Of a DNA stretch of 64,000 nucleotides, positions 1-64,000 are shown in pieces. The DNA lies in assembly GCA_019448385.1 (NCBI GenBank), contig JAGTXO010000007.1:1178001-1242000 (forward strand). The letters are read 5' to 3'. This DNA comes from Diacronema lutheri. Taxonomy: Eukaryota; Haptophyta; Pavlovophyceae; Pavlovales; Pavlovaceae. Every line of letters starts with the position of its first letter. The stretch's first letter is position 1. A model generated the notes under the pieces. It saw only the letters and a list, made by a program, of their open reading frames with translations, did not search any database and was not told where the DNA came from. A program made the position numbers and the translations under genes.

Positions 1-991
1 CGAGGCAGCCTTCGCCGCGCAGCAGGCCATCGTTCGCCTCGCGCTTGGAGAGGCGAAAAAGGACGCGGCAGCCGGCGAGCAGGGGCGCGTCTGCCGGCGC
101 GAGCGCGAGCCCGCCCGCCGCCGACGCGTCGCCGCGCGGCGACGCGTCGGCGCTCGGAGTGGCGGCGCGCGCGCCCCCTATCGGGCTGGGCGCGCAGAGC
201 CGGAGCACAACGTTGCACAAGCGCATCAGCATGGCCGCCTCTTCGTCGTCTGCGCCCGAGCCCGCGCCCGCGCCCGCGCCGCTGGTCGCGCCACCGGTCG
301 CGCTCGCTTCCATCAGCGGCGCGATGGCGTCGAGGACGAGGGAGCGCAGGCGCAGGCGCTGCGCAGCGTCCAGCCGCTCGCACGCCACCTCGACCGCGCG
401 CTCGAGCGCCGCCGCCGCGCCGTGCCGCGAGCCGCCGCCGCCAAAGCCGCGCGGCGTGCGCGCCGCCTCGCCGATCGCGCGCACCGCAACGTCGACCTCG
501 GCCCACGCCGTGCGCTGCTCGGTGTCGAGCGCGAAGCGAGCGGAATCGGGCGCCGGGTCATCCGTGTCGATCGCGAGCACGTCCGCGTCGACACCCGCCG
601 ACCCGCGCCGCGCGCCGTCGCCACCGTTGCCAACGGCCGATTGGCGAGCGGGTGGGTGCGCGTGCGCACACGCCGAGGACGCGGGGATGCGCTCCTGTCG
701 CGCGACGCCGCGCAGCGGCAGGCGCGGCGGACCAGGTCGCGTGGCGAACTGGCCCGCCGAGATCACGTAGGACGAGCCCGGCCGCGCGCCGAGCGAGGCC
801 GCGCCGCCGTTCGCGCCGCCGCCGCCGCCGCCGGGCTGCGGTGCCGCGTCGGCGGGCAGGCTGAAGAGGTGGCGCGCGTTGTCGGCGGGCGTGAACGGAC
901 GCGAGGGGTGGTGCAGCGATGCGCGCGCCTGTGCGATGGCCGACGAGATGGCCGAGCGCGCCCGGATGGGCACCGGCTCGTCGTCGATCAT
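1..991 (-). CDS. ARMC2: Armadillo-repeat protein ARMC2-like, 5' part only
   Basis: An open minus-strand frame runs from an ATG at 991-989 through the left edge, about 330 codons. An in-frame TGA lies just upstream and no AG acceptor lies between it and the ATG, so that ATG is probably the real start. The N-terminus has a helical SAISSAIAQARASL stretch followed by RPFTPADNARHLF, which resembles the conserved N-terminal RPFTP box of ARMC2, then a low-complexity linker. The end in view reads RLCNVVLRLC and RVLFRLSKREANDGLL, resembling the start of the ARMC2 armadillo region. Known for the family: ARMC2 is needed for axoneme assembly and acts as an intraflagellar-transport adaptor for radial spokes in Chlamydomonas. 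The repeats themselves lie off the window. Identification is from remembered motifs, so moderate confidence. Confidence 0.6.
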   Translation of the reverse strand, partial: MIDDEPVPIRARSAISSAIAQARASLHHPSRPFTPADNARHLFSLPADAAPQPGGGGGGANGGAASLGARPGSSYVISAGQFATRPGPPRLPLRGVARQERIPASSACAHAHPPARQSAVGNGGDGARRGSAGVDADVLAIDTDDPAPDSARFALDTEQRTAWAEVDVAVRAIGEAARTPRGFGGGGSRHGAAAALERAVEVACERLDAAQRLRLRSLVLDAIAPLMEASATGGATSGAGAGAGSGADDEEAAMLMRLCNVVLRLCAPSPIGGARAATPSADASPRGDASAAGGLALAPADAPLLAGCRVLFRLSKREANDGLLRGEGCL

Positions 992-1211
992 CACGCGCGG
1001 GACGGTCGTCCGCGACCCGCCCGTTGGCGTCAGTCAAATCCTCAATCCCCGCATGGTTTCCCGGACTGCAGCTGCAGTCCGGGCTGAGCACCTTGGCCGT
1101 GCGCGTTGGCAAGCGCGGGACGGTGGGCCCGGGACAGTGGGCCCGGGCCGGCCTCGCACTGTCGTCTGTCGCAGCAGTCTCGAGTGGAGTCTGCGGAGTC
1201 TGACGAGCGCT
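992..1211. promoter_or_regulatory. Spacer upstream of ARMC2 with a 24-bp palindrome
   Basis: This 220-bp gap lies between two minus-strand genes and should hold the ARMC2 promoter. It contains a perfect 24-bp palindrome at 1060-1083 centred on CTGCAGCTGCAG, two copies of a GTGGGCCCGGG motif around 1124-1151, and short sequences copied from neighbouring genes (see findings). No open frame here looks coding. Confidence 0.45.
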
Positions 1212-1859
1212 TCATAGGCGTGTGCCGCTGTGGCCGTGCGCGTTGGCAAGCGCGCGCTCGAGGCCATCGGCGTCGCCAAGCGCAAGCGACGCGGCGAGCG
1301 CGCGCGGCAACACCGCAAAATGCTGGCTGATCGGCACGTCCGACCGCAGCTCGTGTCGGCAGACGAGGCCGCGCGAGTCGAGCGAATATACGCTCACGCC
1401 ATCGACGACGACGGGCGGTTCGGCCTCGCGCCCACGAAGGTGGAGCTTGGCTGACCATCTCGCGCGGATCTGCGACGCAATCGGGTCGAAGACGAGCAGC
1501 ACACCCGTCTCGGCCGACGAGAGCGACGCGCCTGCGACCCAGCGGAGCGCCGAGAGGGCGCGCGCGTATGCGCGCTTGCCGGTGAGGACGAGGCCGGTGT
1601 GCGCGTCGACGAGCTGCACGTGCTCGGCAAAAATGTCGAGCGTCGGCTCAAGCATCAGCATCGTCGGATACTCGCGCTGCAGCGCGTCGATGCACCGGCC
1701 GACGTTTGCGTGGAAGTCGGACTGCGGCCGCGGCGGCGGCGCGCCGAGCAGCGGGCTGTGGAGCGGCGGCGCGGCGAGGCGGGTGGGGTGGGCGGACGTG
1801 CGTGGAAGCGTCGTGCTCGCGCTCGCCGTCGCCACGAGAAGCGCCCCGATCGCTTGCAT
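1212..1859 (-). CDS. DUF2358 domain protein, probably organelle-targeted
   Basis: A 215-residue protein. The frame stays open further upstream, but MQAIGALLVATASAS begins a hydrophobic, Ser/Ala-rich leader and is the better start. The mature part begins around SDFHANVGRCIDALQREYP and continues with LDIFAEHVQLVD, LTGKRAYARALSALRWV, IRARWSAKLHL and DGVSVYSLDSRGLVCRHEL. This order matches the DUF2358 (SnoaL-like cone) family of cyanobacteria and plastids: an N-terminal helix, a metabolite-pocket-like sheet and a final strand 'Y.LD..G.I..H'. The biochemical role of the family is unknown. The gene is head-to-head with the PDI-like gene. The N-terminal leader could be a plastid bipartite signal or a simple signal peptide; the sequence alone does not decide. 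Confidence 0.7.
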   Translation of the reverse strand: MQAIGALLVATASASTTLPRTSAHPTRLAAPPLHSPLLGAPPPRPQSDFHANVGRCIDALQREYPTMLMLEPTLDIFAEHVQLVDAHTGLVLTGKRAYARALSALRWVAGASLSSAETGVLLVFDPIASQIRARWSAKLHLRGREAEPPVVVDGVSVYSLDSRGLVCRHELRSDVPISQHFAVLPRALAASLALGDADGLERALANAHGHSGTRL

Positions 1860-2008
1860 CGTTGAGTCGACCGACGTCCCCGCACCCACCCCCCGGCCTC
1901 GAGCCTGATGACGAAAGCACAAAACTGAAAACTTTGGCGTTTTCCGTCGAGAAAGTTTGCGCCTCTGAAGGGGGCTGGTTTGAAAAGGGGCGCGGTCGGG
2001 ACACGGCG
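1860..2008. promoter_or_regulatory. Bidirectional promoter, DUF2358 / PDI-like
   Basis: A 149-bp head-to-head spacer, locally much richer in A/T than its surroundings (around 1917-1960). It contains TTTGGCG, an E2F-like core, near 1935. The same core recurs at other divergent promoters in this window. Confidence 0.4.
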
Positions 2009-4901
2009 ATGGCGCCACGTCATGCGTGGATGCTGTCGCTGTTCGTCGTGCCGCTCGCCGCCGCGCAGCCACTGTACGGCGCAGATAGCCCAATCATCCC
2101 GCTCGATAAGAAAGTACATGCCGCGCGCGGCCGCCCCGCGTCGTGCGTTGGGCGCCGTACGACCTGCGTGCCCGCGCGGCGGCCGACGTGCGCGCCGCCG
2201 TGCGCGCCCGCCGCGGCCGCCGGTGTGCAGGCGTGGACGGAGATGCAGTCCGATTTTGCGCACGTCTGGGTCGTCGAGTATTACGCGGACTGGTGCGGCC
2301 ACTGCAAGGCGTTTGCGCCCAAGTATGAGAAGGCCGCGGCGGGCCTCGCCGGCCTCGTCAAGTTTGGAGGCGTCAACGCGGACTCGGCCAAGGGCGTCAT
2401 GCGCGACGTGGGCGTGACGTCCTACCCAACCATCAAGGTGTACCTCCCCGAGCTGAGCACCAACCCGTACACAGGCATGCGCGTTCGGCCGCGCGGCTGG
2501 CGGCGTGCGCGCGCGCGCGGGCGGGCGGGGGGGGGGGGGGGGGGGGGGGCGCCGCTTACGCCCGCCCGCGCGCGCCACGCCGCGCGCCGCGCAGGCAAGC
2601 GCGGCAAGGTGGCGCTCAACTACGAGGGCGCGCGGACAGCGAAGGCGCTCGCCGAGTTTGTGAGCGCGCAGGTGCCCACCCTCGTCGTCCCCGTGCCCGA
2701 CGGCGTCGCGCTGCGCGCATTTGCACTCACGGGTGCCGCCCACCTCGACGGTGCGCCGGACGCAGCGCACGCCAAGCGCGCGCTGCTCCTCTCGGCCAAG
2801 TCGGAGACGGCGCTGCTCGCCAAGGCGCTCGCGCTCCGGCTGCGCGGCCGCCTTGCCCTTGGTGAGGCGCAGGCGCAGCGCCTCGGCGCGGACGGCGCGG
2901 ACGGCGCGACGGAGCTCGTGCGCCGCTTTGGCGTGCGCGCGCTGCCTGCGCTCGTGTTGATCCCGGCGGCGCGCGCAGCGGACGGTGCGAGCGACGAATC
3001 GGACGGCGGCGCGGCAGAGCTGTACGAGGGCGAGCTCAAGTACGCGCCCCTCTGGGATTTCCTCGAGCGCGCGGCCGGGCCGGATCCCGCGCCGGCGGCG
3101 CGCGACGAGCCGGCGGCACGGGCGGCGCGCGCGCTGTCCGAGGTTGTGACGGGCGTGGACGATGCGCTGTACGAGGCGGAGATCGCATCGGACAAGGGCG
3201 CGTGGGTCCTCGCTTTCGAGCGCGGCTCGACCACCGCCGGCGCCGACGATGGCGTTGAGCCGGCGCGCGTGCCCGCGCTCGCGCGGCTCGCGGCGCAACT
3301 GCGCGGCCAGGCGGCCGTTGGCCTCGTGAACGCGAGCGAGACGGCGGGCGCGGCGTTTGCCGAACGGATGGGCGTGCGCGAGTTCCCCGCGCTGCGCGTG
3401 CTGCCGTACGGCGAGGCGGGCAAGGCGCCCGGCGCCGCACTCGCGTCGGCCGACGCGGCGGCGGCGCGCAAGGCGGCGGGCGAGTCGCTGCCGGCGTCCG
3501 CGGTGCGCACGATCGCCGACACGGAGGTGGACACGCTGCTCCAGACGGCGCTGCAGCAGGGCGAGGTGCTTGCGACGTGCGTGCTCTTCACCGAGAAGGC
3601 GAGCCCGCCGCCCCTCTTCCGCGCCCTCGCGCTGCACTTTGAGCGCGCATTTGCGTTTGCGATGGTTCCCGGAGCGAGTCCGGCTGCGCTTGCGCGCTTC
3701 CAGCTCTCAAAGCTGCCATCGCTCCTCTGCTTGTGGGCGGAGGGCGCGCCGGCGGCGGACGGGCAGCTGACGATGCAGGGCGCGAAGTACGACGACGATG
3801 CCGGCCCGCTCGCCTTCGCACCGCTTGGCATGTTCCTCGCAAACCTCGCCGAGCAGCGCGGCGGGCCGGGCTGGGCGGACAAGCGCGCGCCCGCGCGCGA
3901 AGGCGACGCGCCGGGCCGAGGTGCGTTCGGCGGCGGCGGCGGCGACGCCGCGCCCGCCGTGCGCGAGCTCACCGCTGCCAATTTTGCCGCGCTGTGCGGC
4001 GACGGCGCGGCGGTCGGGCTATGCGCGATCGCGCTGCTCGACGGCGACCGCGCCGCGCAGCTGACCGCGCCGCGTGAGGCGCAGTTGCGCACACTCGCAG
4101 GGCTCGCGCTGCGGCGGCGCGGCGATCCATCCGTCGGCCTCTTCTGGCTCGACGCGACGTGCTACGACGAGCTGCCGCCTGCTTTCGACGTGTCGGACGC
4201 AGACCTGCCAACGATGGTGGTGTTCTCGCCCGCGAAACAGCGCTTTGCAAAGCTGCACGGCACGTTCACCGTCGAGGGGATGGCGCGCTTTCTGACGGGC
4301 GTGGTGAGCGGGCGCGTCTCAACGCAGTCGCTCGGTGCGCTGCCTCACCTCGACGCCGCGCGCGACTGCGAGACGACGCTGCGCGGCGCGGCCAAGGCGG
4401 CCATGCTGGCGGGCGATGAAGCTGACGACACAGACGACACCGTTGCCGAGATCCTCGCCGAGGAGGCGGAGCGGAGGCGCGCGCTCGAGGCGGAGCTCGA
4501 GGCGGCCGGCGTCGCGGCCGCCGGCGTCGCCGCCGCCGCCGGCGCAGGCAAGCGCGGCGAGGGCGCGGCGGGCGCGGCCGGCAGCGCGGCCGGCGGCGGC
4601 GAGCGCTCGGCCGAGCTGCGGCGGCTCGAGGCTGAGCTCGAGGAGTGCGGCATGCACGACCTGCTCTGCTCAGCGCGGCGCGACAAGCAGCTTGCCGCCA
4701 TTGAGAAGCGACGCGCGCTCGACGAGCGCCTGGCCGAGATCGCCGCAAAGAACAAGGCAAAGGTGACCTCGCGACGCGCATTGCGCGCCGCGATGCGGCG
4801 CGCGAGCGGGCGCTCACGCGCACACCGCTCGCCGCGCCCGCTTGCGCGCACGCCCCGACGCGCAGAAGCGCAAGAAGAGGAAGGGCGCTGGTGCCAACTG
4901 A
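2009..4901 (+). CDS. Protein disulfide isomerase-like ER protein, four exons
   Basis: Exons 2009-2113, 2231-2474, 2595-4762 and 4866-4901 join in frame to 850 residues. The signal peptide is MAPRHAWMLSLFVVPLAAAQ. The first thioredoxin domain carries EYYADWCGHCKAFAPKYEK with a full CGHC redox site and the conserved SYPTIKVYLP cis-proline strand. Intron 1 is GT-AG (117 bp). Intron 2 works best as GC-AG (2475-2594), because it restores NPYTGKRGKVALNYEG, the usual PDI sequence. Intron 3 (4763-4865) replaces an unlikely tail with a Lys-rich end KRKKRKGAGAN. The rest contains thioredoxin-like folds without CxxC (for example RFGVRALPALVLIP and RMGVREFPALRVLP) and a C-terminal coiled coil around EILAEEAERRRALEAELEAA. 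No KDEL-type signal is visible. Likely role: thiol oxidation/isomerisation or chaperoning in the ER. Confidence 0.8.
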
Positions 4902-4944
4902 CTGGCAGCGTCTTTTCTCCGACTGAACCGCGCCACGCGAGGTC

Positions 4945-5668
4945 TCACGCCATCCGACTGACGCTCTGATCTCCCCAAAACAATGTCACTGTCTCGTCGC
5001 GCGCGGGCGCAGCGCCAGCCTCGGCGCCGCCCCTGGCTCCGAGTGCGTGCGCGCACGCGCGCGCGAGCTGGCGCATGGCCTGCTCCTTGAAGTCGCTCCG
5101 CGGCCAGCCTGCGGCGCCCCATTTACTCTCGCCGAGACCGTGGAGGGCCGCGACGACGAGGAGCGCCCACGGGTGGATCGCCTCCTCGAGCGCGGCACGC
5201 CCACCGTCGGCGCCAGCCGTGCCGAGCCTGAGCAGGGCGCGTACCTTTTCGGGCAGCGCCTTTCCTGCGTCGGGCGCTAGCAGCATGTGCCCACGCCGCC
5301 TGGTTCCCACGCCCGAACCGCTGCAGCGGCGCTCATCGCCGCGCGCACGCCGCCGCGCCGCGGCCGTCGCCGCCGCCGGGCGCGAAGGGCAGGCGCGCAC
5401 GCGCATGGATGGAGCGAAGCAGATCGGTGGCAGCGCCGACCTTAGCCTGCAAGACGCGCGCATCTTCGTCAGCGGTGGTGCCGCGGAGGCGCTCGAGCTT
5501 GGCCGTGGACCAGCTGAGCACGGCCGTGGGAGTGTGCACGTCCCGAATGCCGCGTCGCCACCCCCTTTGTGCCTCGTCCCACGGCAACGAGTCGATGTAG
5601 GTCGCCCACCGGCTCGCACCACACAGTCCACGCTTGCGCAGCAGCAGCGCGGAGGTGGCGACGACCAT
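4945..5668 (-). CDS. Unrecognised two-exon protein, weakly SET-insert-like, 5' end uncertain
   Basis: Two exons, 5668-5401 and 5276-4945, joined by a GTGCGC...CTAG intron of 124 bp, give 199 residues ending DETVTLFWGDQSVSRMA. The first exon includes SRWATYIDSLP and LSWSTAKLERLRGTTADED, which resemble the helical insert of Rubisco LSMT/SETD3-type SET proteins (W.PYL..LP...W....L..L.GT). The catalytic SET pieces before and after (GRGLVAT, NH..PN, Y) are not seen, so no methyltransferase activity can be claimed. The frame stays open upstream of 5668 to an AG near 5702, so further 5' exons are possible, although the calponin gene begins at 6017. It may be a remnant. The second exon (KALPEKVRALLRLG, AIHPWALLVVAALHGLGESK) is not recognised. 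Confidence 0.4.
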
Positions 5669-5875
5669 GCCACCCTCGCGCGCGCCGCGCGTGCTCAGCC
5701 TGAAGCGCGTCCCCGGACGCCTACGACGGGCGAATCCACTCAGGACCGCGCTGATGCTCGCCGTTCGGCGCCGTTCGGCGCGTTCGGGCGTTTGTCACCC
5801 GTGCCACCCGCTCGACCGCCACAAGTGCGCGTCCTCCCCTCGACACCGCGGCATTCGGGACGTGCACCCTCCCAC
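5526..5875. repeat. 29-bp inverted duplicate pair (5526-5554 and 5847-5875)
   Basis: The reverse complement of 5526-5554 matches 5847-5875 at 28 of 29 positions. The left arm lies inside the coding exon of the preceding gene, where it encodes RGIRDVHTPT. The right arm is in the spacer upstream of the calponin gene. Confidence 0.85.
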
Positions 5876-6016
5876 ATCAGATTCTGGTCTGGGAGCCATG
5901 GAAATTTCCTGCGTGGCGATCGTCGGCGTGCACTTTCTCAGAAATTTCCTTCTACGGCACGCAGCAGACCCACGCATCGCCCGCCCGCGCCTGCACAAGC
6001 CCTCACGGACACTATC
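5876..6016 (+). promoter_or_regulatory. Promoter region of calponin-homology gene with paired palindromes
   Basis: Contains GGAAATTTCC, a perfect 10-bp palindrome, at 5900-5909, and a second GAAATTTC core at 5941-5948, 41 bp later (about four helical turns), ending about 70 bp before the ATG. Such spacing is compatible with a dimeric regulator site. Function is inferred only from symmetry and position. Confidence 0.35.
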
Positions 6017-6919
6017 ATGTCGACGGCCAGCGAGAAGATTCGGCGTGAGACCAACATCAAGCAGAAGAACGCGGCCAAGGTACGCCCCGAGGACGAGGCC
6101 GAGATGCGCGCGTGGATCACCGAGGTCATCGGCGAGCCGGTCGAGGGCGAGACGCTGCACGATGCGCTCAAATCGGGCGTCGTGCTCTGCAAGCTCGTCA
6201 ACGCGATCAAGCCAGGCGCGATCCCAAAGATCCACCCAGCAATGGCCGTGGCGTTTCGGCAGATGGAGAACATCACCTTCTTCCTCAACGCGTGCAAGGC
6301 TCTCGGCGTCCCATCGTACGACCTCTTCCTCACGCCCGACCTCTACGAGGCCAACGACATGCACGCCGTAATGGGCACCGTTTCGGCGCTCGGCGGTGCG
6401 GCGCGCAAGGTGACAGGGTACAAGGGCCCGGGCTTTGGCGTTGATCGGAGCGCGCGCGCTGGTGTAGGCACCGCCGCCGCGCTCCCCAAGCCCAAGCCAG
6501 CCGCCGCGCCTGCGCCCGTACCTGCCGCCGTGCCGATCGCTGAGGAGGAGGACGAGGCGGCGCCCGAACCTGCAGCCGAGCCCGAGGCGGGGCTTGAGCC
6601 AGTCGTAGCCGAGCCCGAGCCCGTCGCCGAGCCCGAGGCCGAGCCCGCGCCCATCTTCGCCGAGCCCGAGCCCGCCGTTGCCGAGCCCGAGCCCGTCGCC
6701 GCCGAGCCCGAGCCCGCCGCCGCCGAGCCCGAGCCCGTCGCCGCCGAGCCCGAGTTGGTTGCTGCGGAGGCGGGGAGCGCGCCGGCAGCGGAGGAGTCGC
6801 TCGCGTCCAAGCTCTCGGCGCGCCGCCTTGAGCGTGCCGAGGAGCGCGCGTCAGAGCGCGCACAGAAGACCGCGCTCTCGGAGTCGAACATGAACGTCGT
6901 CGAAGGCGTGGCGCAGTGA
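6017..6919 (+). CDS. Calponin-homology (transgelin-type) actin-binding protein
   Basis: An intronless gene of 300 residues. Residues about 20-140 form a single type-3 calponin-homology domain: AEMRAWITEVIGEP, LHDALKSGVVLCKLVNAIKP, ENITFFLNACKALGV, LFLTPDLYEANDMHAVMGTV. These are the signature helices of calponin/transgelin. The C-terminal half is a low-complexity linker with about ten EPEPV/A repeats and a charged helical end (SARRLERAEERASERAQ). No calponin repeats or second CH domain are present. Known role of the family: bundling or stabilising F-actin. The start codon was chosen because MSTASEKIRRETN immediately precedes the domain and upstream codons in the same frame are Arg/Pro junk. 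Confidence 0.85.
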   Translation: MSTASEKIRRETNIKQKNAAKVRPEDEAEMRAWITEVIGEPVEGETLHDALKSGVVLCKLVNAIKPGAIPKIHPAMAVAFRQMENITFFLNACKALGVPSYDLFLTPDLYEANDMHAVMGTVSALGGAARKVTGYKGPGFGVDRSARAGVGTAAALPKPKPAAAPAPVPAAVPIAEEEDEAAPEPAAEPEAGLEPVVAEPEPVAEPEAEPAPIFAEPEPAVAEPEPVAAEPEPAAAEPEPVAAEPELVAAEAGSAPAAEESLASKLSARRLERAEERASERAQKTALSESNMNVVEGVAQ

Positions 6920-7054
6920 GCGCTAGGGCACACTGAAAAGTTTGCCCTCGCCCAGGCTTACTTTCCCGCTCCCGATGGTCTCGCTTAGTTGATGAATGAA
7001 GTGCGGGTTCACATGACAGTTGATTCCGCATTTCAGTTTTCAAGCGTGCATCAC
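6920..7054. other. Convergent 3' spacer
   Basis: This 135-bp spacer separates the 3' ends of the calponin-type gene and the giant receptor gene. It is locally A/T-rich; no gene is seen. It should hold both polyadenylation regions. Confidence 0.5.
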
Positions 7055-7911
7055 TCAGCGATGGCCGACCTCGGTCTTGAGCACGCCGGCGATCACATGC
7101 GAGCATGAGGCCATCAACGCGATAACGAACGGCTCCTCGACGAGCAGCGTTTCGGCGCTCGCAAGCTGCCGCGGCGCAAGGGCGCGGACGGCGCGGGCAT
7201 GGCGGCGTCAGGCGCCCGCTCGCCGCGCGCGCGGCGCGCGCGAGTGGTGGCGTGCGCGCGCGACGCGGCGCGCACCACCCAGACGGCGATGGCGGTGATC
7301 GCGTTGCGGTCGCTCAAGTTGATGCCGAATGCGATGGCGACGGCGCCGAGCGTGAGGAAGAGGCCGAGCTGCACCGTCCAGCCGATGTAGAGCCGCGTCT
7401 TGTCCGCCGGGCTGAGCACCTTGGCCGTGCCCGACATCGACTCGTCGCCCACCGAGTACTTGCCCTCGATGCCCTTGGGCGTGCCCGTCGCCGCCTGCAA
7501 GTTGGCGAGATCGAAGATGCCCGCCGCGCCCGCCGCGCCCGCGCCGTCGGCCACGCCCGCAGCAACGGCGTCGGCGGACGGCCTGGTGAAGGCGGACGGC
7601 TTGACGGGCATGATGCGGCTACCGCCGCCGCTCATCGAGCGGGCGGCGGGCGCCACGCCGGCGGCGCCAGCGGTCGCGCCAGCGGTCGCGCCCCGGCGCT
7701 CAGGCGTGATCATCGCCGCGGGCTCAGCTTCGCCATCGGCCGTAACGGGCGGCGCGTTACCCAGGATGCGCGCGGATCGCTGCCGCTCTGGCGCGCCGTC
7801 GCGCGGCACCGTGGCGGGCGGGCTGGGCGGCGGGCTGGGTGGCGGGCTGCTCGAGCGGCTGCGCGGCGGGCTGGGCGGAGGGCTGGGCGGCGGACTGGGC
7901 GTGGGCGCTGC

Positions 7912-7947
<36 letters not shown>

Positions 7948-10900
7948 GCGTGCGGCCGCTGCCGCCGCCTCGCCCGCAGCGCCGGCCGCCACGTCGCGCG
8001 GCGGCGTCGCCGAGACGCGCGAGCGGATCACGTTGGGCGCGTTGGTGGAGATGCGGCCGGGCTGCGGCGTCGGCGCGATCGGCGCGGCCGGCGAAGAGGC
8101 GGCGGCGGCGGCGGCAGGCGGCGGCGGCGTCGGCGCGACGGGCGACCGCGGCGGCAGGCGAAGCGGCGGCGTGGGCAAGCCGGCCGCCGTCGGCACGGCG
8201 CGTGGGATGGGCACAGTCCTGCAGAGCGGGGCGGCGCGGCGGCGCGGGCGGCGCGCGCGTTCAGCGGCGCGTTGGTCGGTCGGGCGATGCGGGGAGCGCG
8301 CGCGCCGCCGGTGGTCGGCGCGGTGCGGCGCGCCGCCCACCTTCCCACGGGCGTGCGTCCGCTGCCGCCGAGCGGCGGCCGCTTCGCCGGCACGCTGCCG
8401 GCGGGCGGCGGCGGCGCCACCGCAGGCTGCGCGCCGCCGTCCGCGCCGGGCGACGGCGTCGTCGGCAGGGCGGCGAGCGCGGGCAGCACGCGCGGCGGCG
8501 ACGCGCCCGCCGTGTTCGCGCCGATGGCCGCGGCGCTGCCCGACGTGTTGAGCTTCTTGGAGAGCTCCCATGGCGGCGGCACGCGCTCACGCTTCATCGT
8601 CGCGGCCGCCATCTCCGCGTCGAGCGCGCGAGAGGACGGGCTGCGCAGCGGCGGGAGCGCGCGCGGCGGCGCGCGCACGTTCGACGAAGCGGCGGCGGCG
8701 GCGGCGGCGGCGGCGGCCGCCGCCGCGCTTGCCGATGCGGCGGCGGCTGCGGCGCGCTGCGCCGACACTTCCCCGCCGGAGACGCGCACGTCCTGCCCGA
8801 AGACGGGCACGCCGATCCGCTCGCGCATCCCGGACGGGACGGGCACACGCCGCTGCACGGGCGTGAACCTTTGCGACGGCGGCGCAGAACCGGACGTGCG
8901 GTCGGCAGCCGACGGCGTGCGCATCGCCGGCTCGGGCGTGCGCGGCTGGTCGCCGTCGGCCGCCGCCGCCGTGGCCGCGCCGCTGTCCGCCGCCGTCGGC
9001 TGCGCGCCGTCGCCGTCGCCGTCGCCGTCCGCCGCGCGCGGCTTGGTCGGCACGCCCGCGCGCGCGAGGCCGCTCGACACACGCGGCACCGTCCGGCCGC
9101 GCGAGTTGCCGGCGGGCGACGCGTCCGCCGTCGGCGCGAGCGACGCGTCCGAGCCGCGGGCGGGCGACTGCACCGCTGACTTGGGCTTGTCCCACTGCTT
9201 CGGGTTGCCCGAGGCGAGCATCGACACCGTGACGATCGCCGCCTGCGCGAGGCGCCACGGCGACGCCGCCCACGTGAGGCGGTAGGCGGCGGCGAAGGCG
9301 AGGCGCGTCAGGTAGAGGAGCGGCGCGAGGATGGCGGAGCAGACGGTCGCGTGCAGGAAGAGCGCGGCGCCGCCCGCGGCGCCGCCGTCGCGCGTGAGCT
9401 GCTCGCCGAGGAGCCACGGGAGCCGCTCGGAGAAGAAGGCCACCTGCAGGCACAGCTGCGCCATCAGCTGCGTGCCAATCGTCTGTACCACCGCCGGCCG
9501 GCGCAGGCCGGGCTCGATCTCGCCGATGGCGACGGCGAGCAGCGACCAGTTGTCCTCGAGCGCGTACGTGACGCGGCTCGCCCACGGCAGTCGCGCCTCG
9601 CCCGGCCGGCGCGCGCTCAGCCGCACCTTGGCCGCGATCGCCGAGCGCCTCGCCGCGCGCTGCAGCCGCGCCGCGTTGCGCGCGCCCGCCGCCACGCGCG
9701 CGTCGCGCGCGGCGGAGAGGCCGACGAGGGCGAGGTCGATGAGCACGAGCGACGCGACGAGCACGATCACCCACAGCGACGTGAAGATGCTCAGGTCGAC
9801 CGCCACCGGCGAGTTGACCGTCACGCCGTCGTCGATGTCGGGCCGCGGCGGCGGCGGGCTCGGCGGCATTGCGCGCCACGTGCGCGCGACGCCAGCAAAG
9901 TCGGAGAGGTGCGGCGACGTGCAGACGAGCGTGCCGTTCCACGCCTGCTCGTACGTGCCAAACTCGGCGACGTTGAGGCCCGGGTTGAGCTCCTGCGGCA
10001 CGTCGCGCCACTCCTCGCCCTCGAGCGAGTAGCTGGCGCACTGCACGTACCGGTCGCACGCCTGCCCGTACCAGCCGTTGCGGCACTCGCAACGGCCGAG
10101 CACGCACGCGCCATTGACGCAGTCGATCGGCTCGGTGCAGTTCGCGTTCGCCGCGATCGCCACCTCCTCGCCCTCCGACGCGGGCGCGCTCAGCGCGTCG
10201 GCGAGCGCCTGCGGCACGGGCAGCGCGACGCGCACGCGTTCGAGCCCCTTGAGGCCGCTCACCGGCAGCTCGCGCCCGTCCGTGTCGGCGAAGAAGAAGG
10301 AGAGCGCCGGCGTGAGCAGCGGCTGTTCGCCGCCGTCGATGCCGTCAAACTCGCCCGCGCGCCACGCGAGCACGTGGTAGCCCACCGTGCCGGTCGCGCC
10401 GACGCCGAGCTTGTCCTCGAGCTGCGTCGAGTCGGGCAACGACACGACGGCGCTGCCGCCCGGCGCGACGAGCGTCGCGCCGCGCAGGTCGAAGCCGAAG
10501 ACGCGCGCGGCGCTGATCGCGAGCGACGGCACGGCGAGCTCGCGCGGCACCTCGCCCGCCAACGCGTCGCCGAGCAGGGTTGGCACGAAGGAGGTCAAGA
10601 CGATGCGCACGAGCTCGGCGCGGACGGCCGCGAAGACGCCGCGCTGGCTCGCGGCGAACGTCACGTTGCCGTCGCGCCCGCCGACGGGCGCGGTGCCGTT
10701 GGCGATGCGCGCGGCGAGCGCCTCGGCCGCAAGCGTCTCGTTGTCGCGTGCGAGCCGGTCGATCTGCGCCTCCGCCGCCTCGGTGTGCGCGGCGGCGCGG
10801 TAGACGGCGCCGATGGCCGCGAGCACGTCCGCCTGCGCCTCGTTCGCCATCCGCTCGGCGGGCAGGAGCGTGTCGAGGATGGCGTCGAGTTGGGTGAGCG

Positions 10901-13900
10901 CGCGCAGCTGCGCGTACGGCTCGGTGAAGCGCGGCTCGAAGAGGAGCACCGACGCGAGCGCGCGCGACGCCATCGCCGCCGACGCGGCGGTGCCCGAGAG
11001 CGTGGCCGACGTCGTGACGAGCACGTCGAGCAGGCCGTTCACGGCCGCGCGCAGCTCGGCGTCGGTGAGCACGAACGCGCTGGCACCGACGCCGCCGTCC
11101 TGCAGCCGGCGCGCGTAGGCCTCGCCCTCGCCTTCGCCCTCGCCCTCGCCGAGCGCACGGCGTGCGCCGCCGCCCGCGCCGCGGCCCTGCGCCTTTTGCA
11201 GCGAGCGCGCCACCGAGCCGAGCAGGCTAAAGGCCTCCGACTGGCGCTGGTCGGACGCGGCGAGTTGCGCGCGCGCGCTCACGTCGGCCAAGACGGCGGT
11301 GGTGTACTCGGGCAAGTCGGTCACGTTGAGCTCCGCCGTGCCCGTTGCGCTCGCGCGGTAAAAGTCAAAGACCTGCACCGTGACCGTATGCGCGCCGGGC
11401 TCGAGGTAGGTGTCAACAAACGTGTCGCCCTCCTCGTCCGAGAGCGTCGACGCGGAGAGCGCGCCGTCCGCGTCGACGGCCGAGTCGGTGAAGCGGTAGA
11501 CGAGCGGCGCGTCCTCGTCGTACCAGCCCGGCGCGCTCAGCTCGAAGAGCGTCGTCATGCCCACGCCCGTCGGCGGCGAGACGACGAGGCCGCCGCCAAA
11601 CGGCGGCCGGTTCACCGTCACGCGGACCGACGCGCCGCCCGAGACGCCGGCGAGCGTCGTCGCGGTAAGCGTGAAGGTGTAGACGCCGCCGGGCACGAGG
11701 ACGAGCGGGCGCAGGCTCAGATTGGGCGACGAATCGCCCGTCAACGACACGTCGGCGCGCGCGAGGTCGGGCGGCGCCTCGTCCGCCGCATCGGACGCCA
11801 CCGCCCACCGGTACGTGAGCCCCGCCCTGCTCACACCCGCCGCACCCGCGAGGCTGCCCTTGAGGCGGAGGCGCGCGTTGGGCGCGAGCTTGCCGTTGGC
11901 GGGCAGCCCGTCCAGCTCGATCGACACGCCCAGCTGCGGGATCGCCTCCACGTCGACGGCCACCGACGCCGTCGACGAGCGGCCGAGCTTGCTCGCGACG
12001 AGCGTGAGCGTGTACCGCCTCGTCGAGCCGTTGGGGTCGGCGGGCAGCGTGCCGGCGGGCAGGCGGAAGCGGCCGCGCGCAGGCAGGCGGAAGCGCTCGA
12101 GCGAGGTGCTGCCGTCGGCGAGAGGCGGCGCGACCGACAGCTCGAGTGCGAGCGGTGCCAACGCGTCCTTCGCGTCGCTCGGGTCGAAGGAGGGCGACAC
12201 GTCGATGTCGAGCGCCGCGCTCGCGCCGAGCGTCCGCACCGAGCCGCCGCGGAACGCGACAAAGATTGGCTCGGAGGCGACGCGCACGTCGATCGTCTGC
12301 GTCGCGTTGACGAGCGGCGCCGTGCTCATCGCCACGACGAGCCGGAAGGTGTACGTGCGGCCCGGCGCGAGCGCGAGCGCGGGCACGGCGAGCGAGCTGC
12401 TGAGCGACGACGCGAGCGTCGCCGCCACGGCCGGCGGCAGCGCCGCGTCGCCGCTCAGCGGCTCGCCGGTGGCCGTGACGGCGGTGCGCACGTGCGACCA
12501 GCGGAAGATGAGCGCGCCGCTCGCCGGCGAGCACCGCGCCCGCGACGCCGTCGCGTGGATGAGCAGCGGCAGCGACGGGCGGTAGTCGAGGACGGAGGGC
12601 GCGTCAAAGGCGATGCGTGGCACCTCCGCCTCCGCGCGCACGACCTCCCAGCGCACGAGCTGCGAGGCGCGGCCGAGGAAGTTTGAGACGCGGAGCAGAA
12701 AGGTGAAGCGCCGCCACTCGTAGGGCAGCCCGCTCGTCTCGCCGAGCTGCACGAGCGGCGACGTCGCCGGCAGCGCGCGCAGCGCCGCGTTCACCGTCTG
12801 CGCAAAGTCGGAGACGGACGGGTCGACCGCCCACGTGTAGCTGAGCGGCTTGATCCCGCCGCCGGTCGAGCTCGACGCGTCGAGGCGGAGGACCTCGCCG
12901 CGGCAGCTCGAGAGCGCGCGCGCGCCCGCGAGCGACACCTGCGGCACGGGGCATGGCTCGTCGCCGCACGGGAAGTCGGCCGAGACGACGACCGCCGACG
13001 CGCGCGCCAGCTTGTCCGCGCCCGCCGGCGCGGCGGGCGCGACGCGGCCGGCGGCGAGGCCGACGCGCATGCCGGGCGCGGCGGACGTGGCCGCGGTGAG
13101 CAGCGCGACGAGCGTCGTGTCGTCGCGCCAGAAGCACGCCGGCGCGGCGCGTGACGTGCCGCGCAGCAGCTCGACCGTCGCGCCATCGAGCGCCGCCGCG
13201 CACGGCCGCACGGCCGAGCCCATGCCCGCGCGGTTGGTCGGCTGCGGGTCGAAGGCGACGAGCAGCGTCGTGCCCGTCGGGTCGAAGCGCGCGCCGACCA
13301 GCACGGGCGCGTGCAGCCCGACGTAGCGCACGCGCGCCGCGTCCTGGCCGCGGTGCCAGTCGACGCCGCCGTTGAGCGAGATCGCGAGCGCCGTCTCGGC
13401 GCCGGTGCCAAGGTCCGAGCCGTACGGCGCGAGGACGGTCACGTTCGCCGCGGGCACGCCGGACGCGCCGCCGTCGGCGGGCGGCGCCGCCGCGCCCGGC
13501 TCGCCAAAGCGCACGCGCACGAGCGCGCCCAGGCCGGCGGAGAAGCGCGAGAGGCCGTCGAAGCCGCCGCCGAAGACGACGAGACGGTCGCCGCCCTCCG
13601 CGTTGATGAGCACGGCGTCCTGCAGTCGGCGGCGCTCGCCTGCCGCCGCGTCGGCCGCCGCGCCCTCCTTGCCCTCGGCCGCGAGGAGGCGGCGGCCGCC
13701 GCCGGCGGCGAGCGCGACGCCGTCAACGGTCGGCGCGTCGTAGTAGTAGAAGGCGACCGACGTGGCCGACACGGAGCCGCTCGCGCCGCCGTTGAGCGTC
13801 GCGCGCACGCTCGCCGCGCCCGACGCGCCTGCGGCGGGCGCGATGCAGCGCAGTCGCGCGCCGACGCTCGTGCCGCCGATCGCGGGCAGCAGCTCGGCCG

Positions 13901-16900
13901 CAACGAGCGTCTGCACGCCGAGCGGGTCGGCGAAGAGGCAGCCGAGCTGGCCGTCGCCAAAGAAGCGCAGGCCGTCGCCCGCCACCTCGACGGGCGTGCC
14001 GCCGCCGACGGGCCCGCCGGCGGGCTCGACCGACCTCACGTCCACGTCGCCGGGCGCGTAGAGCTCAAAGTCGATCGGCTCGAAGAAGAAGGGGTCGTAA
14101 TGGAAGCCGCCATTCAGCGAGAGGGACACCTCGTACCGGCCGACGCCCGCCGCCTCGACGGGCGGCGCGGCGCAGACGGCGGTGCCGGCCGCCGCGTCGA
14201 TGAGCGCGGCGGTGCGCACGAAGGAGCCGCCGGCGGCGAGCGCGGTGAAGCGGCAGACCGCCGCGCCGCCGCCGTCCGCGTCGCGCAGGTCGACGAAGCC
14301 ACGGCCCGTGATCGTCAGCGCCGACGGCGAGCCGAGCGGGCCGCCGAGCGGGAAGCCTCCGTCGACGATCGCGTTGTACAGCGTGAAGGTCGGGCCGGTC
14401 GCGAGGTCGGTGAACGTGTCGCCGTCGAGCGAGACGGCGAGCCGCGCGACCGCCGTGTTGCCGACGCCGCGCGGCGGCACGTAGGCGAGCGGCGCGACAA
14501 GGTCGGCGAGGCCCACGTCCGGCATCGAGCCGGCCGTCGCCTGCGGCGCGGCACCGTCGACGGACGTGCGGAGCGTCAGCCGGTTGAGGTCGATGTACGC
14601 GTTCGTCGACGCCGCGCCGATTTCGTAGCCGTGCACCGTCACGCGCGTGTCGAGCAGGCCCTGCGGCGCGCCGGCGGGCGTGACACGCAGCGCGCGAATC
14701 GAGTTGCGCGTGTAAAAGGTGTACGTGTTGAGCACGGAGACGGCGTCGCACACGCTCGCGTCGAGCTCGTCGCGCGAGCAGCCGTGCGCCTGCAGCGAGA
14801 GCGTGAGCTGCCCGCCCTGCGGCTGCGCCGACGGCGACGCGCACACGAGCCGGTCGGGCGCGGCGCTGACGAGCGCCGTCGTCCGGTTGCCGTTCCACGC
14901 GCCGAAGACGCACGAGACGCTCGACGCGAAGCCCTGCAGCCGCGCGGCGGCGGCGCGCGCGCTCGACGACGCCCACTCGATCGCCCGATCGCTGCCGCCC
15001 TCGCCGCCGCGGCCAAAGCCCGTGCCGAAGAGCGTGATGAGCGTCGACGCGCCGAGCGCCGCGCCGGTCGGCGCGATCGCGCTCACGTCCATCGTCGCAA
15101 AGGGGTTGGCCGAGACGGTGACGGAGAGCGTCGACGCGTCGAACTGCGCCCACGGCAGGCTGCCAAACTGGTAGCAGAGCACCGCGCCCGACATGAGGTT
15201 TGCAAAGGTGAACGAGGCGCGCAGCCCGTCGCCGACCGTCGCGATCGCGCCCGCAAACTCGTCGCCCGTGTCGCCGAGCTCGGCGAGCTCGGCGCACGAG
15301 CCGGGCGTGTCGCGCAGCACGGACGGTGTGCGCGGCCGCGCGATCGTGTAGTCCTCGCGGTCGGGCAGCAGCCAGCGCGCGCGGTCGCCCGGCGCGAGGC
15401 GCACGCCGCCAAACGTGACGACGCGCACGGGCGCGACGACCGCCGACGTGACGCCGGCGATCGTCAGGCGCGGCGCGCTCACCTCGTGGTGGAGCGCGCG
15501 CATCGCCGCGTACAGCTTGTACGGCTCGCCCGAGAAGGCGTAGCAGAGCGGCAGCACGCCGTCGGCGGCGGACGAGGCGCCGAGCAGCGGCGTGAACGTT
15601 GTCGAGCCGGCAACGATGAGCCGCTCGCCGCCGCGCACCGCCGAGAAGGGCGTGCAGCCGGCGAGCGGGCAGGTGCAGCTCGTCGAGCCGGCGGCGGCCC
15701 AGAAGGCCGAGTCGCCGTTCGCGACGCCCGTGCCGTTGAAGAAGACGCGCTGCTGCACGTTCGCCACCGTGAGCACCTCGAGCGACGGCAGCGCGGCGAG
15801 GCCGGCCGTCGCACCGATCCCGACGAGCTCGCACACCGTCACCGCGACGGCCGGGTAGAGGCGCAGGCCGCGGCCGCGGAAACTGTAGCAGAGCTGCAGC
15901 GTCTCCGCCGCCGACGTCGGCGTGTACCGGAACGTCGCGACGAGGCCGCTTGGCGCGGGCGCGAGCTCGAGCGGCCCGCCCCACCGGCTTGACGCGCCAG
16001 ACGAGCATGGCTGGCCGCGCTGCACCCAGAAGCCCTCGTCGAGCGCCGAGATGCCAAAGCCCGCGACGGCGCCGTCCTCACGCACGTTGACGACGGCCTT
16101 GCTGCGCGTCGGCCCGGTCAGGTCCGCCGCCGTCGCCGTCGCGAACGCGTAGCGCACCCATGCCGAGAAGCCGCCGCGCGCCGGCCGCTTGAAGCGGTAG
16201 CAGAGGACGAGGGCCTGCGAGCCGCTCGTGAAGAGGAAGGGCGCGTCGCCGCGCTCGGTGACCGTCTGCAGCGCGCCCGTCTCGGCGCCGTTCTCGTCGA
16301 CGCCCGCGTGGCCTGATGGCGCGCCCTCGCACGAGCGCTCGGGCCGCACCCACTTGGCGCCGTCGCCGCGCTTGACGCCGAGGCCGGTAAAGGCGACGGT
16401 CTCGGCGACGCCGACGACGGCGAACGTCGCGTTCGTCGGGCCGAGCAGCTCGTAGCCCGTGGCGGTCACGGTCGGGTAGCGCTTGAACGGCTCGTCGCGG
16501 AACTGGTAGCACAGCTGCAGCTCGGCCACGCCGCGCGCGAGCGTGAGCTGCAAGCGCGAGTTCACGACGGCCAGGACGCCACCAAACGCTGGGTCGGCGA
16601 GCGCGCGCTCGCACGCGTCGCCGTCGGACGGCGGCGCCCAAAAGGCCTCGTCGCCGTCGGTGACGCCAAAGCCGACGAGCTCGATCACGTCGGGCACGCC
16701 CGCCACCAGCTCGAAGCGCTGCCCCGCCTCGACGATCTCGAAGACGGCGAGCCGCACGTCCGCGAAGAGGAAGGGCTCCTCGCCCGCGAACGTGAAGCAC
16801 AGCACCGCGTAGCCCGTCGGCGAGGCGGCGGTCGTGGCGGTGAAGCGCCAGGTTGCGTTGCCCGACGGCTGCACGACTGCGTCGCCGCCGTACGCCGCGA

Positions 16901-19900
16901 TGCCGCTCGGTGCGGCACACGCCGCCTCGTCGCCCGCGTCGACCCACCGCGCCGTGTCGCCGGGCATGATGCCGACGCCGCGCAGCGCGAGCGACTCGTC
17001 GACGTTCACGACGCCGATCGACGAGGCGGGCCCGCTCACGGTGAGCGTGGTCAGTGTAAAGCCAGGCACGCCCACAAAGAGTGCGTCCGGGTACCCCGTG
17101 TGCAGGTAGCACAGCGCGAGGCCCTCCTCGGCGCGGTCCGGCGCAAACGCTGCGTTGAGCTCGGCCGAAAGCGGCTGCACGCCGCCATAGCGCAGGCCGT
17201 AGAGCACGGCGTACTCGGCCGCTCGCACGCACGGCGCGCCGGCGGGCACCCACGCCGCCCTGTCGCCCGCGACGAGCCCGACGCCCGCGAAGCTGACGTT
17301 GAGGCTCAGGCCAGCGATGAGGCGCAGGTTGCCGCCCGCGCCCGCCACGCCCGTCACCGCACGCACATCCGCGCGCGTCTCGACGTAGGGCACAAAGGCG
17401 CGCGAGAGGCGGTCGCCAAAGCGGTAGCAGAGCTCGCGCGCGCCCGTCGCATTAAAGGTCGTCACGCCCGACGCCGCGTCGACGAGGCCGGGCACGGGCG
17501 AAACGTCGGCCTGCGGCGCGCCGGCCGCGGCCGCGGCCGCGCACGCCTCGTGCGCGCACGCGCGGTAGCTGGTGCTGTCGGCGGCGACGCCGCAGGCGGC
17601 CAGGACGGTGCCCTGCGCGGGCCATACGGCAAGGTCCGGCCGCACGCGCAGCCCGGACTGCAGCCCCGTGCCGAGCAGCCGGAGCGCGACCGGCACGCCC
17701 GACGCTGCGACAGTCCGGCCCGCGTCGACGGTCCGGACGTCGACGAACGCCGGACCGAAAATGCGCACGCCGGACGTGCCGTTGGCGGGCGGAACAAGCG
17801 CGACGATGCACACGCGCAGCCCGATCGCCGCCCGCCGCGCGAGCAGCGTGACCGTCCCGTTCTGCACAGGCAGCAGGCCGCCAAGCTCGGCGCTCGGCGC
17901 CTGCGCGATGCACTGCACAGCGGACGGCACGTCAGGCGCGAGGTAGACCGACTCGCCGTCGGCGGGCAGCTCGTTCGAGCCATCGAGGACGGCGAGGCGC
18001 AGGTCGAGCGACTCCGGCTGCAAGAGCACCGCCGCGAAAGTGAAACCGTCGCGCGGCGGCGGGCTCGGCGGCGCCGGCGGCGGCGGGTTTGGCGGCGGCG
18101 GGCGCGGCGACGGTGGCGGCGGGCTGGGTGGCGGCGGCGGCAGCGGCGGTGGGGGAAGCGGCGGCGGCAAGCTCGGCGGCGGAGGAGACGGCGGCGGGGG
18201 CGGCTTGGGCGGGCTCGGCGGCGGCAGCGGGCTCGGTGGAGGCGGGCTGGGCGGCGGTGGCGGCGTCGGAGGCGGCGGCGGCGGCAGGCTGGGCGGCGGC
18301 GGTGGGAACGGCAAGAAGCGAGGCGGCGGAGGCGGCGGGCTAGGCGGCGGGCTGGGCGGCGGGCTGGGCGGCGGACTTGGCGGCGGGCTTGGCGGCGGGC
18401 TTGGCGGCGGGCTTGGCGGCGGGCTGGGCGGCGGGCTGGGCGGCGGGCTCGGCGGCGGGCTGGGCGGTGGGCTTGGCGGCGGGCTGGGTGGCGGGCTAGG
18501 CGGCGGGCTGGGCGGCGGGCTGGGCGGCGGGCTGGGCGGCGGGCTGGGCGGCGGGCTGGGCGGCGGGCTGGGCGGCGGGCTGGGCGGCGGGCTGGGCGGC
18601 GGGCTTGGCGGTGGTGACGGCGGCGGGCTGGGCGGCGGGCTGGGCGGCGGTGACGGCGGGGGGCTGGGCGGTGGCGACGGGGGCGGGCTGGGCGGCGGGC
18701 TGGGCGGCGGGCTGGGCGGCGGACTTGGCGGCGGGCTGGGCGGCGGGCTAGGCGGCGGGCTGGGCGGTGGGCTGGGCGGTGGCGACGGCGGCGGGCTGGG
18801 CGGTGGCGACGGCGGCGGGCTTGGCGGCGGGCTTGGCGGCGGGCTTGGCGGCGGGCTTGGCGGCGGGCTGGGCGGCGGGCTGGGCGGCGGGCTGGGCGGC
18901 GGCGAAGGAGGTGGACTGGGCGGCGGCGGGCTGGGCGGCGGGCTGGGCGGCGGGCTTGGAGGCGGGCTGGGCGGGGGCGACGGCGGCGGGCTGGGCGGTG
19001 GCGACGGCGGGGGGCTTGGCGGCGGGCTTGGCGGTGGGCTGGGCGGCGGACTCGGCGGCGGGCTAGGCGGCGGGCTGGGCGGCGGGCTGGGCGGTGGTGA
19101 CGGCGGCGGACTTGGCGGCGGACTTGGCGGCGGACTTGGCGGCGGGCTGGGCGGCGGGCTGGGCGGCGGGCTGGGCGGCGGGCTAGGCGGCGGCGAAGGA
19201 GGTGGACTGGGCGGCGGCGGGCTGGGCGGCGGGCTGGGCGGTGGTGACGGCGGCGGGCTGGGCGGCGGGCTGGGCGGCGGGCTGGGCGGTGGTGACGGCG
19301 GCGGGCTGGGCGGCGGGCTGGGCGGCGGTGACGGCGGGGGGCTGGGCGGCGGTGACGGCGGCGGGCTGGGCGGCGGGCTTGGCGGCGGGCTGGGTGGCGG
19401 GCTAGGCGGCGGGCTGGGCGGCGGGCTTGGCGGCGGGCTGGGCGGCGGGCTTGGCGGCGGGCTTGGCGGAGGGCTGGGCGGCGGGCTGGGCGGCGGGCTG
19501 GGCGGCGGGCTGGGCGGCGGGCTGGGCGGCGGGCTGGGCGGAGGACTGGGTGGCGGGCTGGGAGGCGGGCTGGGCGGCGGGCTTGGCGGCGGGCTTGGCG
19601 GCGGGCTCGGCGGCGGGCTTGGCGGCGGACTGGGCGGCGGGCTAGGCGGCGGGCTTGGTGGCGGACTTGGCGGCGGGCTCGGCGGCGGGCTTGGCGGCGG
19701 ACTGGGCGGCGGGCTAGGCGGCGGGCTTGGCGGCGGGCTTGGCGGCGGGCTGGGTGGCGGGCTGGGCGGTGGGCTGGGCGGCGGGCTGGGCGGCGGGCTT
19801 GGCGGCGGGCTTGGCGGCGGGCTTGGCGGCGGGCTTGGCGGCGGACTGGGCGGCGGGCTGGGCGGCGGGCTGGGCGGTGGGCTGGGCGGCGGTGACGGCG

Positions 19901-22900
19901 GCGGGCTGGGCGGCGGGCTGGGCGGCGGGCTGGGCGGCGGGCTGGGCGGCGGGCTGGGCGGCGGGCTGGGCGGCGGGCTGGGCGGCGGGCTGGGCGGCGG
20001 GCTGGGCGGCGGGCTGGGCGGCGGGCTGGGCGGCGGGCTGGGCGGTGGTGACGGCGGCGGGCTGGGCGGCGGGCTGGGCGGCGGTGACGGCGGGGGGCTG
20101 GGCGGTGGCGACGGGGGCGGGCTGGGCGGCGGGCTGGGCGGCGGACTGGGCGGCGGACTTGGCGGCGGGCTTGGCGGCGGGCTTGGCGGCGGGCTGGGCG
20201 GCGGGCTTGGCGGCGGGCTCGGTGGCGGACTGGGCGGCGGGCTCGGCGGCGGACTTGGCGGCGGGCTTGGCGGCGGGCTAGGCGGCGGGCTTGGCGGCGG
20301 GCTGGGCGGCGGGCTGGGTGGCGGGCTTGGCGGCGGGCTTGGCGGCGGGCTTGGCGGCGGGCTTGGCGGCGGGCTGGGCGGCGGGCTTGGCGGCGGGCTT
20401 GGCGGAGGACTGGGCGGCGGGCTGGGCGGTGGGCTGGGCGGTGGTGACGGCGGCGGGCTGGGCGGCGGGCTGGGCGGTGGTGATGGCGGCGGGCTGGGCG
20501 GCGGGCTGGGCGGTGGCGACGGCGGAGGGCTTGGCGGCGGGCTTGGCGGCGGGCTTGGCGGCGGGCTTGGCGGCGGGCTTGGCGGCGGGCTCGGCGGCGG
20601 CGATGGCGGAGGGCTCGGCGGCGGACTGGGCGGCGGGCTCGGCGGCGGGCTAGGCGGCGGGCTTGGCGGCGGGCTGGGCGGCGGGCTAGGTGGCGGGCTA
20701 GGCGGCGGGCTTGGCGGCGGGCTTGGAGGCGGGCTTGGCGGAGGACTGGGCGGCGGGCTGGGCGGCGGGCTGGGCGGTGGGCTGGGCGGTGGTGACGGCG
20801 GCGGGCTGGGCGGCGGGCTGGGCGGTGGTGATGGCGGCGGGCTGGGCGGCGGGCTGGGCGGTGGCGACGGCGGAGGGCTTGGCGGCGGGCTTGGCGGCGG
20901 GCTGGGCGGCGGGCTGGGCGGCGGGCTTGGCGGCGGGCTCGGTGGCGGACTGGGCGGCGGGCTCGGCGGCGGACTTGGCGGCGGGCTTGGCGGCGGGCTA
21001 GGCGGCGGGCTTGGCGGCGGGCTGGGCGGCGGGCTGGGTGGCGGGCTTGGCGGCGGGCTTGGCGGCGGGCTTGGCGGCGGGCTTGGCGGCGGGCTGGGCG
21101 GCGGGCTTGGCGGCGGGCTTGGCGGAGGACTGGGCGGCGGGCTGGGCGGTGGGCTGGGCGGTGGTGACGGCGGCGGGCTGGGCGGCGGGCTGGGCGGTGG
21201 TGATGGCGGCGGGCTGGGCGGCGGGCTGGGCGGTGGCGACGGCGGAGGGCTTGGCGGCGGGCTTGGCGGCGGGCTTGGCGGCGGGCTTGGCGGCGGACTT
21301 GGCGGCGGGCTTGGCGGCGGGCTGGGCGGTGGACTCGGCGGCGGGCTTGGCGGCGGGCTGGGCGGCGGCGATGGCGGAGGGCTCGGCGGCGGACTGGGCG
21401 GCGGGCTCGGCGGCGGGCTGGGCGGCGGGCTTGGTGGCGGGCTTGGCGGCGGGCTTGGAGGAGGGCTGGGCGGAGGGCTGGGCGGCGGGCTGGGCGGAGG
21501 CGACGGCGGAGGGCTTGGCGGCGGGCTGGGCGGCGGGCTGGGTGGCGGGCTGGGCGGCGGGCTGGGCGGTGGGCTTGGTGGCGGGCTGGGCGGCGGGCTT
21601 GGAGGAGGGCTGGGCGGAGGGCTGGGCGGCGGGCTGGGCGGTGGCGACGGCGGAGGGCTTGGCGGCGGGCTGGGCGGCGGGCTGGGCGGTGGACTCGGCG
21701 GCGGGCTTGGCGGCGGGCTGGGCGGCGGCGATGGCGGAGGGCTCGGCGGCGGACTGGGCGGCGGGCTCGGCGGCGGGCTGGGCGGCGGGCTTGGTGGCGG
21801 GCTTGGCGGCGGGCTTGGAGGAGGGCTGGGCGGAGGGCTGGGCGGCGGGCTGGGCGGAGGCGACGGCGGCGGGCTGGGCGGCGGGCTGGGCGGCGGGCTC
21901 GGCGGTGGGCTTGGTGGCGGGCTTGGTGGCGGGCTGGGCGGCGGGCTCGGTGGCGGGCTCGGTGGCGGGCTGGGCGGCGGGCTGGGCGGCGGGCTGGGCG
22001 GCGGGCTTGGCGGGGGCGACGGCGGAGGGCTTGGCGGCGGACTAGGCGGCGGGCTGGGCGGCGGGCTGGGCGGCGGGCTGGGCGGCGGGCTGGGCGGCGG
22101 GCTGGGTGGCGGGCTTGGCGGGGGCGACGGCGGCGGGCTGGGCGGCGGGCTTGGCGGCGGGCTCGGCGGCGGGCTAGGTGGCGGGCTTGGCGGCGGGCTT
22201 GGTGGCGGGCTGGGCGGCGGGCTCGGCGGCGGGCTTGGCGGTGGTGACGGCGGCGGGCTGGGCGGCGGGCTGGGCGGTGGTGATGGCGGCGGGCTGGGCG
22301 GCGGGCTGGGCGGCGGACTCGGCGGCGGGCTTGGCGGCGGGCTGGGCGGCGGGCTGGGCGGAGGACTTGGTGGCGGGCTGGGTGGCGGACTTGGCGGCGG
22401 ACTTGGCGGCGGACTTGGCGGCGGGCTTGGCGGCGGGCTTGGCGGCGGGCTGGGTGGCGGGCTGGGCGGCGGGCTTGGAGGCGGGCTTGGCGGCGGGCTT
22501 GGCGGCGGGCTTGGCGGCGGGCTCGGCGGCGGGCTGGGCGGCGGGCTTGGCGGGGGCGACGGCGGCGGGCTGGGCGGCGGGCTTGGCGGCGGGCTCGGCG
22601 GCGGGCTGGGCGGCGGACTTGGCGGTGGTGATGGTGGTGGGCTTGGCGGCGGCGATGGCGGCGGGCTGGGCGGCGGGCTGGGCGGCGGCGATGGCGGCGG
22701 GCTGGGCGGCGGGCTGGGCGGCGGGCTGGGCGGCGGGCTAGGCGGCGGCGACGGCGGCGGGCTGGGCGGCGGGCTGGGCGGCGGGCTGGGCGGCGGGCTG
22801 GGCGGCGGGCTGGGCGGCGGGCTGGGCGGCGGGCTGGGCGGCGGGCTGGGCGGCGGGCTGGGCGGCGGGCTGGGCGGCGGGCTGGGTGGCGGGCTGGGTG

Positions 22901-25900
22901 GCGGGCTTGGCGGCGGGCTTGGCGGCGGGCTGGGCGGCGGGCTGGGCGGCGGGCTGGGCGGCGGGCTGGGCGGCGGGCTGGGCGGCGGGCTGGGCGGCGG
23001 GCTGGGCGGCGGGCTGGGCGGCGGGCTGGGCGGTGGGCTAGGCGGCGGGCTGGGCGGCGGGCTCGGTGGCGGGCTTGGCGGCGGGCTTGGTGGCGGGCTG
23101 GGCGGTGGTGACGGCGGCGGGCTGGGCGGCGGGCTGGGCGGCGGGCTTGGTGGCGGGCTGGGCGGTGGACTGGGTGGCGGGCTGGGTGGCGGCGATGGCG
23201 GCGGCGACGGCGGCGGACTTGGCGGTGGGCTAGGCGGCGGGCTGGGCGGCGGGCTAGGCGGCGGGCTGGGTGGCGGGCTGGGTGGCGGGCTCGGCGGCGG
23301 GCTTGGCGGCGGGCTGGGCGGCGGGCTGGGCGGCGGGCTGGGCGGTGGCGAGGGCGGGGGGCTTGGCGGCGGGCTTGGCGGGGGCGACGGCGGAGGGCTC
23401 GGCGGCGGGCTCGGCGGCGGGCTCGGTGGCGGGCTGGGCGGCGGGCTGGGCGGCGGGCTCGGCGGCGGGCTTGGCGGCGGACTGGGCGGCGGGCTAGGCG
23501 GCGGGCTTGGCGGCGGGCTTGGAGGCGGGCTTGGCGGAGGACTGGGCGGCGGGCTGGGCGGCGGGCTGGGCGGTGGGCTGGGCGGCGGTGACGGCGGCGG
23601 GCTGGGCGGCGGGCTGGGCGGCGGGCTGGGCGGCGGGCTGGGCGGCGGGCTGGGCGGCGGGCTGGGCGGCGGGCTTGGTGGCGGGCTAGGCGGTGGTGAC
23701 GGCGGCGGGCTGGGCGGCGGGCTGGGCGGCGGGCTGGGTGGCGGGCTTGGTGGCGGGCTGGGCGGTGGACTGGGCGGCGGGCTGGGTGGCGGCGATGGCG
23801 GCGGCGACGGCGGCGGGCTTGGTGGCGGGCTGGGCGGCGGGCTGGGCGGCGGGCTGGGCGGTGGCGAGGGCGGGGGGCTTGGCGGCGGGCTTGGCGGGGG
23901 CGACGGCGGAGGGCTCGGCGGCGGGCTCGGCGGCGGGCTCGGTGGCGGGCTCGGCGGCGGGCTAGGCGGCGGGCTGGGCGGCGGGCTTGGCGGCGGGCTG
24001 GGCGGCGGGCTGGGCGGCGGGCTGGGCGGTGGCGAGGGCGGGGGGCTTGGCGGCGGGCTTGGCGGGGGCGACGGCGGCGGGCTTGGCGGCGGGCTCGGCG
24101 GCGGGCTCGGTGGCGGGCTCGGCGGCGGGCTCGGCGGCGGGCTGGGCGGCGGGCTGGGCGGCGGGCTGGGTGGCGGGCTGGGCGGCGGGCTGGGCGGCGG
24201 GCTGGGCGGCGGGCTGGGCGGCGGGCTGGGCGGCGGGCTGGGCGGTGGGCTGGGCGGCGGGCTTGGCGGCGGGCTTGGCGGCGGGCTTGGCGGCGGGCTT
24301 GGCGGCGGGCTTGGCGGCGGGCTTGGCGGCGGGCTGGGCGGTGGGCTGGGCGGTGGCGAAGGCGGTGGCGAGGGCGGGGGGCTTGGCGGCGGGCTTGGCG
24401 GAGGCGACGGCGGAGGGCTGGGCGGCGGGCTCGGTGGCGGGCTCGGTGGCGGGCTCGGTGGCGGGCTCGGTGGCGGGCTCGGTGGCGGGCTGGGCGGCGG
24501 GCTGGGCGGCGGGCTTGGCGGCGGGCTTGGCGGCGGGCTTGGCGGCGGGCTCGGCGGCGGGCTTGGCGGCGGGCTCGGCGGCGGGCTCGGCGGTGGCGAC
24601 GGCGGCGGACTCGGCGGCGGGCTGGGTGGCGGGCTCGGCGGCGGGCTCGGCGGCGGGCTAGGCGGAGGCGACGGCGGAGGGCTTGGCGGTGGGCTAGGCG
24701 GCGGGCTGGGCGGCGGGCTGGGCGGCGGGCTGGGCGGCGGGCTGGGCGGCGGGCTGGGCGGCGGGCTGGGCGGCGGGCTGGGCGGCGGGCTTGGCGGCGG
24801 GCTTGGCGGCGGGCTGGGCGGCGGGCTTGGCGGCGGGCTGGGCGGCGGGCTGGGCGGTGGCGAGGGCGGGGGGCTTGGCGGCGGGCTTGGCGGGGGCGAC
24901 GGCGGAGGGCTGGGCGGCGGGCTCGGCGGCGGGCTCGGTGGCGGGCTCGGTGGCGGGCTAGGTGGCGGGCTGGGCGGCGGGCTGGGCGGCGGGCTTGGTG
25001 GCGGGCTGGGCGGCGGGCTTGGTGGCGGGCTGGGCGGCGGGCTTGGTGGCGGGCTTGGTGGCGGGCTTGGTGGCGGGCTGGGCGGTGGCGAGGGCGGCGG
25101 GCTTGGCGGCGGGCTTGGCGGCGGGCTTGGCGGCGGGCTAGGCGGCGGGCTGGGCGGCGGGCTGGGTGGTGGGCTCGGCGGCGGGCTCGGCGGTGGACTA
25201 GGCGGCGGGCTGGGCGGCGGGCTCGGTGGTGGTGACGGCGGCGGGCTTGGCGGAGGGCTAGGCGGCGGGCTGGGCGGCGGACTGGGCGGCGGGCTGGGCG
25301 GTGGACTCGGTGGTGGGCTGGGCGGCGGGCTGGGCGGCGGGCTTGGCGGCGGGCTTGGCGGCGGGCTGGGCGGCGGACTCGGTGGCGGGCTCGGCGGCGG
25401 GCTCGGCGGTGGACTGGGCGGCGGGCTGGGCGGCGGACTCGGCGGTGGCGACGGCGGCGGGCTTGGCGGAGGGCTGGGTGGCGGGCTAGGCGGCGGGCTG
25501 GGCGGCGGGCTGGGCGGCGGGCTTGGCGGCGGGCTAGGCGGCGGGCTGGGCGGCGGGCTAGGAGGTGGTGACGGCGGCGGGCTGGGCGGCGGGCTGGGCG
25601 GCGGGCTGGGCGGCGGGCTTGGCGGCGGGCTGGGCGGCGGGCTTGGCGGCGGGCTGGGCGGCGGGCTGGGTGGCGGGCTCGGCGGCGGGCTTGGCGGCGG
25701 GCTTGGCGGCGGGCTTGGCGGCGGGCTTGGCGGCGGGCTTGGCGGCGGGCTTGGCGGCGGGCTTGGCGGCGGGCTTGGCGGCGGGCTAGGCGGCGGGCTG
25801 GGCGGCGGGCTGGGCGGTGGCGAGGGCGGGGGGCTTGGCGGCGGGCTTGGCGGTGGACTGGGTGGCGGGCTGGGTGGCGGCGACGGCGGCGGGCTCGGTG

Positions 25901-28900
25901 GCGGGCTCGGTGGCGGGCTCGGTGGCGGGCTGGGCGGCGGGCTGGGCGGCGGGCTGGGCGGTGGACTCGGTGGTGGGCTGGGCGGCGGGCTTGGTGGCGG
26001 GCTCGGTGGCGGGCTGGGTGGCGGACTGGGCGGCGGGCTGGGCGGCGGGCTAGGAGGTGGTGATGGCGGCGGGCTTGGCGGCGGGCTGGGCGGCGGACTG
26101 GGCGGTGGTGACGGCGGTGGGCTGGGCGGCGGCGATGGCGGCGGGCTCGGCGGCGGGCTCGGCGGTGGTGACGGCGGCGGGCTTGGCGGCGGGCTTGGCG
26201 GCGGGCTCGGCGGCGGGCTGGGCGGCGGGCTGGGCGGCGGGCTTGGTGGCGGGCTTGGCGGCGGGCTTGGTGGCGGGCTGGGCGGCGGGCTGGGCGGCGG
26301 GCTAGGCGGCGGGCTGGGCGGCGGGCTGGGCGGCGGGCTTGGCGGCGGGCTTGGCGGCGGGCTTGGCGGCGGGCTTGGTGGCGGGCTTGGCGGCGGGCTT
26401 GGCGGCGGGCTGGGCGGCGGGCTGGGCGGCGGGCTAGGCGGCGGGCTGGGCGGCGGGCTTGGCGGCGGGCTTGGCGGCGGGCTAGGCGGCGGGCTGGGCG
26501 GCGGGCTGGGCGGCGGGCTGGGCGGCGGGCTGGGCGGCGGGCTGGGCGGCGGGCTTGGCGGCGGGCTGGGTGGCGGGCTGGGCGGCGGGCTGGGCGGCGG
26601 GCTGGGCGGCGGGCTTGGCGGCGGGCTTGGCGGCGGGCTTGGCGGCGGGCTGGGCGGCGGGCTGGGCGGCGGGCTGGGCGGCGGGCTGGGCGGCGGGCTG
26701 GGCGGCGGGCTGGGCGGCGGGCTGGGCGGCGGGCTTGGCGGCGGGCTTGGCGGCGGACTTGGCGGCGGGCTTGGTGGCGGGCTTGGCGGCGGGCTTGGCG
26801 GCGGGCTGGGCGGCGGGCTGGGCGGCGGGCTGGGCGGCGGGCTGGGCGGCGGGCTGGGCGGCGGGCTGGGCGGCGGGCTGGGCGGCGGACTGGGCGGCGG
26901 GCTTGGCGGCGGACTTGGCGGCGGGCTTGGCGGCGGGCTTGGTGGCGGGCTGGGCGGCGGGCTGGGCGGCGGGCTGGGCGGCGGGCTTGGTGGCGGGCTT
27001 GGCGGCGGGCTTGGTGGCGGGCTGGGCGGTGGTGACGGCGGCGGACTGGGCGGCGGGCTGGGCGGTGGACTGGGTGGCGGGCTGGGTGGCGGCGACGGCG
27101 GCGGCGACGGCGGCGGGCTTGGCGGCGGGCTAGGCGGCGGACTGGGCGGCGGGCTGGGCGGCGGGCTAGGCGGCGGGCTGGGCGGCGGGCTTGGCGGCGG
27201 GCTGGGCGGAGGCGACGGCGGAGGGCTCGGCGGCGGGCTAGGCGGCGGGCTGGGCGGCGGGCTTGGCGGCGGGCTGGGCGGAGGCGACGGCGGAGGGCTC
27301 GGCGGCGGGCTTGGCGGCGGGCCGGGTGGCGGCGACGGCGGCGGGCTTGGCGGCGGGCTGGGCGGCGGGCTGGGCGGCGGGCTGGGCGGAGGCGACGGCG
27401 GCGGGATGGGCGGCGGGCTTGGCGGCGGGCTAGGCGGCGGGCTGGGCGGCGGGCTGGGCGGCGGGCTAGGCGGTGGGCTTGGCGGCGGGCTTGGCGGCGG
27501 ACTTGGCGGCGGGCTTGGCGGCGGGCTTGGCGGCGGGCTGGGCGGCGGGCTGGGCGGCGGACTAGGCGGAGGGCTCGGTGGAGGTGAGGGTGGGGGCGGG
27601 CTGGGCGGCGGGCTGGGCGGTGGGCTAGGCGGCGGGCTGGGCGGAGGGCTCGGTGGCGGTGGGCTCGGCGGCGGGCTCGGCGGCGGGCTCGGCGGCGGGC
27701 TCGGCGGCGGGCTCGGCGGCGGCGGGCTCGGCGGCGGACTCGGCGGAGGGCTCGGCGGCGGCGAGGGTGGCGGCGGGCTGGGCGGCGGGCTGGGCGGCGG
27801 GCTTGGCGGCGGGCTTGGCGGCGGCGGGCTCGGCGGGGGGCTCGGCGGCGGGCTGGGCGGCGGGCTGGGCGGTGGCGGGCTAGGCGGCGGGCTGGGGGGC
27901 GGGCTGGGCGGCGGCGATGGCGGGGGTGACGGCGGCGGTGGGCTTGGTGGCGGGCTGGGCGGAGGGCTCGGCGGCGGAGATGGCGGCGGGCTGGGTGGCG
28001 GCGGGCTTGGCGGCGGGCTGGGCGGCGGGCTTGGCGGTGGGCTCGGAGGCGGTGGACTGGGCGGCGGGCTCGGCGGAGGGCTCGGCGGAGGGCTCGGCGG
28101 TGGCGAGGGCGGTGGCGGGCTGGGCGGCGGGCTGGGCGGCGGGCTGGGCGGAGGGCTCGGCGGTGGAGACGGTGGCGGCGGGCTGGGAGGTGGGCTCGGC
28201 GGCGGGCTGGGCGGCGGAGAGGGTGGCGGCGGGCTCGGCGGCGGGCTCGGCGGCGGGCTGGGCGGCGGCGAGGGTGGCGGCGGGCTTGGCGGTGGGCTCG
28301 GCGGAGGGCTCGGCGGCGGGCTGGGTGGCGGCGGGCTGGGCGGCGGGCTGGGCGGCGGGCTCGGCGGCGGGCTCGGCGGCGGTGGACTGGGCGGCGGGCT
28401 GGGCGGCGGGCTCGGCGGAGGGCTCGGCGGTGGCGAGGGCGGCGGCGGGCTGGGCGGCGGGCTGGGCGGCGGGCTGGGCGGCGGGCTTGGCGGCGGGCTT
28501 GGCGGCGGCGGGCTCGGCGGTGGGCTCGGCGGTGGGCTCGGCGGCGGGCTAGGCGGTGGCGGGCTAGGCGGCGGGCTGGGGGGCGGGCTGGGCGGCGGCG
28601 ATGGCGGGGGTGACGGCGGCGGTGGGCTTGGTGGCGGGCTGGGCGGAGGGCTCGGCGGCGGAGATGGCGGCGGGCTGGGTGGCGGCGGGCTGGGCGGCGG
28701 GCTGGGCGGCGGGCTCGGCGGGGGGCTCGGCGGCGGTGGACTGGGCGGCGGGCTGGGCGGCGGGCTCGGCGGAGGGCTCGGCGGTGGCGAGGGCGGCGGC
28801 GGGCTGGGCGGCGGGCTGGGCGGAGGGCTGGGTGGAGGGCTCGGCGGTGGAGACGGTGGCGGCGGGCTGGGCGGTGGGCTCGGCGGCGGGCTCGGCGGCG

Positions 28901-29255
28901 GCGAGGGTGGCGGCGGGCTCGGCGGCGGGCTCGGCGGCGGGCTGGGCGGCGGCGATGGCGGCGGCGACGGCGGTGGTGGGCTTGGCGGCGGACTTGGCGG
29001 CGGGCTGGGCGGCGGGCTTGGTGGTGGGCTCGGCGGCGGCGGGCTCGGCGGCGGGCTGGGCGGCGGGCTCGGCGGGGGGCTCGGCGGTGGCGGGCTCGGC
29101 GGCGGGCTGGGCGGCGGGCTGGGCGGCGGGCTGGGCGGCGGCCGCGGCTGGGCGGCCGTGACTGACGCGAGCGCAATGAAGCTGACGAGCACCAACCACG
29201 GGCGCGCTCGCCTTGGCCAGCGCGTGCGCGCGCTCACCGCGTCGGCGATCGCCAT
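7055..29255 (-). CDS. Giant SPPP-stalk REJ/GPS polycystin-1-like membrane receptor (about 7,322 aa)
   Basis: Exons 29255-8341, 8218-7276 and 7165-7055 join in frame. The introns are 8219-8340 (GTGGGC...CAG) and 7166-7275 (GTGCGC...CAG); without them the C-terminus is nonsense. Order: signal peptide ending SFIALASVTAAQ; (SPPP)n to residue about 3640; irregular Pro-rich to 3735; about eight modules of roughly 100 aa with GDxAxW...LCYxF (3740-4720); IPT/TIG-like domains (SAIAPTGAALGASTLITLFG and following, 4720-5330); REJ-like region (CRGEVLRLDASSSTGG to VNRPPFGGGLVVSP, 5440-5890); EGF (CVNGACVLGRCECRNGWYG, about 6375); GPS motif CTSPHLSDFAGV (about 6450); TM1; two TMs in a polycystin-like block with DNWSLLAVAIG; low-complexity cytoplasmic loop; TM4 and TM5 (YIGWTVQLGLFLTLGAVAIA and VIALMASCSHVIAGVL). 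The polycystin channel half and PLAT domain are absent. Likely a cell-surface adhesion or mating/sensory receptor held out on a hydroxyproline-rich rod. Confidence 0.85.
18325..29150. repeat. 10.8-kb coding (SPPP)n tandem repeat
   Basis: The + strand reads as GGGCTGGGCGGC-type dodecamers; the minus strand codes Ser-Pro-Pro-Pro about 900 times. Two zones are visible. About 27,590-29,150 (N-terminal) has SPPPP inserted every three or four units. About 19,200-27,590 is almost pure SPPP, with single Ile and Gly interruptions near 27,400 and 27,320. Differences between units fall mostly at third codon positions. Longer blocks of about 360, 680 and 720 bp are duplicated inside it (see findings). 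The + strand is an extreme G-quadruplex-prone tract. Confidence 0.95.
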
Positions 29256-29434
29256 CGAGGCGAGCTCGCGCAGTTACTCCTCGGCCCTGCTGCCCTTGTG
29301 GCCACGAGAAGGCGGCGCCCAAAATAGCATTAGTGGAAACCGACGTTTGTAACCCGGAGGTCCCGGATAAACGTCTGTAACCGACGCGCATCGCAAGTCA
29401 GTTTAGAGAAAACTTTTTTGAGTGCTTCACATAT
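29256..29434 (-). promoter_or_regulatory. Promoter region of the giant receptor gene
   Basis: Contains GCCCAAAATAG at 29317-29327 (CTATTTTGGGC in gene orientation), 62-72 bp upstream of the ATG. The same 11-mer lies upstream of the polymerase eta gene in the same orientation. Two related elements, CGTTTGTAAC and CGTCTGTAAC, lie near 29344 and 29372. Confidence 0.35.
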
Positions 29435-29454
29435 GAGTAATATATATATTACTC
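29435..29454. repeat. 20-bp perfect A/T palindrome at retroelement 3' end
   Basis: GAGTAATATATATATTACTC is a perfect palindrome marking the left limit of the retroelement. It is followed by two tandem copies of an element-end sequence (GACGCTTACAGGCGGGTCAG and GACGCTCACAGGCGGGTCAG, near 29459 and 29493). Confidence 0.7.
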
Positions 29455-32400
29455 ACGACGCTTACAGGCGGGTCAGCAAATATACTAACGACGCTCACAG
29501 GCGGGTCAGCAGGAGGGGCGCGCACGGGGCCGAGGCTGGACAAACGGAGCGAGCGAAAGGGCGCACGCAACATCAGGCCGAAATCAGGGCGTCGACCCTG
29601 TGCACGCCGGCAGCGGGAACGGCCGGGACGGCAAGGACGTGGCAGGACGCGTCATGGGCGGACACCCACACACGCCTAGCCACCCCTCGCCGGCCCCCGC
29701 CGGCCGCCGCCGCCGTCGCCGCGCCGGAAGCAGAGGCCGTCCACACCGCCGCAGGCGTCCACATCCGCCTGGACGCCGTGAGCCGCGTGGCGGTGCGGCG
29801 GCGCCTGTCCGCGCGCCATCTGCGCGCGCGCGAGCAGGAGCTGCGCGTGCCCACGCACGACGCACGCGGCGAGCTGGAGGCGCATGTGGCGCTCGAGGGC
29901 CGCGCGGGCGACGTCGCGCGAGGGCGCGCCCATGCGCGCCATCCACGCGTCCGCGCCCATGTGCGAGAAGGTGGCGAGCAGGTCGGCGAGGCCGGCCGAC
30001 CACTCGCCGAACGAGCCGATGACCAGCGCGCGGATCGGCGGGAACGAGTTGAGGCGCGCCTGCATCGGGCCCACCTGGCCCGGCTGCATGCCGAAGAGCT
30101 CCTCGTCGAGTTGAGCGCACGCACGCCGCCGCTCGCCGCCGACGGCCGCCGCCCGCCGCTCAGCGGCCTGGCAGCGGCGCGTGTCCGACTGGCCGTAGCG
30201 CGTGGGGCAGTACGAGATCGACTTGAGCTCGCACAGTGTCTGCACGAGCTGAGGGGCCGAGCCCGCACCGTTGAGCACGACGACGAGATCGACGGTGGGC
30301 ACGCGCCGACGCCGCAGGGCCGCGCGCCCGGCCGGCGGCACGCCGGCGAGCACGGAGCCAAAGATGTCCGCGTCCTCGCGCCGCGCGTAGGTCCCGGCGT
30401 ATCCGCGAGCCAGCGAGGCGAGCAGGTTGAGAGCGGGGTCGTGGCGAAGCTTCGCGACGTGGTCGTGGGCGACGCCCGGTGCCGCCGCGAGCGCGTCGCC
30501 GAACGCATCGACCGGGATCGGGCGCTGGCTGCCGCTGCGCGCGAGGCGCGCGCCCGCCGCCGCGAGCTGCGCGCACACGGGGCTCGGCAGACCCAAGTAG
30601 CGCGCAACCGCCTCGGCCCACTCCGCCGGCGAGAAAGCGGCATAAGCTCGCGGCAGTGCCTCGAGGAAGAGGCCGCTCTCTTTGCCGAGGCCAAACCAGA
30701 GGCCGCGTGGGCGCGAGCCCGGCGGCATGGCGGCGTGCTCAGCGTTGAGCATGTCGAAGCGGCAGCGCTCGCGGTCGCCAGTGATGTCGGCCAAGAGGCT
30801 AGGCCGGCGTCCGGCGGCGGGAGCGGCGGGCGCGACGGAGCCGGGCGGCAGGCGGAGGACGCGCACTTCCGTGTCGCCTTGGCCGCCGCCGAGCTCGGCC
30901 TGCATGGCGTGCCAGGCGGAGGCGAGATCGCGCCCCAGGCGCGAGCCCGAGGCGAGGAACGAGCGCCACCCGTGCGCGTCCATGTCGGCGAAGGCGTCGT
31001 GCCCGACGCGCGCCGCGATGGCAGGCCGGTCGAGGACGCCCGCCTCCAGGACCGAGCCGTCCGCGGCGCGCGTGTCGAGCAGGTGCGGCAGGGCGAGGCT
31101 GGCGGCGCTCCAGATCAGGGCGGGAGCGAGGTCGACCTGCTTGCGCAGGCCGGTGCCATGCATCGCAATCGGGAGCGGCAGCCGGCGGCTCGCGATGGCA
31201 TCCGTCGAGACGGAGACGCCGAGAGCGACGGTAGCCTGCCGGGCGAGGATGTCGTCGAAGGCAGCCGCGGCCTGCAGGGAGTCCGACAGGTACGAGTGGG
31301 AGATCAAGTAGGAGAAGCGGAAGATGGTGGAGCGGCGGGTGAGGACCCACAGCGACTGTTTGGCCGACGAGCCGAGCGTTGTGATCAGCTTGTTCGAGAT
31401 GCCAGCGATCTCGTCGGTCTTGGTCGCGAGTGTCCTGCCCACGTAGCCAGGTGAGCCCACCGGCACGCCGTAGATGTTGAGGCCGTAGTGAAGAGCGCCA
31501 GTGGCCGGGTCCGCCACCGAGCCGAGGGGAACGGCCCCCCGGCAGCCCTCGAGCGCATCAGCGCTGCGCGGATCGATCCAGCACGCCGACTTGGCCAGAT
31601 TGGCGTGAAGGCCGAGGCCGGCGAGCGCAGCCTCGAAGCGCGAGAGCGCAGCGGCTACGAGAGCGGGCGGGCTGACGGCGTAGACGTCGTCATGACCTGC
31701 GCGGGCGGCCCCACCGACCGCGGCGAGCTCGGCGTCGAGGGCCACGAGCGCGGGCTGGATGGCGACCGCGAAGAAGTAGCTGCCCTCCACCGAGCCCTGC
31801 TGCACGCCTTCCGAGCTTCGGAAGGGAAGCTGCGTGAGGGGCGCGCCGCCGCTACCGCCGCCGGCAAAGACGGGCGCCTGCGGGCCGAGAGTCGCGTGCG
31901 CAAGGCGAGCGAGCGCGCGGATCTCGCCGGGGACGCTGCCGTCGGACAGCTGGCGAAGGACGGCTGCGCGAGAGACGGAGTTGAAGGCGTTGGAGATGTC
32001 GAGGGTGAAGATGGCAAAGCTCAGCTCAGCGTCCAGCAGCTCGCGCAGGCCGATGATGAGTTTGGTGGCGCCCGCCGCGACCGCCACCCCAAGCTGCTGC
32101 GGCGCGAGGTGGCCCGCGAAGGTCTCCTTCAAAGACGCGTTCGCGAAGATCGCCTTCGTCACCGCCCGGCGGAGCGCGCAGGAAATGCCCACCGGCCTAG
32201 CATCCTCCGCCTCGTCAGCAGACGGGGCGCGCTTGCGCAGGGCGAGCAGCCGCACGGACGAGAAGACAAAGTTGAACCAAGCTGGCAGCGCGCCGTTCGC
32301 AAAGCGCGTCGCGAAGTACGCACCGGCGGCCGCCGCATCGGCCGCGACGAGAGAGGGGAAGGGCACGGTCGGCACCAGCGCCGTGAGGTACTCGTAGCGC

Positions 32401-32976
32401 CAAGCCGACGCGCCAGCAGCCTTGTCGGTGTCGAGGTGGCGAAAAGCAGTCTCGATGTCGGCGGGCAGGACCCGAAGGTGCGGAGCGTCATCCACACCGT
32501 CGAGGACAGCGTCGACGCTCTCAACACGCACCGGGTGCTTGGCCACCATCTGCGCGAGCACCTCCGGGCGCGCGATGTCAGCGATGCCGTGGCTGTCAAG
32601 CAGGCGAGACGCATCAGAGATCTTGCCCTTGGCAATGAGAGCGAGCGCCCTGCGGAGAGCGCGGTCCGCGGCATCCTCACGCGCGGGCCAGCGCCGCGTG
32701 GCGTGCACCGCGCAATCACGCTCCCAGCCCGCGACCAGCTCGGCGTAGGCGCGCGTCTCCCACAGCGTAAAACGCTGCGCGAGCGCGGCGCCCATGCGGC
32801 GTGGGTCCGAGCGGGGGGTGCGGCGCAGAAGCAGTGCCGGGAGGACGAGCAGCATCTTCAGCGCGCGTTCCGTCTCCGGCTGACGCACACCCACCGCGCC
32901 GACGCCCTCGAGTGCCTCAGCGTCACGGAGGGCGTGGAGCACCTCAACGAAGGCCGTCGCGAAGCGCTCCGTATAC
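29455..32976 (-). mobile_element. LINE-like non-LTR retroelement, nearly full ORF
   Basis: About 3.5 kb in minus orientation: a long ORF with reverse transcriptase, then about 220 bp of 3' flank ending in repeated GTTAGTATAT-type sequence next to a 20-bp palindrome. No long terminal repeats were found. Related 5'-truncated pieces sharing its C-terminal coding and 3' sequence occur at 39.7-40.6 kb, which is the signature of target-primed retrotransposition. Its 5' limit abuts a sirtuin coding sequence at about 32,976 across CCGTATACTATATAG. Confidence 0.65.
29676..32942 (-). CDS. Reverse transcriptase with C-terminal restriction-like nuclease motif
   Basis: A 1,088-codon uninterrupted frame. 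Reverse-transcriptase blocks in order: DIETAFRHLDTDKAAGAS; RPVGISCALRRAVTKAIF; FTLDISNAFNSVSR (motif A aspartate); GVQQGSVEGSYFFAVAIQPA; AGHDDVYAVSP at the position of the YxDD box, with Gly-His in place of the usual aromatic-x; LGLHANLAKSACW. The C-terminal part has VDLVVVLNGAG followed by LCELKSISYC, spacing that fits a PD-(D/E)xK restriction-like endonuclease, as in R2/CRE-type elements. No APE-type endonuclease was found. The N-terminus begins near the sirtuin junction and may be truncated. The long intact frame suggests recent insertion, but the altered YxDD box raises doubt about activity. Confidence 0.65.
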   Translation of the reverse strand: MLHALRDAEALEGVGAVGVRQPETERALKMLLVLPALLLRRTPRSDPRRMGAALAQRFTLWETRAYAELVAGWERDCAVHATRRWPAREDAADRALRRALALIAKGKISDASRLLDSHGIADIARPEVLAQMVAKHPVRVESVDAVLDGVDDAPHLRVLPADIETAFRHLDTDKAAGASAWRYEYLTALVPTVPFPSLVAADAAAAGAYFATRFANGALPAWFNFVFSSVRLLALRKRAPSADEAEDARPVGISCALRRAVTKAIFANASLKETFAGHLAPQQLGVAVAAGATKLIIGLRELLDAELSFAIFTLDISNAFNSVSRAAVLRQLSDGSVPGEIRALARLAHATLGPQAPVFAGGGSGGAPLTQLPFRSSEGVQQGSVEGSYFFAVAIQPALVALDAELAAVGGAARAGHDDVYAVSPPALVAAALSRFEAALAGLGLHANLAKSACWIDPRSADALEGCRGAVPLGSVADPATGALHYGLNIYGVPVGSPGYVGRTLATKTDEIAGISNKLITTLGSSAKQSLWVLTRRSTIFRFSYLISHSYLSDSLQAAAAFDDILARQATVALGVSVSTDAIASRRLPLPIAMHGTGLRKQVDLAPALIWSAASLALPHLLDTRAADGSVLEAGVLDRPAIAARVGHDAFADMDAHGWRSFLASGSRLGRDLASAWHAMQAELGGGQGDTEVRVLRLPPGSVAPAAPAAGRRPSLLADITGDRERCRFDMLNAEHAAMPPGSRPRGLWFGLGKESGLFLEALPRAYAAFSPAEWAEAVARYLGLPSPVCAQLAAAGARLARSGSQRPIPVDAFGDALAAAPGVAHDHVAKLRHDPALNLLASLARGYAGTYARREDADIFGSVLAGVPPAGRAALRRRRVPTVDLVVVLNGAGSAPQLVQTLCELKSISYCPTRYGQSDTRRCQAAERRAAAVGGERRRACAQLDEELFGMQPGQVGPMQARLNSFPPIRALVIGSFGEWSAGLADLLATFSHMGADAWMARMGAPSRDVARAALERHMRLQLAACVVRGHAQLLLARAQMARGQAPPHRHAAHGVQADVDACGGVDGLCFRRGDGGGGRRGPARGG

Positions 32977-33641
32977 TATATAGGGCGCGCTCGATGCTCG
33001 GCTGGCGGCCGTTCACGGCGGCGCGGCCGAATCGCGCGCACCGCTCGCTCGCGCGGCTGCAGGCGCACGGCGCGCTCGACGAGCTCATCACGCAGAACGT
33101 CGACGGCCTGCACCAGCGGGCGGGCAGCCGATCGGTTCTTGACCTCCACGGCCGAATGGACGCGGTCCGTTGCCTCGCGTGCGGCGCGCACGAGGCGCGC
33201 GCCGCGTTCCAGGCGCGGCTCGAGCGCGCCAACCCGCACTGGGTCGAGGTGGGCGTGATCGAGCTGCGCGCCGACTCGGACGCGCAGCTGAGCACCGCCG
33301 ACTTCTCCGACTTTGTCGTGCCGAGCTGCGGCGCATGCGGGGGCGGTCCGGTCAAGCCGGACGTCGTCTTCTTCGGCGGCGCGATCGAGCCGCGCGTCGT
33401 CGCGCTCGCCGCCGAGCTCGTCGAGGCGTGCGACGCGCTGCTCGTCGTCGGCTCGACGTGCTCCACGTACTCAGCGTTCCGCCTCGTGCAGCGCGCGGTG
33501 GCGCGCGCGGTGCCCGTCGGCCTCCTCAGCCTCGGGCCGACACGGATGCACTGAGCGGGCACGCCGCTCGCGCTCGAGACGGACGTCGCGTGCGGGCCGG
33601 CGCTAGAGCACTTCGCGGAGCGGCTCTGCGGCACACCGTGA
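32977..33641 (+). pseudogene. Truncated class-II (SIRT4-like) sirtuin with in-frame stop
   Basis: The frame starts abruptly at YRARSMLGW, matching the mid-domain Y.ARS.LGW of SIRT4-type deacylases. It continues with ANPAH-like RPNRAHRSLARL, LITQNVDGLHQRAG, LDLHG with the catalytic His, a zinc site (CLACG ... CGACGG), VKPDVVFFGGAI and VVGSTCSTYSAFRLV. The N-terminal Rossmann part (GAG.S..SGIPDFR) is missing; the retroelement begins exactly there. At 33552-33554 a TGA follows GPTRMH, yet the same frame continues with AGTPLALETDVACGPALEHF, which looks like the normal sirtuin C-terminus, to a second TGA at 33639. Most likely a dead gene cut by the insertion. UGA recoding is an untested alternative. 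Confidence 0.7.
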
Positions 33642-33724
33642 GCGCAGTGACACTGTTGGGGGGCGGCAGTCTGACCGTCAGAGTGGGAGACGACTTCCTC
33701 TCGACCCGTTTACGCGACTCCACG

Positions 33725-34402
33725 TCATCTCACCTTGGGCTTGGCCTGGCCCAGAGGCTGCGCACCGCGGCCACGGTCGTCGGCCGCGCGAAGGAAGAGG
33801 CGGGCCCCCGTCGGCCCGGCCGCCACGCAGCGCGCGAGGATGACGAGCGGCAGTGCGACCCACACCGCGTACACGGCGAGGCACGTGCGCGTCGGCCGCG
33901 CGTCGGCGCACAGCTCGAAGAAGATGGGCGCCATCGTGGAGAGCACGTGCACGGCGTACACGAGCGCGGGCAGCCACACGCCCGGCCGGCGGCGGGCCCA
34001 CGCGGCGCCGAGGACGAAGCACGAGGGCACTTGATAGATCAGCTGCGTGCGCGGCGGAGACGCGCGCGCGCGCACGCGCGGGCCGCGCTGGCGCGCGTGA
34101 GGCGCGCGGCGCGCGGCGCGGCACGGCGCGCGCGGCGAGTCCGCGGTCTCGCGCCGCACCTCGCCCCAGATGAGCGCCTTGAACCATGGCGGGTTGGTGA
34201 GCACGAGAAAGTCGCCCTGCTCGCGGCCCCAGCGCTGGACGACGTCGACGAGGCCGAGGGCAGCGTAGCGCGCGTGCAGGCCGGGCGCAAAGTCGGGCAG
34301 AATCGACTGCACGTCGCACGCCAGCGCGATCACGCCGTGCGCGAGCAGATACGCGACGATCAGCACGTCCGTCGCGCGCCTCCACGCAGGGTTGCCGCCC
34401 AT
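33725..34402 (-). CDS. TMEM97 / EXPERA-domain membrane protein
   Basis: Two exons, 34402-34160 and 34042-33725, with a 117-bp GTGCGG...CAG intron, give 186 residues. Four membrane segments are visible: VLIVAYLLAHGVIALACDVQ, the segment after ALIWGELIYQVPSCFVLGAA across the splice, VWLPALVYAVHVLSTMAPIF and CLAVYAVWVALPLVILARCV. The conserved DP/NPPWFKALIWGE start of helix 2 is typical of TMEM97 (sigma-2 receptor)/EBP-type EXPERA proteins, which act in the ER or lysosome in sterol handling. Splicing is required: the unspliced frame inserts a run of Arg/Pro codons inside helix 2. The start MGGNPAWRRATD directly precedes helix 1. Confidence 0.8.
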   Translation of the reverse strand: MGGNPAWRRATDVLIVAYLLAHGVIALACDVQSILPDFAPGLHARYAALGLVDVVQRWGREQGDFLVLTNPPWFKALIWGEVRRETADSPRAPCRAARRAPHARQRGPRVRARASPPRTQLIYQVPSCFVLGAAWARRRPGVWLPALVYAVHVLSTMAPIFFELCADARPTRTCLAVYAVWVALPLVILARCVAAGPTGARLFLRAADDRGRGAQPLGQAKPKVR

Positions 34403-34519
34403 GACTTTTTGTTGCGCCTCTCGGGGGCCGCTCGCCGTCGCCGCACGCGCCCACGGATCCGAGCGCGGAGCCGGCGCGCAAGCGCGGCAGCGCGGGGCGC
34501 GCGCGAGCAGACGGGCGGC
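34403..34519. promoter_or_regulatory. Head-to-head spacer, TMEM97-like / hypothetical gene
   Basis: A 117-bp divergent spacer with a short T-rich spot just upstream of the TMEM97-like start (34404-34411). No other element was recognised. Confidence 0.3.
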
Positions 34520-34640
34520 ATGGTGGCCACGCGACAGGCCGTGCCCACCGCGCCGCCGGCACCCGCTCGGCGCGGCACGGCCGTGACTGACGCCACGCTG
34601 GCCGGCGCGCGCGACGCAGCCGCCGCCGCGAGCGGCGGCT

Positions 34641-34672
<32 letters not shown>

Positions 34673-37600
34673 GACGGGCCGACGCGCGAGGCGCGCGCGC
34701 CGCGCGCACCGCGCGCACCGCGCGCACCGCGCGCGCGCGAGGTCGACCGCCTCGCGCCGCTCTGGTCGGGCACGTTGGCCGACCACGCCGACGCGCCGTC
34801 GCTCGCGGCCGGCGAGCGCACGCGCACACGCCGCCGCGCCGCGCAGTTCTGCGGTGCGGCCCAACGCGACGGTGGCGGAGGCGACGGCCGGCCGGCGGAT
34901 GGCGAGAGCGGCTCGGCGTGCACGTGCGCGCGCGCGATATCGGACGCCGCCACGCGCGCGCACGACGAGCCGCAGTCGGCGCCGCGCGCAACCCAGCACA
35001 TCGCGGACGCGGCGCGCGCCAACGTCGGCGGAGTCGGCCGAGGCGGCGGCGGTGGCCCGGACGACAGCGGCAGCGCGGGCGCGGGCGATGGCGCGCCTGA
35101 CGGCCAGCGCTCGTCGCACGCGCCGATGCGCCGTGTGGGCGTCGCCGTCGGCCCGCCGGACGCGGCGGGCGCGCCGGACGCGGGCGCGTCGGAGCGCACA
35201 TCGGCGGGCAGCGTCGGCGCACTGCCAATGGCATCCGGCGAGACGCGCGGCGCGCTCGTCGCGGGCGCGACGGCGTGCGGCGACGCGGCCGCCGCGCCGG
35301 CCGCTGGCGCCGACGCGCCGCCGATCGACGCGAAGGCCGCGAGCGCGCCGCCCGCCGTCGCGCCCGTGCGCGGCGCAGCCGGCGAGCGCGCGGCGGGGCG
35401 CGCGGGCATCGGGCGCGGGCGCGAGCGGAGCCGTTGGTTGCGTCCCGCCGGCGCGCGGCACGGCGCGCTTGGCGGCAACGATGTCGACGACGACGACGAC
35501 GACGGCGATGGCGACGGCGATAGTTGCCGCGGTGCGGACGCCGGCGGGGGCGCAGGCGGGGGCGCCGTGTGTTTTCTCGAACCCGCGGCACCCGCCGCGG
35601 CGCCCGCCGCGAGCACAGCTGGCATCGCACCCTCCACGTCGCCGCCGACGCACGCGGAGGCACCGCCCGCGGGCGCACGCAAAGGCGGCGAGGCGCTCGG
35701 CGCGCGGCGCGGCGGCGGCGGCGCGCGCGCCGCGGCCGACGGCGACGTCGCTCCGTCGGTGGGCGGCGACGAGGGGTGCAGCGGCGACGCGGTGGGCGGC
35801 GTGTCGGCGCGCGCGGCGGACGCGTCGCTGTCGCGCCACGCCGCCGGGCGGATGCCGCGAGCCGCGGCCGGCGCGGCCGCGGCGGCGAGCGGCGTCGTGG
35901 TGTGCTGCTCGGAGGCCGCCGGCGCGGCCGCCGCGCCGGCCGCGGCGCCGGCGGCCACGGCGGCGGCCGCCGGCGCGCGTGGCGCGCGAGCCGCGGCTGG
36001 CAGCGGCGCGGCGCGCGCGGCGAGACACGCGCGCGCTCCTGTCGCAGCGGCACCGGCCGCGGCTCGCGGCGTGGGCGGCGCGGCGGCGGCGAACGCCGGC
36101 GGCCTCGCGGAGGTGGCGGCGGAGGCGGGCGCGGGCGGCGACGGTGGCGACGGCGGCAGCGGCGGTGGCGAAGCGGGCGCGCGCGTGACGTGCGACGCGC
36201 CTTGCTCGCCGCGGCCCGCGGCGGCGCAGACGGCGGCGGCGACGGGGATCGACGTGGCGGCGTGCGTCGCGAACGGCGCGGCTGCCGCCGCCGCCGCCGC
36301 CGCTGCGCCGCCGTCGCCGCCGCCCGCGCCGCCGCCGTCTGCGCCGCCGCGGGCCGCGCTCGACGGCGCGGCGGACGGTGGCGCGGGGGCGGCGAGCGGC
36401 GGCGTCGCAGCGGCGGCGGCACGCGCACCATTCGCGCGGCAGCTCCTACCGCCCGCCGGCTATCTCGGTGTCGCCGCGACTCTTGCTCGCCTCGACGCGA
36501 CGGGAAAGCGGACCCGCGTGGAGCGCGCCAACGCCGCGCTCGCCGCGGCGGCTGCGACGGACGAGGCGGCGGCGGCGGCTGCGCGCGCGACGCCGGCGGC
36601 GACGCTGTGCACGCGGCCCGAGGGCCTGTGCGGCGATCAGGTGGAGGAGCGGACCCTCGGCGTGCCCGCGTGGCTACCCGATGGGGGCGTGCGTCGCGTG
36701 CGTCTGCGGCTGCTCCGACCGACTGCGCGGTCGGAACTGCAGGAGAAGATGGGCACGTTGCGACTGCACGCACTGCCGCTGCTGCCCGCACGGCCGCCGC
36801 CGACGCACGCGCCGCTGCCCGCCTACCTCGCCGCGCCCGCCATGCTGTCCGCCGGCGTGGCGGGCGCGCACGCGCGCGCGCGCGCGCGGCCCGCCGCGCC
36901 GCCACACGCGCCGCACGCCGGCACGTGCGGTGGCGGTGGTGATGGCGATGGGGGGCGCGGTGGCGACGGTGACGGTGACGGTGACGGCACGGGCGGCGAC
37001 GACGGCGACGGCGACGGCGACGGTGACGACCCGAATTGCGGCAACGCCGGCAGCGACGCTGTGCACGCGACCCGAGGGCCTGTGCACACCGGCGGTGGCG
37101 TGCGCATGGCTGCGCGCGCGAGCCACGCCCACGCGGACGGCGCGGATGTGCCCGTTGACGGTGGCGGCGACGAGCGCGGCGCAGACGGCGCCGCTGCGGC
37201 CGGCGGCGGTGGCGGCGAGCAGCGCCACGCGCGTCAGCTCGCGCCGGCGGCGACGCCATCGCCGCCGGCGCTGAGCGCGCGCGCGCGCGTCGCCGAGCGT
37301 TGCGCCGTTCGCCGCCTCGCCGCGCTGGTCGCATCGCTCGGCCGGCAGTTGAAACCGTTTTGGCCAACGGTCGTCGCGGACGGTATGGACGTGCCGTCGG
37401 CGCGCCCGCCGCTCGCGCCACACGGCGGCGGGGCGGGCGGCGCGGCGGGCGGGGCGGGCGAGGGGGTCGGTGTCGCGTCGCTCGAGGCCATCGCCGCGCG
37501 GCTGCGCGCGCACGCGCCCGTCCTGCCGCTCGTTGACGATGAGGACGAGGGAGAGAGCGACCTTGGTGGTGGCTGCGCGGGGTGCGTTGTGGGCGGCGTG

Positions 37601-39181
37601 GGCGCGCGCTCGGGCCGCCGTGGCTGTCCGCGCGGCGACGAGATGGAGGCGGAGGCGGAGGCGGAGACGAAGGCAGAGGCGGCGGTGGAGGCGGAGGCGG
37701 AGGCGCGGGCAGAGGCGAGGGCGGAGGCGGAGGCGGAGGCGGTGGCGGAGGAGGAGGCGTGGGCGCCCCTCGACGGGCGCGGCGCGGCGGCAGACGGCGG
37801 CGGCGCGCGTGCGCTCCTCGCCGACGCGCGCACGCGCGCGCCGTTTTTCAACTTGGCGGAGGTGGCGGCGGCGGTGCGCGCGTCGCTGCGCGCGTGCCTC
37901 GCGGCGCACGGCGCGCGCCGACTCGCGGTGGTCGAGGCGGACCGTTACGGCAGTGAATGCGTCTATAGCTTGACGGCGGAGGCGGCGGCGTCGGCGCTGC
38001 TCGGCGCCTTTGAGGCGTCCTTCCACGCGCTGTGCGCCGCGCTCGCGTCGAGGATGGCCTTCGCCCCCCTCCGCGCGCTCGCTGTGACGCGCGGCCGTGC
38101 GGAGGAGGAAGCCAGTCGCACGCAGGCCAGGCTGAACGCTGCGCTCAATGCGCTCCGCTCCTATGCACCGTGCGCGCCGCTGCGCTGTGTCGCCGTGTCG
38201 CGCTGCCGGGAGGGCGGGCGGGCCGCCGCTGGCCGGGCAGCGGCGGGGCGCGGCCCGCCCGGCGGCAAGGCGGAGAGCGGGCGGCATGTGGAGGAGGGGA
38301 GGGGAGGGGGGGGGGGGGGGGGGGCACAATGCAGGAAAAGGGGCAGCTTCTCGCCGCTGCCGCCGCTCAGCTCGGCCGCGCACGCGCGCCGCGCGCCGCT
38401 TGTCACCGGCGCGCGTCACCGGCGCGTCACCGGTGCGTGGCGTGCGCGCAGGTACTCGGATTACTGCGTGCTCGCCAAATGCGATTACAACCGGCTGGTG
38501 CGGCAGGGCCCATTGTGGGCGGAGGGCGAGCAGGACAGGCTGCTGCTCGAGCTCGCAGTCCGGGAGGGTGTCCTGTGGATTCAGCGCGACTTCTTCGTGC
38601 AGCACTCACAGCCGAGCGGGCTCGCGGTTGTCGAGCCGTTCGTCCTCGTGCACGTGGCCACGCTCGAGATCCACGGTGCGGCGAGGGAGGGGGGCAGGGG
38701 GGGAAGGGGGGGGGTTGGGGGGGGGGGGGGGGGGAGGGGGGGGAGGGGGGGGGGGGGCAGGGCAGGGGGGCAGAGAGGGCAAGGGGGGGAGGGGTGTGGA
38801 GAGTATAGGCGAAAGGGCCGACGCGAATGCGCGCTGGCGGCGGCTGCGGGCAGACCGGCGCGCGCGCTGCCAGGCGGCGGTCCGGTGCTTGGGTGGGTTT
38901 GTCCGGTGCTTGGGTGGGATTGTCCGGTGCTTGGGTGGGGTTGTCCGGTGCTTGGGTGGGGTTGTCCGCTGCTTGGGTGGGGTTGTCCGGTGCTTGGGTG
39001 GGGTTGTCCGCTGCTTGGGTGGGGTTGTCCGGTGCTTGGGTGGGGTTGTCCGGTGCTTGGGTGGGGTTGTCCGGTGCTTGGGTGGGGTTGTCCGGTGCTT
39101 GGGTGGGGTTGTCCGCTGCTTGGGTGGGGTTGTCCGGTGCTTGGGTGGGGTTGTCCGGTGCTTGGGTGGGGTTGTCCTTAA
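34520..39181 (+). CDS. Large unrecognised low-complexity protein, 3' end unresolved
   Basis: A frame open from ATG 34520 for over 1,200 codons; confident exons are 34520-38169 and 38452-38675. The GTGCGC...CAG intron between them gives LRSYAPYSDYCVLAKC. Most of the protein is Ala/Gly/Pro-rich with an Asp/Gly acidic run near 36,950-37,030 and an EAEAEA run near 37,645-37,760. More ordered blocks are LLPPAGYLGVAATLARLDAT, VEERTLGVPAWLPDGG, LVASLGRQLKPFWPTVVADG, FFNLAEVAAAVRASLRAC and ELAVREGVLWIQRDFFVQHS. I do not recognise these. After 38675 a GTGCGG donor opens a G-rich stretch; if unspliced, the frame runs into the 21-bp minisatellite and stops at a TAA created by its one odd unit (39178). 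The opposite strand is also open but is a compositional shadow. Confidence 0.5.
38676..38878. other. Extremely G-rich tract, probable intron
   Basis: About 100 bp (38,690-38,795) is nearly pure G with runs up to 18. It follows a good GTGCGG donor at 38676. An acceptor candidate is CCAG at 38871-38874, just before the minisatellite. The terminal exon, if any, is not identified. Confidence 0.4.
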
Positions 39182-39394
39182 GTGGGGTTGTCCGGTGCTT
39201 GGGTGGGATTGTCCGCTGCTTGGGTGGGGTTGTCCGGTGCTTGGGTGGGGTTGTCCGCTGCTTGGGTGGGGTTGTCCGGTGCTTGGGTGGGGTTGTCCGG
39301 TGCTTGGGTGGGGTTGTCCGCTGCTTGGGTGGGGTTGTCCGGTGCTTGGGTGGGGTTGTCCGGTGCTTGGGTGGGGTTGTCCGGTGCTTGGGTG
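38879..39394. repeat. 21-bp minisatellite, about 24 units
   Basis: Unit GTCCGGTGCTTGGGTGGGGTT, with a recurrent G/C variant at one position (GGTGC or GCTGC) and minor changes in the first units. One unit near 39,173-39,190 is shortened to GTCCTTAAGTGGGGTT. The unit length is a multiple of three, so the array stays open in several frames. Confidence 0.95.
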
Positions 39395-39574
39395 TGCTGT
39401 GCTGCGCTGCGCTGTGCTGCGCTGTGCTGTGCTGTGCTGTGCTGCGCTGCGCTGCGCTGTGCTGTGCTGTGCTGCGCTGCGCTGCGCTGTGCTGTGCTGT
39501 GCTGTGCTGTGCTGTGCTGTGCTGCGCTGCGCTGTGCTGTGCTGTGCTGTGCTGCGCTGTGCTGCCCTGCCCTG
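39395..39574. repeat. Pentamer satellite (GCTGT/GCTGC), about 36 units
   Basis: Starts directly at the end of the 21-bp minisatellite and alternates TGCTG and CGCTG pentamers irregularly over 180 bp. Followed by a C11 run at 39,600-39,610 and a CT-rich stretch. Confidence 0.95.
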
Positions 39575-39691
39575 CGCTGACGCGTGCAGGAATGCACTGC
39601 CCCCCCCCCCACCCTCTCCCCCTCTCCCCCTCTTTGCGACTTGAGCTCAGGTTTGGTTGTGGTGCATGACTTCCAGCCGCCATGGACGGCA

Positions 39692-40014
39692 GGGCAGCGA
39701 GGCCCGACGGGCCCAAAGGGCCCGCACGTGCCTAACCGCCGCGCGCTGCCGGTCGCGTGCCGCCGCCCGCGTGCAGGCGATACACGCCGTCCAAACCACC
39801 GCACGCGTCAGCGCCCGCTTCCGCCGCCTGGTCGGCCGCACGACGCGGCGCGGCCCCCGCGCGCACCATGCGCGCGCGCGCGAGCAGCAGCTGCGCGTGC
39901 CCGCGCACCACACACGCGGCGAGCTGGTGGCGCATGACGCGCTCGAGCGACGCCTGGGCGGCGCCGCGAGTCGGCGCGCGCATGCGCGCCATCCACGCGT
40001 CCGCGCCCATGTGC
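39692..40014 (-). mobile_element. 5'-truncated retroelement fragment A
   Basis: The minus frame ending near 39,732 reads MSHMGADAWMARMRAPTRG, QLAACVVRGHAQLLLAR and GLDGVYRLHAGGGTRPAARG, homologous to the last 95 or so codons of the reverse transcriptase at 29.7 kb, with many differences. The coding homology stops at 40,014, where an 89-bp repeat begins. Confidence 0.75.
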
Positions 40015-40459
40015 GACACATTATATACTAACGGCGCTTACGTCAGGACAGCGGGGTCAGCACCAGCTGCGGGGGAATCGAGTAGCCACCAATGTCGTCG
40101 ATCCCCGCGCATCCCGGTCACCAGCGAGCGGGCAGCGAGGCCCGACGGGCCCAAAGGGCCCGCACGTGCCTAACCGCCGCGCGCTGCCGGTCGCGTGCCG
40201 CCGCCCGCGTGCAGGCGATACACGCCGCCCAGGTCACCGCACGTGTCAGCGCCCGCTTCCGCCGCCCGGTCGGCCGCACGACGCGACGCCGCCCCTGCGC
40301 GCACCACCGGTGCCGCGAAGACTTCCCGGCCGTTGCCGGGCGCCACGCCACCGAGGGCGCCCAACCCCACGACACATTATATACTAACGGCGCTTACGTC
40401 AGGACAGCGGGGTCAGCACCAGCTGCGGGGGAATCGAGTAGCCACCAATGTCGTCGATC
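40015..40459. repeat. 89-bp identical direct repeats (40015-40103, 40371-40459)
   Basis: Both copies begin GACACATTATATACTAACGG and end TGTCGTCGATC and are identical throughout. Each sits immediately upstream (minus sense) of a truncated retroelement fragment. In minus sense they encode a possible C-terminus IDDIGGYSIPPQLVLTPLS followed by a stop, so they may be the tail of another mobile-element ORF. Confidence 0.85.
40130..40370 (-). mobile_element. 5'-truncated, rearranged retroelement fragment B
   Basis: Closely matches fragment A from GGGCAGCGAGGCCCGACGGG for about 178 bp (offset 438 bp), then diverges into unrelated GC-rich sequence from about 40,308. The minus frame keeps GDLGGVYRLHAGGGTRPAAR. 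Confidence 0.7.
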
Positions 40460-40640
40460 ACATTATATGGAGGGGCGTGTACGGGGCCGAGGCGTGACGA
40501 ACGGAGCGAGCGAAAGGGTGCACGCAGCGTCGGTCTGAAGTCAGAGCTTTGACCCTGTGCACGCCGGCAGCGGGGACGGTCGGAGGAACAGCTGCGAGGC
40601 CCCGTGGTCCCCATCGGCGCGGCGCGCGCCTGCGCCGCCG
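40460..40640 (-). mobile_element. Retroelement 3'-flank-like fragment C
   Basis: 40,474-40,590 matches the 3' flank of the retroelement at 29,515-29,630 (shared GACCCTGTGCACGCCGGCAG and GAACGGAGCGAGCGAAAGGG with few changes). It joins the preceding 89-bp repeat across CACATTATATGG. Confidence 0.65.
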
Positions 40641-40721
40641 GCCGGAGGCTTTGGAATGCCGGCCGCCTCGACGACGCCTGCCTTGATCGTCTCGGCTGCG
40701 TTTTTGCGTTCTGGCGGCCGC

Positions 40722-41020
40722 GCTCCGCGCGCCCCGCCGCCCCTGCCCATCGACTGCGCCGGCACCACGAACAACATACTTTTCGCCCCGGTCGGTGGGT
40801 TTGGGGGCGATGAGGCGCGCGCGCGCGGCTGCGCGGGTGACGGTGGCGTGGCCTGTTCTCCGACGATTGCTTTGCTCGCGACGGCTACGCCCTCGCGCTC
40901 TGGTGGCCGCGCTCCGCGCGCCCCGCCGCCCCTGCCCATCGACTGCGCCGGCACCACGAACAACGTACTTTCCGCCCCGGTCGGTGGGTTTGGGGGCGGC
41001 GAGGCGCGCGCGCGCGGCTT
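40722..41020. repeat. Two tandem copies of a 110-bp repeat (period about 190 bp)
   Basis: 40,722-40,831 and 40,912-41,020 are over 90% identical (shared CATCGACTGCGCCGGCACCA and GCCCCGGTCGGTGGGTTTGG). The 80 bp between them is unrelated. All minus frames and one plus frame are open. The best-looking minus frame has PRARAS[PS]PPNPPTG and FVVPAQSMGRGGGARGARPP twice. Whether this is an element ORF1 or non-coding is unclear. Confidence 0.7.
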
Positions 41021-41202
41021 CATTGAGATCCCCGTGGCGCTTGGCTCGCTGGTGGCTGGCGGCTACCTTTTCGGTGGCGGCGGGCGATGCAGCGGCGTGG
41101 CCGGCGGCGGCGCGGGGGCGGCGGTAGTTGCCGGCCGCCCCCGGGCCTCTGCGTGTGTGGCACTCACCGGCTAGGCACACGCCAGCTTGGTATATCTTTT
41201 GA

Positions 41203-41224
41203 CGTAAGCGCCGTGAGTATATCT
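41203..41224. repeat. Inverted copy of element-end motif
   Basis: TGACGTAAGCGCCGTGAGTATA is the reverse complement, with one change, of the motif at 40,023-40,044 and 40,379-40,400, so the 39.7-41.2 kb cluster is bounded by oppositely oriented copies. It lies about 45-66 bp upstream of the septin start and may now be part of its promoter. Confidence 0.7.
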
Positions 41225-41268
41225 TTTACCAGCAGGGCTGAAAACAGAAAAAGGAAATTAGAACAGTG

Positions 41269-42618
41269 ATGGCGGTCGGCGCCATTCTGGCGTTCTCGCT
41301 GTCCGTTCGAATGGGCCTCTGGCGCGGCGCGGCGGAGCCGCCGGCGACGGCCCGGCCGGCGGCGCGCGACGCTGCTGGCCCCTGCGACTCGCCGCGCTTG
41401 CCTCCTCCCCGCGCTGGCCTCGTGCGCACACCCAAGGAGCTCGAGTTCAACCTTCTCGTCGCCGGGCTGAGCGGGCTTGGCAAGACGACGGCGTGCGAGC
41501 TGCTCTTCCACGGCTGGACGGCCGGCGGGCCATCCCCCACCCTTGATCCGCCTCCTTCCACGCGCTCGATTGACGCGCGCCGCTCCTTCGCCACGATTGA
41601 CGAGCCGAGCAACACGCGGCTGACGGTGCGCATCATCGACACCCCCGGCTACGGCGACGGGCTGGACAGCAGGCGCGCGCTCCGGCCGATCTGCGCGTAC
41701 GCGCGCGACGCGCTCGGTCGGCAGTACACGCGCGAGCGCTCCGCGCGCGGCGGCCATCGCCACGCCGATCAACAGGTCCACTGCTGCCTCCTCTTCACGT
41801 CCCCTCACCGGCTACTTGCGGCCGACCGGCTCTTCTTGCGCCGGCTGCAGGCGATCATGCCGGTCGTGCTGCTGATCGCAAAGGCGGACACGCTCACCGA
41901 CGCCGAGCTCGGCGCGCAGCGCCGCGAGATCCGCCGCATCCTCGGCGCGGGCGCCATTCGTCTCTACGATTTCCACGAGCGCGCGGCGGCCGGCTGCGAC
42001 GCGGGCGCGCGCGAGGTGGGCGCGGACGGCGGCGCGGGCGAGCGCGAGGCCGCGGCAGGGGCGCCGATGCACGACGGACTCATCGGCCCGCGCTACTCGC
42101 GCGGCCGCCGCCCCGCCGACCCGCTCGCCGTGCTCGCGCGCTCGGCGACGTACCCGTGGGGCGCTGTCTCGGCTGATGAGCCGGCGCATTCCGATTTCCC
42201 ACTCCTCCGCCAGCTGCTGCTCTCGCACCACGCCGAGCGGCTGATCGAGCTCGCGCGCGCGCGGTACCGCCTCTACCGCGCGCGCCGCGTCCGCCTCGAG
42301 CAGCTCGGCCGCCTCCTCACCTCGGCCGCGCTCGTCGCGCTCGCAACCGCGCTCGCCGGCCGCGACGCGCTCGCGCTCGCCGCCGCGCGCGCCGCCGAGC
42401 TTGCCGACGGGCGCGCGCTCGAGCGCGCACGCCGCGCGCTGCGCGCGGTGCGCGCGGTGTGCGCGCGCGGCCCGCGCTTGTCCTCCGACGCCGGCGCGGC
42501 GCTGTCGTTGGCCGGCGCGCGCGAGGCGCAGCAGCAGCCGGCGCGCCTGCTGCCGCGGAGACGATGGCCGCGGTGGCGTGCGCGCGCGCCGCGCACAGCA
42601 CATCGCGACGACACGTAA
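41269..42618 (+). CDS. Septin GTPase
   Basis: An intronless 449-residue protein. P-loop GLSGLGKTT (G1) near residue 67, DTPGYGD (G3), a QVHCCLLFTSPHRLLAADRLF block equivalent to the septin 'YFI.P.GH.L...D' strand, AKADTLT (G4) and a SDFPLLRQLL segment as in the septin unique element. The N-terminal leader MAVGAILAFSLSVRMGLW is unusually hydrophobic, and the C-terminal region is an Arg/Ala-rich helix with no clear heptads. Known role: heteropolymer-forming GTPases at membranes in cytokinesis. A Gly-rich/acidic insertion between G4 and the unique element (AGCDAGAREVGADGG) is not typical. The GTG three bases upstream is ignored in favour of the ATG. Confidence 0.85.
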   Translation: MAVGAILAFSLSVRMGLWRGAAEPPATARPAARDAAGPCDSPRLPPPRAGLVRTPKELEFNLLVAGLSGLGKTTACELLFHGWTAGGPSPTLDPPPSTRSIDARRSFATIDEPSNTRLTVRIIDTPGYGDGLDSRRALRPICAYARDALGRQYTRERSARGGHRHADQQVHCCLLFTSPHRLLAADRLFLRRLQAIMPVVLLIAKADTLTDAELGAQRREIRRILGAGAIRLYDFHERAAAGCDAGAREVGADGGAGEREAAAGAPMHDGLIGPRYSRGRRPADPLAVLARSATYPWGAVSADEPAHSDFPLLRQLLLSHHAERLIELARARYRLYRARRVRLEQLGRLLTSAALVALATALAGRDALALAAARAAELADGRALERARRALRAVRAVCARGPRLSSDAGAALSLAGAREAQQQPARLLPRRRWPRWRARAPRTAHRDDT

Positions 42619-43114
42619 GTGGTGAGGGCGCGCCCGCGACCGGTGCAGGCGTGCGCAGTGCACGAGTCGAGACGTGACTGTCAGTGCTCACCACAAGATT
42701 CGCAGACTTTTCGATACCCAGGCGATGGTCGGAAGCCCGCCGTGGACGGCGAGGCGGGCCGAACGCAGAGGCTTTATAAGCTCGTGCGCGCGCGGCGTCG
42801 AGCTGCTGCGTCCAAGCCAGCGCGCCGTGCTGCTCACGCGCACACTGCGCGAAAAGGCAGGCGACGCACGCGCCCTAGCACGGCTGCACGGCTCCGCGGC
42901 AGCCGCGCTGCCCACGAGGCGAGCGGAACGCGGCACGCCTGGCACGCGTGGCCAATGCGCTTGCCGCGGCCCAACCGCCCGCGTCGAGCGTCCGCCCTCG
43001 TGGGGCGATCAGCGGGGCGCGGGCTGCTGCTCGCGTGCTCTCTACTGCGCGCGCGCGACAGACACGGCAGCTCGAGCGCGCGCGGCGAGTCGCCGCGCTT
43101 CAAGCGCCCGGCCC
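42619..43114. other. Spacer with no recognised gene
   Basis: 496 bp between the convergent septin and senescence/PH genes. Short open frames on both strands are Arg/Ala-rich and look compositional. No RNA gene or repeat was recognised. Confidence 0.5.
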
Positions 43115-44223
43115 CTAGGCGTGCAGCGCGCCCGGCGCGGTCTGCGCGGGCGGCTCGGCATCGCAGTCGTCAATGACGATGAGCTCCCACGAGGACGAGA
43201 GCGCGTCGGCGGCGGCGTCGGCGGCGGCGTCTGCGGCGCAGCGCGGGCTGCTCAACGCGCTGTCGGCCGCGGGCTCGGTCGGTGCGGCGTGCTCGCCGCC
43301 GACGTGCAGCGCGCCGCCGACGACGCCGGCGCACGCCGCGCGCGAGGCGACGGCCGGCGGCGCGGAGGCGTCGACGCGACGGTCGGGCGCGCGCGCGCGC
43401 GGCTGCGCGTCGCGCAGCTCGACGCCATCGGCGGGCGCAAGATGGTGCGCCTGCGCGACGAGCGTCGCGCACGCGCGCCTCGCGAGCAGTCGCATGAGCG
43501 CGCTCACCCACTCGGCCGCCGCGCTGGCGGACGTTGCGCACAGCCGGAGCTCATCGGGCGGCTCGGCGCCGCGCGCACGCTCGGGCGAGGCGAAGCGGAC
43601 GACGAACTCGGCGGAGGGCGGGCGCGCGCCCTCGCGCGCGAGAAGATGTGCGTCGTCGAAGGGGCGAGGCGATCGGGTGTGCCGCGCGGCGCGTGTCGGT
43701 GACGCGCCGCTCTCGCGCTCGCCAGTGTCCGCGCCGCCTGCGGCGTGCTGCGAGGGTGCGCGCGGTGTGGCGGCGGGCACGAAGCGAATGTCGAGTAGCT
43801 GCGGCCAGCAGATGGTGGACAGGAGAGCAAGCTCCGCCACCGCCGGCCCGTCGAAGGCGGCGGCCGCGTCGCGCGCGTCCCCGCGGCCGGCCGCGCCCGC
43901 CGTGCCCGCCGCCGCGCTGCTCAGCTGAAGGAGCGAGAAACCGTCCTCGTAGACGCAGCACCACGAGCGCTGCCAGCTGCCGCCCGTCGCCGGCTGCCGA
44001 CCGCCGCCACCGCCGCGCTTGACGCCGCGCGCGCGCGCCGCCCGGCGGCCGCCGGCCGAGCGCCCCTCATCCGCGCCGTCCGTGCCGTACGCCGCGTCCG
44101 GCTTGGCGTCGACCCACTGTGCGAGCCGCCCCTCGAATATGGGCCTGCCCAGCACCTGGTAGTCGCCCAGCCCGTCGGTGCCGCCGCCGCCACCACCGCC
44201 GCCATCGAGCGCGCCCGCGCCGT

Positions 44224-44270
<47 letters not shown>

Positions 44271-44884
44271 CGCGGCCCGCCCGCCGCGGCGAGCGCAAGG
44301 CGCAGCGTGCAGCTGCCTCGCTCCGTCTCGTCGGCGCAGACGGCGGCGCAGGCGTGGGCGCTCGCGTCGCGCGCGCCCGCCGTGCCGCGCGCCGCCGCGT
44401 CGCCGCCCGCCTTGGCCAGCTCGACGGCGCGTGCGGCCGCGGCCACGGCGGCACGCGGCCCGCTGCCGCTGCCATCCGCGCGCACGACACCGATCACGCG
44501 CGGCTCGCGGCTGCGCGCGGCGAGCGCGCCCGCGGGCTCGGCGGCGCCGCGCGCGATCCGGCCGATCCCCGCCGAGACGACGAGCAGCGCGACGGACGAC
44601 GGGCGCGCGGGCACGCGCTGCACCGCCGCGACGACATCCCACGAGTGCTCAGTGACTCGACCGCCCACCGGGCCGTACGCCGCGTGTGCAGCGCGCACGG
44701 CGGCCTGCTTGAGCGACGTGCTCAGGATGTCGCGCGCCTGGCTGAACGCGCCAAGCGTCGAGCTGACGGCGCCGAGGCAGTGGTGCAGCGTCGGCAGCGC
44801 GCGGCGCAGCCGACTGCGCAGCGGGCGCGCGCGCGCGGCGGGCGCGCGCGTGCCGCCCGCCGCCGCCGCCGCCGCCGCCGCCGT

Positions 44885-44929
<45 letters not shown>

Positions 44930-45901
44930 GGCAGTGCCGTGCGAGGCGGTGGACACGACGAGATCGCCCGCCGCGCACGCGCGCGCCGAGCGCGCAACGC
45001 TCGGCTCGCCGGCGTGTGGCGCGCGCGTGCCTGCGCATGCACGGTCGAGCGCCGTGCCCTCGCTTGCCGCCCGCCGGAGCGGCGCGCTCGGACGCGGCTC
45101 GTTGGCGAGGAGGTGCGCGACGCGCGGCACGTGGCTTGCGGCCGCGCGCCGGCGCACCGCGTGCAGCACGCGCCCGCCTCCGAGCGCATGCCACGCGCAG
45201 CCCGTCGTCGCCGCGACGCGCCACGTCGTGTCGACGAGGACCGCCGCTGCTCCGAGCGGGATCGCTGACGCGGCGCGCACGACCTCGCGCGCGCCGTTGA
45301 GGCGCGCCTCGAGGAGCGGCGCGTCGCGCAGCTGCACCTGCGGCTGCACCGTGCCGGCGAGGCGCAGCGCCACGCGCGACGCGGCCATCGCCGAGATGAG
45401 GGTCGCGGACTGGAGGAAGCGGCAGATGCGGTGCACGCGCGACGAGAGCCGCTCGGACGGGATGAGCTCGGCGGGCGGCACAAGGCTGAGCGGCGCGAGC
45501 TCTCGCAGCGGCAGCGTGACGTGTAGCACGCACGCCAGTCGCCCGAGCGCGATCGCCAGCGCGCCGCTCTCGGGCGCAAGGACGAGGAAGCCGGCGGCGC
45601 CCGCGGGCACGATGAGCAGCTCGCGGCCGTCGGCGCCGTGCACGCGGATGTGCAGCACAGGCGTATTCTCGCACAGCGTCACCTCGTCCGCGCCCAGCAC
45701 CAGCACGCCGCCGCGCACGCCGATGGCGACGGCGCGCGCGCGCGCGGGCGCCGACGCGTGCACGCACAGCGCGCCGCCAAGCTCGGCGGGCGCGTGCGCG
45801 CGCGGCGGGTCGGGTGGAGGGCTTGCGGGCTCGTCCGACGCGCCAACGCCGCCCCGCTCCGCCGCCACGCGCCGCGCCTCCACGCTTGCAGCGAGCTCCA
45901 T
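43115..45901 (-). CDS. Senescence/spartin-like plus PH-domain protein
   Basis: About 928 residues from MELAASVEARR (an alternative ATG lies 33 bp upstream at 45934). The N-terminal third has VLVLGADEVTLCENTPVLHI and LACVLHVTLPLRELAPL, like the beta-rich front of spartin/ERD7 proteins. The middle has RVHRICRFLQSATLISAM and, after Ala/Gly-rich linkers, TLGAFSQARDILSTSLKQAA and AAYGPVGGRVTEHSWDVVAA, resembling the plant senescence/spartin domain ('YG...G..T......G'). The C-terminal third is a split PH domain: IFEGRLAQWVDAKPDA, SWQRSWCCVYEDGFSLLQL, FVVRFASPER and the final helix SAAAEWVSALMRLLA. Plausible role: a lipid- or membrane-binding adaptor (lipid droplets, endosomes). Domain calls are by eye; PH is the stronger of the two. 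Confidence 0.6.
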
Positions 45902-46002
45902 CCCCCCTATAGCCTTGGACGGGGCGAGTGCCACCTGGCCTGTGGCAAGGGCAGGCAGCGATGCGCGCCGCCAAAACTTGTGCCATCTTCGCTCCTCCCG
46001 CC
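45902..46002. promoter_or_regulatory. Bidirectional promoter with E2F-like core
   Basis: A 101-bp head-to-head spacer. GCCGCCAAAACTTGTG at 45,967-45,982 contains TTTTGGCGGC on the other strand; a near copy (GCCGCCAAATCTTGG) lies in the CASTOR-like/cyclophilin promoter at 56,942. Confidence 0.4.
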
Positions 46003-47670
46003 ATGGGGTATGCGCGGGAGGCCGAGGACGAGCACGACGCGCTCCTCGCGCGGCCGCCGTTGGCGGCGGCGAGCGCGCCGGCGCGCGATCGGCGCGCGTG
46101 CATGGCCATCGTGTGGCTCGCCTCGCTCGTCGGCACCGCGCTCGTCTTCCGCGCCCCCGCTGACGCCGGCGCGGCGTGCGCGGCGACTGACGCAGTCTCC
46201 GAGCCGCTCCCGACGTACGGCACGCCGCCGCAGCTCGAGTACGCGGCGTGGCCGGCGGCGCAGACGGCGAGCTCGGCGCAGACGATGCGAGCGATCGGCT
46301 ACGGCGTCAAGCGCCCGCCGCGCGTCGACGCTGAGCGAATCGCGCGCAAGCTCGCCGCGCTCGGCGCCGCGCGCGCGCCAACGGGCGGCGCGGCGGTGCT
46401 CGTGATCGCGGGCGGCTTCACCGGGCTGGGGCTGGGGAACACGTTTTGCGGGCTCACCGCCGCCGCCGTCGTCGCCGAGGCTATCGGCGCCGCGTGCCTC
46501 GTCACGCTCGGCGAGACGTACGCCAAGACGCTGCAAAAGCACGTGAGCGACGAGTACATCTTCGCGTCGCCGTGCCAGATCGTCTCGCTCGGCGAGCTCG
46601 ACGAGCTGCGCGCGCAAACGGTCGTGCCGGTGGTAAAGAACACCCGCTGGCGCATCGCCGGCTTCTGGAACGTGAGCGGCGACGGCCGCCGGCCCGCCGC
46701 CGGCGGCGCGTACGTGATCGACTACGGCATCAAGTACCGTGAGCTCGTGTGCATGCCTCGTTTCGACACGGCCAAGCTCCTTGCGCCGCCGGGGATGGCG
46801 GCCGGCGAGTTCTGGCGGCGGCTTCGCGCAAAGTACGAGCAGTGGGTCCACGTCTCGCTTCGCCTTCCCATCGAGCCGCACGAGCGCCGCATCTCGGCGC
46901 CGGCGCCGCCGTGGGAGCCGCGGCAGGGCACGCTGTGCGGGCACATGCGTCTGCTGCACCTCGAGTCGCACCGGCCGGCGGTGCGGCGCGGCCCGCCAAA
47001 GGGGCCGTCGTGCGGCGCGCTCGACTGCGGCGGCCTCCTCTCCGCCTTCGAGGCCGTCCACGCCAAGCGCCCCTTCGCCTCCTTCTTCTTTACCGCCGGT
47101 GCGAACTGCTCCCACTGCCTGCCCGACGTCGCGCCCACGCTGCTGCGCGACGCGGAGCGGATCGAGTCGGGGCACAAGTCGCGGCACATCGTCGAGAAGG
47201 CGACCTTCGACGACGCCGAGGGCGCGATGGCCGACATGCGCGCGCTCTCGCGCTGCGCGCTCGTGATCGTCGACGACAAGGCCGAGGGCACGTTTGCGCT
47301 CTCGCTCGCGGCCGCCGGCAGGCTGACGCCGTGCATCGACCCGCTCGAGATGATCGAGCGTTGGCAGCCGGGCTACGGGCTGGGTGGTCACTTTGCGCAC
47401 GTCCGGGGCACCGTCAACCTGGCGCGCTGGCGCGCGCGCGCGCTCTGTGCGACGACCGACCCGGCCGCGCCCGTCACGCCGCTGCCGTGGCCGCTCGCGC
47501 CAAACGATCTCGCCGCGCTGCGCGACGGCATCCGCTTCGACGTGGCGCGGCCGTGGGACCCGGCGCACCTGCCGCCGCCCGGCACGCCGCCGCCGCCTGG
47601 CGACGAGCCCTACATCCCGCCCGCGTGCGATTTTGTGATGAGGGGCTGGGACACGCCGAGCGGCAAGTGA
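46003..47670 (+). CDS. Type II membrane protein, putative glycosyltransferase
   Basis: A 555-residue protein with a short cytosolic tail (MGYAREAEDEHDALLARPP), a signal anchor MAIVWLASLVGTALVF and a luminal domain. An in-frame ATG at 45961 would add 14 residues but overlaps the promoter-like motif, so 46003 is preferred. Luminal blocks: AVLVIAGGFTGLGLGNTFCG (a GLGN loop as in fucosyltransferase-like GT-B folds), TLGETYAKTLQKHVSD, YVIDYGIKYRELVCMPRF, paired Cys (CGALDCGG; ANCSHCLPD) and a late ALSRCALVIVDDKAEGTFAL segment resembling the nucleotide-sugar site region 'D....S..STF'. It is followed on the same strand by a sulfotransferase. Golgi glycan synthesis is inferred from topology and neighbour; the exact family was not recognised. 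Confidence 0.5.
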   Translation: MGYAREAEDEHDALLARPPLAAASAPARDRRACMAIVWLASLVGTALVFRAPADAGAACAATDAVSEPLPTYGTPPQLEYAAWPAAQTASSAQTMRAIGYGVKRPPRVDAERIARKLAALGAARAPTGGAAVLVIAGGFTGLGLGNTFCGLTAAAVVAEAIGAACLVTLGETYAKTLQKHVSDEYIFASPCQIVSLGELDELRAQTVVPVVKNTRWRIAGFWNVSGDGRRPAAGGAYVIDYGIKYRELVCMPRFDTAKLLAPPGMAAGEFWRRLRAKYEQWVHVSLRLPIEPHERRISAPAPPWEPRQGTLCGHMRLLHLESHRPAVRRGPPKGPSCGALDCGGLLSAFEAVHAKRPFASFFFTAGANCSHCLPDVAPTLLRDAERIESGHKSRHIVEKATFDDAEGAMADMRALSRCALVIVDDKAEGTFALSLAAAGRLTPCIDPLEMIERWQPGYGLGGHFAHVRGTVNLARWRARALCATTDPAAPVTPLPWPLAPNDLAALRDGIRFDVARPWDPAHLPPPGTPPPPGDEPYIPPACDFVMRGWDTPSGK

Positions 47671-47755
47671 GCGCCGCGCGGCACCGCGAATTCTAGTCGT
47701 GGACTCAATTCACAAACCAAACAACCGCGAACTGGGGCGATGGCGTCGGTGTGAG

Positions 47756-49018
47756 ATGCGCGCGCGAATCGCGCTCCTCGCGCACAGCGCGTGCGCACCG
47801 AAGGGCGTGCTGCCCAAGCGGTCGCTCGTGCAAAAGTGCCACGTCGAACCCGGTGGAGCGAGCGAGGGCAACATGTTCCGCGCGCCGCGCGACGGCCCCG
47901 CGGCGAACGCGACGGCGCGCGAGCGGTGCGTCACGCGTGTGATGGCGATGCCGGCGACAATGTGCAAGGTGGACGCGACCGTGCGAGAGCTGTGCGCGCA
48001 CTCGTACGTCTTCGTCGGCGGGATCTTTCACAGCGGCACCGGTGCGCTCCGGCACGCACTCGGCGAGGTCGCGCCGACGCGCGTGAGCGTGCACGCGGAC
48101 ACGCACCACATCGAGGACGAGGGCAAGTACATGCAGACCGTCTACGTGGTGAATCGGAACCGCGACGCGCGGCTGTGGCACTGCGCGTTCATCGAGTCGA
48201 GGCGCGACGACGCGCAGCACCCGCCGCACACGCCCGGTTCGCTCTGGCGCGACGAGTCGGATGCGCTCGGCGCGGAGCCGCGTGGCTCCACGCTTCTCTT
48301 TGCGCAGTGGGCGCGCTTCTGGGATTTGCGCAAGCCCATCCTCGTGGAAAAGTCGCCGATGAACATGCTGCGCGTGCGCTTCCTCGACGCGCTCTTTCCC
48401 GAGATGGCCTCCTTCGCCGTCATCGTCCGCCACCCGTTCGGCAGCTGCTCGATGGCGCTCAAGCTCGCGTTCAAAGCGCTCGTCGACGCGCCGCTCGCGC
48501 CCGCGCCCGGCGCGGCGCGCGACGCGCGCGCGGCCGAGGCGACGCAGTGGCCGAGCGGCGCACGCGGCCGCGCGCGCATCAGCACGAGGCACATTTTCCT
48601 CCGCCTTGACTCGATCATCTCCGCGTGGGCGGCCATGTACGCGCGCTATGAGACGGACGCGCGCCGCGTCGCGCGCGCGACGATCGTCCGGTTCGAGCCA
48701 ATGCTCGCCGACCCGCGCGAGGCGGCGAGGCGGACGCTGCGCGCGCTAGGGCTCGCCGAGCCGCTGCCGCCGCAGCGCCGCGCGCTCAACTATGACCGGT
48801 GGTCCGCCGGCATCGACGCACGGCACGCGTACGTATGGCGGTGGCAGTACGCGGACCGTTTCGCGCAGCTGCAGTGGCTCTCGCGGCCGGAGAATGGCGG
48901 CGAGATGGAGTGGGAGGCGCTCGTGCAAAAGTATGAGCCGCGGATGCGCTGGTACGGCTACAGCCTGCGCAACCTGAGCAGCCTCGAGCCGCCGCTCTCG
49001 CCGTTGGTGTGCGTCTGA
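47756..49018 (+). CDS. Sulfotransferase-family protein
   Basis: A 420-residue intronless protein. SYVFVGGIFHSGTGALRHAL is the 5'-phosphosulfate loop (usual form G...SGTT.L), and PILVEKSPMNMLRVRFLDAL followed by FAVIVRHPFGSC is the 3'-phosphate-binding region of PAPS-dependent sulfotransferases. RATIVRFEPMLADPREAARR and YSLRNLSSL complete the fold. No confident membrane anchor is seen at the N-terminus (MRARIALLAHSA is weak). A four-codon upstream ORF (ATG 47741 to TGA 47755) ends one base before the chosen ATG, which could dampen initiation. The GTG at 47699 is not used. Substrate unknown; cell-surface or scale polysaccharide is a guess from the preceding gene. Confidence 0.75.
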   Translation: MRARIALLAHSACAPKGVLPKRSLVQKCHVEPGGASEGNMFRAPRDGPAANATARERCVTRVMAMPATMCKVDATVRELCAHSYVFVGGIFHSGTGALRHALGEVAPTRVSVHADTHHIEDEGKYMQTVYVVNRNRDARLWHCAFIESRRDDAQHPPHTPGSLWRDESDALGAEPRGSTLLFAQWARFWDLRKPILVEKSPMNMLRVRFLDALFPEMASFAVIVRHPFGSCSMALKLAFKALVDAPLAPAPGAARDARAAEATQWPSGARGRARISTRHIFLRLDSIISAWAAMYARYETDARRVARATIVRFEPMLADPREAARRTLRALGLAEPLPPQRRALNYDRWSAGIDARHAYVWRWQYADRFAQLQWLSRPENGGEMEWEALVQKYEPRMRWYGYSLRNLSSLEPPLSPLVCV

Positions 49019-49086
49019 TTCATTGATGACATCATCAGAGCTGTGAAAAAAATGGGGGAAAAAAAAACCGGCCCCAAAAGGGGGGG
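49019..49086. terminator. Convergent 3' spacer with A-rich and hairpin-forming sequence
   Basis: 68 bp between converging stop codons, containing TGATGACATCA (imperfect dyad), A7 and A9 runs and CCCCAAAAGGGG, which can fold into a hairpin. Probably the shared polyadenylation region. Confidence 0.4.
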
Positions 49087-51486
49087 CTACCGCGGCGGGA
49101 GGGCAAAGTAGCCCGCGATCCCGGGGCCATTGCCACCACCGCCTCCGGCTGAGGAGCGGCCCATGGCGGCGCCGGCCGGCGCGCGCGCCCGTCCCTTCGA
49201 TACGCCGCCCTGGGCGCCGGCAGGGCGCTTGACCGCCGTGCCGGCCGCGCGCTCGTCGAGCTCCGCGAGCAGCTGGCGGCGCACGTGCTCGGGCAGCTCG
49301 GAGAGTGTGCTCGCGTCGAGGTCGTGCACGCTCAGCCGGACGTACCTGCTCGGCCGAGGGAGCGGCCGTTCGGCCGGCGCGTGAGGAGGCAGGTCGGCAC
49401 GCGGCGGCATGGCGGGAGACAGCGCTCGCAGAGCTGCGCACGGCGAGGGCGCGGCCGGGCGCACGCCCGGGGTGCGCCCACTCATCGCCGCGGAGGCGGT
49501 CGCGCCATCGCAGTTCGCGCACGCGGCCGTCGTGGCCGCTGCCGCGCGCTGGGCGGGCGCGGCCGGCAGCGGGGTCGCCGTGGCGTCCGCGGCGAGGTCG
49601 AGATCGACCACCGCATCAACTGGCGGCCGGGGGGCCGTAGGCGAGTGGCGTGCGCAGGGCCAGCTCGGCGCGTCGTAGGGAGACGCGGGCGCCAAGTCGA
49701 CGCGCGGCGCGCGCGCGGGCGACGCGGGCGCGGCTTGGCGCACGGCGTCCGGCGCTCGTGGCGGCGCGGCGTGCGGAGAATACGCCGACGCGTCGGCGAG
49801 CGTCGGCGCGGCGAGCGCGCGGACGGGCGCCGCGCCACAGCTCCTCCGCATCATCTGGTCGATGCGCGCCGTCCCAGCCGGCGGCGCGTGCAGGCCGCTC
49901 GCCGAGACGGAGAGCACCGCCACGCGCAGCGGCGCGCCGTCCGCCGTCGTCTCCTTGTCGATGAGCGCGTGCGTCGCGTCCACGAGGCGCTCGGCGGAGT
50001 AGGGCAGCGGCATTCGCACCGAGCGCGTCCGCCCGTGCGCGTACACGGCCGCGGCCGCATCGCCCGCCCAATGCACGCTCAGCTTGGCGGCGACGCGACC
50101 ATGCTCGGCTTCGTCCTGGCGCAGGATGGCGACGAGCTGCGTGCACAGCTGGGAGAGCCAGTGGCGGAGCGCGGCGCGGTCGCAGAGGACGCCCGTCTTC
50201 GAGCGCAGAAAGTTCTTGCCCACGCCGTGCGACTGCTGCAGCGGCTCGTCCTTGACGGGCTCGAGGTCGAGGCCGCGTGCGATGCGATACAGCCACGCGC
50301 CCGACCCTTTGGACGCGCGGTTCGTCGACTTGCTGCCGAAGCGCGAGATGAGCGTGGCGAGCGGGATGGCGGCGAGATCGCCGACGGTGCTCACGCCCAG
50401 CTCCACCTTGAGCCGGCAGCCGAGCACGTCGCCCCCGAGCCCCTTGATCCGCTCGATGGGGAGGGCACGCAACGCATGGCTCATCGCAGCGGAGGGGAGG
50501 AGCGTCTGCATGCTCGGCTTGTGCATCGAGCTGCCCAGCTTGGCGAGGGTCATCGAGTGCGCGATGCCCGCCGAACACGAGTACCCGAGCTCGGTCGCCA
50601 CCGCCGCGCGCATCTGCGACACGAGCCGCGCGCCGCACGCGAGCAGCAGTTCTGCCCGCGCCCACTCGCCCGCCGGCCGCCGCCACCAGCGCGCCACCGC
50701 GCCGACGCCGCCGCCGGCCTCGGCGCGCGCCTGCAGCTCGCGGCTCTCGTGCTGCTGCCGCACCGCCCTGTCGAGCAGCGCCTGCATGTGCGCGCCGCGC
50801 GAGCCGCCGTCCGTGCCGGCCGCGCCGGCTGCGCCCGCCGCCTCGGCCACGTCGGGCTGCGCGCGCCCCTTCGCGTGGCCGTTGCGCACTTCGGCGCGGC
50901 TAAGCGTCTCGCAGCCATCAGGCTGGTCGACGCCCACGACCCACGTCCAATGCGCGCTGCCCGGGTCGAACGCATCGCCTGGCGGGAGCAGCGCCTCGTC
51001 GCCGCGGGACACGCGCCGCGCGAGCGCGGCCGCGCTCGCCGAGATGTCGACGTACGCCTCGTCGATCGACGCGCGGAAGACGCTCTCGCCGAAGCGAGCG
51101 AGCACGTCGATGACGGTGCGCCCGGCCTCCTTGTAGATCGCCAGGTCCGCCTTCGAGTACGCGACAGGCACCTGCACGCACACGAGCTCGGGGCACTGCC
51201 GGCGCGCCTCCTTGCCGCGCATGATGCGCGTCACGCCCTTGGCGCGCGCCTCGTACGAGACGGCGATGATCGAGCCGTCGCTCTCGTTGAAAATGCGCTC
51301 CTCCTCTGCGCGCACCGTGCGCGGGTCGCGCGGGTTGTACTGCAGCACGGCCATCGGCACGCCGCGCAGCCGCGGGTTGCGCTGCCGCTCAACCTCGCAG
51401 TAGAAGCAGTCCATGTCCACGTGCGCGATGCACCGCTCCTCCTGCTGGCGCAAGAGGTCCTCAAAGCCCGCGTCCGTGCCGAGCAT
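49087..51486 (-). CDS. POLH: DNA polymerase eta (Y-family translesion polymerase)
   Basis: A 799-residue intronless protein. Catalytic motifs HVDMDCFYCEVE and FRASIDEAYVDIS supply the metal-binding acidic residues. VAYSKADLAIYKEA, GYSCSAGIAHSMTLAKLGSS, KPSMQTLLP and IKGLGGDVLG (helix-hairpin-helix) match the palm/thumb of eta/kappa enzymes. QQSHGVGKNFLRSK opens the little-finger domain, as in POLH. A low-complexity insertion (about residues 180-265) sits in the palm, where homologues vary. The C-terminus holds LDASTLSELPEHVRRQLLAE, a UBM-like ubiquitin-binding helix, and ends GIAGYFALPPR, which could serve as a degenerate PIP box. No zinc-finger UBZ is seen. Role: bypass of UV photoproducts at stalled forks. 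Head-to-head with the RRM-RsmH gene. Confidence 0.88.
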   Translation of the reverse strand: MLGTDAGFEDLLRQQEERCIAHVDMDCFYCEVERQRNPRLRGVPMAVLQYNPRDPRTVRAEEERIFNESDGSIIAVSYEARAKGVTRIMRGKEARRQCPELVCVQVPVAYSKADLAIYKEAGRTVIDVLARFGESVFRASIDEAYVDISASAAALARRVSRGDEALLPPGDAFDPGSAHWTWVVGVDQPDGCETLSRAEVRNGHAKGRAQPDVAEAAGAAGAAGTDGGSRGAHMQALLDRAVRQQHESRELQARAEAGGGVGAVARWWRRPAGEWARAELLLACGARLVSQMRAAVATELGYSCSAGIAHSMTLAKLGSSMHKPSMQTLLPSAAMSHALRALPIERIKGLGGDVLGCRLKVELGVSTVGDLAAIPLATLISRFGSKSTNRASKGSGAWLYRIARGLDLEPVKDEPLQQSHGVGKNFLRSKTGVLCDRAALRHWLSQLCTQLVAILRQDEAEHGRVAAKLSVHWAGDAAAAVYAHGRTRSVRMPLPYSAERLVDATHALIDKETTADGAPLRVAVLSVSASGLHAPPAGTARIDQMMRRSCGAAPVRALAAPTLADASAYSPHAAPPRAPDAVRQAAPASPARAPRVDLAPASPYDAPSWPCARHSPTAPRPPVDAVVDLDLAADATATPLPAAPAQRAAAATTAACANCDGATASAAMSGRTPGVRPAAPSPCAALRALSPAMPPRADLPPHAPAERPLPRPSRYVRLSVHDLDASTLSELPEHVRRQLLAELDERAAGTAVKRPAGAQGGVSKGRARAPAGAAMGRSSAGGGGGNGPGIAGYFALPPR

Positions 51487-51624
51487 CGCGTGTCGCGGCC
51501 CGCACGGCCGCGTGCGCGCCGACGGACGCGCGTGCTCCGCCCGTCGCGCAGTCGCCGGTGAAAATGGCGGTTGGCCCAAAATAGTAAATGGGACAACAAC
51601 TTTTTTGCTGGCACGTGGGAAACG
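51487..51624. promoter_or_regulatory. Bidirectional promoter, POLH / RRM-RsmH
   Basis: 138 bp. GCCCAAAATAG at 51,574-51,584 is identical to an 11-mer upstream of the giant receptor gene; in POLH orientation it reads CTATTTTGGGC, 88-98 bp before the ATG. An adjacent A/T-rich stretch (51,577-51,606) lies just upstream of the RRM-RsmH start. Confidence 0.4.
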
Positions 51625-53607
51625 ATGGCGGAGAAGCGGACGAAGAAGGAGAAGAAGAGCAAGGAGCGTAAGGAGGAGGAGGGCAAGGCGAAGAGGGAGA
51701 AGCCGATGGAGCACGAGGCCGATCTCAGCGCGAAGCGCCCGAAGGGTTGCACGGGCGACGCCGATGCGAGCGCGCCCACTCCCACGGCGGAGCGCTCGGG
51801 CGCCGCACCCGCGGACGATGGTGTGCCAGAGCACTGGCGGCTCCGCCTGCGCGGCCTGCCGTTCAACGCGACGGAAGAGCTCGTGCGCGATTTTATCAAG
51901 GACAAAGTGGACGCGCACGAGGCGATGATCTCGCTCGCCAAGAAGAACACCAAGCTCTCGCGCCTCAAGCCCGGAGACCTGCGGCCGGGGGAGGCGGGCG
52001 TGGCGCTCTACTGCTCGCGCGCGCAGGCGGAGCGCGCGCTCGCGCTGCACAAGACGGAGCTGCACGGCCGGTGGGTTGATGTGGAGCTGAGCGCCGCGGA
52101 GGGATCCGCGCGCGCGCCCGAGGCGCGTGCCGAGCCCGCGCGAGAGCCCGCGGCGGCGGAGCGCGCTGCGGCCGGCCCGCCGCCGAACACGTTTGGCGGC
52201 GGCGGGCGCGGCTTCGGTGGCGGCGGGCGTGGCCCGCCGCCCAACGGGTTTGGCCGCGGCGCTGGCCGTGGGCCTGGCGGGCGCGGCGCGGGCGGAGGCC
52301 CACCCGCGCCGGGCGCCACCGAGCACCTCGAGATCTTCATCAAGTATCTGCCATCGTGGACGGGCGAGTCGGACGTGCGCGAGCTGTTCGCCCACTGCGG
52401 CCCGATGGAGGAGCCGGTGCTGATGCGCGACACGTCGAGCGGCATGTGCAAGGGCGTCGGTTGGATCACCTTCAAGACCGCCGATGCGTTCGCCAAGGGC
52501 CTCGCGATGAACGGCGCGCCGATGGGCGGCCGGCACATCGCCGTGTCGGTCGCGACCGTGCGCGCGGGCGCCCCAAAGGGGACGGCGCAGGCGCCGGGCA
52601 CGCACACGCCCGCGCTGATTGACGAGGTGGTGCAGTCGCTCGTCGTCGACCGCGACGGCGTGTACGTTGACGCGACCTTTGGCCGTGGTGGGCACTCGCG
52701 TGGGTTGCTCGCCGCCCTCTCGCCGAGCGGCCGGCTGCACGCGTTTGACCTCGATCCGGCCGCGGTCGCCGCCGGCCGCGAGCTCGAGCGCGCGGACCGC
52801 CGTTTCAAGATGCACCACGCACCCTTCGGCTCGATGGCCGAGGCGCTGCGCGGCGAGGAGCGGCCAATCGCCGGCGTGCTTATGGACCTGGGCATCTCCT
52901 CGCCGCAGCTCGATGAGGCGGCGCGCGGTTTTAAACCCGAGCAGGACGGTCCGCTCGACCTGCGCTTCGACCTGACCAAGGGCGTGCCCGCGTGGCAGTT
53001 CTTGCAGAGCGTGGCGCGCGACGAGCTCGTGCGCATCCTGCGCGCGTACGGCGAGGAGGACAAGGCCGCCGCGCGGCGTATCGCCGACGCCATCATCCTC
53101 GCGCGCGAGGCGGGCACGCTGCCGCGTAGGACGCGCGAGCTGGCCGAGCTGATCGTGCGCGTCAAGGGGCGCGAGTACCAGCCGATGCACCCGGCCAAGC
53201 CCGCCTTCCAGGCGCTGCGCATTCATTTGAACGACGAGTTTGACGAGCTGCGCCGCGGGATGCGCGCGTGCCTCGAGCTGCTGCGCGACGGCGGGCGCGT
53301 GGGGATCATCACGTGGAAGCACAGCGAGTGCGCGATCGTCGTCGACTTTCTGCGCGCGCACGAGCTCGCGCGCGCCGAGCTGCCGCTGCTGCAGTGGTGC
53401 AGGGCGCAGCAGCCCAATGCCGTGCGCGCGCTCTCCGCCGAGCCGTGCTTTGAGATGGACGAGCCACGCAGGCCGGGCGAGGCCGAATTGCGCTTCAACT
53501 CGCGCAGCCGTTCGGCGGTGCTCCATCTGCTGCGCAAGCAGTGCGGCCTGCGCGTGCCGCAGCTCGAGGACGTCGCCTACGCTGCGCTCGACTGGGAGGC
53601 CATCTGA
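51625..53607 (+). CDS. Fusion of two RRM domains with RsmH/MraW-type rRNA m4C methyltransferase
   Basis: A 660-residue intronless protein. The N-terminus is Lys/Glu-rich (MAEKRTKKEKKSKERKEEEG) and looks nuclear/nucleolar, not like a transit peptide. RRM1 spans about residues 72-156 (WRLRLRGLPFNATEELVRDF ... VALYCSRAQAERALALHK). A Gly-rich RGG-like linker follows (FGGGGRGFGGGGRG). RRM2 spans about 232-310 (LEIFIKYLPSWTGESDVREL; CKGVGWITFKTADAF). The C-terminal half is a full RsmH: HTPALIDEVVQSL, VDATFGRGGHSRGLLAALSP (SAM loop), FDLDPAA, VLMDLGISSPQLDEAARGF, DGPLDLRFD, HPAKPAFQALRIHLNDE, GGRVGIITWKHSE. Bacterial RsmH makes m4Cm1402 in 16S rRNA; METTL15 is its mitochondrial relative. Here RRMs may supply RNA targeting. 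The continuous ORF with uniform composition argues against two separate genes. Confidence 0.88.
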   Translation: MAEKRTKKEKKSKERKEEEGKAKREKPMEHEADLSAKRPKGCTGDADASAPTPTAERSGAAPADDGVPEHWRLRLRGLPFNATEELVRDFIKDKVDAHEAMISLAKKNTKLSRLKPGDLRPGEAGVALYCSRAQAERALALHKTELHGRWVDVELSAAEGSARAPEARAEPAREPAAAERAAAGPPPNTFGGGGRGFGGGGRGPPPNGFGRGAGRGPGGRGAGGGPPAPGATEHLEIFIKYLPSWTGESDVRELFAHCGPMEEPVLMRDTSSGMCKGVGWITFKTADAFAKGLAMNGAPMGGRHIAVSVATVRAGAPKGTAQAPGTHTPALIDEVVQSLVVDRDGVYVDATFGRGGHSRGLLAALSPSGRLHAFDLDPAAVAAGRELERADRRFKMHHAPFGSMAEALRGEERPIAGVLMDLGISSPQLDEAARGFKPEQDGPLDLRFDLTKGVPAWQFLQSVARDELVRILRAYGEEDKAAARRIADAIILAREAGTLPRRTRELAELIVRVKGREYQPMHPAKPAFQALRIHLNDEFDELRRGMRACLELLRDGGRVGIITWKHSECAIVVDFLRAHELARAELPLLQWCRAQQPNAVRALSAEPCFEMDEPRRPGEAELRFNSRSRSAVLHLLRKQCGLRVPQLEDVAYAALDWEAI

Positions 53608-53673
53608 CGAAACTGCGGGCTCGCGTTTTGAAAGGGGGCGCCGGTTGCAGCGCGTCTCGCCACTCGTCATTTG

Positions 53674-56600
53674 TCATTCGTCATGCGCTGGCGAGAAGAC
53701 GACGACTGAGTCTGACTGCATCAGGTGCAGCGGCGCGCGCTTGTCCTTTGGGTTGAGGACGGGCGGCTCGCGGCTGCGCTTGATGCCGACGAGGATGTCG
53801 CCTCGCCCGCGCATGAATGCCGAGAGATCCCAAAAGCTGAGCGAGGCCGACAGAGGCCGGAGCTCCGCCTCAAACTCGACAAAAGGCCGCACAAGCATCT
53901 CCGAGCCGCCGGGCTGAAGCATCTGCAGGAGCACGTGCTTGATCGCGCGCTCCTCCGCCACCATCGCGAGCACCTTGCTCAAGATCGCGTTTGAGAGCAA
54001 AAAGTCGAAGCGGCTGACGATGGACGCGTCCTGCTCAGGCGCGCGCCGTCCGGGCGCGCGCCGTTCGCGCGCGCGTGCCGACGGCGTCGGCGCGAGGCGC
54101 GCGCGCGCCCGCCGCCACCGCGCGCGCGGCGCGGTCCGAGCGCAGCGGTGGCGGCGGGCGCGCGCGCGCCTGGCCGAGGATGTCGCGCGTGCGAAAGTCG
54201 AGCACCTCGCACAGGATCTGCTGCTCCGCCTGCGACGCCTTTGGTGCAAACCGCGCGCCAAGCGCAGCCACTTCGGCGAGATTGGACGCCGAGCGGCGGT
54301 GGCGCGCGCCGGTGCGCAGCTGCGCGAGGTGCGCAGCTCGCGCAACCGGCCCGTCGGCGCGCGCCTGCGTGGCCACGTCCCAGCAGAGGAGGAGCGTCGC
54401 TAGGCACCGCGAGTCAGACTGCAGCGCCTCACCCGACGTCGCGCCCTCGTCCGCGAGGATCAGGATGGTGTCCATGCTCTCAACGGGGAGACGGAGCAAG
54501 TGGCGCCGGTGCATGCAGCTCCCCACGTGGTGCGCGACCGTCAGCCGCCCGAGCTGCTGCTGCCCGTCGACGAGCGGCGGCGCGTCGAGGTCAGTGCACG
54601 CTTGCTCGCGCACATCGTACGGCACCTCGCCAAAGACGTGCGCCTGCGAGCGCGCGGTGCGCGCGGCGAGGCGGGCGGGGCGGTCGGTGCGCGTAGGAAC
54701 GGCGTAGGAACGGTCGGTGCGCCCCAGTCCCGCTGCGCGTGCGCTGCGCCGCGGCGGGCCAGCGCGCGCCGCGCGCGAGGCCACGGCGTGCGCGCACGAC
54801 GGAGCCAGCCGCGACGATCTCGGCGAGGTTCTGCAGCATCGCGGGCAGGTCGCGCCGCCAGCCGACGATGAGGAGCTGCTGCGGCTGCTGCGGCGCCGCC
54901 TTGCGCGGCTGCGGCACGTGCGCGGGCAACGCCTCGGCAAGCGCGCCGCTCGGCAGCTCGTACGAGTTGTCGTCCTCGGCGATGACGAGCAGCTCGTCGC
55001 CGGGCTGCAACACGTAGTCGTCGGGCGGGTTGAGCACCAGCTGCGATGGCTCGGCGAGCGCGGCCGCCGCGCGCGCGCGCGCGTCGGTGTTGCTGCGCTG
55101 GCCGGCCGCGTCGGCGTGCTGCTCGTCGCTGCCGCGCTGATCGGCGACGGCGGGCGGCGGCGCTGCGCGCTTCACGCCGACGGGCACCGCGTCCGGGAAG
55201 GCGCGCAGCGCGTGCCCAAACGTTTTGCCATCGAGCTGCGGCCACGCTTTGAAATAGAGCTCGTCGCCCGAGAAGCCGAGCAGCGCCTCGTAACACGCGG
55301 AGAGGCCCGGGTTCTGCGCGCACACGACGAGCAGCCGGCCGACGAGCACGTCGACGACAACGGGCTCGACGAGGTTGCCGCCGATCAGCTGCAGTGCCGG
55401 CTCCGTGTCGATCATGTTCACCTCCGCGACGACGTGCCCCCTCGGCGGGTCAGCGAGCGTGCGCAGCGCAAGGACGGTGCGCAGCGTGTGCGCATCTGCC
55501 GCGTTCGCACCGATCGTCGGGTCGGAGAGGACAACGATCGCCTTGGCCGCGTGCGCGCGCACGGCGTGCAGCGTCGGCAGCAGGTGCGGGCTGCCGTGCC
55601 GGAAGAGGACGCGAGTGCCCCGCAGCCCATCGTCGCCGCGTCGTTGCGCAAAGGCCGCCTCCTCCTCCATCTGTCGCTTGGTGCGGCTCTCGGCGACGAC
55701 GACGATCACGCCGCCGCCCGCCGACGCGTTCGCCTCGCACAGCTCGATGATCAGCGGCACGGCGCGCGCCGACCAGCCGAAGATGCACACGTGCCCGCTC
55801 TCGGGCACGCGCAGCGAGCCCGCGCTGAGCGAGGCCACCTTCTCGTGCACGGCCTCGACGATGAGCGCGACGACGGTCGCGCCGAGCAGGATGCCAAGGG
55901 CGGAGACGAGCGCGCCCACCAGCCGCGCCCACGCGCTCGCGTCGTGCAGCTCGTCCGCGTGCGCGCCCGTGTCCGCCATGAAGGTCCAAGCGAGCCAGAG
56001 CGCCGCGGGCAATGCGGTGGGCAGCGGGATGGGCGGCGAGCCAGCCTCTCCGGATATGACGAGCGGGAGGAGAAGGAGCGTGCCCAGCGCGAGGCCCACG
56101 CCGATCATCGCGACGAGCATCACGTACCTTCGCCGCGCGCGCGGGTGAGCACAGCGGCAGGCGAGGCGAGGTATGTGAGGAAAAGGGGGGGGAGGGGAAG
56201 GGGGGGGGGGGGGGGGGCACACGCTCTGAGGCGAGCGCGCCACCGTAAGCACGGCGCGTCGCGCACTTTGACTGCTCGCGCGAGAGGAAGAGATCGAGGC
56301 GGTACGACAAAACCTCCCACAGCGAGGGGCGGGTGGACGCCGCGCGGCTCGCCTCGCCGCGCGCGGCCGTGTCCGCGTCCTCCGCGAGCACCGAGCTGCT
56401 CCGCTGCCGCCCGTTGAGCATCTGCTGCCACGCCATGGCGGTGGGCGGGGCGCTGTGCAGCAGGGATGGCAAAGCCGGAGCTGCAAGCACGTGCGCGCCT
56501 TGCTCGGCGGCTCGCGCACGAGCGTCGGCCGCCGCGCCGGCGCGCGCGCGCGCGCCGGCGCGCGCCGGGCTGCTGCCGCGCTCCGAACGCGCGACGCGCT

Positions 56601-56925
56601 GATCAAGCGTGAGCGCGACGTCGGCGGACGGCGCTGAATCCGAGTCGTGCTCCGTCGTGCGCAGCTGGCTGCTCAGCGCGCGCGCTCGTCGCACCTTCTC
56701 CACCGCCGCGTCGGACAGGCCGCCGCTTGGCCTACGCCGCGCGCGCGCGCGCTCGCCGGCCGACGGCGAATCGGCGCGGGCGGCGAAGGGCGAGCTTGCC
56801 GCGTGTGCGCTCTCCTCCTCTTGCAGCCGCGCGTACTCGGCGCGCGCGCGCGCCAGCGCGACCGACGCGGTCACGCTGCGCACGCCCCCGCGAACCGGCG
56901 GCGACCCGCCGGCCGAGGACAACAT
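53674..56925 (-). CDS. CASTOR/POLLUX (DMI1)-family ion channel, four exons
   Basis: Exons 56925-56267, 56127-54801, 54643-54170 and 54030-53674 join to 938 residues. The N-terminal 210 residues are low complexity; the start is uncertain (a later ATG gives MAWQQMLNGRQ). After splicing, FLSREQSKYVMLVAMIGVGL forms TM1. The pore region is LWLAWTFMADTGAHADELHD, matching the ADxGxHA filter of CASTOR/POLLUX, then a TM helix ending EAVHEKVASL. RCK-like parts follow: HVCIFGWSARAVPLIIEL, VVLSDPTIGANAADAHTLRT, MIDTEPALQLIGG, ELLVIAEDDNSY, LLIVGWRRDLPAMLQNLAEI, SMDTILILADEGA, DSRCLATLLLCWDV, DFLLSNAILSKVLAMVAEER. Intron 3 is GC-AG in the best model. Known family role: nuclear-envelope or plastid cation channel in calcium signalling. 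Confidence 0.85.
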
Positions 56926-56964
56926 TTTGGGGCCGCCGGTCGCCGCCAAATCTTGGCCGCAGCA
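56926..56964. promoter_or_regulatory. 39-bp divergent promoter, CASTOR-like / cyclophilin
   Basis: Only 39 bp separates the two proposed start codons. It contains GCCGCCAAATCTTGGCC (E2F-like core TTTGGCGGC on the minus strand), also found in the 45.9-kb promoter. If the channel starts at its later ATG (about 56,440), the shared region grows to about 530 bp. Confidence 0.4.
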
Positions 56965-57983
56965 ATGGCGCCGCAGAGGCCGAACGCGTTCAGCACCGCC
57001 AAGCACAAGAGGCCGCGCGCGTGGCAGCAGGCGGAGGACGAGGCGCCCGAGGGCGAACAGCCGAGCGAGGCATTTGTCAAGCTCCAGCGCGAGCTCGAGG
57101 AGCGCGAGAAGGTCGAGCGGCGCAACGAGGAGCGCCGCGCGCGGCTGGACGAGCTCGTCGCGCGCACCGAGGGCCGCTCGGCCAAGGTGGGCACGCTGCT
57201 CTACTTGGACGTGGAGCTGCGCAAGCAGACATCCACGATGGCCAAGCTGCAGAGCTTCGTCACCACCGGCCGTCTCATCTTTGAGGTCTTTGACGACTTG
57301 CTGCCGCGCACGGCCGACGCGATGATCCGGCTCGTGCGCGCGACGGGCGCGCAGGCCGACAGCAAGGCGCCGCGCTCCTCGGCGGCGTCCTACCTGAACG
57401 CGACGTTCAGCTACGTTGTGCCCGGCTTTCTTTGCCGCGGCGGCACCGCCGTCGCGGACGAGCACGCCGCGTCGCGCACCGCGTTTGACGGCACGAGCGA
57501 GGCGATCTGGGAGGGGCTCACGCTCTCGTGCAGGGGCGTGCTCGCGCTCGCGTCGGAAAAGTCCAACGAGTTCATCATCTCATTCAAGCCGCTGGAGGAC
57601 CTCGACGGGCAGCGCATGGTCTTTGGGCGCGTCTGCCCCGCCTCGGCCGAGCTGCTCGACGAGATCGAGGCGGCGGGCGCGCCCAACGGTGAGGTGAGTA
57701 AGGCGATCGTGATCGTGGGTGGTGGCGTGATCGACCCGGAGCAGCCGATCACAAAGTACGTGCGGCCGGTCGTCAGGCCGAAGGAGGTGCGCACCACCGA
57801 GCGCCGGGCCAAGGGCTTCACCGACTGTGCGCGCCGCTCGCGCGCATGGCGCGCGCGGCGCGCAGTCGATCCTCTCACGCGCACCGTTGGTTGCGCGCCG
57901 CTCCTCTCACGCGCACCATCGGCGTGCGCGCGCCGCGCCCGCCGTGGCGTACCGCCGCAGATCGAAAGCACACGTTCACGTGA
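56965..57983 (+). CDS. Divergent cyclophilin-type PPIase, probably not catalytic
   Basis: Exons 56965-57826 and 57961-57983 (intron GTGCGC...CAG, 134 bp) give 294 residues ending KGFTDYRKHTFT. Without splicing the frame degenerates into Arg/Ala junk. A helical charged N-terminus (EAFVKLQRELEEREKVERRN) precedes the cyclophilin fold: VGTLLYLDVELRKQ, GRLIFEVFDDLLPRTADAM, ATFSYVVPGFLCRGG, CRGVLALASEKSNEFIISFK, LDGQRMVFGRVCPASAELLD. In active enzymes the core reads FHRVIPGF; here it is FSYVVPGF, so the catalytic Arg is replaced by Tyr, and the QFFI glutamine is Glu (EFII). Likely a binding or scaffold cyclophilin. The short last exon is a by-eye call. Confidence 0.75.
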
Positions 57984-58201
57984 GGCGGCGTTGCGGCCGT
58001 GCAGGCCTGTGGCGAAAATGAGAGCGTCAGACCACTCCGCTCCGCTAGCCCTACTCCGCCGTATGAGCTGCCTGGATGCGCAAGTGTCGACGACGTTGGT
58101 CTTGGCGTCCTGGGCCGAGGGCCAGGAGTCCACCGTGAGTCCCCCGGACCCCGGTCCCCTTTCATCATCAAACCCACTCTGCGTTTCGTTGGGCACGCGC
58201 G
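57984..58201. other. Spacer between cyclophilin and PEX12 region
   Basis: 218 bp, same-strand spacer; should hold the cyclophilin 3' end and PEX12 promoter. CCCCCGGACCCCGGTCCCC near 58,140 can fold. No gene was recognised. Confidence 0.4.
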
Positions 58202-58345
58202 ATGGACCCGCCCTCTGGCGGAGTCCTCCCGTTCCAGCCAGTCGACTTTGTGCTCCTCTGCCTCGCGGTCGCGACATTCGTGATCGCCTCGCGCTCCTTC
58301 GTGCGCACGCTGCAGGGCGGCGCGCAGGTGCGCAAGCTCGACTGA
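58202..58345 (+). CDS. 47-codon ORF with one membrane segment, upstream of PEX12
   Basis: The ATG frame encodes a Pro-rich start (MDPPSGGVLPFQP), a hydrophobic helix (VDFVLLCLAVATFVIA) and a basic end (GGAQVRKLD). It stops 12 bp before the PEX12 ATG. The hydrophobic/basic pattern is unlike the Arg-rich shadow frames of this region. It could be a small tail-anchored protein, an upstream ORF controlling PEX12, or chance. No family was recognised. Confidence 0.35.
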   Translation: MDPPSGGVLPFQPVDFVLLCLAVATFVIASRSFVRTLQGGAQVRKLD

Positions 58346-58357
58346 GCCCACGCCGAG

Positions 58358-59695
58358 ATGCTGCACAACCCACTTACGTTGCACGCGTCGCCGCGCACGC
58401 CGACGGTGATCGAGCTGCTCGCCGCCGAACGGCTGATGCCGCAGCTACGTGAGGCGCTGCAGTACACGCTCGCAATCGTCGCGGCGCGCCTCCCCGCTCT
58501 CCTCCCATTGCACGCGCACGCCGACGAGGTCTGGGCGCTCTGCTGCCTCGCGCTCGAGTCGCACTGCCTGCGCTCGGCCGACGGCTCCTTCGCCGAGGGC
58601 TTTTACGGCGTGCGCAGGGCGCGCGTGCAGAGCGACGGAAGAGCACGGCGGTTGACCGACTGGCAACGCCGAGTGTCCCTCCTCGCCCTCGTCCTCGCGC
58701 CCTACGTGTACGCCAAGCTCGCTACCGCGCACGCCGAGGCGACCGAGCGCGTCGCGGCCGAGGGGCTCGCGCGCGCGTCGGCGCGCGGACCGCCGCCCGT
58801 GCTGCCCTCGCCAGCGGTGGCGGCGGCGGCGCAGCCGCAGTCGCTGGCGCGAGCGTCGCCGCGCCCGTCCGACGGTTCCGCCGGATCGCGCAGCGCCATG
58901 CTCGCACGCGTCCTCTCGCGCGCGCCCGCCGCCGTGCGCGCGCGCGTCGTCGCGCTGCTCGCGCTCGCGCACTGGGCGGCAACGCGCGTGCGGCGCGCCG
59001 GCGCGCGCGTCTTCCCCGCGTTGGAGACGCTCGTCGAGGCTGAGCGCTTCTGCTGGCAGCTCGCGCACGCGTTTGGCGCGAGCTCTCGCTGGAGTACGCT
59101 TCTTGCAGGGGCGCAGATGCAGCTCGTGCGCCGAGCGGCGCACGACGAGCTGGAAGTCGAGCGCGCTGTCGCGAGCGCCGCGGCGGCGGCGGACGATCGT
59201 GGCGACGGTGCCGGCGGCGAATTAAACGGCTCGCTGCGCGCGCTGATCGCGCAGGCGCGCAGCGCGACGCGGCTCGCGCGCGCGGGCCCCGCACGCAACG
59301 CGCGCGCGCTCGCGCGCGCGCTCGCGCGCACGCTGCAGCTCTCCGGCTCGGTCGCGCTCGCGCACGCGCGACATGCGCTGGTCGTACTCGTCGTGGCGAT
59401 CAAGCTGCTCCACTGGTGGTTCTCACCCGGCGTGGAGACGACCAGGCCAGCGCTCATCCGGATGCCGCCGCCGCCCGCGCTGCCGCCCGCGCGCGGCGGC
59501 GTCGTGCCGGCGGCAGAGCGCGGTGTGTGCGCGCTCTGCCGGATGCCGCGCGTCAACCCGACGCTCGCGCCGTCCGGCTACGTCTTTTGCTACGCGTGCA
59601 TCTTTGGCGCGCTCGAGCGGCACGGCCGCTGCCCTGTGACGCTGATGCCCGCGCCGGTGAGCGCGCTGCGCAAGGTCTATGAGGGCGAGCCGTAG
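58358..59695 (+). CDS. PEX12: Peroxin 12, RING-type peroxisomal import ubiquitin ligase
   Basis: A 445-residue intronless protein. The N-terminus TPTVIELLAAERLMPQLREA followed by ALQYTLAIVAARLPALLPLH matches the conserved 'P..FEL.A...L...L.PAL.Y' start of PEX12. Helical membrane-like stretches follow (RRVSLLALVLAPYVYAKLA; VVLVVAIKLLHWWFSPG). The C-terminal RING has CALCRMPRVNPTLAPSGYVF, FCYACIFGALERHGRCPVT, with the reduced Cys set typical of PEX12 (one zinc site), and ends with L.K.Y (ALRKVYEGEP). Known role: with PEX2 and PEX10 it forms the peroxisomal ligase/retrotranslocation channel for PEX5. The central Ala/Pro-rich insertion (residues about 140-190) is longer than usual. Confidence 0.85.
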   Translation: MLHNPLTLHASPRTPTVIELLAAERLMPQLREALQYTLAIVAARLPALLPLHAHADEVWALCCLALESHCLRSADGSFAEGFYGVRRARVQSDGRARRLTDWQRRVSLLALVLAPYVYAKLATAHAEATERVAAEGLARASARGPPPVLPSPAVAAAAQPQSLARASPRPSDGSAGSRSAMLARVLSRAPAAVRARVVALLALAHWAATRVRRAGARVFPALETLVEAERFCWQLAHAFGASSRWSTLLAGAQMQLVRRAAHDELEVERAVASAAAAADDRGDGAGGELNGSLRALIAQARSATRLARAGPARNARALARALARTLQLSGSVALAHARHALVVLVVAIKLLHWWFSPGVETTRPALIRMPPPPALPPARGGVVPAAERGVCALCRMPRVNPTLAPSGYVFCYACIFGALERHGRCPVTLMPAPVSALRKVYEGEP

Positions 59696-59879
59696 GCGGT
59701 GCGTGTCTGGCCCTTTTCGCACCCGCGGTGTCTCCGTGTCGTCCATAGGACGTGGCTCTGAGCCTGCGCCGTGTGCCCATGTCTCACGCCGTTGCCCAGT
59801 CTGATCAGAGTGTTTGTCTTTTCATTCCACTGATGAATCCGGTCCTCGAACTCGAGAGAACAAGGCGGAAGCGGCAAGG
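59696..59879 (+). promoter_or_regulatory. Spacer upstream of ISCA1
   Basis: 184 bp between same-strand genes; comparatively A/T-rich from 59,796 to 59,880. Should hold the PEX12 3' end and the ISCA1 promoter. No gene seen. Confidence 0.4.
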
Positions 59880-60568
59880 ATGGCTGGACGCGTTGTGGCG
59901 GGGGCATCTCGCCTCTCGCGCCTTCGCGAGCGGCCGGCTCTCATGAAAGTGGTGCGCGCGGTGACGGCTGCGCTTGGGACCGCCTACACGCCACGCTTGG
60001 CCGCATTGGGCTCGCTCCTGTCTACGTGGCGCGCGCGCCGCGCACGCGCATTTCCGCCTCACGCCCCGCCTGCGCCCGACCTGCGTCGTCCGCGCGGCGC
60101 GGCGCACGCGACAGACCGAGTCGGCTGCGAGCAGGATTCGCAAGCTGATCGAGGGCCATCCAGGCATCCAGGGCGTGCGCGTCGGCATTAAATCGAGGGG
60201 ATGCAACGGCATGTCGTACACGATGAACTACGCGGACCGCAAGGCGCCGACCGACGAGGAGGTCGGCGAGCATGGTAGCCACTTTGCGCGCGCGAGCGGG
60301 GCGTGATGGCAGGCATGCACCTGCGCTGCCGCAAGTCGCGCCCCTTGATTCACATGCGCGCGCGCTCTCCCTTTGCGTGCGCTTCTCCCCGGTAGGCGTG
60401 CGCGTCTTTGTCGAGCCTAAGGCGGTGATGCACATCGTCGGGACGGTTATGGATTACGTGGAGGACGACCTGAGCGCGGAGTTTGTCTTCCACAACCCGA
60501 ATGCGACGGGTACATGCGGATGCGGGGAGAGCTTTACCACCAAAGAGCAGGCGGAGCAAGCTGCATGA
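59880..60568 (+). CDS. ISCA1: A-type iron-sulfur cluster assembly protein (ISCA1/IscA)
   Basis: Exons 59880-59951, 60115-60274 and 60396-60568 join to 134 residues; introns are GTGCGC...CAG (163 bp) and GTAGCC...TAG (121 bp). The joined protein reads ALMKVTESAASRIRKLIEGH, GVRVGIKSRGCNGMSYTMNY, EEVGEHGVRVFVEPKAVMHI, GTVMDYVEDDLSAEFVFHNP and GTCGCGESF. The three conserved cysteines (RGCNG and CGCG) are present. The N-terminal 24 residues (MAGRVVAGASRLSRLRERPA) are basic and hydroxylated, consistent with a mitochondrial presequence. Known role: late step of mitochondrial 4Fe-4S cluster assembly with ISCA2/IBA57. None of the three pieces is complete alone; the splice joins are supported by family continuity. 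Confidence 0.92.
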
Positions 60569-60628
60569 GCTTTCCTTTTTCAATTCGCATAGCTTTCGGC
60601 CTCATGCCGCTCAACCCGCGGGGCGGTG

Positions 60629-62339
60629 TCATGACTGGGGCCACGCTTTTGCGTCCTCGCGGATGCAGCTCGCACGGTCAAACACGGTCCATTGCCTGTC
60701 GGGCAGCCCACGGAAGAAGCGGCCCAGCCGCTCGCGCGTCTGCTCAGCCGACGTCGCCCCGAGCTGCTTGGTCGGCACGTTGCGTATGTAGATGTGCACT
60801 ATCCGCTCGCGGTAGTGTCGCGCAATCTGAGCGTAAATCTGGGCGGCGCGCGCGCCGCAAGGCGCGTGTGAGGCGCTCGACGCACAGCGGTGACGCGCGC
60901 AAAGACGTGCGCGCGCGAGCGCGTGGAGAGGGCACCCCGAGGCCTTGCCCGCCGCCCCGCGCCGCTCTCGCGCGCACCTGCGCGTCCTTCTCGCCGGAGT
61001 CGCCGACGAGCACAAAACGCCGGCGCGGGAAGGCGTCGAGGAGCCCGCTGATCTGCTTGGGCTTGAGCGCGGTGGACGAGCGGAAGAGGTTGAGCAGCCG
61101 CCGCCCCTTGTAGTGCAAGTCCTTGAGGTGGAACGTGCCTGTGCGCGGCCCGCACGCCGCGCGCCGCGCGGACACGTGGATCGGCCGCCGAGCCACGCGG
61201 CCCGCGCGTGCATCGGCCGGTCGGCCGCCGAGCGGTATGGCGCGCGCCGACGCCGCTCGCGCGCCCCCGCCCCCCGCTGGCGCGGCGCGGCGCGCACGCG
61301 CGCGCGCACCCGGCGGAAAGCCAGCCTTTGCGAGCAGCGCCTCGAGCTGCGGCTGCAGCTGCCATGGCGAGGAGGAGACGTAGTGGAAGGCGGCGCCGTG
61401 CGACGCCCATTCGCGATAGACGTCGGGCATCCCGGGCACGGGCAACCACTCCTCGAGGAAGGTGGAACGGAGCATGAGGCGCGTGTTGTGCACGTGCGTC
61501 TGCTTGATCGTGTCGTCAATGTCCGAGATCACCGACAGGCCCACCGGTGGGATGAGCAGCAGCGCCGTCTCAAACACGCGCCCGTCCTCACTTGGCGTTG
61601 TGCGCACGCTCGTCAGCCACGTGCCGCCCGGCAGCTGGCGGGCCGAGTCGCGGCAGAGGAGCTGGCCCTGGGGGACGGTGGCCTCGACGGTGAAGTGGCC
61701 CGCCGAGTTGGTCTTGCTCGACCACAGCTCCGCCCCGTCCGTCGTCGTGAGCGCAACGGCGACGCGCCGGCGCGCATGCGACTTGGTGAGAAAGATCGAC
61801 ACGCGCCGGCGGAGCAGTGCCTGGCGCTGCATGTCGGAGCGCGCGGGGTGGCTGACGGCGGCCGCAGCGTCATGCTCGCCCTCCGCGTCGCCCGCCGCGT
61901 GCACCGCCGTCCACACTCCCCGCTGCAGCGCGCGCGACGTGAGGCGGCGGCGCGCCGAGCGGATCGTCGAGTCGCACACCCAGCCGCGCAAGCTCACGTG
62001 CCAGTCGCTGCCGGCGGGCTCGAGCTGCTGGGCGTAGCCCGGGAAGAGGCGCACGGTCATGCCCTCGCACACGTCCACGTTGCGCGGCCACGTGCCGTTG
62101 AACGCCGCCGGCCGCGCGTGCGCGTGCGGCGCGCCGCGCGCCGGGCGCGCGCGCCGTGCGCGCGCACACGAGCATGTGCGCGGCGCGGCGGCCGGCGGCG
62201 CGGCGCCGCGGTGCGTGTGTAACCTGGCCGACCACGCCGCGCACCACTCTGGCGCGCCAAGTGCGAGCGCGCACAACACCGCGCGCGCCGCCAGCCCCGC
62301 CGCCGGCTCTCGCCGTCGGCGCGGGCCGCTCGTCGTCAT
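60629..62339 (-). CDS. App1-type phosphatidate phosphatase (HAD superfamily), three exons
   Basis: Exons 62339-61310, 61138-60978 and 60838-60629 join to 466 residues. Introns are GTGCGC...ACAG (171 bp) and GTGCGC...CCAG (139 bp). MTTSGPRRRREPAAGL plus AARAVLCALALGAPEWCAA looks like a signal peptide. NVDVCEGMTVRLFPGYAQQ and DWHVSLRGWVCD start the App1 N-terminal domain. AELWSSKTNSAGHFTVEATV is the beta-sandwich part. LSVISDIDDTIKQTHVHN carries the DxDDT catalytic motif, FHYVSSSPWQLQPQLEALL the second motif, then FHLKDLHYKG and KPKQISGLLDAFPRRRFVLV with GDSGEKD. The last exon adds IYAQIARHYRERIVHIYIRN. Yeast App1 dephosphorylates phosphatidic acid at actin patches; here a secretory location is possible. 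Convergent with ISCA1 (60-bp gap). Confidence 0.85.
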
Positions 62340-62400
62340 TGCTGCGCCCACTTGCAGCGGAGCCCGTCTTTGTGCGCGCCAGGAATTTTTGGCAGGGCGC
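62340..62400. promoter_or_regulatory. 61-bp divergent promoter, App1-like / capping enzyme
   Basis: A short head-to-head spacer with GGAATTTTTGG around 62,380, the only A/T-rich patch. It carries the start regions of both genes. Confidence 0.35.
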
Positions 62401-63813
62401 ATGTCGAGCGCGGAGCTCACGTGCGGCGAGGCGGTCGTGGACAAGCGGCTGCTGGCGGCGCTGCAGCGCGAGTGCCTGCAGCTGGCGAAATTGCCTTCGG
62501 CGGAGACGTCTTTCCCGGGCTCGCAGCCCGTCTCCTTCGAGCGCAAGCACCTGGGCAAGGCGCTCGGCGCGCAGGCCTACTATGCGGCGGAGAAGACGGA
62601 CGGCGTGCGGTACATGCTGCTCGCCGCGCGCGAGGGCGCGTTCCTTGTCGACCGCAGGTTCAACTTTCGGCGCGTGCGGCTGCACTTGCCGCGGCGCGAC
62701 CTGCCCGCCGTGCAGGTCACCGGCACGCTGCTCGACGGCGAGCTCGTCGAGGACCACGCGCGGAAGAGCGGCGCGCGCACGCTCCGCTACCTCGTGTACG
62801 ACGCGGTCGCGGTGCACGCAAAGGTGCTGCTTAAGGAGCCGCTGCCCACGCGGCTCCTCTACGTGCACAAGTACGTGCTCGCGCCGCGCGCGCTTGCGCT
62901 CGCGCATGACTACAGCGCCGAGCCGTTCACGGTCGAGCTGAAAGCGTTTTACAACACGGCGCAGCTGCGGCACGTGTTCGAGCGCGTCATCCCGTCGCTC
63001 GAGCACGAGAACGACGGGATCATTTTCACGCCGGCGGCCGAGCCATACGTGCCCGGCACGTGCCATTCGCTCCTCAAATGGAAGCCCGCGCACATGAACA
63101 CGGTTGACTTTCGCCTTCTGGCCATCTACCGCCATCGTCAGCCGCGCTTCCAGCTCGGCGCGGCGAGGGGCGCGGTCACGGTGCCGTACGCGTGGCTTGA
63201 CCCTATGGAGAAGGACGTGCCGCAGCTCGAGGCGCTCAGCGGCCAGATCGTCGAGTGCTACTTCGACCCCGAATGGAAGACGACGAGCTATGCGCCGGAC
63301 GCGCGCGACTGGGCGGACGCGGCCGTGACGCACGGCGGCTGGCGTTTCATGCGGCCGCGCGAGGACAAGCACATCCCGAACGACGAGAGCGTGGTGGGCA
63401 AGGTGATCAAGAGCATTCAGGATAACGTCACGCAGGACGAGCTCCTCTCCTCCATCGACGGCGGCGACAGCGGCGCGGCCGACGGCGTGGCGGATGCGCG
63501 CGCCGCGCCCGCGGCGGACGGCGCGACGCAGCCGGTGGACGCGCCGCTCGACGTGCGCGACGCGGCGCGGGCGTCGCGGGAGGCACCCGGCGCCGTCGGC
63601 GCGACGGGATCTGGGCTCAGAGCGCAGCGCGGCGCGGAGGCGGCGCGCCCGGCCGGCTGCTGCGCGGACGGCGCGGACGGCGCGGGCGGCGCGGGCGGCG
63701 CGGGCGGCGCGGGCCTGGGCGCTGTGGGCGCGGGTGTGGCGCCTTTTTGCGGGAGCGAGCGAGACGAGGGCGGCGACGAGGCCGTGCTGCCGGGCGCGAG
63801 CGCCCAAAGTTGA
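62401..63813 (+). CDS. mRNA guanylyltransferase (capping enzyme)
   Basis: A 470-residue intronless protein. Nucleotidyltransferase motifs in order: I, YYAAEKTDGVRYMLL with the KxDG lysine; III, VTGTLLDGELVED; IIIa, RYLVYDAVAV; IV, HENDGIIFTP; V, HSLLKWKPAH; VI-like, GGWRFMRPREDKHIPND in the OB fold. The RNA triphosphatase domain is absent, so the 5'-triphosphatase must be encoded elsewhere, as in fungi and many protists. The C-terminal 120 residues are low complexity (ADGAGGAGGAGGAGL). The start MSSAELTCGEAVVDKRLL is close to the fold and preceded by the divergent promoter. Role: transfers GMP to the 5' diphosphate of nascent mRNA in the nucleus. Confidence 0.9.
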   Translation: MSSAELTCGEAVVDKRLLAALQRECLQLAKLPSAETSFPGSQPVSFERKHLGKALGAQAYYAAEKTDGVRYMLLAAREGAFLVDRRFNFRRVRLHLPRRDLPAVQVTGTLLDGELVEDHARKSGARTLRYLVYDAVAVHAKVLLKEPLPTRLLYVHKYVLAPRALALAHDYSAEPFTVELKAFYNTAQLRHVFERVIPSLEHENDGIIFTPAAEPYVPGTCHSLLKWKPAHMNTVDFRLLAIYRHRQPRFQLGAARGAVTVPYAWLDPMEKDVPQLEALSGQIVECYFDPEWKTTSYAPDARDWADAAVTHGGWRFMRPREDKHIPNDESVVGKVIKSIQDNVTQDELLSSIDGGDSGAADGVADARAAPAADGATQPVDAPLDVRDAARASREAPGAVGATGSGLRAQRGAEAARPAGCCADGADGAGGAGGAGGAGLGAVGAGVAPFCGSERDEGGDEAVLPGASAQS

Positions 63814-63842
63814 AGTTGAAACAAATGTCCAGGCTCAGTGGC

Positions 63843-64000
63843 TCACATACTGAGCAGGGTCTCACTGTCCTCATCCTCGGAACGCACGAGCATCACCGGC
63901 TCCAGCCGGGTGCTGGCCCCAGCCGACGTCGCACCGGCGCCAAGTGGCTGCACGTGCACGAGCCGCATCTGCGTCGCCTGCACGCCGCTGCCGGCTGCAC
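63843..64000 (-). CDS. C-terminal end of an unrecognised gene, off the right edge
   Basis: An open minus frame of at least 52 codons enters from the right edge and ends at 63843: VQATQMRLVHVQPLGAG ... EPVMLVRSEDEDSETLLSM. Unlike shadow frames, it is not Arg-rich and has a clean acidic tail. It is convergent with the capping enzyme (29-bp gap), like other gene pairs here. No family can be named from this piece. Confidence 0.45.
   Translation of the reverse strand, partial: AAGSGVQATQMRLVHVQPLGAGATSAGASTRLEPVMLVRSEDEDSETLLSM

Follow-up and report, generated by a model that had tools for sequence, protein, structure and literature searches.

Does a single gene join a proline rod of several thousand residues to a polycystin-1-like receptor, and what might such a protein do? 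This question is raised by a locus of the haptophyte Diacronema lutheri, which we analysed in a window of 64,000 nucleotides (the whole stretch of DNA under analysis; G000:C5:1178001-1242000) and against the genome it comes from (43,492,796 bases in 103 contigs). The GC content of the window ranges from 70 to 86% in 2-kb blocks. A minus-strand frame (8028..29273) is open across 7,081 codons, and the rod-receptor gene starts in it with the ATG at 29255 and would reach its stop at 7055 after splicing. Third-position GC is highest in the main frame down to ~8.3 kb and in a second frame after that, with a third frame modestly highest near the end. From this frame switch and the GT..AG ends, two introns were placed (Table 1), and the 7,322-residue, two-intron model proposed by the first-pass annotation for 7055..29255 could thus be rebuilt as a predicted protein. 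Its parts are, in order, a signal peptide, the rod, Ig-like modules, TIGs, REJ, a sub-threshold EGF, a degenerate GPS and five hydrophobic segments. One open frame spans the rod-receptor junction. Because the paralogs on contigs C3 and C92 also hold signal peptide, rod, modules and REJ in a single open frame, the earlier view that rod and receptor belong to one gene is supported. Elsewhere in the window, an upstream ORF (29679-32972, minus strand) has a weak match to the reverse-transcriptase family RVT_1 below cut-off (E 5.2e-4) and is possibly a retroelement remnant, tandem arrays occupy 38880-39587 (a 21-nt unit repeated 24.8 times, with 5- and 25-nt units adjoining), and the plus-strand ORFs 41242-42615 and 47642-49015 correspond to septin and sulfotransferase.

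Table 1. Coordinates of the rod-receptor gene and its parts (positions in the window; aa, residues of the predicted protein).
Feature	Position	Strand	Remark
Whole gene	7055..29255	-	3 exons (29255-8341, 8218-7276, 7165-7055); 7,322 aa; predicted splicing
Signal-peptide-like N terminus, aa 1-36	29148..29255	-	hydropathy; resembles that of the C3 paralog
(SPPP)n rod, aa 43-3735	18051..29129	-	3,693 residues, without Cys or Tyr
8 or 9 tandem Ig-like modules, aa 3736-4720	15096..18050	-	first two are the most divergent
TIG/IPT region, best stretch aa 5073-5165	13320..15095	-	outer bounds by eye
REJ domain, aa 5622-5980	11316..12392	-	PF02010
EGF-like segment	10053..10139	-	PF23106, below curated cut-off
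Degenerate GPS	9885..10043	-	two Cys and HLS triplet; remnant includes CTSPHLSDF
TM1	9711..9779	-	hydropathy
TM2	9426..9491	-	paralog alignment; under hydropathy cut-off
TM3	9285..9365	-	hydropathy
Intron 1	8219..8340	-	122 nt, GT..AG, predicted
TM4	7321..7389	-	hydropathy
TM5	7079..7302	-	split by intron 2
Intron 2	7166..7275	-	110 nt, GT..AG, predicted

The rod, first estimated at ~3,600 residues, runs for 3,693 in an unbroken frame without frameshift. It consists of 2,777 Pro, 899 Ser and 17 other residues (16 when the counted span starts one residue earlier); at its longest, (SPPP)n is unbroken for 675 units, and no Pro run exceeds 6. Non-majority codons are used for 1,026 of the 2,777 prolines (37%), and Ser is encoded by AGY as well as TCN codons. 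Because the Pro codons vary in this way and residues other than Pro and Ser make up <0.5% of the rod, the open frame cannot be attributed to chance. In the 675-unit stretch, 54 different 12-mers code for SPPP and 26% of neighbouring units are identical (base, 16%), which argues against a recent expansion of the array. That Pro codons vary this much in an array whose Ser/Pro composition is nearly constant suggests that the peptide is under selection. The rod of the C3 paralog shows 17 non-Ser/Pro residues among 2,483, with 36% of its Pro codons non-majority, and that of C92 is looser (212 of 2,084 residues); the window rod is the longest and purest among the rods measured. Its SPPP backbone is of the hydroxyproline-rich glycoprotein (HRGP) type, and the prolines are probably hydroxylated and glycosylated. 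The hydroxyproline O-arabinosyltransferase (HPAT) family (PF23452) gave 23 exon matches with a best E of 1.7e-99, so that hydroxyproline arabinosylation is plausible, whereas the 41 genome matches of 2OG-FeII_Oxy_3 count for little because this family is broad (two bacterial genomes among 14 controls contain it as well). HPAT matches fall at about nine places, among them C82, C98, C9, C14, C97, C47 and C50.

Because the N-terminal signal peptide directly precedes the rod, the rod would lie outermost; judged from the order of parts, it is the distal tip, and the receptor carries the rod rather than the reverse. The earlier picture of a receptor raised on a stalk is thus abandoned, since a rod directly following the signal peptide lifts no receptor off the membrane. 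As a polyproline-II helix, the rod could project ~1.1 μm outward: scaled by the calibration from the Chlamydomonas protein MST3, its 3,693 residues correspond to 1,145 nm with the theoretical MST3 length and to 1,257 nm with the measured one.

In the receptor base, the expected REJ and TIG domains both pass the Pfam cut-offs (PF02010, E 7.4e-38, 130.7 bits against a cut-off of 25; PF01833, E 1.4e-8, 2 stretches). The Ig-like modules have no sequence family in Pfam or the PDB, and their name comes from fold searches with the AF2 prediction of one module (pLDDT 92.5). The EGF match to PF23106 (E 6e-4 and 1.4e-4) is below the curated cut-off, the former reaching 20.3 bits against 24.3. The annotated GPS survives as a remnant, whereas PF01825, with 10 matches in the genome, has none in the window gene or at C3. 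GPS is matched in five of the seven aligned family members, the window gene not being among them, and its degeneration in the window gene and C3 makes cleavage doubtful. With the family profile, the best sequence matches in the PDB were Reelin for the EGF part (E 1.7e-5) and adhesion GPCRs for the GPS part (E 2.5e-4). All five annotated membrane segments were recovered as hydrophobic stretches, TM2 by paralog alignment. In adhesion GPCRs, the GPS is followed by a 7TM bundle; no 7TM Pfam family was matched by the seven members, whose aligned piece ends before TM4, and five hydrophobic segments were seen in total. The layout from TM1 to TM5 is similar to that of polycystin-1, and by this layout the membrane segments may be related to it; polycystin-1 was not listed in two PDB searches with the profiles A1 and A2. 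The reported lack of PLAT and of the channel half is borne out by the profiles: PLAT has no match in the window gene and a sole genome match at C4:907826-908131, and none of the 23 PF08016 and 4 PF20519 genome matches is on contig C5. Moreover, there is no room for downstream channel exons, because a convergent neighbouring ORF (4970-6919, plus strand), which has a CH domain, ends 135 bases from the stop.

The fusion of rod and receptor is not unique to the window gene. A genome search with REJ gave at least 20 matches, grouped into at least 17 loci; among the 10 of these 17 at which ORFs were read, 9 have a Pro-rich segment and one (C33) lacks it. Under one density rule, the longest Pro-rich stretches are those of the window gene (3,719), C3 (2,514) and C92 (1,896), followed by shorter ones in C4a1 (427), C4b (417), C4a2 (280) and C37 (226). 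C56 and C30 bear SPPP rods with broken frames; the C56 rod (L034, L036) has an internal RRPRRRP stretch followed by SPPP again, with two frame shifts that are either real or assembly errors. The tips also differ. An FG-GAP domain lies ahead of the rod in C4b (E 1.9e-16), a sub-threshold lectin-like segment in C4a1, C4a2 and C37, and, by eye, a short Cys-containing segment in C56; no head domain precedes the rod in the window gene, C3 and C92, where it directly follows the signal peptide. C3, with an identical order of parts, is the closest paralog: the 10-gene tree built on 730 residues around REJ unites it in one clade with the window gene (support 100/99), the two being identical at 40% of 675 columns and separated by a tree path of ~2 changes per column. 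That the two share their layout yet have diverged so far indicates an old rod-receptor fusion; a single origin of the headless rods is not shown by this 10-gene REJ tree. C4a1 and C4a2 are neighbouring REJ genes (C4:55146-89537) that share a strand, are nearly identical and have very short tree branches. On the cytosolic side, an IQ motif occurs in one of the seven aligned members (E 0.013), and EF-hand-like sequence is seen by eye in paralogs. Two GPS matches, C6:950729-950836 and C78:388013-388162, have no accompanying REJ match.

Candidate channels are present elsewhere in the genome. Four loci match both Polycystin_dom (PF20519) and PKD_channel (PF08016), out of the 23 PF08016 matches, and short stretches of two PKD2-like loci look PKD2-type in the membrane part by eye. 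One PKD2-like locus (C29:621444-622418, plus strand) has a REJ/GPS gene ~8 kb away, on the minus strand (C29:630235-631947).

The best reading of these results, to which we give a probability of roughly 0.45, is a mechanosensory or adhesive surface whisker that works with a separate PKD2-like channel in trans. Prey contact and flagellar adhesion, which the first-pass annotation put forward, may also be among its roles. The protein would stand in the surface with its N terminus outside, its first 3,693 mature residues forming a free polyproline-II rod of ~1.1 μm that projects from a receptor base in which Ig-like, TIG, REJ and EGF-like parts are followed by five membrane segments. Its site on the cell surface would most likely be the cilium or the haptonema, and it would act in the manner of MST3; the reading as a ciliary hair is drawn from analogy with that protein. 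Drag or contact would be passed by the rod to the receptor base, and the base, together with a PKD2-like channel from another gene, would let calcium enter; a single helix of 1 μm may, however, bend instead of acting as a lever. The flagella of Pavlovales (Pavlovophyceae) carry fine hairs, and our literature search on the hairs of Pavlovophyceae flagella found no paper. The available part of the D. lutheri genome paper describes cells of ~five microns that have two flagella and a short haptonema, and PMC10341766, in its accessible part, mentions knob scales for Pavlovophyceae.

A structural role would do without signalling: the glycosylated rod would form a protective or spacing brush in the glycocalyx and the base would be its anchor. 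The headless tip, the absence of Tyr and Cys from the longest and purest rod measured, and the degenerate GPS all agree with such a bristle. Nevertheless, we consider it rather unlikely, since a mere anchor would need one membrane pass, whereas the window protein has kept REJ, TIG and five membrane segments, and paralogs bear cytosolic sequence of IQ (one of seven members, E 0.013) and, by eye, EF-hand-like type. That the protein is a receptor for gamete or partner recognition, with glycans on the rod serving flagellar adhesion while the REJ base signals as in gametes, seems to us unlikely. Chlamydomonas agglutinins share the long polyproline shafts. In Ectocarpus, a protein with REJ, GPS and TMs (Esi0130_0068) is male-gamete specific and positively selected, according to the accessible part of PMC4700764. 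Against this, the rod tip is headless in the window gene, C3 and C92, REJ at 17 loci is many for a mating pair, and a mating-adhesion role of Chlamydomonas mastigonemes has been refuted, as cited in the available part of PMC11015965.

Long repeats are hard to assemble and the rod frame is broken in C56 and C30, so two adjacent genes or a mis-assembled repeat might have been taken as one ORF. This would be very surprising, because the rod-receptor junction is crossed by one open frame, the order of parts is identical in C3 and C92, and the PacBio subread N50 of 23.5 kb, as given in the available part of the D. lutheri genome paper, exceeds the 11 kb of the rod.

Our results suggest that a second algal lineage has joined long proline rods to polycystin-type receptors, and such coupling would support the view that extracellular hairs or tethers convey force to polycystins, which read it. 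The window protein would offer a single-molecule rod with a predicted length of >1 μm, and paralogs with differing rod lengths and tips make the effect of lever length on sensing directly testable. A further-reaching proposal is that haptophytes independently evolved a polyproline-polycystin mechanosensory hair, in which the rod is joined to the polycystin-1-like half (the PKD2 half in green algae), PKD2-like channels complete the sensor in trans, and the rod serves as a ruler whose length is set genetically and varies from paralog to paralog; we regard this as possible but somewhat unlikely.

How does this architecture compare with known systems? Chlamydomonas sexual agglutinins have long polyproline shafts, and extensins and pherophorins have a Pro-rich HRGP shaft; none of these is known to have a REJ or polycystin-type membrane part. 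With the polycystin-1/sea urchin REJ family, the window protein shares REJ and the EGF-like and GPS-like segments before TM1, but it differs in having no PLAT or channel half, a degenerate GPS, and an added rod and Pfam-less Ig-like modules. An algal combination of REJ, GPS and several TMs is also found in Ectocarpus Esi0130_0068 (1,427 aa, 6 or 7 predicted TMs), for which the accessible part of PMC4700764 mentions no rod.

The first-pass annotation knew of no comparable protein, but a described analogue exists: MST3 (Cre06.g309951), the core protein that anchors the mastigonemes, the hairs of Chlamydomonas cilia; the window protein resembles it without being identical to it. In the available part of its description, MST3 has 8,572 aa and a 429-residue N-terminal polyproline that explains the thin filament at the distal end (146 nm on average, 133 nm in theory); mastigonemes are absent in mst3 mutants, a complex of its PKD2-like membrane domain with SIP and three PKD2 is proposed, and its authors compare it with human PKD1 (PMC11015965). 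The word REJ does not occur in the main text of that paper. According to the same part, seven other C. reinhardtii proteins have large ectodomains and incomplete PKD domains, all but one with polyproline-rich regions; the fold of their membrane portion is PKD2-like but incomplete, and SIP is predicted to complete it (PMC11015965). As far as that description goes, the window protein and MST3 are both giant HRGPs with a polyproline behind the signal peptide (by hydropathy only in the window gene) as distal tip and a polycystin-type membrane end, and the window protein would, like MST3, be incomplete without a partner. MST3 alone has C-type lectins, the PKD2-like (channel) domain and 42 proline-rich repeats, around which MST1 lies, whereas the window gene carries REJ, proline repeats of the SPPP type only, and five membrane segments without a channel; repeats of the P13/P11(XXP)3 type described for MST3 are absent from its rod, and the gene has no PF08016 or PF20519 match. 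In MST3 a polyproline is joined to a PKD2-like domain; in the window gene, a rod is joined to the complementary half, the polycystin-1-like receptor.
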